A stretch of 36,988 bases of DNA, taken from contig CANORV010000009.1 of NCBI GenBank assembly GCA_947569245.1, forward strand, positions 1 to 36,988, given 5' to 3'. The position numbers and the translations under genes were made by a program. Position 1 is the first letter of the stretch; every line of letters begins with the position of its first letter. Source of the stretch: an uncultured Mycoplasmatota bacterium (GTDB lineage: Bacteria > Bacillota_I > Bacilli_A > RF39 > UBA660). The notes under the pieces were generated by a model. The model did no database searches, was not told the origin of the DNA, and saw only the letters and a program-made list of their open reading frames with translations. Of the stretch, positions 1-36,988 are shown piece after piece.

Positions 1-1
1 A

Positions 2-484
2 ACGGGACCAACGGGGCCAACTGGATTAGCTGGAGCAACAGGACCAACGGGACCAGCAAATGGACTTAATGCCTATGCATCTAGATTTAGTGATACACCT
101 CAAACTATTAATTTAACTTTAGGTGGTACTTCACAGATTGCACTTCCAACTACGGGACCAGTGCTTAATGCAACGTATACACCAACAAATGCAATTACTA
201 TTAGTCAAACAGGTACATATCAAATAGACTATTTATTGAATGCTTCTGCTGCACTTGGAACAACTGTAACCTTTTCTGTTCGTCGAAATGGTACTAATAT
301 ACCAGGGGCAACAATTTCTAGAGTTTTAGCTGTAGGAGTTGGATCAATATATAACGGAAGTATTATTGTTAATTTGACAGCTGGAGATGTTATCGACGAA
401 GCTCTTAGTGCTTTAATTGCTGTAGGTATAACACTTGGTGCTGGTACTAATGCAACATTAAGCATTATAAAAATTAGTGCCTAG
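2..484 (+). CDS. Collagen-like (BclA-type) spore surface protein, 3' part
   Basis: The reading frame is open from the window edge, so the true start lies upstream. The first codons give six Gly-X-Y triplets (GPT, GPT, GLA, GAT, GPT, GPA), then a short NGLNAY linker and a non-collagenous C-terminal domain of about 130 residues rich in Thr, Ala, Ile and Val, ending in a beta-strand-like SIIKISA. This layout is that of BclA/BclB-family exosporium glycoproteins, in which the collagen stalk forms a triple helix, its threonines carry O-glycans and the C-terminal domain trimerises. No cell-wall anchor is seen at the C terminus. The gene is followed after 18 bp by a glycosyltransferase with no terminator between, so the two are probably co-transcribed. 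An internal ATG at 161 is not a credible start because the collagen frame runs through it. The family assignment is good; spore location is inferred. Confidence 0.85.
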   Translation, partial: TGPTGPTGLAGATGPTGPANGLNAYASRFSDTPQTINLTLGGTSQIALPTTGPVLNATYTPTNAITISQTGTYQIDYLLNASAALGTTVTFSVRRNGTNIPGATISRVLAVGVGSIYNGSIIVNLTAGDVIDEALSALIAVGITLGAGTNATLSIIKISA

Positions 485-502
485 TTAGGGAGGTTAAGTA
501 AT

Positions 503-1585
503 TTGAACAAATACAAAGTATGTGTTTATGCAATTTCAAAGAATGAGGAAAAATTTGTTAAAAGATGGTTTGAATCGGTAAAGGAAGCCGATGAAATCTA
601 TGTTTTAGATACAGGCTCTACTGATAAAACAGTGCAGCTATTAGAGGAACTTGGTGTTCATGTGACAATTGAAACAGTTACACCTTGGAGATTTGATGTA
701 GCTAGAAATAAGTCATTAGAATTAGTTTCTGATGATGCTGATATATGTGTTTGTGTTGATTTGGATGAGGTTTTTGAGAAAGGATGGAGAAAGATTTTAG
801 AAGATAATTGGGATTTAGACACTACTAGAGCTAGATACAATTATAACTGGAGTCTTGATGATGATAATAAACCCCTTGTAAACTTTTATATTGAAAAAAT
901 ACATACTCGAAAGGATTATGTTTGGAAACACCCTGTTCATGAAGTACTTAAATATATTGGGAAGAAGGCCGAAAATTTTAAAATAATTGATACTATTACA
1001 GTTAATCACTATCCAGATTCTACAAAATCTAGGAGTAGTTACTTACCACTATTAGAATTATCGGTTAAGAAATCTCCTCTTGATGATAGAAATATGCATT
1101 ATCTTGGTAGAGAATACATGTATTACGGTAAATATCAAGAAGCAATTGATACACTGATAAAACATCTTTCCTTAAAAACTTCTACTTGGAAGGATGAAAG
1201 ATGTGCATCAATGCGTTTTATTGGTAGATGTTATAAGTATTTAGGCCGTTATAATGAATCAGAAATGTGGTATAGACTTGCTATAAAAGAAGCTCCATAT
1301 TTGAGAGATCCTTATATGGAAATGGCAATTTTAAAATACTTACAAGAGGATTTTAGATTAGTTGAGCATTATGTTTTATTAGCTTTAGAAATACAAAACC
1401 ATCCTAAAACCTATATAAATGAATCTTTTTCCTTTGATGAAACTCCATATGATTTACTTGCTATAGCCTGTTATCATCTCAATAAGAAAGATGATGCCTT
1501 ATATTATATAAATTTAGCATTAAAGTATAAACCAAGTGATAAAAGGCTTCTTAATAATAGGAAAATAATTTTAGAAATGAGCTAG
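503..1585 (+). CDS. GT2 glycosyltransferase with C-terminal TPR-like repeats
   Basis: This 360-residue protein starts with TTG at 503, preceded by the strong ribosome site AGGGAGG. Residues 1-110 form a GT-A fold of family GT2: an N-terminal CVYAISKNEEKFV strand-loop, LDTGSTDKT for nucleotide-sugar binding, and a DLDE motif (D86, D88) as the metal-binding DxD. Residues about 195-345 look like tetratricopeptide repeats, with LGREYMYYGKYQEAI and CYKYLGRYNESEMWYRLAI. This architecture is seen in SunS-like and spore-surface protein glycosyltransferases of Bacilli. Its place directly behind the collagen-like gene suggests that it glycosylates threonines of the collagen repeats; that acceptor is inferred. 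The unit ends at the terminator at 1574-1605, whose left arm overlaps the stop codon. Confidence 0.85.
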   Translation: MNKYKVCVYAISKNEEKFVKRWFESVKEADEIYVLDTGSTDKTVQLLEELGVHVTIETVTPWRFDVARNKSLELVSDDADICVCVDLDEVFEKGWRKILEDNWDLDTTRARYNYNWSLDDDNKPLVNFYIEKIHTRKDYVWKHPVHEVLKYIGKKAENFKIIDTITVNHYPDSTKSRSSYLPLLELSVKKSPLDDRNMHYLGREYMYYGKYQEAIDTLIKHLSLKTSTWKDERCASMRFIGRCYKYLGRYNESEMWYRLAIKEAPYLRDPYMEMAILKYLQEDFRLVEHYVLLALEIQNHPKTYINESFSFDETPYDLLAIACYHLNKKDDALYYINLALKYKPSDKRLLNNRKIILEMS

Positions 1586-1605
1586 TTTAGTTCATTTCTT
1601 TTTTT
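1574..1605 (+). terminator. Rho-independent terminator after the collagen/GT unit
   Basis: A 10-bp stem (GAAATGAGCT at 1574-1583 with AGTTCATTTC at 1589-1598, one G-U pair) and a 5-nt loop are followed by seven T. The stem includes the TAG stop of the glycosyltransferase. Confidence 0.85.
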
Positions 1606-1667
1606 CGTATAAATTTGTTAAATACATGTCAAATTAATTAAAAAGAGATATCAATTATATACCGCTG

Positions 1668-1676
1668 TGTTATAAT
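1668..1676 (+). promoter_or_regulatory. Extended -10 promoter of pflB
   Basis: TGT followed by TATAAT (1671-1676) forms an extended -10 element about 32 bp before the pflB start. No good -35 hexamer lies 17 bp upstream, so the extended -10 probably carries recognition. Confidence 0.6.
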
Positions 1677-1707
1677 TTAATAGTGATTATACGAGGAGAT
1701 GATAAAT

Positions 1708-3939
1708 ATGAAAGAAGCTTGGAGAGGCTTTGTAGAAGGTACTTGGAAAAGAGAAGTAGATGTAAGAGATTTTATACAAAAAAATTATAATAATTATGAT
1801 GGTGATGAATCTTTCTTAAGTAATATTTCTCCTAAAACTAAGGTAATTTGGGATAAGTGTTCTCAGTTATTAAAAGAAGAATTAAAGAATCATGTATTAG
1901 ATATAGATGTCGATCATATGTCTGGAATTAATAATTTTGAAGCTGGATATATAGATAAAGATAATGAAGTAATTGTTGGACTTCAAACAGATGCTCCACT
2001 TAAGAGAATTGTTAATCCTTATGGTGGTATTCGTATGGTTTATCAAGAACTTGATGCTTATGGTTATAAGTTAAATAGTGATGTTTTAAAATATTTTAAT
2101 GAGTTTAGAAAGACACATAATCAGGGAGTTTTTGATGCCTATACAGGTGATATTCGTAAGGCACGACATGTTGGTCTTTTGACAGGACTTCCAGATGCTT
2201 ATGGTCGTGGTAGAATTATAGGGGACTATCGTCGAATTGCTCTTTATGGTATTGATTTTTTAATGGAAAGCAAAAAAGATGAGTGGGATAATAAACTTAT
2301 TGGACCTTTGACTGAAGAATTAATTCATTTAAGGGAAGATGTATCTATGCAATATAGAGCTCTTGATGATATAAAGAAAATGGCAAGTAAATATGGATTT
2401 GATATTAGTAAGCCAGCAGTTAATGCTAAGGAAGCTATTCAATGGACATATTTTGGATATTTGGCTGCAATAAAAGAAAATAATGGTGCAGCAATGAGTT
2501 TAGGACGTGTTGATGCTTTCTTTGATATTTATATTAAACGTGATATTGAAGAAGGAACACTTAATGAGGAAGATGCTCAGGAGCTAATTGATCAATTTGT
2601 TATTAAACTTAGAATTGCTAGACATTTAAGAACTCCAGAATATGATGAATTATTTTCAGGAGATCCAACTTGGGTAACTTGTTCGATTGGTGGTATTGGA
2701 GAAGATGGACGCAGTTTAGTAACTAAAACAAGTTATCGTATTTTACATACATTAACTAATTTGGATCCAGCACCAGAACCTAACCTTACAATTTTATGGA
2801 GTGATAAGTTACCAGAATCATTTAAAAAATATTGTGCTAGTATGAGTATTAAAACTGATGCTATTCAGTATGAAAATGATGAAATTATGAGACCAATTTA
2901 TGGTGATGATTATGCAATTGCTTGTTGTGTTTCTGCAATGAGAGTTGGTAAAGATATGCAGTTTTTTGGAGCACGTTGTAATTTAGCTAAAGCTTTGCTT
3001 TATTCAATAAATGGTGGTATTGATGAAGTTAAAGGTGATAAGGTAATTGATGGCTTTGAAATTATGGATGATGAAGTATTAGATTACGATAAGGTTAAGG
3101 CATCTTATTTTAAAATGCTAGAACGAGTTGCAGAAATTTATGCTAATGCTATGAATGTTATTCATTATATGCATGATAAGTATGCATATGAAGCAGGACA
3201 AATGGCTTTACATGATACAGATGTTCATAGATTTATGGCTTATGGTGTAGCAGGTCTTTCTGTTGTTGCCGATTCACTTTCTGCAATAAAGTATGCTAAA
3301 GTTAAACCAATACGTGGAGAAAATAAGGTTACAACTGGATTTGATATTGAGGGAGATTTTCCTAAATATGGTAATGATGATGATAGAGTTGATAATATAG
3401 CTAAGGAAATACTTGACAAAATTTATAAAGAATTAGCTAGTCATAAGCCATATCGTGATGCTGAGCCAACATTATCGGTTTTAACAATAACTTCGAATGT
3501 TGTATATGGTTCTAAAACAGGTGCAACACCTGATGGTAGGTTAGCTGGAGTTCCTTTTGCACCAGGTGCTAATCCGATGCATGAGAGAGATTGTAGTGGT
3601 GCACTTGCAAGCTTAAATTCAGTAGCAAAACTTGATTATGCTTCTTGTTGTCGTGATGGTATTTCTAATACTTTTTCGATTGTTCCATCAACACTTGGTG
3701 CAACTGATGAAGAAAGAATTGATAATTTAGTATCTGTTTTAGATGGTTACTTTATTCAAGGTGCTCATCATTTAAATGTCAATGTTTTAAATCGTGAGAT
3801 GTTAATAGATGCAATGGAAAATCCAGATAAGTATCCTCTTCTTACTATTCGTGTTTCAGGATATGCAGTTAGATTCAATCGTTTAACTAGAAAGCAACAA
3901 GAAGAAGTTATTGCTCGTACCTTCCATAGTAAAATGTAA
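1708..3939 (+). CDS. pflB: Formate C-acetyltransferase (pyruvate formate-lyase)
   Basis: The enzyme converts pyruvate and CoA to acetyl-CoA and formate in anaerobic fermentation, using a glycyl radical. The 743-residue length is close to that of the E. coli enzyme. The active-site pair is C406-C407 (ACCVSAM), and the radical glycine is G718 in the conserved C-terminal RVSGYAVRF motif. An ATG at 1699 sits directly on the AGGAG ribosome site, so the ATG at 1708, nine bases from that site, is the better start. The codon after CCVS encodes Ala where E. coli PFL has Pro. The activase gene follows after 16 bp. The enzyme is cytosolic and oxygen-sensitive and implies anaerobic growth. Confidence 0.97.
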
Positions 3940-3955
3940 TTGTTAGGTTTTTAAT

Positions 3956-4675
3956 ATGTTGGGTAGTATTGATTCAATTGAAACTTTTGGACTTGTTGAT
4001 GGTCCTGGTATTAGAACTGTAGTATTTTTATCTGGATGTAAGCTTAGATGTAAATATTGTCATAATCCCGAAACTTGGAAAATGGGAAAATTAAATATGA
4101 CAGCGGAAGAGCTTGCTAAAAAAATTATTCGAAACAAACCTTATTTTAAAAGAAATAGTGGTGGTGTAACTTTTTCTGGTGGTGAGCCACTTCTCCAAAG
4201 TGATTTTATTATTCAAGTATGTAAAATCTTAAAAAAAGAAGAAATTCATATAGCACTTGATACAGCAGGTGTTGGTAATGGTAATTATGAAGAACTTTTA
4301 AGTTATATCGATTTGGTTCTTTTAGATATAAAACATGTGACAAGAGATGGCTATCTAGAATTAACTGGTAGAACAATTGATGAATTTTTAGAATTTTTAG
4401 AAATTTGTAAGAAGATGAATAAAAAAATATGGATTAGACAAGTTATTGTACCAGGAGTTATGGATAATGATAGTTATATAACAAAACTTGCTGCACTAGT
4501 AAAAACGATTCCAAACGTTGAAAGAATTGATTTTTTACCATACCATAAGTTAGGAGACTCAAAGTATGTTAAGTTGGGAATTGAAAATCCATACTTGAAT
4601 AAGGAAGCTATGAATCAGGAAAAATGTTCTTTACTATATCAAGAATTTTTGAAGAAGATTAAGGATTTTTCATAA
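3956..4675 (+). CDS. pflA: Pyruvate formate-lyase activating enzyme (radical SAM)
   Basis: This 239-residue radical SAM enzyme makes the glycyl radical on PflB. The [4Fe-4S]-binding motif is C28-x3-C32-x2-C35 (CKLRCKYC), followed by the SAM-binding FSGGEP at about 74-79. The length and the N-terminal SIETFGLVDGPGIRTVVF match PflA of Bacilli and E. coli. It sits 16 bp behind pflB in the same operon; its ribosome site is weak (TTAGG), suggesting lower output or coupling to pflB. A terminator follows at 4714-4743. Confidence 0.96.
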   Translation: MLGSIDSIETFGLVDGPGIRTVVFLSGCKLRCKYCHNPETWKMGKLNMTAEELAKKIIRNKPYFKRNSGGVTFSGGEPLLQSDFIIQVCKILKKEEIHIALDTAGVGNGNYEELLSYIDLVLLDIKHVTRDGYLELTGRTIDEFLEFLEICKKMNKKIWIRQVIVPGVMDNDSYITKLAALVKTIPNVERIDFLPYHKLGDSKYVKLGIENPYLNKEAMNQEKCSLLYQEFLKKIKDFS

Positions 4676-4713
4676 ATATTTTCTTATGACGTTTTATAAT
4701 TGCTAAGGTAAAT

Positions 4714-4743
4714 GAATGGTATTATGTATCATTCTTTTTCTTT
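4714..4743 (+). terminator. Terminator of the pflBA operon
   Basis: An 8-bp stem (GAATGGTA with TATCATTC, one G-U pair) and a 5-nt loop are followed by TTTTTCTTT. The T-tract overlaps the -35 region of the next promoter. Confidence 0.65.
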
Positions 4744-4769
4744 GCATTTTTTTTATTTTGTGCTATAAT
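4741..4769 (+). promoter_or_regulatory. Sigma-A-type promoter of the HExxH paralog pair
   Basis: TTTGCA at 4741-4746, a 17-bp spacer, and TATAAT at 4764-4769 preceded by TGC (extended -10). Transcription would start near 4776, which excludes the upstream in-frame ATG at 4716. Confidence 0.7.
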
Positions 4770-4796
4770 ATGACAAGCGTTAGATGGAGGGGTTTT

Positions 4797-6407
4797 ATGA
4801 CTAAGGCTTATTATTTGAAAGTACTATATGATATAGTTAAAGATAGTAAGTATTTTCAAAATGAAGCTATTGATTTTTATTTATCTAGTGAGCAACTTAG
4901 ACTTTTTTATTATGGTTCATATGGTTCTTTTATTGAAAATATATATTTGTTTGGGAAAGAAGAAGATGAATATCTTATTTCTAATATGGTTATCGAGTTA
5001 GATAACTCTAAGATACTATGGTATAACTGTACTAATGGTGATGATAAAAGTAAAGATAACGACTTAATATGCATATATCTTAGGCTTTTTTCTGATCAAG
5101 AAGAGTGTGATTTGTTACAGTTATTTAATGATAAAAAAATTGTCTTCTATAATAATAAAAACCTTCATTTATATAAAAAATGTTTATCTGTTTTTGCTAA
5201 TGAAAAATTTTTAATGAGTAGTATGGGAATATTTATATCCCAAAGTTTAATAACAATACCATATTTATTAAAATGTAGTCATATTTATATTGATACTTGT
5301 TTACTTGATTCAATACTTATTTTAAATAATATGTTACCTTCTACAATTGTACTAAGTTTTATTAATTTGTTATATGGTGGTTTAAAATTTAGAGAAAAAA
5401 ACCAATATAGAAAGAAATATTTTTCAAAATTTGACTTTTCATTTGCAAATTTAAAAAGAAATTTCTTTATATTTTTTTATTCTGTTTCCTTAGCTAATAG
5501 TTTAATATCTTTCGGCTTAAATAAAGATATGTTTGCAAAGTATCAGGTAAAAATAGAGGCAGAAATTAATGATTTTTTGAATAGTTCTTTAAAAAATGAG
5601 CAGGATATGACACGATTAGAGGAAGTTGAATTGTTAGAGGAGGCAATTAATAATAATCCTAATTTAGATGAAGCATATAAAAAAGCATACTTAAAAAATT
5701 TGAAAGTTTTGGATTTATGCTCTTCAAATCTTGATTTTAAAAGACTTTATCCTATTCTTTCAAATACTGATGTAATTGATTTAGAATGTAATGTTGTAGA
5801 TAATTCTTACGATTATGTAACTATGTATTTAGCATTTCAATACTCTTTAGATAATAATATTTATGATTTGGTAAATGCTTATAATCATGATGATTTAGAC
5901 TTATGTGATTTAATTAGATCTCATGAAGTTGCTCATAATCTTGTTGATAATTGCTATTATTCTTGGTTTATTGAAGGATTTAATTCATTTAGTCAATATG
6001 AATTTTTTGGTTATTTTATTAAGTCCTATGAAAGACAAATGGTTATTGTTAAATACTTTTGTGAGTTGCTTGGGACAGAGACTGTAAAAAGGGCATATTA
6101 TGATGGCAATGAGGACATACTTAAAGATAATTTAATTAAAATTGATTCAACAGTAGATGTCGATATGTTTTTTGAATCACTTAATAATTTTGGATTTAGA
6201 TATACTGATAATAATAAGGAAGCTGTTACAATAATGAAAAATTATGCAGAAAAAATAGAATTATCTGATGAAAGTAGAATGTATGTTGATAGTTATTTGA
6301 GTTACTTAGGCGGTTATTCTTTAAATTATTTAAATAAGAATTATTTATCAGATAAAAATAGCAGTGATTTATTTGATGTTAAACCTGTACTTGTTAAAAG
6401 TCGTTAA
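4797..6407 (+). CDS. HExxH metalloprotease-like protein with hydrophobic segments, paralog A
   Basis: I do not recognise the family. The 536-residue product has three hydrophobic stretches at about residues 138-160, 166-200 and 221-242, which may be membrane hairpins, and soluble parts on both sides. A zinc-binding-type motif lies at H376-E377-x2-H380 (SHEVAHNL), followed by E393 in a W-F-I-E-G-F-N-S segment that recalls the third ligand of gluzincin peptidases, though it comes unusually early here (13 residues after H380). I take the ATG at 4797, six bases after GGAGG. A longer frame from 4716 would add a false signal-peptide-like segment coded by terminator and promoter DNA. A clear paralog follows directly. 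Protease activity is inferred only from the motif. Confidence 0.7.
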   Translation: MTKAYYLKVLYDIVKDSKYFQNEAIDFYLSSEQLRLFYYGSYGSFIENIYLFGKEEDEYLISNMVIELDNSKILWYNCTNGDDKSKDNDLICIYLRLFSDQEECDLLQLFNDKKIVFYNNKNLHLYKKCLSVFANEKFLMSSMGIFISQSLITIPYLLKCSHIYIDTCLLDSILILNNMLPSTIVLSFINLLYGGLKFREKNQYRKKYFSKFDFSFANLKRNFFIFFYSVSLANSLISFGLNKDMFAKYQVKIEAEINDFLNSSLKNEQDMTRLEEVELLEEAINNNPNLDEAYKKAYLKNLKVLDLCSSNLDFKRLYPILSNTDVIDLECNVVDNSYDYVTMYLAFQYSLDNNIYDLVNAYNHDDLDLCDLIRSHEVAHNLVDNCYYSWFIEGFNSFSQYEFFGYFIKSYERQMVIVKYFCELLGTETVKRAYYDGNEDILKDNLIKIDSTVDVDMFFESLNNFGFRYTDNNKEAVTIMKNYAEKIELSDESRMYVDSYLSYLGGYSLNYLNKNYLSDKNSSDLFDVKPVLVKSR

Positions 6408-6433
6408 TGTATAAAAAGGGGGGAATTTCCTTT

Positions 6434-8092
6434 ATGCTAAAAATAGATATTTTAAAAGAAATAATAGAAAATATTAAAGTTTCTAGTTATCATTTTGATT
6501 ATGATATTATTGAAGAAATTTTAAATAATGAAGAGAGTAAATTAGAAGATATATATGGTAGCAGTGATATTTTAAAGATTGCTTTTTATGGTACAAAGGA
6601 AGGTAGAAAAGACTTTAATATTTTAAAAATGCTTGTTTTATTAGATAACTATGAATCGTTATGGTATAACTTTTTTAATAATAAAGAAAGTAAAACTAGT
6701 TGCAATAGTAATTTTAATGCTAATGATATAATTGGTTTATATTTGATTTTACTTACTAATCAAAGAGGTAAGTCAATTGATAAGCTTTATCGTGATAAAA
6801 CAATTATTTTTTCTGATATAAGTAAGTCAGCATTTATGGAAAAAGTAACTTCTCTTTATAGCAGTGATTTATTTGATGATAATTTATTGCTAGTAATTTT
6901 TAGCCAGTTGGCAATTTCTTTTCCTTATATTCTTAAATGTAGAGATATTACAATCAATCATTTAGAAGGAGTAGTTACTTTTACTTCAGGTTTTTTAGAT
7001 TTTTTAATACCAATGAGTCTTGCTAATCTTTCTGTTTCTCTTTATGGATTTATTAAATCGTATAGTTTAAAAAAAATTAATTTTTCTCAATGTGACTTTT
7101 CTTATACAACTTGGAAAAGAAAAACAGCAGCTTTTTTATATGCATTAGCATTTGGTAATGTTTTAGCTTCTACTCATGTTAATTTGATAAATATCAATGA
7201 AATTCCATCATCTATTTTTTCAGAAATTGATGATATATTTAATAATCCATTTGATAATAAAGTTTTTACTAAATCTCAGAAATTAGAAATATTAAAGAGT
7301 GCAATTTTAAATAATAAGAATATTAGTGATGATTATAAGAGTCATTATTTAAAAAATTTGGAAGTTTTTATTGATTCATATGATGATATAAATTATAAGC
7401 AATTATATACTAACATTAGAAATTTAGATGTTATTGATGTTGAATGTATTATTAAAAAAGGACATTATACTGCTTTAGCATTTAATAACCGTTTAAATAA
7501 TAATATTTATGATTGTGTTAATGCTTACGATCATGATGATGAAAATGTTAGCGGAGCGGTTATATCACATGAAATTGGACATAATTTAGTTTTTTCTAAT
7601 TTTGGTTTGATTAAAGCTGGTATAGTTAAATATGATAGTAGTTTTATAATTGAAGGTTTTAATTCTTTAAATCAGTATGAAAATTTTGGCTATTATATGG
7701 ATGCTTATGATGATTACATTATTATAAATAAGTATTTTTGTGAATTACTTGGTGCTGATATTTTGAAGAAGGCTTATTATAGTGGAAATATTAGTATTTT
7801 AGAAGATGCATTAAGGGAGATAGATTCTTCAGTTAATGCATCGAGATTTCTTTCCTTACTTGATAAATTTTGTTATACTAATTCAAAAGATGAAAAGACT
7901 ATGGTTATTAGTGCAATGGAGTTATACTTGGAAAAAGCTGATATTGCTGTTGAAAATAAAGTTTATGCAAGAAATTATATAGAATATCTTAATGGTGATA
8001 TTGATTTTGTTATGGAAAAGGGATATCTTTCAGAAGAATATATAGAAAAAACGAAGAATGAGTCTTCAGTTTTAAGAAGAATATATAAATAG
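6434..8092 (+). CDS. HExxH metalloprotease-like protein with hydrophobic segments, paralog B
   Basis: This 552-residue protein is a tandem paralog of the preceding gene. Shared landmarks include YLKNL, DVID-E-C, NNIYD-VNAY-HDD, SHE-x2-HNL, IEGFNS-x-QYE, KYFCELLG and AYY-G-N. The motif is H379-E380-x2-H383, with E407 of IEGFNS 24 residues later, a spacing more usual for gluzincins than in paralog A. Hydrophobic segments occupy the same region (about 150-245). The start at 6434 follows AAGGGGGG by about ten bases; an ATG at 6407 overlaps the upstream stop but has no ribosome site. The two genes form one unit. The function is unknown; a membrane-bound zinc protease or a degenerate relative are both possible. 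Confidence 0.7.
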   Translation: MLKIDILKEIIENIKVSSYHFDYDIIEEILNNEESKLEDIYGSSDILKIAFYGTKEGRKDFNILKMLVLLDNYESLWYNFFNNKESKTSCNSNFNANDIIGLYLILLTNQRGKSIDKLYRDKTIIFSDISKSAFMEKVTSLYSSDLFDDNLLLVIFSQLAISFPYILKCRDITINHLEGVVTFTSGFLDFLIPMSLANLSVSLYGFIKSYSLKKINFSQCDFSYTTWKRKTAAFLYALAFGNVLASTHVNLININEIPSSIFSEIDDIFNNPFDNKVFTKSQKLEILKSAILNNKNISDDYKSHYLKNLEVFIDSYDDINYKQLYTNIRNLDVIDVECIIKKGHYTALAFNNRLNNNIYDCVNAYDHDDENVSGAVISHEIGHNLVFSNFGLIKAGIVKYDSSFIIEGFNSLNQYENFGYYMDAYDDYIIINKYFCELLGADILKKAYYSGNISILEDALREIDSSVNASRFLSLLDKFCYTNSKDEKTMVISAMELYLEKADIAVENKVYARNYIEYLNGDIDFVMEKGYLSEEYIEKTKNESSVLRRIYK

Positions 8093-8102
8093 ATTTATAA
8101 TG

Positions 8103-8111
8103 TGATATAAT
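8103..8111 (+). promoter_or_regulatory. Extended -10 element before the methyltransferase gene
   Basis: TGA-TATAAT with a start point expected near 8118. No convincing -35 is present, and no terminator separates it from the preceding gene, so read-through is possible. Confidence 0.45.
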
Positions 8112-8139
8112 TAATGATATTAGAGTAAGAGGTGAGATA

Positions 8140-9009
8140 ATGAAACTAGCTAATTCTTGGCAGGATTATGAAATAATTGATGCATCAAATGGTGAAAAAT
8201 TAGAAAGATGGAAAGATATTTATTTACTTAGACCAGATCCACAAGTTATTTGGGATAATGGCAATTTAAGGGAAAAGTATAATATGATTAATGCTATATA
8301 TTATCGTAGTAATAAAGGTGGTGGACACTGGGAAAATATTAAAAAGACACCTGATAGATGGACTATTAATTATAAAAATTTAACTTTTAATATTAAGCAA
8401 ATGGGTTTTAAACATACGGGACTTTTTCCAGAACAGGCTTATAATTGGGATTTAATGATAGATAAAATAAGAAAATCTAATAGGAAGATTAAGGTATTAA
8501 ATTTATTTTCTTATACAGGTGGTGCAACGGTTGCTTGTTTGAGTGCTTTAGCAAGTGTTGTCCATGTCGATTCTTCTCGTGGTATGATTGATTGGGCAAA
8601 GGAAAATGCCGCATCTTCAGGTGTTTTTGACGGAGATGTTCACTACTTTGTCGATGATGTAGTAAAGTTTGTTAAGAGAGAAATTAGACGAGGAAATAAA
8701 TATGATGCTATTATTATGGATCCACCAAGTTATGGAAGAGGATCAAATGGTGAGGTTTGGGATATTGAAAAAGATTTATTTAATTTGATTTCTTTATGTT
8801 CTAATCTTCTTAGTGATAAACCATTATTTTTCTTGGTTAACTCTTATACAACTGGACTTTCAAAAGAAGTTATTGCAAATATTTTCAAGCTTACTATTTT
8901 AAAAAAATTTAATGGAAAAATAGAAACTGATGATATAGGTTTACCTATAAAAATGAGTGATTTAGTACTTCCTTGTGGTATTTATGGTAGGATAGATTTT
9001 TATGAATAA
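8140..9009 (+). CDS. Class I SAM-dependent RNA methyltransferase, RlmI/COG1092-like
   Basis: The 289-residue protein has a Rossmann-type methyltransferase core. Motif I is LNLFSYTGG (about 120-128) for SAM binding, and D194-P-P-S-Y is motif IV, typical of RlmI-like cytosine-C5 methyltransferases of 23S rRNA. RlmI itself is near 400 residues with an N-terminal PUA domain. Here the N-terminal part is short and a PUA domain is not evident, so the exact rRNA position cannot be given. The start at 8140 follows AGAGGTGAG. The gene overlaps the pseudouridine synthase gene by 8 bp, so the two are translationally linked RNA-modification genes. Confidence 0.8.
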   Translation: MKLANSWQDYEIIDASNGEKLERWKDIYLLRPDPQVIWDNGNLREKYNMINAIYYRSNKGGGHWENIKKTPDRWTINYKNLTFNIKQMGFKHTGLFPEQAYNWDLMIDKIRKSNRKIKVLNLFSYTGGATVACLSALASVVHVDSSRGMIDWAKENAASSGVFDGDVHYFVDDVVKFVKREIRRGNKYDAIIMDPPSYGRGSNGEVWDIEKDLFNLISLCSNLLSDKPLFFLVNSYTTGLSKEVIANIFKLTILKKFNGKIETDDIGLPIKMSDLVLPCGIYGRIDFYE

Positions 9010-9691
9010 TCTTGAAGTTTTATATGAGGATAATCATGTTATTGTTGTTTTAAAACCTGCTAATGTTTTGAGTCAAGCTGATGATACTGGAGATATTGAC
9101 ATGTTGAATATTGTCAAAGAATATATAAAGGTTAAGTATAATAAACCTGGTAATGTTTACATTGGTCTTGTTCATAGACTCGATAGACCAGTTGGTGGTA
9201 TTATGGTTTTTGCTCGAACTAGTAAAGCTGCAGCTAGGCTATCTTTAGAGATAAAAAAGCACAATGTTAAAAAGAAGTATGTAGCCGTTGTTTATGGATT
9301 GGTTAAAGAAAAAGATACTTTAATTGATTATTTGAAAAAGTTGGATAATGGAAATACAGTTGTAACAGATGATAAAAATGCTCAGGAATCTGAACTTTCT
9401 TATTGTTTATTAGATTATAATAAAAGAAAGAATATTTCTTTAGTAGAAATAAATTTAAAAACTGGTCGTCATCATCAAATTAGAGTTCAATTTGCAAGTC
9501 GTAATCATCCCTTAGTCGGTGATTCTCGTTATGGTTATGATGCTAAAAGAACAAATGAATTGGCCTTATTTGCTTATAGTTTAGAATTTGTTCATCCAAT
9601 TACTAAGAAGGTTATTAGTTTTAGAAGATTACCAGATAGTTTTAGTAATGGTTTTAAAGAGTTTGATATGTCAAGTTTGATAAAAGGATAA
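9002..9691 (+). CDS. RluA-family pseudouridine synthase
   Basis: This 229-residue enzyme isomerises uridine to pseudouridine in rRNA or tRNA. The catalytic aspartate is D61 in the H58-R-L-D motif (VHRLDRPVGGIMVF), and LKTGRHHQIRVQF is the second conserved RluA motif. It has no N-terminal S4 RNA-binding domain, which puts it among the short single-domain members; the target base cannot be named from sequence. It begins inside the end of the methyltransferase gene (8-bp overlap), so both are probably made from one message. Confidence 0.9.
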   Translation: MNNLEVLYEDNHVIVVLKPANVLSQADDTGDIDMLNIVKEYIKVKYNKPGNVYIGLVHRLDRPVGGIMVFARTSKAAARLSLEIKKHNVKKKYVAVVYGLVKEKDTLIDYLKKLDNGNTVVTDDKNAQESELSYCLLDYNKRKNISLVEINLKTGRHHQIRVQFASRNHPLVGDSRYGYDAKRTNELALFAYSLEFVHPITKKVISFRRLPDSFSNGFKEFDMSSLIKG

Positions 9692-9698
9692 AATGTGG

Positions 9699-9727
9699 TT
9701 GCATTATTATTCTTTTTTTGATAAAAT
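9699..9727 (+). promoter_or_regulatory. Promoter of the membrane-anchored disordered protein
   Basis: TTGCAT, a 17-bp spacer and TAAAAT with TG one base upstream (extended -10). A weak 5-bp hairpin (AATGT-GCATT) plus a T-run overlaps it and could end the preceding unit. Confidence 0.6.
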
Positions 9728-9759
9728 TTTAATTGAATAAGATAAGGGAGATGAATTAA

Positions 9760-10701
9760 ATGGATATAAATTTTTTTACAACAATTCCAGGGATTCTAAT
9801 TGTTTGTGGTGTGATACTTTTAGTAATTGCACTAATTATTTTTGTAGTGTCATCATCAAAAAATAAAAAACCTAAAAAAGAGGAAAGCCAAGTTAAAAAT
9901 GATAGTAATACTAGTAATTCTATAAATCCATCATTAGCTACTAGTGATGTTAATGTTGGTACTGATACTGTTAATGTTGTGAGTTCAGGTATTAGTGATA
10001 ATGGTAGCAATGTAACACCTATTGATACAAATAGTGTAAACCAGGTAGGTAATTTGCCAGTACCACCAGTAGTTGATAGTAATGTTAATATGAATATTCC
10101 TATTATTTCAGCTTCTAATCCTGCTTTGGATTCTCCAGAAGTACCATCTGTAGCAGCAACTGAAGTAGATACTGGCACTATTTCTCCAGTATCAATTGAA
10201 CCAGTAGTTGAGCCAGTAATTAACCAGGCACCAGAAGTTGTACCAGTTGTTCCATCACCAGTAATTGATGATGTGATACCAGCAGTTCAACCTGTTGAAA
10301 ATATCAATACTGTAGATACAATATCAACAGATGTTATTGCTCCAGTTCAAAGTGTTAATGATAATTTATCTGATACTTCTAATCTAGGAAATAATCAAGT
10401 TTCTGTATATGGAGGTGTCAATCCAACTGATTCAATTAAAACAGTAGAGGAAGTAAAACCTGTTATTTATGGTGGAAATGATCCTCTTGAAGCAACACAA
10501 AAAATTCCAGTTGTAGAAGAAAGTCATATACCATATGGTGGTAATGTAACACCAATTCCACCAGTTGAAATACCATCTGTTGTAAGTCAAGTACCAGATG
10601 CAAGTATTCCAGAAGTTGTTTCTATACCTGATATTCAACCAATTCCTACTGTTAATCCAGTTGAAGTTAATAATGGTGTTGAAGAAGCAGAAGAATTATA
10701 G
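9760..10701 (+). CDS. Membrane-anchored Pro/Val/Asn-rich disordered protein
   Basis: I do not recognise a family. The 313-residue protein has one N-terminal membrane helix (about residues 10-31), followed by a basic patch (KNKKPKKEE) that places the N terminus outside and the long tail in the cytosol by the positive-inside rule. Residues 40-313 are low complexity, rich in Pro, Val, Asn, Ser, Thr and acidic residues with almost no aromatics, and so probably disordered. Three spaced copies of a YGG-x-N/D-P-like motif (VYGGVNP, IYGGNDP, PYGGNVT) stand out around residues 217-262. It has its own promoter and a strong terminator. A scaffold or spacer role is possible; no enzymatic function is visible. 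Confidence 0.7.
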   Translation: MDINFFTTIPGILIVCGVILLVIALIIFVVSSSKNKKPKKEESQVKNDSNTSNSINPSLATSDVNVGTDTVNVVSSGISDNGSNVTPIDTNSVNQVGNLPVPPVVDSNVNMNIPIISASNPALDSPEVPSVAATEVDTGTISPVSIEPVVEPVINQAPEVVPVVPSPVIDDVIPAVQPVENINTVDTISTDVIAPVQSVNDNLSDTSNLGNNQVSVYGGVNPTDSIKTVEEVKPVIYGGNDPLEATQKIPVVEESHIPYGGNVTPIPPVEIPSVVSQVPDASIPEVVSIPDIQPIPTVNPVEVNNGVEEAEEL

Positions 10702-10718
10702 TTTTTTATATTAAGTGT

Positions 10719-10759
10719 AAACTAAATTGACGATTTTTACGTTAATTTAGTTTTTTTTT
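10719..10759 (+). terminator. Strong Rho-independent terminator
   Basis: A stem of about 14 bp (10719-10732 with 10740-10753, one G-U pair) and a 7-nt loop end in a run of nine T from 10751. It is the longest hairpin seen in the window. Confidence 0.92.
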
Positions 10760-10768
10760 GTTAATTTA

Positions 10769-10797
10769 TTGTAAATTTTTTTAGTTTATGGTATCCT
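10769..10797 (+). promoter_or_regulatory. Promoter of the TasA-like exported protein
   Basis: TTGTAA at 10769-10774, a 17-bp spacer and TATCCT at 10792-10797 preceded by TGG (extended -10). Confidence 0.55.
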
Positions 10798-10818
10798 TTA
10801 TATTAGGAGGATAGTAAA

Positions 10819-12423
10819 ATGAAGTTTAGTAAAAATAATAAAAATATGGTAATGCTAGCTGTTTTATTAATAGCAGTTTTGATAATGATTGGTACAAGTT
10901 ATGCTTTATGGCAGATAACATTACAACAAACTGATACAAATGTTATAACAAGTGGTTGTTTTAAGGTTAGTTTTAAAGATAACAATCCAATAAATTTACA
11001 AAATGCTTTTCCTATTACAGATGATGAAGGAAAAAAACTTATTCCATATCAGTTTACACTAACAAATAATTGTTCAAGTTATGCTAATTATCAGGTTAAT
11101 CTTGAAGTGTTAGATAATACTACTATCAGTAATGATAATTATATTAAAATGATGCTTCAGGAGAAAAAGCCAATTTTGTTAACTTCTAATGATTTAATTG
11201 ATGTTACTTTAAATAATGCTGTTAAATCTTATAAGCTTGAAACAGGTTTTTTAAGTGAGAATGAGGAAAAAACATTTAATTTAAGACTATGGTTAGATGA
11301 GGAGACTCCAACAACAGAAGAAGTTATGAATAAAATTTTTAATAGTAAAGTAACTATTATTACAAGTCATCAAAAGAATGCTCCAACTTTTTCAGAAGCT
11401 GTTACGACATGTGGTAACAATGGTTATGATGCTAAAACTTGTATGTTAGAGAATAGTAAATATGATACTACTAATTTAATTAAAGATGGTACTGTCGATG
11501 ATAATTTAAGATTTGTTGGGAAGAATCCAGATAATTATGTGTTATTTAATGGTCAAAAATGGAGAATTATTGGAGTAATGAATAACATTGAAGGTAGTGA
11601 TGGTACAAAGGATTCAAGAATTAAGCTTCTTAGTAAAGAAAGTGTTGGAAAGATGTCATGGAATGCATCTTCACAACAATTGGAAAATGGTTTAGAGGAA
11701 GGAAATATGGGTGTTGGACTTAATGAATGGAGTCAAGCAGACATGATGAAGGTTTTAAATCCTGGTTATGAAAGTGAGGCAATCGGTGGTAGCCTTTATT
11801 GGAATAAGCAAAGTGGTACTTGTTATTATGGAGAAAATAATGCAACCACTGCTTGTGATTTTACTGTAACAGGTTTGAATGAAGAAAGTAAATCATATAT
11901 AGATAATGTCGTGTGGAATACTGGTAGTAATACTGTTGGAGAAACTGTGGATACTCTTACTCCTAATACATTTTATCAGGCTGAAAGAAGTGATAAAGGT
12001 GGTAAACAATGTGATACATCACATATGTTTTGCACAGATAAGGTTGATAGAACTACAAAATGGACTGGAAGGGTTGGCTTAATGTATCCATCAGATTTTG
12101 GATATGCTACAAGTGGAAGTACGACTACTCCTAGAAATACGTGTATAAATACTTCGATGAGAAAGCAGTGGCAGGGAAAAGCTGATTGTTATAATAATGA
12201 TTGGATATTTGACGGTGTTTTTCACTGGACAATGATGCCATATGCTGATCCAAGTGTTGCTGCATATGTTATTAGAATTTGGGAGAATGCTGATCTTATG
12301 GAGGCTGCTTCAGGATTTGGTAATGGTTATGGACAAACTCATCCAGCAATTTATTTAAAACCATCTACTATGATTAAGTCAGGTACTGGTACATTTGATG
12401 ATCCATATATTTTGAGTCAATAA
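10819..12423 (+). CDS. Exported modular protein with TasA/camelysin-like N terminus
   Basis: The 534-residue protein begins with a basic N terminus and a hydrophobic segment (about 10-31) ending in GTSYALWQIT, like the SipW-dependent signal peptides of TasA and camelysin. Residues about 35-180 resemble the TasA-like beta-sandwich, which builds extracellular fibres or acts on the surface. A second region (about 190-534) has many cysteines and signposts such as WRIIGV, AIYLKP and a C-terminal GTGTFDDPYIL. I have an impression of similar segments in exported proteins of gut Bacillota but cannot name a domain. The start follows AGGAGG. Promoter and terminator make it a single-gene unit. No sipW homologue lies in this window. 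Export is well supported, fibre formation is not. Confidence 0.75.
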   Translation: MKFSKNNKNMVMLAVLLIAVLIMIGTSYALWQITLQQTDTNVITSGCFKVSFKDNNPINLQNAFPITDDEGKKLIPYQFTLTNNCSSYANYQVNLEVLDNTTISNDNYIKMMLQEKKPILLTSNDLIDVTLNNAVKSYKLETGFLSENEEKTFNLRLWLDEETPTTEEVMNKIFNSKVTIITSHQKNAPTFSEAVTTCGNNGYDAKTCMLENSKYDTTNLIKDGTVDDNLRFVGKNPDNYVLFNGQKWRIIGVMNNIEGSDGTKDSRIKLLSKESVGKMSWNASSQQLENGLEEGNMGVGLNEWSQADMMKVLNPGYESEAIGGSLYWNKQSGTCYYGENNATTACDFTVTGLNEESKSYIDNVVWNTGSNTVGETVDTLTPNTFYQAERSDKGGKQCDTSHMFCTDKVDRTTKWTGRVGLMYPSDFGYATSGSTTTPRNTCINTSMRKQWQGKADCYNNDWIFDGVFHWTMMPYADPSVAAYVIRIWENADLMEAASGFGNGYGQTHPAIYLKPSTMIKSGTGTFDDPYILSQ

Positions 12424-12437
12424 ATATAAATAGAACC

Positions 12438-12470
12438 AAAAGCTAAAACTAAAAAATTTAGCTTTTTTTT
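12438..12470 (+). terminator. Terminator after the TasA-like gene
   Basis: A 10-bp perfect stem (AAAAGCTAAA with TTTAGCTTTT), a 9-nt loop and a run of eight T. Confidence 0.88.
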
Positions 12471-12726
12471 ACAAGGAAAATCTTTAAATATATAAATATC
12501 AATATTTAAGATGATATAGGAAAAATAGATATTACTTTGATAGTTGAGTTTATAATCATTATTTTTATAAGAATAGTGTTTATGTTTATTGATTATTAAT
12601 TTAAGTAGAATGTTAAACAAGATACTATGATATTCTTTTTATAAAATTTTTTGTTCTTTATTAAGACAGGAATAATTAATTTTTACTTTCATATATTTTA
12701 TTGTAGAAAGGAATGATATAATATAT
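12471..12726 (+). other. Gene-free AT-rich leader upstream of spoVS
   Basis: These 256 bp hold no credible ORF on either strand. A sigma-H promoter would be expected from B. subtilis spoVS. AGGAATAAT near 12668 and AGGAAAAAT near 12517 resemble sigma-H -35 boxes, but I see no correctly spaced GAAT -10. No clear sigma-A pair is seen either. The nearest ribosome site, GAAAGG, lies unusually far (16 bases) from the spoVS start. Confidence 0.4.
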
Positions 12727-12987
12727 ATGGAAACATTAAAAGTTTCATCTAAATCTAGTCCAAATAGTGTTGCAGGTGCTTTAGCTAATGTAATGCGTGA
12801 AAAAGGAAGTGTAGAAATACAAGCAATAGGTGCAGGTGCTTTGAATCAGGCAATTAAGGCAATAGCAATTGCTCGTGGTTTTGTTGCTCCATCTGGTAAG
12901 AATTTGGTATGTACACCAGCTTTTACTGATATTGTTATAGATGGTGAGGAGAAAACAGCAATTAAATTAATAGTTGATGCTATTTAA
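12727..12987 (+). CDS. spoVS: Stage V sporulation protein S
   Basis: The 86-residue product matches SpoVS along its whole length: METLKVSSKSSPNSVAGAL, the central IQAIGAGALNQA-KA-AIARGFVAPSG and the C-terminal AFTDI-IDGEE-TAIKLIV. SpoVS is a small Alba-fold-like protein that in B. subtilis is needed for normal passage through stage V and affects septation timing. It is highly conserved in sporulating Bacillota, so this is strong evidence for sporulation. In B. subtilis it lies just upstream of tdh-kbl-miaB-ymcA-cotE; here a glycan locus follows. The start is fixed by homology. A terminator follows, making it a single-gene unit. Confidence 0.98.
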   Translation: METLKVSSKSSPNSVAGALANVMREKGSVEIQAIGAGALNQAIKAIAIARGFVAPSGKNLVCTPAFTDIVIDGEEKTAIKLIVDAI

Positions 12988-13012
12988 TAATACTATAAGT
13001 TAGTTAAGATAT

Positions 13013-13041
13013 GATATAGATTATTAATCTGTATCTTTTTT
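13013..13041 (+). terminator. Terminator of spoVS
   Basis: A 10-bp stem (GATATAGATT with AATCTGTATC, one G-U pair), a 3-nt loop and six T. Confidence 0.85.
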
Positions 13042-13043
13042 GT

Positions 13044-13072
13044 TTGTTTTCTTAAAAAAATTTTGTTATACT
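13044..13072 (+). promoter_or_regulatory. Promoter at the head of the glycan locus
   Basis: TTGTTT at 13044-13049, a 17-bp spacer and TATACT at 13067-13072 preceded by TGT. It starts within 3 bp of the spoVS terminator T-tract. Confidence 0.7.
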
Positions 13073-13090
13073 TTTAATAGGTGATGATAG

Positions 13091-13954
13091 ATGACGGCAC
13101 TTGTTATAATTCACTATAATGATTACGATTCTACTAAAAATTTATTGATTAATGTTAAAGATTATAAAGCAATTGATTATGTTCTAGTAGTTGATAACTG
13201 CTCAAGTGATGACTCTTATAAGAGATTACTTGAATTTGAAACAAAAAAAGTAGAAGTAATTAAAACCCTTAAAAATGCTGGATATTCTAGTGCTATAAAT
13301 TATGGTTGTAAATATTTAATAGAAAAATTTGGAGATATTAATCTAATTATTTCAAATTCAGATATTGTTATAAATAAAAATAGTGATATTAAAAGACTTA
13401 GTATGGTACTTGATAGTAGTAGTTCTTATGCAGTTATTGCACCAGTTATTATTGAAAAAAAGACTTTAAATAGAGGATGGAAGATACCAAAACCATTTAT
13501 TGAAGTACTCTTAAATATTCCTTATTTTCATCGTTATGTAAGAAGAAAATTTGTTCATTATAATGATAAACATTTTAATAGTGAGTTTTCTGTAGTTGAA
13601 GCTGTTAGTGGATGTTTTTTTATGATAAAGTCTTCAGTGTTAGAGAAAATTGATTTTTTAGATGAAAATGTGTTTTTGTATTATGAAGAAAATATTTTAG
13701 GAAAAAAAATAGAAAAACTTGGTAAGAAAGTAATTATTGATAATGGTGTTATAGTTGTACATAATCATTCTGTTTCAATTGATAAAAATATGAAAAGAAT
13801 AAAGAAGTATAAGGAACTAAAAAAGAGTCAATATTATTTTCAGTGCAATTATAATAAAGCTAATTTAATAGAGAGAGTATTACTTAAAGTTAGTTCATGT
13901 TTAAGTACTATTATGTATTCTATTTTGTATTTTGTTAAGGATTTATTTAAATAA
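13091..13954 (+). CDS. GT2 glycosyltransferase, WbbL/rhamnosyltransferase-like
   Basis: The 287-residue protein has a GT-A fold: IIHYNDYDST at the N terminus, VVDNCSSDD for the nucleotide, NAGYSSAINYG, and ISNSDIVI in the DxD position. VSGCFFMIKSS followed by FDE-like FLDENVFLYYEE is the acceptor and catalytic segment typical of WbbL-like rhamnosyltransferases. The C-terminal 25 residues are hydrophobic and basic, suggesting membrane association. Start: ATG after AGGTGATG. It is the first gene of the glycan locus with its own promoter and no terminator before rfbA. The transferred sugar is not certain; rhamnose is suggested by family and neighbours. Confidence 0.85.
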   Translation: MTALVIIHYNDYDSTKNLLINVKDYKAIDYVLVVDNCSSDDSYKRLLEFETKKVEVIKTLKNAGYSSAINYGCKYLIEKFGDINLIISNSDIVINKNSDIKRLSMVLDSSSSYAVIAPVIIEKKTLNRGWKIPKPFIEVLLNIPYFHRYVRRKFVHYNDKHFNSEFSVVEAVSGCFFMIKSSVLEKIDFLDENVFLYYEENILGKKIEKLGKKVIIDNGVIVVHNHSVSIDKNMKRIKKYKELKKSQYYFQCNYNKANLIERVLLKVSSCLSTIMYSILYFVKDLFK

Positions 13955-13984
13955 CTATGTGTGTTATAATAGTTATGTTATAAT
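13951..13984 (+). promoter_or_regulatory. Inverted repeat and two extended -10 elements before rfbA
   Basis: ATAACTAT (13951-13958) and ATAGTTAT (13969-13976) form an 8-bp inverted repeat around TATAAT at 13965-13970. A second TGT-TATAAT follows at 13976-13984. Neither has a convincing -35. No T-tract follows, so an operator or paired weak promoters fit better than a terminator. Confidence 0.4.
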
Positions 13985-14014
13985 TAATTATATGAAGTAT
14001 GGAGGTTTTGAAAT

Positions 14015-14890
14015 TTGAAAGGTATAATTTTAGCGGGTGGGTCTGGTACTAGACTTTATCCGATTACAGAGGGTATTAGTAAACAGTTAATACCAATTTA
14101 TGATAAACCGATGATTTATTATCCGTTATCAATTTTAATGCTTGCTGGTATTAGGGATATTCTTTTAATTACAACAAAGGAAGATCAGCCTGGATTTAAG
14201 CGGCTTTTTGGTACTGGTAGGCAGTTTGGTTTAAATTTAGAGTATATTATTCAACCATCACCTGATGGACTTGCTCAAGCTTTTACGTTAGGTAAAGATT
14301 TTGTTTTAAATGATACGTGTGCAATGATATTGGGAGATAATATTTTTTACGGAAATGATCTTGTTAAGAAGTTAAATGATGCAAGGAAAAATGCCGATAA
14401 AGGATATGCAACAATTTTTGGCTATCAAGTAGCTGATCCAGAGAGATTTGGAATTATGGAAATTGATTCAAATAATAATGTGTTGTCTGTTGAAGAAAAG
14501 CCTAAATTACCAAAGAGTGATTTTGCAATTACTGGTCTTTATTTCTATGATAATAGTGTAGTTGATAAAGCTTTTAAGATTAATAAGTCTATTAGAGGAG
14601 AATACGAAATTACTGATTTAAATAGGATGTATTTGGATGAAGGAAGACTAAAAGCTGAACTTTTAGGTGGTGGATATGCTTGGTTTGATACAGGGCTTAC
14701 TGATAGTTTGCTAGATGCAAGTAATACTATTAAAACTCTTCAAAAATTAAGGGCTTCTATAATCAGTTGTCCAGAGCAAATTGCTTATAAATTGGGATGG
14801 ATAAATAGGGAAGAATTATTAAAAAGAGCTAATTTAATGAAGAAAAATGATTATGGAAAGTATTTGATGAAGGTTTATGAAAAAAATTAG
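14015..14890 (+). CDS. rfbA: Glucose-1-phosphate thymidylyltransferase
   Basis: The 291-residue enzyme joins dTTP and glucose-1-phosphate to dTDP-glucose, the first step to dTDP-L-rhamnose and other dTDP-hexoses. The signature GGSGTRLYPIT near the N terminus binds the nucleotide; SKQLIPIYDKPMIYYPLS, the IIQPSPDGLAQAF segment and the ILGDNIFYG metal site are all intact. The length equals that of RmlA/RfbA. The start is TTG at 14015, about nine bases after GGAGG. rfbB, rfbC and rfbD are not nearby, so the dTDP-sugar it feeds cannot be named for certain; the surrounding rhamnan-type genes favour rhamnose. Confidence 0.97.
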   Translation: MKGIILAGGSGTRLYPITEGISKQLIPIYDKPMIYYPLSILMLAGIRDILLITTKEDQPGFKRLFGTGRQFGLNLEYIIQPSPDGLAQAFTLGKDFVLNDTCAMILGDNIFYGNDLVKKLNDARKNADKGYATIFGYQVADPERFGIMEIDSNNNVLSVEEKPKLPKSDFAITGLYFYDNSVVDKAFKINKSIRGEYEITDLNRMYLDEGRLKAELLGGGYAWFDTGLTDSLLDASNTIKTLQKLRASIISCPEQIAYKLGWINREELLKRANLMKKNDYGKYLMKVYEKN

Positions 14891-15000
14891 TTCTTTGTAA
14901 AAAAGGTTATAGGTTGTTTTGGTAGTGTACATATGAAATATAAAATATTGATATGTTATAAATTTTAAGAATGTTTTAGAAGTAATAAGGAGAATTAAGT

Positions 15001-16590
15001 ATGAGTAAAAAAAGCATGATAGTCGAATGGACTTGTAAAAATAAAAAAATGGGCTTTATTGTTTTAGGCATTTTTTTTGTTGCTATGTTGATTTTACATA
15101 ATTTTGTAGAATTATATGGGGATGATTTTTGGTATGGGACGTATAGCCACCTTAATTTATTTAAATGTGTTACTGAAACTGCAAATTTGTATTTAGTATC
15201 TAATGGTAGGTTAGTAGTAAATATCTTAATTAGTATATTTTTATATGGTAATGTATTTGTTTGGAGAGTTGTTCATCCTATCTTATTAACACTATTTATA
15301 TACGTCATTGCCAAAATTTTGTCTAATGATAATTTTAGTTTTAATGTGTCAGTAATTTTGGGATGCGTTTTCTTTATGATGATAGATGTGTTAGTATCAC
15401 AGGAAGCTATATATTGGTTAACTGGTTCATTAAATTATATAATTCCTACATTTTTAATATTATTACATTTTTATTTATTTAATAGTTATGTAACTAATAA
15501 AAACAGCTTTTTTAGAAAGAATAATTTAGGCTTTTTATTACCATTAATTGCAATTTTTACAACAATGCAGGTTGAGCAATCATCATTTGTTAGTTGTGGA
15601 TTAGTAATTTTATTGTTAGGATATCGTTTCTTTTTTAAGAAAGAAAAATTGGATATGGTTATGATTTTAGATTTACTTGTTAATATTGCTTGTTTTTTAC
15701 TAATTGTATTTGCACCTTTAAGTTTGAGTAGACTTGGTGTAGAGCAAGCTCAGAGTCAATCACAATTTACAGTTATAACACATAATTTAAAGTACTTTGT
15801 TCAATTGTTTTTTACATATAGACCTTATCAGATATTTAATATTATATATTTATTCTTCTTAACTGTATCATTATCTAATAAATTTAAGAAAGATAGTAAG
15901 TTACATAAAGGATATTTATTACTTTCAATGATGGCTATTTTTGCATTTATTACAATTATGTTGAAATCATCTATTGGAAATCAATTTGTGTTTAGAGAGT
16001 TTATTTTTGATAATTTTATTAAGTTTTCGTTAGTGGCGTTTGCAATAATTGTTTTCTTTGGTAGTCAAGTAATTTATTGCTTTTATACTTTTAAAGAGAA
16101 AAATCCTTATCCATCTATATTTTTACTATCAGGATGGTCAGTTCAATTAATGATGATTTGTGTTCCAACTATGGGATATAGAACAACACTTATTACACAT
16201 TGTATGTTATGGCTTGTTTTATTTCCAATTATAATTGATATTTTACGTAGTAAGAAAAAGAATAATGACAGATTATTTTTTAATGCAACTTTTATACTTT
16301 GTATAGCTTTTTTTGCTTTCTTTTATCAGTGGTGGTATCATGTTGATGGCTATTCTAAAAATAGTAAAATACTTAGAGAAAATGAAAGAATTGTGCTTCA
16401 GTATAAAAAAGAAAATTATAAAGGTATAGATAAAATAGAATTGATGCTTCCAGAAACGCAAGCTTATCGTTGGATGATGCCTTATGAATCTGAAGGTCAT
16501 AAAAGAGTGTTTAGAGAATTCTATAATATTCCTGCTGATGTGGAAATTCAATATTTAGATAAAGAATCTAATGTGGTAATAACGTTTTAA
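15001..16590 (+). CDS. Polytopic membrane protein, GT-C/DUF6056-like
   Basis: The 529-residue protein has about ten or more hydrophobic helices (first at about residues 17-37, last near 425-445) and a soluble C-terminal tail of about 80 residues. The first outside loop contains YGDDFWYG and, further on, SNGRLV, an acidic-motif loop plus NGR arrangement that I associate with DUF6056 and other GT-C-type glycosyltransferases using polyprenyl-phosphate sugars. Its place between rfbA and the ABC transporter genes supports a role in extracytoplasmic decoration of the polymer. The start follows AAGGAG. The family call is moderate; donor and acceptor are unknown. A Wzy-type polymerase is a less likely alternative. 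Confidence 0.65.
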   Translation: MSKKSMIVEWTCKNKKMGFIVLGIFFVAMLILHNFVELYGDDFWYGTYSHLNLFKCVTETANLYLVSNGRLVVNILISIFLYGNVFVWRVVHPILLTLFIYVIAKILSNDNFSFNVSVILGCVFFMMIDVLVSQEAIYWLTGSLNYIIPTFLILLHFYLFNSYVTNKNSFFRKNNLGFLLPLIAIFTTMQVEQSSFVSCGLVILLLGYRFFFKKEKLDMVMILDLLVNIACFLLIVFAPLSLSRLGVEQAQSQSQFTVITHNLKYFVQLFFTYRPYQIFNIIYLFFLTVSLSNKFKKDSKLHKGYLLLSMMAIFAFITIMLKSSIGNQFVFREFIFDNFIKFSLVAFAIIVFFGSQVIYCFYTFKEKNPYPSIFLLSGWSVQLMMICVPTMGYRTTLITHCMLWLVLFPIIIDILRSKKKNNDRLFFNATFILCIAFFAFFYQWWYHVDGYSKNSKILRENERIVLQYKKENYKGIDKIELMLPETQAYRWMMPYESEGHKRVFREFYNIPADVEIQYLDKESNVVITF

Positions 16591-16608
16591 TTATAGGAGG
16601 TAACTAAT

Positions 16609-18399
16609 ATGAAATTAAATTTAGATTTTTATAAGGGAACAGATGAGTATAGTGATGGTGATATAGAGGATACAATATTAAAGTTTATAAAAAAATATCC
16701 TGATAATTTAGAAAAAGCTTTTTTGGAAAATGAAGAGTGGGCTATATTTTATCATTTGTCTTCACTAAGAAAAAATTCTATTAGTTGGTATCCTTTTAAA
16801 TCCAACTGCACTATTTTAGAAGTTGGTGGAGGAATGGGAGCAATTACTGATACATTATGCAAAAAGGCAAAGAAGGTAACCAGTATTGAACTTTCTAAGA
16901 GGAGAGCAACAGCTATTGAGATGAGAAATGAAAAAAATAATAATTTAGAAATTATTGTTGGAAATTTTAATGATATAGTTTTAAAAGAAAAATATGATTA
17001 TATTTTATTAAATGGTGTTTTTGAGTATGCACAGTTATATGTTGATTCTGAGCAACCATATGTTGATTTTTTAAATAAGTTAAAAGATAATTTAAAAGAT
17101 GACGGAAAGATATTGATAGCTATAGAAAATAAGTTTGGTTTGAAATATTGGTGTGGAGCAGGTGAAGATCATACTGGTCTTCCATATGATGGGATAAATG
17201 ATTATGTTAATTCTAATTTTGCTAGGACTTTTAGTAAAGAAGAATTAAGTACAATTGCAAAACATTGTCATTTAAATGCTAATTTTTATTATATGTTTCC
17301 AGATTATAAATTTCCAAAGATAATATATACAGATGAAGCATTAGAGAAAAATGTGTTTCTAGATTATTCTCCATATTATTATAGAAAAATGGATTTATTC
17401 GTTAATGAAAAAAATGTTTATAAAGAAATATATAATAATAAAATGATTCCTTTTTTTGCAAATTCTTACTTTTTGGAATTATCTAATACTGTAACACCAA
17501 AGCAAATAGAATTTGTAAAATATAATAATGATTATAGAAAAAAAGAATACGATATATTTACGTATTTAAAAGATAACATGGTTTATAAAGAGGCTAATAA
17601 TTCATTAGCTAAGGCTAAAATACATGAAATTTTAAGTATTAATAAATATTTAAAGGATAATTCTATCGATGTAGTGGATGTAGAAAAGGATAAGGAAAAA
17701 ATTTTTTCTTTGTATGTACAGGGGCAAAATTTGGAAGATAAAATAAATCATCTTTATTCAGTTGGTGAAATAGATTCCATTATGTGTATATATGATAATA
17801 TTTTTGAGTTGATAAAAAAAGCAGGTGGCAAGACTGTTAATAATTTAAAGAATAATATTTTTTCTAAATATGGAATAAAACTCAATAAAGATGAATATGC
17901 AAATTTACATTTTTTGGCAAATGGAGTTATTGATATTATTCCTAGTAACATTATAGAAAAAGATGATAAGTATGTATTGTTTGATCAAGAATGGATGGAG
18001 AAAAATGTTCCAATTGAATATATAATGTATCGTGGTATTATTACAACAATTGGTAAGATTAATGATAAGTATGATTTAACAAAATTATTATTTAAAAGAT
18101 ATGATATTAATTATGAATTGATGAATGAGTTAGATCAGAGATTTTTAAGCCATATTCACAGTGAAGAATATAGTGTTCATGTACATTATTATAATAATGT
18201 TGAAGTAATAGATAATGTGAATGATTTATTACATATGAGATATGATTATCCATTATTAAAAGAAGATAATCAAGTAATGAAAGATACTATAAAAAATTTA
18301 AAAGATGAAAATGATAGGTTACTTTATAATTTTAATTTAGTGTTAAACTCAAAAGGATGGAAGATGCTTGAAAGGCTTAGAAAATTAAAAAGGTGGTAA
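16609..18399 (+). CDS. SAM-methyltransferase with C-terminal kinase-like and coiled-coil regions
   Basis: The 596-residue protein carries a class I methyltransferase domain at about residues 60-210: ILEVGGGMGAITDTL (motif I), then SIELSKRR and YDYILLNGVFEY. AIENKFGLKYWCGAGEDHTG follows, a segment I associate with polysaccharide-locus methyltransferases. Residues about 300-530 look like a second domain whose VLFDQEWMEKNVPIEY resembles the DxEW element of sugar-kinase-like domains. The last 45 residues form a coiled coil ending in LNSKGWKMLERLRKLKRW. A similar motif begins the WbsX-RgpF fusion encoded at 19935. It may methylate or cap the growing chain before export; that is inferred. It lies directly ahead of the exporter genes. 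Confidence 0.75.
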   Translation: MKLNLDFYKGTDEYSDGDIEDTILKFIKKYPDNLEKAFLENEEWAIFYHLSSLRKNSISWYPFKSNCTILEVGGGMGAITDTLCKKAKKVTSIELSKRRATAIEMRNEKNNNLEIIVGNFNDIVLKEKYDYILLNGVFEYAQLYVDSEQPYVDFLNKLKDNLKDDGKILIAIENKFGLKYWCGAGEDHTGLPYDGINDYVNSNFARTFSKEELSTIAKHCHLNANFYYMFPDYKFPKIIYTDEALEKNVFLDYSPYYYRKMDLFVNEKNVYKEIYNNKMIPFFANSYFLELSNTVTPKQIEFVKYNNDYRKKEYDIFTYLKDNMVYKEANNSLAKAKIHEILSINKYLKDNSIDVVDVEKDKEKIFSLYVQGQNLEDKINHLYSVGEIDSIMCIYDNIFELIKKAGGKTVNNLKNNIFSKYGIKLNKDEYANLHFLANGVIDIIPSNIIEKDDKYVLFDQEWMEKNVPIEYIMYRGIITTIGKINDKYDLTKLLFKRYDINYELMNELDQRFLSHIHSEEYSVHVHYYNNVEVIDNVNDLLHMRYDYPLLKEDNQVMKDTIKNLKDENDRLLYNFNLVLNSKGWKMLERLRKLKRW

Positions 18400-18400
18400 A

Positions 18401-19141
18401 ATGAAAAAAAATAAGGATTTTGCAATAAAAGTATGTGATGTATCTAAAACATTTAAGTTAAAATATGATAGGCATAGTACTTTGAAAGAAAAAATAGTAT
18501 TTTGGAAAAATAATAAAACAGAATTTCATACAGTTTTAAATAATGTGAATTTGGAGATAAAAAAAGGTGAAACAATTGCTTTGATCGGTACAAATGGTAG
18601 TGGAAAAAGTACTTTGTTAAAATTAATGACAAAAATTATTTATCCAACAAGTGGTAAGATATTAACAAATGGAAAATTAACTTCTTTACTTGAACTGGGT
18701 GCTGGGTTTCATCCTGATTTTACTGGAAGAGAAAATATTTATTTTAATGCTTCAATTTTTGGATTAACTGCTGCTGAAATTGATAGTAGGGTAGAAAAAA
18801 TTATAGAATTTTCTGAATTAAGAGAGTTTATTGATAGTCCAGTTAGAACTTACTCTTCTGGAATGTATATGAGACTTGCTTTTTCTGTAGCAATTAATGT
18901 GGATGCGGAAATTCTGTTAATTGATGAAATTTTAGCAGTTGGTGATCAACATTTTCAAGATAAATGTTTTAGTAAACTTCATGAATTGAAAAATAGCAAT
19001 AAAACGATAGTTATTGTAAGTCATAGTCTTGGTGCAATAAAGCAATTGTGTGATCGAGCTATATGGATTTATGATGGTCAGGTAAGAATGGATGATGTCT
19101 GTGATAAAGTTGTCGATGAATATTTGAAAGTGTGTGGTTAA
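18401..19141 (+). CDS. Polysaccharide ABC exporter, ATP-binding subunit (Wzt/TagH/RfbB-like)
   Basis: The 246-residue ATPase has Walker A GTNGSGKST starting at residue 63, the signature YSSGMYMRL from residue 151, Walker B ILLIDEI at about 171-177 and the switch histidine H208 in VSHSLG. LLELGAGFHPDFTGRENIY between Walker A and the signature is typical of the polysaccharide/teichoic acid export subfamily. It ends soon after the nucleotide-binding domain, so it lacks the C-terminal carbohydrate-binding domain of long Wzt proteins; a capped-chain sensor would have to be elsewhere. The start follows AGGTGG inside the previous gene's end. The permease gene comes next. Confidence 0.93.
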   Translation: MKKNKDFAIKVCDVSKTFKLKYDRHSTLKEKIVFWKNNKTEFHTVLNNVNLEIKKGETIALIGTNGSGKSTLLKLMTKIIYPTSGKILTNGKLTSLLELGAGFHPDFTGRENIYFNASIFGLTAAEIDSRVEKIIEFSELREFIDSPVRTYSSGMYMRLAFSVAINVDAEILLIDEILAVGDQHFQDKCFSKLHELKNSNKTIVIVSHSLGAIKQLCDRAIWIYDGQVRMDDVCDKVVDEYLKVCG

Positions 19142-19143
19142 TT

Positions 19144-19911
19144 ATGATATATAAGTTATATGAATATAGACAATTGTTAAAAAGTAATGTAAGAAAAGAA
19201 ATTAGGGGAAAATATAAAGGTTCTTTTTTGGGTGTATTGTGGTCATTTGTTAATCCTTTATTGATGACTTTGATTTATGCAATTGTTTTTCCCTTTATAT
19301 TAAAAAATTCTCAAGAACATTATGTTACATATTTAGTAATAGGTATTTTACCTTGGAATTTTTTTACTACGGTTATTGCACAGGGAACTACAACTATTTT
19401 ATGTAATGCAGGTATTATAAAGAAAGTGTATTTTCCACGGGAAATATTACCAATTTCTGTTGCTACAAGTGGTCTTATTAATTTTATAATCTCTTTTCCT
19501 ATTATTTTAATTTTTCTTTTAGTAAGTGGAATCGGTTTTAGTTATTATATACTATTTGTACCGTTAATTATTTTGACTGAATATATATTTTTACTAGGTA
19601 TTATTTTTATTACTAGTGCCATTGAGGTTTATATAAGGGATGCTGAGTATATTATAAACTTCTTTATAAATATGCTGTTTTACGCTACTCCTGTACTTTA
19701 TTCAGCTGATTTATTTCCTAAGAAAATGTCTTGGATATTTAAATTTAATCCAATGGCAACTATCATAGAAAGTTTTAGAGACGTATTATTTTATAAATCG
19801 ATGCCACCTATTAAAATGTTGTTAATAGTATTATTTATGTGTATTGTTTTATTACTTATTGGAATTAAAATTTTTCAAAAATTAGAAAGAGGATTTGCAG
19901 AGGAAGTATAA
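19144..19911 (+). CDS. Polysaccharide ABC exporter, permease (Wzm/TagG/RfbA-like)
   Basis: The 255-residue membrane protein has about six helices and the ABC-2 family landmarks REIRGKYKGSFLGVLWSFVNPL near the start (amphipathic coupling region), FPREILP in the middle and a C-terminal basic tail. Together with the upstream ATPase it forms the exporter that moves an undecaprenyl-linked polymer across the membrane. I choose ATG 19144, just after the upstream stop; a GTG at 19132 would overlap the ATPase gene. The ribosome site is weak in either case, so translational coupling is likely. Confidence 0.92.
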   Translation: MIYKLYEYRQLLKSNVRKEIRGKYKGSFLGVLWSFVNPLLMTLIYAIVFPFILKNSQEHYVTYLVIGILPWNFFTTVIAQGTTTILCNAGIIKKVYFPREILPISVATSGLINFIISFPIILIFLLVSGIGFSYYILFVPLIILTEYIFLLGIIFITSAIEVYIRDAEYIINFFINMLFYATPVLYSADLFPKKMSWIFKFNPMATIIESFRDVLFYKSMPPIKMLLIVLFMCIVLLLIGIKIFQKLERGFAEEV

Positions 19912-19934
19912 TTGTTATTTATTGAGGTGATTAA

Positions 19935-21992
19935 ATGAGATTTTCAGAAAAGGAATTACTTAATAGAAAAAAAATCTATTATCAAAATGTTAATATTAAA
20001 TGTTTAGAAAATAAAATAATTGAGCTTCAAAATGAGATTAATAAAAGAGATATTATATTAAATTCAAAAAGTATTAAGTTACTGAATAAACTACGTGAAT
20101 TAATTTTTAAAGTTAGGGTTTTTGTTAAAAATAAATTTGGAATTAGAAAAAAGAAACAATCAATAGCAAGTTCTTATAATGTTTTTGATTATTTTCCACT
20201 TAATTTAGAAACTAAATCAAATGAGGTAATTCAGAAAATGGCTACAGATATTAAACCACTTGCATTTTATTTTTTAGATGATTATGCAAATGGAAATGAT
20301 ATATCTTGGACTAAGATAACAGATGTAAAACCCAAACATAAAAATCATTATCAGCCAAGGAGACCTTCTGTTGATTTTGGCTATTATGATTTAAGTATTT
20401 CTACATTAAGAAAACAAACATCAGTAGCAAAACAACATGGTATTTATGGTTTTTGTTATATGTATAAACTAAAAGATAAGAATCATAAAAAATTCTTAAA
20501 TAAGATGTTATCATCTAATATTGATATGCCTTATGTAATTTGTTTAGATATTTCTAATGAAAACTTAGAAAATGATAAAAATTTAAATTTATTTATAGAT
20601 GAAATTTATCCATATTTGATAGATGAGAGATATATTAAAATTAATGGTACTCCTATTTTAATGTTTAATGATACCGTTTTACTTGATGATTTTTGTAAAA
20701 TTATAACTAATATTAGAAATCTTTTAAAAAAGAAAAATATTGATGTATTAATATGGCAAGATAAAGATTTGAATGATTCAAATCAGGCAAATTTGGATTA
20801 TATAGATGGTGAATTTCAATTTTATTTTGATGAGGAGTCTGTTCTTCCAAAGGATCCATTAAATTTGTATGATTACGATTTGGTATCAAAATGTGTAAAA
20901 AAGAATTATCGTTTGCATGCTTCAATATTACCATATTATTATTCTGTTTCTTTACCTGTTGATTTTTCTTTATTACAATGTGTAAATCCTAGAATTAATT
21001 ATAATTTTAATGTCGATAATTTTTCTTTTTATGTTAATGAGGTAATTCGTCAAACGAGAGATACTCATGATGAGGGTGATAGATTTATTTTTATTAACTC
21101 ATGGAATAATTGGAAAATTGGTAATTATTTAGAACCAGATAATGATAGAGGATACAGTTATTTAAATGCATTTTCTAAAACTTTCTATGGGGTTCCATTA
21201 AATGATAATTATACTTTGATTGATAAAAATACTCCTAAATTACGAACTTTAAAAAATAAGAAAATTGCAATTCAAATACATTTATTTTATACTGATTTGA
21301 TTGAGGAAATTTGTAGTTATTTGAAAAATATTCCATATGATTTTGATTGTTATATCTCTACTGATACAAATGATAAAAAAGTCTTAATAGAAAAAGGTTT
21401 TTCTGAATTATTAAAGTGCCATAAGGTCGTTGTTGATGTTTTTGAAAATCGTGGAAGAGATATCTTACCATTTTTGTTACAAATGAAGCAGGAAATAGGT
21501 AATTATGATTATGTATGTCATATTCATACAAAAAAGACTGTAACTAATAATCATGGCAAACGATGGAGAAAATATTTATACAATAATTTATTTGGTTCTC
21601 GTGAAATAGTAGAAAGTATTTTTTATCTATTTGAACATAATCAAAATCTTGGATTAATTTTTCCGTGTATATATAGTGATGTTGTTAATGATTGTACTAT
21701 TGTTGGAAATGAAGTTTTTATGCATGACTTAGCAAACAGATTAGATATTTCGGTAGATGGAATAAAAGATGGAATGATATTTCCAGCTGGTAGTATGTTT
21801 TGGTTTAAAACTGAAGCCATACGAAAATTATTTGAAATAGGGTTAAATGAGAAGGATTTTCCAGATGAAAGTAGTCAGGTTGATGCAACATATGCTCATG
21901 CTATTGAAAGAATGTTTTGTTATATTGCAGAGCAAAATGGTTATGATTCATTGCAAATTATGGGCAAATTTGATTTAGAGGAGGATATTTAA
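19935..21992 (+). CDS. WbsX-type glycosyltransferase fused to a RgpF rhamnan-synthesis domain
   Basis: The 685-residue protein has three parts. Residues 1-70 form a coiled coil and basic stretch containing LNSKSIKLLNKLREL. Residues about 80-400 match WbsX (PF14307, GH99-like fold): KPLAFYFLDDYANGNDISWTKI, the HYQPRRPSVDFGYYDL region and FINSWNNWKIGNYLEPD. Residues about 430-685 match RgpF (PF05045): QIHLFYTDL, VDVFENRGRDILPFL, HIHTKKT, FPAGSMFWF and YAHAIERMF. RgpF works in rhamnose-glucose polysaccharide synthesis in streptococci, so this protein is the best evidence that the polymer is rhamnan-like. The start follows GAGGTGA. Confidence 0.88.
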   Translation: MRFSEKELLNRKKIYYQNVNIKCLENKIIELQNEINKRDIILNSKSIKLLNKLRELIFKVRVFVKNKFGIRKKKQSIASSYNVFDYFPLNLETKSNEVIQKMATDIKPLAFYFLDDYANGNDISWTKITDVKPKHKNHYQPRRPSVDFGYYDLSISTLRKQTSVAKQHGIYGFCYMYKLKDKNHKKFLNKMLSSNIDMPYVICLDISNENLENDKNLNLFIDEIYPYLIDERYIKINGTPILMFNDTVLLDDFCKIITNIRNLLKKKNIDVLIWQDKDLNDSNQANLDYIDGEFQFYFDEESVLPKDPLNLYDYDLVSKCVKKNYRLHASILPYYYSVSLPVDFSLLQCVNPRINYNFNVDNFSFYVNEVIRQTRDTHDEGDRFIFINSWNNWKIGNYLEPDNDRGYSYLNAFSKTFYGVPLNDNYTLIDKNTPKLRTLKNKKIAIQIHLFYTDLIEEICSYLKNIPYDFDCYISTDTNDKKVLIEKGFSELLKCHKVVVDVFENRGRDILPFLLQMKQEIGNYDYVCHIHTKKTVTNNHGKRWRKYLYNNLFGSREIVESIFYLFEHNQNLGLIFPCIYSDVVNDCTIVGNEVFMHDLANRLDISVDGIKDGMIFPAGSMFWFKTEAIRKLFEIGLNEKDFPDESSQVDATYAHAIERMFCYIAEQNGYDSLQIMGKFDLEEDI

Positions 21993-21994
21993 TT

Positions 21995-23377
21995 TTGAAA
22001 GGTAATATTTTATATATTGTACATCAATGGATTGATGTTTCTAATTATGACAGTACATCAATTGGTGGGACAACTCTTCATATTTTAGACATTGTAAATA
22101 AAATAAAAGATGAATATAATTGTTTTGTTTTATATCATGCAAATGGATTTTATAATTTAGCCGTATATCAAAATGGTTCTGCTAACTTTTTTGACTTAGG
22201 ATTTTCTGTAAAATCTAATCTGTTTGATTGTTATGATGAAGATTATGAAAAAATGTTATTAGAGTTAATTGATAAATTAAAAATTGATTTTGTACATATT
22301 CATCATTTGTTGGGGCATACTTATAATATTTTAAATGTGTTAAAGTCAAAAAAAATTAAAACAGTTATTACGTTACATGATTATTTTTTAATTTGTCCTA
22401 GGGTCAATATGTTATATAAAAATCAAGATTATTGTAATTTAACATCTATAAGTTGTTGTGAGAAGTGTTTTGATAATGAGTTTGATTTTAAGACTAGAAA
22501 CAAGATTGTTGGAGATTTATTTAATTATGCTGATACTATAATTGTACCTAATAAAACCGTTGAAAAGCTATATAAAAAAATCCATGCTGATTTTAATTAC
22601 AAATTAATTGAACATGGTAGTGATTTAGTGCAAATTAAGCCAGTTAATTTTAATAACAACAAACTGAATGTAGCCTTTGTTGGATGGCTTACATATTTAA
22701 AAGGAAGTGATATTGCTAAATTGGTTATTCAAAATTCGAATCCAAGGGAATATTCATTTCATCTATTTGGTTTGTCAGATGATCCATTTTTTAATCAAAA
22801 TACAAAAAACTATCAATATCATGGGGAGTATAAGAGAGAAAATCTAGCACATTTATTAAGAAAAAACAAAATTGATGTGGTGTGTTTATTAACTAGATGT
22901 CCAGAAAGTTATTGTTATACATTATCGGAAGTATTGAGTGCTGGTATTCCAGTAATAGGATTTGATATTGGAGCAATTGGTGAGAGAATAAAAAGGTTAA
23001 ATGTTGGATGGACTATTTCACTTAAATCTAAAGAAATAGGGGTTTTAAATAAATTATGGGAAATAAAATCCAAACCATCTATGTATCAAAAATGTTTAAA
23101 GTCTTTTAGTAAATTACAGCTTCCTACTACAGAACAGATGATTGATCAGACATTAAATGAGTATAAGACTCTTATGACTAGTAATATAATTGATAATGAA
23201 TGGAGTTTAGAAGAATTAAATAAAGTTTCATTTCCAATTACACAAATAAAAATAATTAAAAAGAAAATTAAATGTAATAATATTATATCTATTTTAAAAA
23301 GAAGAATTCCATATTCAATAAAACGTCCAGTTTATTTAGTTATTCAAAAATTAAAAAATAAGAGAGGTAAGAGATAA
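21995..23377 (+). CDS. GT4 (GT-B fold) glycosyltransferase
   Basis: The 460-residue enzyme has an N-terminal acceptor domain with the glycine-rich SIGGTTLHILD loop and a C-terminal donor domain with VAFVGWLTYLKGSDI. The E-x7-E motif (ESYCYTLSEVLSAGIPVIGFD) binds the nucleotide-sugar in retaining GT4 enzymes. Its last 60 residues are basic (RRIPYSIKRPVYLVIQKLKNKRGKR in parts), suitable for membrane contact. The start is TTG after GAGGAGG. It follows the WbsX-RgpF gene by 2 bp and is followed by the next gene after 2 bp, so it is in the middle of a tight operon. The sugar cannot be named. Confidence 0.88.
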   Translation: MKGNILYIVHQWIDVSNYDSTSIGGTTLHILDIVNKIKDEYNCFVLYHANGFYNLAVYQNGSANFFDLGFSVKSNLFDCYDEDYEKMLLELIDKLKIDFVHIHHLLGHTYNILNVLKSKKIKTVITLHDYFLICPRVNMLYKNQDYCNLTSISCCEKCFDNEFDFKTRNKIVGDLFNYADTIIVPNKTVEKLYKKIHADFNYKLIEHGSDLVQIKPVNFNNNKLNVAFVGWLTYLKGSDIAKLVIQNSNPREYSFHLFGLSDDPFFNQNTKNYQYHGEYKRENLAHLLRKNKIDVVCLLTRCPESYCYTLSEVLSAGIPVIGFDIGAIGERIKRLNVGWTISLKSKEIGVLNKLWEIKSKPSMYQKCLKSFSKLQLPTTEQMIDQTLNEYKTLMTSNIIDNEWSLEELNKVSFPITQIKIIKKKIKCNNIISILKRRIPYSIKRPVYLVIQKLKNKRGKR

Positions 23378-23379
23378 GT

Positions 23380-24504
23380 ATGAAAAAGAAACAAAAAGAA
23401 GATATAGTTGTTTACACATCTATTTGTATGAATTATTTACCAAAGGCATTAGTTCTTGGTGAATCTTTGAAAAAGCATAATCCAGATATAAAGTTTTATG
23501 TTGTATTATTAGAAAGGAGTATTCCAAAAGAAGTAACTAATGATATGTATAAAATAATAGATAAAATTATTTTAGCTAAAGATTTGGGTTATGAAGATTT
23601 TGATAAATTTATTTTTAAACATTCAATTGTTGAAGCCTCAACATCAGTTAAGGGACAAGCACTTGTTTATTTATTAGAAAATGTAGCTAATAAAGTTATG
23701 TATATTGATCCTGATATAAAGGTTTATAATAAATTTGATAAATTGAAAGATTTATTAAATAAGCATGATATTATTTTGACTCCACATCTTACAATACCAG
23801 AAATTAAAGAACAAGATATTAGAAATAATGAATTGTGTGCTTTACAACATGGAGTGTACAATTTGGGATTTGTTGCTGTTAATGGAAGAGATGAGGGAAT
23901 TAAATTTGCTAAATGGTGGAGAGATAGACTTCATTTATATTGTTATGATGATATTCCTAATGGTATTTTTACTGATCAAAGATGGGTTGATCTTGCACCA
24001 GCATATTTTGATTGTTATATATTAAAAGATTTAGGACATAATATGGCCCCATGGAATCTTTCTACACGCAAATTGTATGATGTTAATGGTAAATTATTAG
24101 TAAATAAGAAAGATGAATTAGTTTTTTTCCATTTTTCAGGTTTTGATAGTGGTGCAAATCTTTCAGTTTTTAGTAATTATATAGCTGATAAAAATGCTAT
24201 TGAATTTTCATTACGTGATGAGTATGTAGAAGATTTAAATCGTATGGAACAGGGATTATTGGGATCTTATTGTTGGTCTTATTCTTTATATGAAAGTGGA
24301 GAAAAGATAGATACATATGTTAGAATTTTGTATCGTGATAGGAAATTTTTTAATGAAATAGAAGAATCTCCGTTTTCAATGAGCAATGAATATTTTAAAA
24401 ATCTATTTGGTGTAAATGAAGTTACGAAAGTAGAGAAAACGGGAATTAAAAATACCAAAATTTATAATTTTTTAAGAAAATGTAAGCATAAAATTTTTAG
24501 ATAA
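23380..24504 (+). CDS. GT-A/GT8-like glycosyltransferase
   Basis: The 374-residue protein starts with VYTSICMNYLPKALVLGESL, the strand-helix opening of GT8-like enzymes, and carries D110-P-D112 (MYIDPDIKVY) as a DxD metal site. LQHGVYNLGFVAVN and FFHFSGFD are further marks of this group of bacterial GT8-like proteins in polysaccharide clusters. The C terminus is basic. An internal overlapping frame of 65 codons at 23828 is only a shadow. It is probably inverting or retaining on a dTDP-, UDP- or GDP-sugar that cannot be identified from sequence. Confidence 0.82.
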   Translation: MKKKQKEDIVVYTSICMNYLPKALVLGESLKKHNPDIKFYVVLLERSIPKEVTNDMYKIIDKIILAKDLGYEDFDKFIFKHSIVEASTSVKGQALVYLLENVANKVMYIDPDIKVYNKFDKLKDLLNKHDIILTPHLTIPEIKEQDIRNNELCALQHGVYNLGFVAVNGRDEGIKFAKWWRDRLHLYCYDDIPNGIFTDQRWVDLAPAYFDCYILKDLGHNMAPWNLSTRKLYDVNGKLLVNKKDELVFFHFSGFDSGANLSVFSNYIADKNAIEFSLRDEYVEDLNRMEQGLLGSYCWSYSLYESGEKIDTYVRILYRDRKFFNEIEESPFSMSNEYFKNLFGVNEVTKVEKTGIKNTKIYNFLRKCKHKIFR

Positions 24505-24567
24505 TGAAAAATTTATCTTATAAAATATAATATTTGCAAGCATAAAATGAAGGGATGGAAACTTTTT

Positions 24568-25413
24568 ATGAAAATAGCGGGTGTAGTTACTCTTTATAAT
24601 CCAGATGATGATATAATTGATAATATAAATTCTTATTTAGATGATATTGATAAACTTTATGTAATTGATAATTCTAATAATTCGAATGAGAAGAAATTAC
24701 CTACAAACAAGAAAATTGAGTATTTTCCAAATTATGAGAATTTGGGAGTTGCAAAGGCATTAAATATCGGTGCAAAATATGCTATTAAAGATAAATGTCA
24801 ATGGTTACTTACAATGGATCAAGATAGTAGATTTAAAAAAGGTGATGTAGGAAGAATGATTTCTTATATAAAAGAAAATGATTGTAGTTTGGTTGGTATA
24901 GTTACTCCTTGGCATGTTATTAATACTGTTATTGTTAAACCTAAAGAAGAAATTGATCATCCCTTTGAAGTTATGACTTCTGGAAATATTATAAATCTTG
25001 ATGCATATCAGAAAGTTAAAGGTTTTAAGGACTGGTACTTTATAGATGATATTGATATTGAATATTGTATGAATTTAAATGTTCATGGATATCATATTGA
25101 TCGTTTGAATTATATAGAACTTGCTCATGATTTAGGTGATATTAAATTAAAACATCTTTTGGGAAGAAATTTTGTTTGTAGTAATCATAACTATATTAGA
25201 AGATATTACATGGTTAGAAATACTTTTTATTTGAATCAAGAATATCATGAGAGATTTCCTGATTATTGTAATTTTTTGAAAAGAGGACTTAGAGGTCAGC
25301 TTCAAAATATTATTCTTTTTGAAAAAGATAAATATAAAAAAATTAGAAATATGATAAGAGGATATCGTGATTATAAAAACAATGTGAAGGGTGTTTATCC
25401 ATACCATAATTAG
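24568..25413 (+). CDS. GT2 rhamnosyltransferase-like enzyme
   Basis: The 281-residue GT-A protein opens with AGVVTLYNPDDDI, then LYVIDNSNNS, NLGVAKALNIGAKYA and LLTMDQDS with the DxD pair. WYFIDDIDIEYCMN matches the catalytic acidic segment of rhamnosyltransferases related to RfbN/RfbF. I choose ATG 24568 after the GAAGGGATGG ribosome region, not the ATG at 24547 which lacks one. It is the last gene of the first glycan operon, ended by the terminator at 25437-25466. Confidence 0.87.
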   Translation: MKIAGVVTLYNPDDDIIDNINSYLDDIDKLYVIDNSNNSNEKKLPTNKKIEYFPNYENLGVAKALNIGAKYAIKDKCQWLLTMDQDSRFKKGDVGRMISYIKENDCSLVGIVTPWHVINTVIVKPKEEIDHPFEVMTSGNIINLDAYQKVKGFKDWYFIDDIDIEYCMNLNVHGYHIDRLNYIELAHDLGDIKLKHLLGRNFVCSNHNYIRRYYMVRNTFYLNQEYHERFPDYCNFLKRGLRGQLQNIILFEKDKYKKIRNMIRGYRDYKNNVKGVYPYHN

Positions 25414-25436
25414 TTTTATTGATTTTATGTTGTGTA

Positions 25437-25466
25437 AAAAGACGTAAATAATTGCGTTTTTTTTTT
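25437..25466 (+). terminator. Terminator splitting the glycan locus
   Basis: An 11-bp stem (25437-25447 with 25452-25462, including G-U pairs) and a 4-nt loop run into a tract of ten T. Confidence 0.85.
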
Positions 25467-25472
25467 GTTTTC

Positions 25473-25501
25473 TTGAGGTTTTTATGATTTTCTTCTATAA
25501 T
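25473..25501 (+). promoter_or_regulatory. Promoter of the second glycan operon
   Basis: TTGAGG at 25473-25478, a 17-bp spacer and a perfect TATAAT at 25496-25501, starting 7 bp after the upstream terminator T-tract. Confidence 0.85.
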
Positions 25502-25518
25502 GTAGTTAGGTGGTATAC

Positions 25519-26652
25519 ATGAAGAAGCTTACAATCCTTTCTTTGCACTTAGGATATGGTGGAATTGAGAAATCTGTTATTAGTTTGGCTAATTTACTTA
25601 GTGATGCTTATAAAGTAAAAATTGTTTCAGTTTATAAATTGTATGATGAGCCAGCTTTTTCAATTAATTCTAAAGTAGAAATTAACTATTTAATTGAAAA
25701 CCATAAACCAAATAGGGAAGAATGGAAAAATGCAATTAGAAAAATTAAACCTATTAAATTTATTAAAGAGAGCTATGAGGCAATTGTTACTTTATTTCTT
25801 AGAAAAAGAAGAACAATTGAGGCAATTAAAAGCTTAGATAGTGATATTGTTATTTCTACTAGAGATATTTTTAGTAATTGGTTAGGTGAATATGGAAAAA
25901 AAAGTATGTTAAAAGTAGCTTGGGAACATAATCATCATCATGGTAATGAGAAATATTCTAAAAAAATTGTTAAATCTTGTAAGAAAATGGATTATTTGGT
26001 ATTAGTATCTGAGTCTTTGAGAGCATTTTATAAAAAGAAGTTAAAGTCTAGTAAATGTAAATGTGTTTACATTCCTAATATTTTAGATAATGTTCCAGAA
26101 AAATTATCTAATCTTTCAGAAGAAAGATTAGTGTCAGTAGGACGTCTTTCACGTGAGAAGGGTTATGATGATTTAATTGAAGTATTTAAACTTGTTCATG
26201 ATAAGCGTCCTTCTTGGAGACTTGATATTATTGGAGATGGTGCTCAGAAAAATTTGGTGTGTGATAAGATTTATATGTATGGTTTAAATGATTTTTGTAC
26301 AGTTCATGGATTTCAAAAGAGAGGCTACATTGATGATATTTTAAATAATAGTTCAATTTACTTAATGACATCTTTTACAGAATCATTTGGACTTGTTTTA
26401 ATAGAAGCAATGAGCCATGGTATACCGTGTGTAGCATTTAGTAGTGCAGAGGGTGCTAATGATTTGATTGAAAATGATCAAAATGGTTATTTGGTTACTA
26501 ATAGAGATAAAGAAAAAATGGCTGAGGTAATTATTAAAATGATTGATGATAAGTCTTTAAGAGTGAGACTTGGAAAAAATGCAAGAGAAGTTAGTTTGAG
26601 ATATACAAAAGATAGAGTAAAAAAAGATTGGGTTAAGTTACTAAAGAGGTGA
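25519..26652 (+). CDS. GT4 (GT-B fold) glycosyltransferase
   Basis: The 377-residue enzyme opens with LSLHLGYGGIEKSVISL (acceptor-side glycine loop) and has the donor-domain marks VGRLSREKGYDDLI and the E-x7-E motif in FTESFGLVLIEAMSHGIPCVAF. A GTG at 25510 lies inside the ribosome site TAGGTGG, so ATG 25519 is taken as the start. It is the first gene of the second operon. Its stop overlaps the start region of the PssD-like gene. Probably it adds a hexose or N-acetylhexosamine; the sugar is unknown. Confidence 0.9.
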   Translation: MKKLTILSLHLGYGGIEKSVISLANLLSDAYKVKIVSVYKLYDEPAFSINSKVEINYLIENHKPNREEWKNAIRKIKPIKFIKESYEAIVTLFLRKRRTIEAIKSLDSDIVISTRDIFSNWLGEYGKKSMLKVAWEHNHHHGNEKYSKKIVKSCKKMDYLVLVSESLRAFYKKKLKSSKCKCVYIPNILDNVPEKLSNLSEERLVSVGRLSREKGYDDLIEVFKLVHDKRPSWRLDIIGDGAQKNLVCDKIYMYGLNDFCTVHGFQKRGYIDDILNNSSIYLMTSFTESFGLVLIEAMSHGIPCVAFSSAEGANDLIENDQNGYLVTNRDKEKMAEVIIKMIDDKSLRVRLGKNAREVSLRYTKDRVKKDWVKLLKR

Positions 26653-26657
26653 GTTAT

Positions 26658-27125
26658 TTGAAAAAAGTAATGTTTATATCATCAACAGGAGGCCATTTAA
26701 CAGAATTACTTCAGTTATCTAGTATGTTTTCTAAATATGATTCATATTTGATAACTGAAAAGACAGCTAGTAATTTAAAACTTAAAACTAGATATAAAAA
26801 TGTTAATTATTTACTTTATGGAACAAAGGATCATTTATTTTCATATCCATTTAAGTTATTATTTAATTGTTTTAAAAGCTTATATCTTTATATTAAAATA
26901 AAACCTGATTTTATTATCACAACTGGAGCTCATACGGCAGGTCCTATGTGTTGTTTGGGAAAAATATTTGGAAGTAAAATAATTTATATTGAAACTTTTG
27001 CTAATATTCATACAAGAACAGTGACAGGAAGGCTAATTTATAAGTTTGCTGATTTATTTTTAGTTCAATGGGAGTCCATGTTAGAATTGTATCCAAAAGC
27101 TATTTATAAGGGGTGGGTTTTCTAA
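26658..27125 (+). CDS. PssD/Alg14-like glycosyltransferase partner
   Basis: The 155-residue protein shows the Alg14/PssD pattern: KKVMFISSTGGHLTEL, YPFKLLFNCF, PDFIITTGAHTAGPMC and IYIETFANIHTRTVTGR. Alg14-type proteins anchor the cytosolic Alg13-type catalytic partner at the membrane, and in streptococcal and rhizobial loci the pair (CpsF/G, PssD/E) adds the second sugar of a polyprenyl-linked repeat. I place the start at TTG 26658 after GAGGTGAG. Its stop codon overlaps the ATG of the PssE-like partner (TAATG), so the pair is translationally coupled. Confidence 0.9.
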   Translation: MKKVMFISSTGGHLTELLQLSSMFSKYDSYLITEKTASNLKLKTRYKNVNYLLYGTKDHLFSYPFKLLFNCFKSLYLYIKIKPDFIITTGAHTAGPMCCLGKIFGSKIIYIETFANIHTRTVTGRLIYKFADLFLVQWESMLELYPKAIYKGWVF

Positions 27126-28024
27126 TGATATTTGTTACTCTTGGAACACAGGATAAAAGCTTTGATAGAATTTTAAAAGAGATAGATAAGTGTATAAAGA
27201 ATGGAGTTATTAAAGATAAAGTAGTAGTGCAGGCAGGATATACTAAATACAAGTCAGATAATATGGAAATTTTTAGTGAAGTTTCAAAAGATGAGTTTGA
27301 GAAGTTGATGCAGGAATGTGATTTACTTATTACACATGGTGGTGTTGGAAGTATTTTTGATGGTTTAAAAAGAGGTAAAAAAATAATTGCAGTGCCAAGA
27401 TTAAAAAAGTATAATGAGCATACTAATAATCATCAACTAGAAATAGTTTCTGAGTTTTCTAAAGCTTCTTACTTACTTGCTTTAACTAATATAACAATGT
27501 TACCAAAACTTTTAGAAAAAGCAAAAACTTTTAAACCAAAAAAATATAAAAGTAATAATGAGAAATTTGTTTCTTATTTGGAGGATTACGTGGATAGAAA
27601 TGAGAAGAATAGTTTAAAATCAGTATTTAATAGATATCGTGAAGTTTTAATGTATATTATATTTGGTATATTAACGACTGTTGTTAGCTTGGTTGTTTAT
27701 TATGCTCTTGTTTATACAGTATTAAATCCAGATATGGCATTAGAATTACAAACTGCTAATATTATATCATGGATTGCTGGTGTTACTTTTGCGTATATTA
27801 CTAATCGGAAGTTTGTTTTTGAAAGTAAAAATAATAATAAAATTAAGGAAGTATCTAATTTTGTTTTAGCAAGAGTTTTGACATTAGTTTTGGATATGTT
27901 AATAATGTTTATTTTTGTTACTTGGCTAGGTTTTAGTGATAAGATATTTAAACTTGTTTCACAAGTAGTGGTAATAGTTTTAAATTATGTATTTAGTAAA
28001 TTGTTTGTTTTTAAGAAGGATTAG
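27125..28024 (+). CDS. PssE/Alg13-like GT28 domain fused to a GtrA membrane domain
   Basis: Residues 1-155 form the Alg13/PssE domain: MIFVTLGTQDKSFDR at the start and LLITHGGVGSIFDGLKRGKKIIAVPR, the GT28 nucleotide-sugar motif. From about residue 170 to 299 there are four hydrophobic helices with the GtrA (PF04138) signposts LMYIIFGILTTVVSLVVYY, FAYITNRKFVF and NYVFSKLFVF. GtrA proteins are thought to flip undecaprenyl-phosphate sugars. Normal PssE ends near residue 160, so this is a fusion. The frame is open through the junction, which encodes a basic linker. Downstream lie two GtrB-like enzymes, the normal partners of GtrA. ATG 27125 overlaps the upstream stop. Confidence 0.9.
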   Translation: MIFVTLGTQDKSFDRILKEIDKCIKNGVIKDKVVVQAGYTKYKSDNMEIFSEVSKDEFEKLMQECDLLITHGGVGSIFDGLKRGKKIIAVPRLKKYNEHTNNHQLEIVSEFSKASYLLALTNITMLPKLLEKAKTFKPKKYKSNNEKFVSYLEDYVDRNEKNSLKSVFNRYREVLMYIIFGILTTVVSLVVYYALVYTVLNPDMALELQTANIISWIAGVTFAYITNRKFVFESKNNNKIKEVSNFVLARVLTLVLDMLIMFIFVTWLGFSDKIFKLVSQVVVIVLNYVFSKLFVFKKD

Positions 28025-28032
28025 TGAATTTT

Positions 28033-28992
28033 ATGAAAAAAGGTAATGTTTTATATATAGTAGTTCCTTGTTATAATGAAGAAGAGGTTCTTTTAGAGAC
28101 TACTAAGAGATTAAAAGAAAAACTAGATGATTTAATTGATAATAAAGTGATTTCTAAAAATAGTAAGGTTATGTATGTAAATGATGGTTCTAAAGATAAA
28201 ACTTGGGAATTAATTGAAGAGATTAGTCAAAATGATAAATTGTTTACTGGTATTTCTTTATCACGTAATAGAGGTCATCAAAATGCTTTACTTGCTGGGT
28301 TAATGACAGCTAAAAATTATGCCGATGTTGTAATAAGTATGGATGCTGATTTACAAGATGATATTAATGCAATTGATATGATGCTTAATAAGTATTATGA
28401 TGGATGTGATACTGTTTATGGTGTTAGAAGTAGTAGAAAAAAAGATACTTGGTTTAAAAAAACAACAGCTTTGTCATTTTATAAATTTATGAAGATGATG
28501 GGTGTTGATATTATTTATAATCATGCTGATTATCGTCTTACTAGTAAAAGAGTTTTAGAAAGTTTTTCGGATTATAAAGAAATTAATTTATTTTTAAGAG
28601 GAATTTTTCCACTTGTTGGATGTAAATCTGATGTAGTATATTATGAAAGGCATGAGAGGTTTGCAGGTGTTAGTAAATATCCGTTAAAGAAGATGTTAAA
28701 TTTTGCTTGGGATGGAATTACTTCTTTTAGTGTAAAACCAATAAGATTAGTTTTAGGACTTGGTATTTTACTTTTTGTTACTAGTATAATTATGATAATT
28801 TATTGTGTTATTGTAAAATTACTTGGCCAAACTGTTACTGGTTGGACATTTCTTGCTTGTTCTATTTGGATGCTTTCAGGAGTTCAGATGTTATCACTTG
28901 GAATAATTGGAGAATACGTTGGAAAGGTTTACAGTGAAGTTAAAGGTAGACCTAGATATATAATTTCTAGAAATTTATTAGAGGAAAAATAG
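28033..28992 (+). CDS. GtrB/DPM1-like GT2 with two C-terminal membrane helices
   Basis: The 319-residue protein has a GT2 domain (IVVPCYNEEEVL, VNDGSKDKT, SRNRGHQNALLAG, MDADLQDD as the DxD site, then the RHERFAGVSKYPLKKM loop). Two C-terminal transmembrane helices lie at about residues 238-262 and 275-297. This is the layout of GtrB and polyprenyl-phosphate hexose synthases, which load a sugar from UDP- or GDP-sugar onto undecaprenyl phosphate. It follows the GtrA-containing gene directly. ATG 28033 is preferred to GTG 28024, which crowds the AAGAAGGA ribosome site. The sugar cannot be named. Confidence 0.9.
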   Translation: MKKGNVLYIVVPCYNEEEVLLETTKRLKEKLDDLIDNKVISKNSKVMYVNDGSKDKTWELIEEISQNDKLFTGISLSRNRGHQNALLAGLMTAKNYADVVISMDADLQDDINAIDMMLNKYYDGCDTVYGVRSSRKKDTWFKKTTALSFYKFMKMMGVDIIYNHADYRLTSKRVLESFSDYKEINLFLRGIFPLVGCKSDVVYYERHERFAGVSKYPLKKMLNFAWDGITSFSVKPIRLVLGLGILLFVTSIIMIIYCVIVKLLGQTVTGWTFLACSIWMLSGVQMLSLGIIGEYVGKVYSEVKGRPRYIISRNLLEEK

Positions 28993-29010
28993 TTGAGAGG
29001 TGAAGTAGTT

Positions 29011-29955
29011 ATGAAAAAAATTACACTTGTTGTTCCTTGTTATAATGAGGAAGAGTCACTGCCTTTGTATTATAAGGAAGTTGATAAGGTTTCAAAGGAA
29101 ATGAAAAATGATGCCTTATTTGAATTTTTATTTGTGAATGATGGTTCTAAGGATAAAACATTAGATATACTTAGAAAAATGGCCAGTAAGGATAAAAGGG
29201 TTAGATTTATATCTTTTTCACGTAATTTTGGAAAAGAGGCTGCAATGTTTGCTGGACTTTATAATGCAACAGGGGATTATGTTACAATAATGGATGCTGA
29301 TTTACAAGATCCACCATCTTTATTAAAGGAAATGTTTGATACGCTCGAAGAGGGGTATTATGATTGTTGTGCTACTAAAAGTACAAGTAGAAATGGGTAT
29401 TCTTTTGTACGTAAAATTTGTACTAAGTGGTTTTATTCGATTATTTCTAAGCTTTCTAAGACAGAGATGGTTGCTGGAGCAAGAGATTTTAGGCTTATGA
29501 ATAGGAAAATGGTAGATGCTATAATTTCTATGAAGGAATATAATCGTTATTCCAAGGGATTGTTTGAATTTGTAGGTTTTAATACAAAATGGATAGAGTT
29601 TGAAAATATTGATAGACAAGCAGGGGTCTCTAAATTTAATTTCTTTAAGTTATTTTCTTATGCAATAGAGGGAATTGTTGGTTTTTCAACAGTGCCACTT
29701 GTTCTTTCTGCTTTGATAGGAATGATATTTTGTTTTATTGCTTTTGTTATGATAATTTTTATTATTTTAAAAACGCTTATTTGGGGAGATCCTGTTGGAG
29801 GATGGCCAAGTTTAGTTTGTATTATTTTTATGGTTGGAGGAATTCAATTATTTTGTACTGGAATAATTGGAGAATATTTGGCTAAGACTTATTTAGAAAC
29901 TAAAAAGAGACCAATTTATATTGTTAAGGAGACAGAGGCGGATTTACATAAATAG
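29011..29955 (+). CDS. GtrB/DPM1-like GT2 with two C-terminal membrane helices, paralog
   Basis: The 314-residue protein is a paralog of the preceding gene: LVVPCYNEEESLPLYY, VNDGSKDKT, SRNFGKEAAMFAGL, MDADLQDPP, the RQAGVSKFNFFKL loop and two C-terminal helices. In its family FGKEAAMFAGL and DADLQDPP are typical of bactoprenol glucosyltransferases (GtrB/YkoT type). I start at ATG 29011 after GAGGTGA, not at TTG 28993. Two such enzymes side by side suggest two different undecaprenyl-phosphate sugars. It is the last gene of the second glycan operon, ended by the terminator at 30020-30047. Confidence 0.9.
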   Translation: MKKITLVVPCYNEEESLPLYYKEVDKVSKEMKNDALFEFLFVNDGSKDKTLDILRKMASKDKRVRFISFSRNFGKEAAMFAGLYNATGDYVTIMDADLQDPPSLLKEMFDTLEEGYYDCCATKSTSRNGYSFVRKICTKWFYSIISKLSKTEMVAGARDFRLMNRKMVDAIISMKEYNRYSKGLFEFVGFNTKWIEFENIDRQAGVSKFNFFKLFSYAIEGIVGFSTVPLVLSALIGMIFCFIAFVMIIFIILKTLIWGDPVGGWPSLVCIIFMVGGIQLFCTGIIGEYLAKTYLETKKRPIYIVKETEADLHK

Positions 29956-30019
29956 ACATTATAATTTGCATATTGTTAATAATTTAGTAATATTTTCCTT
30001 GACAAATTGAATTTTTTGT

Positions 30020-30047
30020 AAAAGTGGTGTAAAACTACTTTTTTTTT
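30020..30047 (+). terminator. Terminator of the second glycan operon
   Basis: A 9-bp stem (AAAAGTGGT with ACTACTTTT, one G-U pair), a 5-nt loop and nine T. Confidence 0.85.
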
Positions 30048-30061
30048 GATTTAGTTAATAA

Positions 30062-30067
30062 TATAAT
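30062..30067 (+). promoter_or_regulatory. -10 element before the GH13 gene
   Basis: A perfect TATAAT lies 32 bp before the start codon. The -35 position is only T-rich, so strength is uncertain. Confidence 0.45.
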
Positions 30068-30098
30068 AAAGGTATAGATATTAGTGTGGGGTGAAGTT

Positions 30099-31019
30099 AT
30101 GAGAATATTGCATTTATTACAATGGCCACTTAATGATATTACAGATGAGGTTATGAATACAGCAAAAAGACAGGGATTTGATGTTATTCAGATTAATCCA
30201 ATTCAACCTTTGAAAGAGGATACTAGTCTTAGTGAATTAAAGTGGTGGATGAGCTATCAGCCATGTGATTTGGCTATTGGAAATCAGTATGGCTCTAAGC
30301 TTGATTTGATTAATTGTTGTGATAGAGCAAAGGCACATGGTTTGAAAATTGTTGCAGATGTAATTGTTACACATATGGCAGAAGAAGCAAGTGGAACTTT
30401 CGAGGTTCATCATTTAGTTAATGAAAAACTGAGAAATAATCCTTATTTTTGGAAAGAAAAGAAACAGATTAGTAATTGGCATGATAGATATCAAGTAATT
30501 AATTATAATAATGGTCTTCCCGGTTTGTGTGTTGATAATTATGATTATCAGGACTTAGTTATTGAATTTTTGAATTCTTTAATTGATTGTGGTGTAGATG
30601 GCTTTAGATTTGATTCTGCTAAAAGTATTGCACTTCCTGAAGAGGGATGTGATTTTTTTCCAAGAGTTTTAGGAAATTTAAAAAGACAAGATTTAATTAA
30701 TTATGTTGAAATACTCTATGAAGCAGATGATTTTTTAGAAAAATATGGACGATTTGCTTACGTATTAACAGGTGTTAATGCAAGAGATAATAAAAATAGC
30801 ATTATTTTTGGTGAAAGCCATGATACTTTTTATGGTGAAGGTGCTATTGGTACTAGTCGTAATTGGACGCCTAGGGAGGCAGCCAATTATTATGAAATGT
30901 TGTGTTATAAATATGAAAATACATTGTTTTTTGCAAGACCTTGGGATAATCAATGGAAAATGGATATTGTTAAAGCCGCTAATATTAATAATCAAAGAGA
31001 ATATACAAAGGAAAAATAA
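30099..31019 (+). CDS. Minimal GH13 alpha-amylase-family protein
   Basis: The 306-residue cytosolic protein has GH13 motifs in order: QINPIQP, D87-V-I-V-T-H92 (region I), G-F-R-F-D172 (region II, nucleophile), E204 or E208 in VEILYEAD (region III position) and FGESH241-D242 (region IV). A full (beta/alpha)8 amylase core with domain C usually needs 400 or more residues; here the C-terminal domain is absent and loops are short. No signal peptide is seen. I start at ATG 30099 after GGGGTGAAG. Possible roles are hydrolysis or transfer on a storage alpha-glucan or trimming of a glycan precursor. The catalytic set looks complete, so decay is not obvious. Confidence 0.8.
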   Translation: MRILHLLQWPLNDITDEVMNTAKRQGFDVIQINPIQPLKEDTSLSELKWWMSYQPCDLAIGNQYGSKLDLINCCDRAKAHGLKIVADVIVTHMAEEASGTFEVHHLVNEKLRNNPYFWKEKKQISNWHDRYQVINYNNGLPGLCVDNYDYQDLVIEFLNSLIDCGVDGFRFDSAKSIALPEEGCDFFPRVLGNLKRQDLINYVEILYEADDFLEKYGRFAYVLTGVNARDNKNSIIFGESHDTFYGEGAIGTSRNWTPREAANYYEMLCYKYENTLFFARPWDNQWKMDIVKAANINNQREYTKEK

Positions 31020-31034
31020 AAAGAAGCAAGTTTT

Positions 31035-31065
31035 AAGGAAAATATTAAAAATGTTTTCCTTTTTT
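31035..31065 (+). terminator. Terminator of the GH13 gene
   Basis: A 10-bp stem (AAGGAAAATA with TGTTTTCCTT, one G-U pair), a 7-nt loop and six T. Confidence 0.85.
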
Positions 31066-31118
31066 GTTTAAATTTTAGGAGTTTTAGGCAATATATTAAT
31101 GTAGTAGAAATAAAAAAC

Positions 31119-31147
31119 TTTACAAATTTGTTATTTTATGGTATAAT
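31119..31147 (+). promoter_or_regulatory. Distal promoter of the ankyrin-like gene
   Basis: TTTACA, a 17-bp spacer and TATAAT preceded by TGG (extended -10). Confidence 0.8.
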
Positions 31148-31148
31148 C

Positions 31149-31193
31149 TTGTCAACAATTGGTAGTTGGTGGTGCTTAGAAAAAAATTGACAA
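31149..31193 (+). promoter_or_regulatory. Inverted repeat linking the tandem promoters
   Basis: TTGTCAA at 31149-31155 and its exact reverse complement TTGACAA at 31187-31193. The left arm covers the start region of the distal promoter and the right arm covers the -35 of the proximal one. It may be a repressor site or a leader-RNA stem. Confidence 0.4.
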
Positions 31194-31215
31194 ACGAGGA
31201 TAGTTCTGATAAAAT
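31187..31215 (+). promoter_or_regulatory. Proximal promoter of the ankyrin-like gene
   Basis: A perfect TTGACA, a 17-bp spacer and TAAAAT preceded by TGA (extended -10). It places the transcript start near 31222, so the gene cannot start at the upstream TTG/GTG codons around 31166. Confidence 0.8.
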
Positions 31216-31252
31216 ACATAATTGTCCCGTTGAAATAAGAGGTGTTAAAAAT

Positions 31253-31948
31253 ATGATTTTTTACGATGAAAGCAAAGCAATAAAAGCGGTTAGTGATAAT
31301 CCTGATTTAGTCTTTGAACTTATAAAAGAAGGACACGTAGAATTGGTTTCCAAACTACTAAAAAAACATCTTGTTGATATTAATATTGTTGATGATTCTG
31401 GCAATGATATTTTAACAAGATTATTAAAATGTGGTGCTTATGATGTTGTATTACAACATATGTCTAATAAAGATTGGAACGTAAATCATCAAAATTATGA
31501 TGGAAATACATTTGCACATCATCTTGCATCTATCAATTATGTAAATGTAATTGATATAATTAGTAAGCTAAAAAAGAATAAAAACTTTATTCCAAATATA
31601 AAGAATAATAAGGGTGAAACAATTTTAGATAAATCTATTAATGACCATTATATTTATACGACAGTTAAAATATTAGAAGATGAGAGATTCGATAATATTG
31701 ATATTATGTCTTTTAAAAATCTTTATAATACTTATATTAAGAGTAATAATTACGGGAAGTATTCAAAAGTAACTAACTTAGATATAATATTAGAAAGTTT
31801 AGAAGATAAGAATTTATTACCTAGAATGGAAAGATTGATTGAATTTATTAAAAATAATTATGAATATATTAGAGATGAATTATTTAAAAATAGTTTTAGT
31901 AGTATAGATCAGGTTATTAATGGTCTTCTTACAGAAAGCAATGCTTAA
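31253..31948 (+). CDS. Ankyrin-repeat-like protein
   Basis: The 231-residue protein has about four helical repeats with ankyrin-type spacing: DLVFELIKEGHVELVSKLL, then VNHQNYDGNTFAHHLAS and NIKNNKGETILDKSI, where the N-x-G-x-T turn is typical of ankyrin hairpins. The C-terminal 70 residues are helical and acidic/basic without repeats. No signal peptide or membrane segment is seen. The start is ATG 31253, eight bases after AAGAGGTG. The gene forms its own unit with two promoters and a terminator. It probably binds another protein; the partner is unknown and is not indicated by the neighbours. Confidence 0.75.
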   Translation: MIFYDESKAIKAVSDNPDLVFELIKEGHVELVSKLLKKHLVDINIVDDSGNDILTRLLKCGAYDVVLQHMSNKDWNVNHQNYDGNTFAHHLASINYVNVIDIISKLKKNKNFIPNIKNNKGETILDKSINDHYIYTTVKILEDERFDNIDIMSFKNLYNTYIKSNNYGKYSKVTNLDIILESLEDKNLLPRMERLIEFIKNNYEYIRDELFKNSFSSIDQVINGLLTESNA

Positions 31949-31964
31949 TTAGTATTGCTTTTTT
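31936..31964 (+). terminator. Terminator of the ankyrin-like gene
   Basis: A 10-bp stem (AAGCAATGCT with AGTATTGCTT, one G-U pair) whose loop contains the TAA stop, followed by a T-rich tract. Confidence 0.88.
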
Positions 31965-32056
31965 GTTTTTTTAATAGAATTTTTATAGATTTAAAGTATA
32001 AAGTATTATTTTAGAATAATTGTTATTTAAAAATGTTTTAAATATTGATAAATTAC

Positions 32057-32085
32057 TTTAAAAATAGAAATATTTTTAGTATAAT
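32057..32085 (+). promoter_or_regulatory. Promoter of miaB
   Basis: TTTAAA, a 17-bp spacer and a perfect TATAAT at 32080-32085, 25 bp before the start codon. Confidence 0.65.
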
Positions 32086-32110
32086 AGTTTCTTGAAATGA
32101 GGGGTATAAT

Positions 32111-33526
32111 ATGATATTGCCAAATTATAATGAAGCAAAGAAAAGAACAAAAAGTGAAGTTTTACGAGAAGAATATATCATTAATGATGATTTAAAAAAA
32201 ATTGGTGAGGGTAAAACTTATTTTGTAAAAACATATGGATGTCAGATGAATGAGCATGATACAGAGAATATAAAAGCAATGTTAGAAGAAATGGGTTTTA
32301 TAGAAAATGATGATTATAAAAATAGTGATTTAATAATTTTAAATACTTGTTCTATTAGAGAAAATGCACATAATAAGGCTTTTGGAATGCTTGGTAGAAT
32401 TAAGCATTTAAAGGAAGAAAGAAAAGATATTATTGTTGGACTTTGTGGATGTATGGCACAAGAAGAGGGAGTAGTTAATCGTATTTTGGAAAAGTACAAG
32501 TGGGTTAATTTTGTTTTTGGTACACATAATATTCACAGGCTTCCATTTATTCTTAAGGATTCACTTGATAGTAATAATACCGAGGTAGAGGTTTATAGTA
32601 AAGAAGGAAATATAGTAGAGGGACTACCTGTAAAGAGACAACATTCATATAAGGCTTATGTTAATATAATGTATGGTTGTGATAAATTTTGTACATATTG
32701 TATAGTTCCATTTACTAGAGGTAAACAAAGAAGTAGGAATAAAGATGATATTATAAATGAGGTTATTGATTTAAAAAACAAAGGTTATATGGAAGTTACC
32801 TTACTTGGTCAAAATGTTAATGCTTATGGAAAAGATTTAGATACTAATTATGGAATGGAAGATTTGCTTAGAGATGTTTCTTTAACTGGTATTCCTAGGG
32901 TTAGATTTATGACAAGTCATCCTTGGGATTTTACGGATTCAATGATTGACGTTATAAGTAAGTATGATAATATTATGCCAAGTATTCATTTACCTGTACA
33001 GTCTGGAAGTAGTAGAATTTTAAAATTAATGGGAAGAAGATATACTAAAGAAGAGTATTTAAAATTGTTCAATACAATTAAAGAAAAAATTCCTAATGTT
33101 AGTATTTCAACTGATATAATTGTAGGTTTTCCAAAAGAAGAGGAAGAAGACTTTTTAGAAACTTTAGATTTGGTTGAAAAGTGTAAATATGATAATGCAT
33201 TTACTTTTATATTTTCCAAAAGAGAAGGTACAGCTGCCTGTAAATTAGAGGACAATACTGATATTAAAGAAAAAGAAAAGAGACTTTATAGACTCAATGA
33301 TATTGTCAATAAATATTTTTTAGAAAATAACAAAAGATTAGTTGGTACTAAGGTATCTGTTTTAGTAGAAGGTAGAGCTCAAGGAAGAAAAAATGGTTTG
33401 TTTGGTTACACTGATACTAATAAGCTTATTAATTTTGATGGAGATGATTCATTAATTGGTAAAATTATTTCAGTAGAAGTAGTAGATGCTAAGACTTGGA
33501 GTTTAGATGGAAAATATGAGGGATAA
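32111..33526 (+). CDS. miaB: tRNA-2-methylthio-N6-isopentenyladenosine-37 synthase
   Basis: The 471-residue radical SAM methylthiotransferase converts i6A37 to ms2i6A37 in tRNAs reading UNN codons. The N-terminal UPF0004 domain holds the auxiliary cluster cysteines C44 (YGCQMNEHD), C80 (NTCSIRENA) and C114 (GCMA). The radical SAM cluster is C190-x3-C194-x2-C197 in YGCDKFCTYCIVPFTRG. The C-terminal TRAM domain binds tRNA. EHDTE and SIRENA are MiaB-specific features against MtaB and RimO. It overlaps ymcA by 20 bp, the same order as in B. subtilis. Confidence 0.97.
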   Translation: MILPNYNEAKKRTKSEVLREEYIINDDLKKIGEGKTYFVKTYGCQMNEHDTENIKAMLEEMGFIENDDYKNSDLIILNTCSIRENAHNKAFGMLGRIKHLKEERKDIIVGLCGCMAQEEGVVNRILEKYKWVNFVFGTHNIHRLPFILKDSLDSNNTEVEVYSKEGNIVEGLPVKRQHSYKAYVNIMYGCDKFCTYCIVPFTRGKQRSRNKDDIINEVIDLKNKGYMEVTLLGQNVNAYGKDLDTNYGMEDLLRDVSLTGIPRVRFMTSHPWDFTDSMIDVISKYDNIMPSIHLPVQSGSSRILKLMGRRYTKEEYLKLFNTIKEKIPNVSISTDIIVGFPKEEEEDFLETLDLVEKCKYDNAFTFIFSKREGTAACKLEDNTDIKEKEKRLYRLNDIVNKYFLENNKRLVGTKVSVLVEGRAQGRKNGLFGYTDTNKLINFDGDDSLIGKIISVEVVDAKTWSLDGKYEG

Positions 33527-33857
33527 GGATATCTTAGATAAAATAGATGAAATTATTGACTTAATAAAAAAGGATGTAATGTATAAAAAATATTTGACTT
33601 TAAAAAGTGAAATGGAAAAAAGTAGTGAAATCATGTCTAAGATTAATGAAGTTAAAAATTTGCAAAAGAAGATAGTAAAGATGAAGTATAATCATGAAGA
33701 TACGATAATTTATGATGATAAATTAAACAGTATTCTTAAGGATTTAGATGAAAATGTAATTTATCATGAGTTTATTAATATTCAAGAAGAAATAGATGAA
33801 GTGTTACAGCAAATAAGATTTGTTATTCAAAATATTATAGATCAAAGTATTAAATAG
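33507..33857 (+). CDS. ymcA: YmcA/YlbF-family regulator
   Basis: The 116-residue all-helical protein fits the YlbF/YmcA family (PF06133) in length, in the predicted long helices (residues 5-60 and 75-112) and above all in position behind miaB. In B. subtilis YmcA (RicA), YlbF and YaaT form a complex that guides RNase Y-dependent mRNA maturation and promotes sporulation, competence and biofilm formation. This copy has no cysteine at all, so cluster binding reported for the B. subtilis complex cannot involve this subunit here. The start is ATG 33507 after GGAG; ATG 33516 is an alternative. Family call moderate on sequence, good on synteny. Confidence 0.8.
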   Translation: MENMRDKDILDKIDEIIDLIKKDVMYKKYLTLKSEMEKSSEIMSKINEVKNLQKKIVKMKYNHEDTIIYDDKLNSILKDLDENVIYHEFINIQEEIDEVLQQIRFVIQNIIDQSIK

Positions 33858-33866
33858 TATAATCGT

Positions 33867-33896
33867 AAAGTATAATTTTCTAGGTTATACTTTTTT
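33867..33896 (+). terminator. Terminator of miaB-ymcA
   Basis: A 9-bp perfect stem (AAAGTATAA with TTATACTTT), a 9-nt loop and six T. Confidence 0.85.
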
Positions 33897-33942
33897 CATA
33901 ATTTCCCATAATTTTCCAGAAATTTAACGATAATTTTTTTAT

Positions 33943-33959
33943 ACAATTAAATTGTCGAA
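33943..33959 (+). promoter_or_regulatory. Palindrome overlapping a Spo0A-box-like site
   Basis: ACAATT-A-AATTGT is a perfect 13-bp palindrome. Overlapping it, TGTCGAA (33953-33959) equals the core of the Spo0A box. A purine-rich AAAGGGG follows directly. Binding is not shown; a 7-bp match can occur by chance. Confidence 0.35.
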
Positions 33960-34208
33960 AGGGGATGATAGATGTAATTTTAGAGAATAGATAATTTACG
34001 ATATGTGATAACAAAATTTTATATAGAACTACCAAATATATAAAAACACTCTTATATAATAAACTTACTCTTACCAAAAACTTATAGAGACCTACTATTA
34101 AACTTTTTGAACAAAAATAATATATTTAGGAGGATGAGAATATAGATAGAAAAATAAAAAATATACTTAACTTATTTCCAAGGAGAACTATTAAGTTCTC
34201 TTTTTTTT
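33960..34208 (+). ncRNA. Candidate small non-coding RNA or decayed gene between two terminators
   Basis: The stretch between the miaB-ymcA terminator and the terminator at 34183-34208 contains no reading frame longer than a few codons on the plus strand. It does hold ribosome-site-like AAAGGGG (33958-33964) and AGGAGG (34129-34134), each followed by an ATG and an early stop (9 and 3 codons). A terminator without a gene before it implies that this region is transcribed. A small RNA, leader peptides or remnants of a lost gene all fit. I see no clear sigma-A promoter. Confidence 0.35.
34183..34208 (+). terminator. Orphan Rho-independent terminator
   Basis: A 7-bp perfect stem (GAGAACT with AGTTCTC), a 4-nt loop and eight T. 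No protein gene precedes it since the previous terminator at 33896. Confidence 0.88.
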
Positions 34209-34229
34209 GTAGTTATTTTTCTGATAGTT

Positions 34230-34242
34230 CATAATATATAAT
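34230..34242 (+). promoter_or_regulatory. Overlapping -10-like elements before the DUF2935-like gene
   Basis: CATAATATA at 34230-34238 fits the sigma-K -10 form CATAnnnTA, and TATAAT at 34237-34242 fits sigma-A. Neither has a convincing -35, so the responsible sigma factor is open. Confidence 0.4.
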
Positions 34243-34254
34243 AGAGGTGTTTAT

Positions 34255-35178
34255 ATGTTAGATGATGTTATTTTTGTCACAGATTCGATTAATATAAATT
34301 TGTATTTTTTAAGAACACTTAGAGAGTTTTGTCTTACTATTCAGCTTTCTTCATTAGATGATAATGAGAAAGATATTCAAATAGCAAAGGATATTGCCCT
34401 TAGGTGTGAAGAACTTGGAAGAAATCTCGTTTTATATTCTAAAGGTAATGTTTCACAAAAGGCATTAGATTATCAAGTATTCTTTACAGAATTTACTCTT
34501 CCTATGGAAGAATTAACAGAAAAATTATTCAATGTTAAGTTGGCAACGGATATTACAAGAGAAGAAATGCAGCTTAGTAGTGAAAATAGTAGTTATCCTA
34601 GTAGTGAAGTTGTTAATAATATTATGAAATTTAACGAGGAAGCTTTGAATATTTGTAATCAATTAAGAGAATTGTGTGTTTCTTTATTTGTTAGACAAAG
34701 ATCAAATAATTTGTTTTTGTATATATATCCTAGTTTATTGTTATTTATGATTAGAGAAATAGATATTTATAAATTAGAACTTGAAAGGCTTATTAATAAA
34801 AGTACAGTTGATCCTATTTATGTTGCCGATATTGAACTTTTATATAGTTCTGTTATGCAAGCAGTAGCAGGTTTTTTAAGTGGTTTAGTCGATCCTTATA
34901 ATCAAGATGTTGTAAAAGAATTTCAAAATTTCTCTGATAAGTTTAAAGAACAAGTAGCTTTATATCGTGAAGTACCATTATCTCCAAGTAGTCAAGTAGA
35001 ATTAATAGATAGCAGTATGATACTAGTTGATGAATTTCACGAGTTCATGAAAGGTATTATACAAGATGTATTAGCTAGTAAAATAAATTTTATTATTGAG
35101 CCATTATTTTTAGATAATATGTATACTGAGATTAACTATTTTAGATATTTACTTAGTCAAAATAAAGAAGAAGTTTAG
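34255..35178 (+). CDS. DUF2935-like ferritin-fold protein with lost histidines
   Basis: The 307-residue helical protein appears to be two similar halves. The first half starts with SININLYFLRTLREF; the second contains IYPSLLLFMIREIDIYKLEL and ends with IIEPLFLDNMYTEINYFRYLL. These match my memory of DUF2935 proteins of spore formers, in which EH and DH-M-REA motifs supply metal ligands. Here those histidine positions read F, F and N, so metal binding is doubtful. The gene lies between ymcA and cotE and may belong to the spore-coat group. The start follows AGAGGTG. Family call moderate; function unknown. Confidence 0.6.
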   Translation: MLDDVIFVTDSININLYFLRTLREFCLTIQLSSLDDNEKDIQIAKDIALRCEELGRNLVLYSKGNVSQKALDYQVFFTEFTLPMEELTEKLFNVKLATDITREEMQLSSENSSYPSSEVVNNIMKFNEEALNICNQLRELCVSLFVRQRSNNLFLYIYPSLLLFMIREIDIYKLELERLINKSTVDPIYVADIELLYSSVMQAVAGFLSGLVDPYNQDVVKEFQNFSDKFKEQVALYREVPLSPSSQVELIDSSMILVDEFHEFMKGIIQDVLASKINFIIEPLFLDNMYTEINYFRYLLSQNKEEV

Positions 35179-35203
35179 TAGGTTATATTAAAGTTATATT
35201 TTG

Positions 35204-35232
35204 ACAACTTTTTTTCCTACTAGCATAAATTA
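35204..35232 (+). promoter_or_regulatory. Sigma-K-like promoter of cotE
   Basis: ACA at 35204-35206, a 17-bp spacer and CATAAATTA at 35224-35232, an exact fit to the mother-cell sigma-K -10 form CATAnnnTA. TTGACA at 35201-35206 also gives a partial sigma-A reading with CATAAA. B. subtilis cotE is read by sigma-E and sigma-K. Confidence 0.55.
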
Positions 35233-35250
35233 GAGTGAGGAGGGATAATT

Positions 35251-35781
35251 ATGGCAAGTACAAGAGAAATTGTTACAAAAGCAGTACTTGGAAAAGGAAA
35301 AAGAACTTTTACTACAACTAATTCTGTTACTCCAGATATTACTCCTAGTACTATTCTAGGGTGCTGGGTTATCAATCATACTTTTAGAGGAAATAAAAAC
35401 AGTGATAGAATTGAAATAGTTGGAAGTTATGATGTAAATATTTGGTATTCATGTGAAGATGATACTAAAACAGAAGTTGTTAGAGATAGTAACAGTTATC
35501 GTGAAGTTGTAAACATAAAAAGAAAAGAGGATACAGATGTTACTAATGAAGAAATTATTGTTAGAAGTTTAAAACAACCATCTTGTGTTAAAGCAGAAAT
35601 AGTGGATGGAAAGATTGTTTATACAATAGAAAAAGAGTTAGGAATAGAATTGGTTGGGGATACTAAAGTTAAAATTTCTTATGATGAAGAGGAAGACCCT
35701 TGGGATGATTTAATAGATGATAATATGGATGAAAACATTGAAAGACAAATTGATTCAGAAGTAAATGAAGATTATTTATAA
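35251..35781 (+). CDS. cotE: Outer spore coat morphogenetic protein CotE
   Basis: The 176-residue protein follows CotE closely: REIVTKAVLGKGKRTFT near the N terminus, PSTILGCWVINHTF, the GSYDVNIWYSCEDDTKTEVV core and VKISYDEEEDPWDD leading into a very acidic tail. In Bacilli CotE forms a ring around the forespore in the mother cell and recruits outer coat proteins; in the B. cereus group it is also needed to attach the exosporium, which is relevant because a BclA-like protein is encoded at the left end of this window. The start follows GAGGAGGG. Position after miaB-ymcA matches B. subtilis except for the inserted DUF2935-like gene. Confidence 0.95.
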   Translation: MASTREIVTKAVLGKGKRTFTTTNSVTPDITPSTILGCWVINHTFRGNKNSDRIEIVGSYDVNIWYSCEDDTKTEVVRDSNSYREVVNIKRKEDTDVTNEEIIVRSLKQPSCVKAEIVDGKIVYTIEKELGIELVGDTKVKISYDEEEDPWDDLIDDNMDENIERQIDSEVNEDYL

Positions 35782-35798
35782 GTGTTAATAAAAAATAG

Positions 35799-35827
35799 TT
35801 GACAACGATATTTACAGATGCTATAAT
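35799..35827 (+). promoter_or_regulatory. Consensus sigma-A promoter of rpsP-khpA
   Basis: TTGACA, exactly 17 bp, TATAAT, with TGC before the -10. It is the best promoter in the window, as expected for a ribosomal protein gene. Confidence 0.93.
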
Positions 35828-35860
35828 AATTTCAGAAATTTTGAATGGAGGAAAAATATT

Positions 35861-36127
35861 ATGGCAGTTAAATTAAGACTTACAAGAATGGGTGCAAAAA
35901 AAAGACCAACTTATCGTATCGTTGCAAGTGATTCACGTAGTAAAAGAGATGGAGAATATCTTGAATTAGTTGGTACTTATAATCCTATTAGCAAAGAAAC
36001 AAAAATTAATGAAGAAGTTGCTTTGAAATGGTTAAAAACAGGAGCTCAACCTTCTGATACAGTTAAAAATTTGCTAAGTAAAGCTGGAGTTATGACTAAG
36101 TTTGCTGATTTTAAACAAGGTAAGTAA
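35861..36127 (+). CDS. rpsP: 30S ribosomal protein S16
   Basis: The 88-residue protein shows the S16 signature from its first residues: [19 protein letters not shown], then DSRSKRDG and [10 protein letters not shown]16 stabilises the 5' domain of 16S rRNA during 30S assembly. The start follows GGAGG. khpA follows after 2 bp, the usual rpsP-ylqC order; rimM and trmD, often next, are absent because a terminator and a convergent gene follow. Confidence 0.98.
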
Positions 36128-36129
36128 TT

Positions 36130-36378
36130 ATGGATTTAGTAGAATTAACTGAATTTATTGTTAAGAGTATTGTTGTTAACAAAGATAATGTTTCAGTAAA
36201 AGAATTTGAAACTGATGAAGAAAATACTACTTTAATTCAAGTTTTAGTAGATAGTTTAGATATTGGAAGAGTTATTGGAAAACAAAGAAGAATGACTAAT
36301 TCAATACGAACTTTAGTGCAAGCAAGTAGTTCTTTACAAAATAAAGGTAGAGTTAGAATTGAAGTAGATAGTTTTTAG
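36130..36378 (+). CDS. khpA: KH-domain RNA-binding protein KhpA (YlqC)
   Basis: The 82-residue protein is a single KH domain. DIGRVIGKQRRMTNSIRTLV contains the GxxG-type loop (IGKQ) that contacts RNA. KhpA pairs with KhpB/Jag in Bacillota and influences cell division and elongation through RNA binding. It lies 2 bp behind rpsP and shares its promoter. The unit ends at the terminator at 36377-36400. Confidence 0.94.
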   Translation: MDLVELTEFIVKSIVVNKDNVSVKEFETDEENTTLIQVLVDSLDIGRVIGKQRRMTNSIRTLVQASSSLQNKGRVRIEVDSF

Positions 36379-36400
36379 AAGAAGATATTCTTCTTTTTTT
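36377..36400 (+). terminator. Terminator of rpsP-khpA
   Basis: A 7-bp stem (AGAAGAA with TTCTTCT), a 4-nt loop and seven T. It starts at the khpA stop and reaches the 3' end of the convergent gene. Confidence 0.8.
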
Positions 36401-36885
36401 TACATTTTTATGAAAGTAGTAGAGAGAATATCAGTTATAAAAATAATTATTAGAACAATAATGATGTCATTATTTATTTTTGGAATTATTTTATCTGTTA
36501 GTGGTTTTACAATATATATAAAAGTAATACTTGCTACTGCCCATACTAAAGACATTTCAACAGATGTGTATTTAAATATTGGAAGAAGATGATTCTCATA
36601 ACTCCAAAATGTTTTATGAAATAATATTTCGATTATAAAACCTCCTAATAATTCCATCAAAGATAGGATAATAAAACCAATTAAAAAGTTATATAAGAAT
36701 ATCTTTTTTTTGTCATGTACTTTTTTAATAATACACCTGTTAAGAAAAATAATTATGCATATTCCTATACCATAGATAGGGGTCCAATATCCAGTTAGAA
36801 TTCCTGGATCTTTTCCTTTATAAAAAAATGTTTCTAAGAAGTGTCCTAATATTGAAAAAGTAAAGAAATTTTTTAAATAGTACAT
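36400..36885 (-). CDS. PF06541-like (ABC-transporter type IV family) membrane protein
   Basis: The 161-residue protein on the minus strand has about four or five hydrophobic helices. The N-terminal GHFLETFFYKG and GYWTPIYGIG recall the G-x-x-x-E-T and GP-x-x-PIYG marks of PF06541, a Bacillota family loosely called putative ABC-transporter type IV; no transport substrate is established. I choose the ATG ending at 36885, five bases after GGTGA. An ATG at 36897 would sit at the predicted transcript start. It is convergent with rpsP-khpA, so it breaks the usual rpsP-rimM-trmD order. Confidence 0.75.
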   Translation of the reverse strand: MYYLKNFFTFSILGHFLETFFYKGKDPGILTGYWTPIYGIGICIIIFLNRCIIKKVHDKKKIFLYNFLIGFIILSLMELLGGFIIEILFHKTFWSYENHLLPIFKYTSVEMSLVWAVASITFIYIVKPLTDKIIPKINNDIIIVLIIIFITDILSTTFIKM

Positions 36886-36903
36886 ATAAATCACCATTAT
36901 TAG

Positions 36904-36931
36904 TTTATAAAGTTATGTTAAAGTTATACAA
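36904..36931 (-). promoter_or_regulatory. Minus-strand promoter of the PF06541-like gene
   Basis: Read on the minus strand: TTGTAT (36931-36926), a 16-bp spacer and TATAAA (36909-36904), about 20 bp before the chosen start. The remaining bases to the window end show nothing further. Confidence 0.55.
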
Positions 36932-36988
36932 AAAGTGTGAAAAATTTTTAAAAATGTCCCTGTTTTAAAAATGAATAATTGGTGAAAA

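Follow-up and report, generated by a model that had tools for sequence, protein, structure and literature searches.

The window analysed here, a stretch of 36,988 nucleotides, carries two tandem open reading frames, copy 1 and copy 2, whose products are 36–37% identical over nearly their whole length (Table 1). A preliminary description made from the sequence letters had reported this pair, and its reading frames, coordinates and shared motifs, including an HExxH followed by a trailing glutamate, all proved real, with the sole correction that the motif given as IEGFNS-x-QYE has two residues at the variable position. Both copies thus contain HExxH, IEGFNSxxQYE and KYFCELLG. Copy 2 begins 26 bases past the end of copy 1 and has its own Shine–Dalgarno sequence, and from this layout the two genes are probably a single transcription unit with its own promoter; a relative in the same genus (L005) has a comparable TTGAAA-17-TATAAT site, also with TG before the −10 element. 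An alternative, longer start of copy 1 at 4716 is unlikely, because both the promoter-like site and a strong Shine–Dalgarno sequence precede the ATG at 4797.

Table 1. Features of the tandem gene pair, in window coordinates
Feature	Position	Strand	Basis
Promoter-like site upstream of the pair, extended −10 (TTTGCA-17-TATAAT, TG before)	4741..4769	+	consensus match only
Copy 1 ribosome-binding site, GGAGGGG	4786..4792	+	sequence
Copy 1, 536 aa membrane-anchored gluzincin-like protein	4797..6407	+	ORF
Copy 1 hydrophobic region, three segments (residues 139–241), K/R-rich loop before the last	5211..5519	+	hydropathy
Copy 1 catalytic-type domain (residues 266–536)	5592..6404	+	AF2 model, pLDDT 88, pTM 0.87; alignment A4
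Copy 1 HEVAH (H376, E377, H380; residues 376–380)	5922..5936	+	invariant in 34 homologues
Copy 1 E393, proposed third zinc ligand	5973..5975	+	invariant; aligns with Glu of aminopeptidase N EG
Copy 1 E402 to Y411, two further invariant residues	6000..6029	+	alignment, 34 homologues
Copy 2 ribosome-binding site, GGGGGG	6418..6423	+	sequence
Copy 2, 552 aa paralogue	6434..8092	+	ORF
Copy 2 hydrophobic region, three segments (residues 151–252)	6884..7189	+	hydropathy
Copy 2 catalytic-type domain (residues 273–552)	7250..8089	+	AF2 full-length model, pLDDT mostly 83–97 here
Copy 2 HEIGH (H379, E380, H383; residues 379–383)	7568..7582	+	alignment
Copy 2 11-residue insertion (~residues 391–401), loop between HExxH helix and glutamate helix	7604..7636	+	alignments, spacing, low pLDDT 392–398
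Copy 2 E407, proposed third zinc ligand	7652..7654	+	alignment

When the C-terminal domain was aligned across 34 homologues, mostly 15–23% identical (alignment A4), only six columns never varied: the H, E and H of HExxH, the trailing glutamate, a second glutamate nine residues on, and a tyrosine. Both copies keep all six, and in an alignment of 28 homologues the sole invariant columns were those of H379, E380, H383, E407, E416 and Y425 of copy 2. Because all six invariant columns sit around the motif while the commonest residue in the median column of the 34-homologue alignment accounts for just 30% of rows, the alignments indicate that the conservation of HExxH..E is more than chance. The HExxH and downstream glutamate of gluzincins (MA clan) are therefore kept throughout the full-length homologues, where free variation of the histidines had been named beforehand as the observation that would count against a zinc site; the histidines are lost solely in a separate set of short proteins described below.

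The distance from the motif to the trailing glutamate is 13 in copy 1 and 24 in copy 2, as the preliminary description had correctly counted, corresponding to 12 and 23 intervening residues. Its suggestion that this difference marks a change of activity in one copy did not hold up. The number of intervening residues is 11–17 in 33 of the 34 homologues, with 12 being typical and the 23 of copy 2 an outlier, so that by alignment the spacing of copy 2 is a derived state and the difference comes from 11 residues inserted into a loop of copy 2 and not from loss of the site. Nor would such spacing be a sign of lost activity, because published peptidases of the gluzincin-type M60-like family span HEXXHX(8,28)E (Nakjang et al. 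2012, PMC3267712), a pattern into which the 11–23 intervening residues seen here fall, and a related clade has gaps of 24–40.

That clade (alignment A5) occurs in the same bacterial family, is marked by HELFHMxS...NEGYTxLLTxRYF and is homologous to the present proteins over 167 columns (hhalign probability 98.9, E = 2.9e-17), with the same H, E, H and E (H135, E136, H139, E171) and flanking pattern. It differs in its wider gap, its EGYT and RYF signature and the lack, in most members, of a hydrophobic segment, and no name for it was found in the libraries. The window's own genome holds a relative from this clade (L131:1138-1932, contig C40) that has lost the HExxH and NEGY motifs. Short homologues (180–278 aa) without HExxH were also found in several genera (L007, L008, L010, L011, L012 and L046); they show that non-catalytic roles exist in the superfamily, and are possibly non-catalytic partners. 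One homologue of more than 600 aa (L051:1465-2394 plus the remainder of the ORF) seemingly contains the C-terminal part of the domain a second time, as a degenerate repeat.

Whole-genome searches with a single-protein query found the family in 9 of 386 genomes, and with a four-row profile in 57 of the 385 order-level genomes sampled (52 of the 305 of good quality); 17 of 56 genera were positive in the sample of relatives. All firm relatives fall in the same bacterial family, which may be RF39/UBA660, with only marginal matches outside; the protein family is thus large but hardly represented beyond this one bacterial lineage. A weak match from another bacterial family (L135) is an HELGH protein that resembles PepF/M3 oligoendopeptidase F and was rejected as a member. 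Phage records gave no match, and our literature search found nothing on such a family in RF39-type bacteria. Two named relatives come from uncultured Bacilli MAGs, one of them from water deer rectum.

In a same-genus relative (G042) the gene, here X, occurs once and occupies the same slot, pflB-pflA-X-methyltransferase-pseudouridine synthase. Copies 1 and 2 group as sisters in the tree (99/95), with G042 joining them next (99/98), and the duplication therefore followed the split from G042. For the same reason the heteromeric complex that the preliminary description had read into the tandem pair is unsupported: this relative has a single copy in the same slot, as do several other relatives elsewhere, which makes an obligate heteromer of copies 1 and 2 unlikely. 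Members of the same genus and of genus g110 retain the pflB-pflA-X-methyltransferase slot, which in g110 holds one copy or, in G420, two that are unpaired in the tree. Syntenic copies have also decayed, that of G110 (L009:1275-2352) into a pseudogene with frameshifts and stops and that of G486 (L069:5650-7049) into two ORFs. Between the window and G042, X is 31–32% identical, versus 71–97% for pflB, pflA, the methyltransferase and the pseudouridine synthase, and dN/dS within g110 is 0.25–0.28 for X versus 0.03–0.10 for its neighbours. Judged from these comparisons, X changes several times as fast as the genes around it and is under purifying selection that is loose but present overall; dN/dS between the window and G042 is 0.6, a rough value with dS near saturation. 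A functional tie to pyruvate formate-lyase is not supported, because relatives in other genera adjoin unrelated genes (by eye: rnc, trmE/jag/yidC, eno).

Tandem paralogues with a loop insertion in the second, very fast divergence and site-less short homologues in the superfamily are also what one would expect of a zinc-binding domain of which one or both copies no longer cut, with copy 2 serving copy 1 as a partner in binding or regulation. We consider this unlikely, since the six invariant residues are intact in both copies, the gene stands as a single copy in the same slot elsewhere, and spacing extends to 28 in the M60-like family.

Upstream of the catalytic-type domain, the hydrophobic segments of both copies are only moderately hydrophobic (1.3–1.8). 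A K/R-rich side precedes the last hydrophobic segment in most homologues, copies 1 and 2 included; most other relatives have one N-terminal hydrophobic segment with the same charge bias, and two (L038 and L045) have N-termini that look lipoprotein-like by eye. From hydropathy, charge and these lipoprotein-like relatives, we infer that the C-terminal domain probably faces outside. The moderate hydropathy of the segments, together with a HELFHMxS clade that mostly lacks them and may be cytosolic, would instead suit a catalytic domain in the cytosol or at the inner membrane face, belonging to a regulated membrane protease like BlaR1/MecR1 with another topology. The probability we give to that arrangement is low, as the charge bias at the last segment, and relatives that are lipoprotein-like or have a single anchor, place the domain on the outer side, and the HExxH lies ∼130 residues past the last hydrophobic segment and is not intramembrane. 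A site-2 protease (M50) was rejected on similar grounds, the HExxH (376, 379) being outside the hydrophobic segments, which end at 241 and 252. The module N-terminal to these segments was found in other proteins of the same genus only, and its comparison with the N-terminal module of genus g110 gave an hhalign probability of 2.9, which does not demonstrate kinship.

Structure prediction, which had been proposed as a check on the zinc site, returned a confident AlphaFold2 model of the copy 1 domain in which three short strands lead to the HExxH helix (102–117, domain numbering) and then, consecutively, to the glutamate helix (124–139). The copy 2 model has the same order of elements, with the loop insertion appearing as a low-confidence stretch (392–398). 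In their secondary structure, both models therefore have the gluzincin arrangement of a small sheet, an HExxH helix and a glutamate on the following helix. Searches of Pfam, NCBIfam, PADLOC, PHROGs and PDB gave no meaningful family match, and neither sequence nor fold gave a statistically significant match to any characterised peptidase, in accordance with the earlier impression that the proteins fit no recognised family, here extended to every described family in the libraries searched. Against PDB, 31 of the 35 matches of the domain profile were M1-type enzymes aligned at HExxH..EG, although weakly (best E = 0.053), and the family profile aligns with HEYFH..KEG of aminopeptidase N (PepN). 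Foldseek gave no significant match (best E = 1.2 in PDB and 0.045 in a viral library); zincins (selecase minigluzincin, deuterolysin, PepO, NleC, IrrE) were over-represented among its weak matches, which also included M61 and IrrE-like viral proteins; the fold search with the full-length model was uninformative. Weak as they are, these resemblances in profile and fold lean chiefly towards MA-clan metallopeptidases, and the M3-like L135, the profile's weak match outside the bacterial family, counts on the same side.

Among known families, the M1 aminopeptidases (PepN and LTA4 hydrolase, both gluzincins) likewise have HExxH and then EG on the next helix. Their gap is 18, in contrast to 11–17 in this family (23 in copy 2), no score against M1 was significant, and this family has none of the other M1 domains; the M1 Pfam profile matched neither the copies nor family members, and the GxMEN exopeptidase motif is absent from the sequences of both copies. 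The M60-like family (PF13402) resembles the present one in its variable spacing, extracellular location and host-associated microbes (PMC3267712), but the list of families with E up to 1 for 28 members does not include PF13402. On these comparisons, membership in the M1 or M60-like families is not supported. Minigluzincins (selecase, and projannalysin of M. jannaschii) were the most frequent fold matches; they differ in being ∼108 residues long with no membrane part, and match with E above 1 and a TM-score on the target of at most 0.47. Together, the invariant HExxH..E, the confident model and the weak, MA-clan-leaning matches leave a gluzincin-type metallopeptidase as a well supported predicted identity. 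That chance produced HExxH and EGF, and that the protein is helical and membrane-bound but no zincin, as the want of a significant library or fold match might suggest, is very improbable when exactly these residues are invariant across 34 homologues and H135, E136, H139 and E171 are kept in the related clade.

We therefore regard it as likely that the two copies are integral membrane gluzincin-type zinc metallopeptidases with an outward domain, arising by tandem duplication after the split from G042. A cytosolic N-terminal module of ∼130 residues would be followed by three membrane segments and, outside, by the C-terminal domain of ∼270 residues. There, we infer, zinc would be held by the two HExxH histidines together with the glutamate that opens the following helix, and activation of water by the HExxH glutamate would lead to the cutting of peptide bonds in extracellular peptides or proteins. 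Both copies are predicted to be active, and their different loops may perhaps confer different substrate preferences. The best reading, from sequence and models, is an undescribed lineage-specific family of surface metallopeptidases. We hypothesize a role in cell-surface interaction, which the wide but patchy spread, speed of change, duplication and decay of the gene would fit. More speculatively, and with low probability, these could be rapidly evolving surface proteases in conflict with peptides of competitors, of phages or of the animal host; the cytosolic module would then tune their activity, the site-less and apparently cytosolic homologues would serve as decoys or regulators, and the tandem copies would provide two specificities. 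The family would add an undescribed metallopeptidase family in gut Bacilli, which have few characterised surface enzymes, and as its catalytic residues are fixed inside a fast-changing domain, both the substrate and the conflict hypotheses are directly testable.

Elsewhere in the window, a 534 aa protein (10819-12423) has, judged by eye, a signal region like that of SipW/TasA and matches no Pfam family at E 0.001, and an extended series of genes for glycosyltransferase-like proteins, ABC-type polysaccharide export and sugar nucleotides (13091-29955) is probably a surface polysaccharide cluster. The contig start cuts a BclA-like collagen-repeat protein, leaving its C-terminal part at 2-484 (BclA_C, E = 2.9e-16), and comparable GPTGPTG proteins are encoded ahead of the pfl slot in L066–L069 and L071. 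This BclA-like protein and a CotE at 35251-35781 suggest a spore former.
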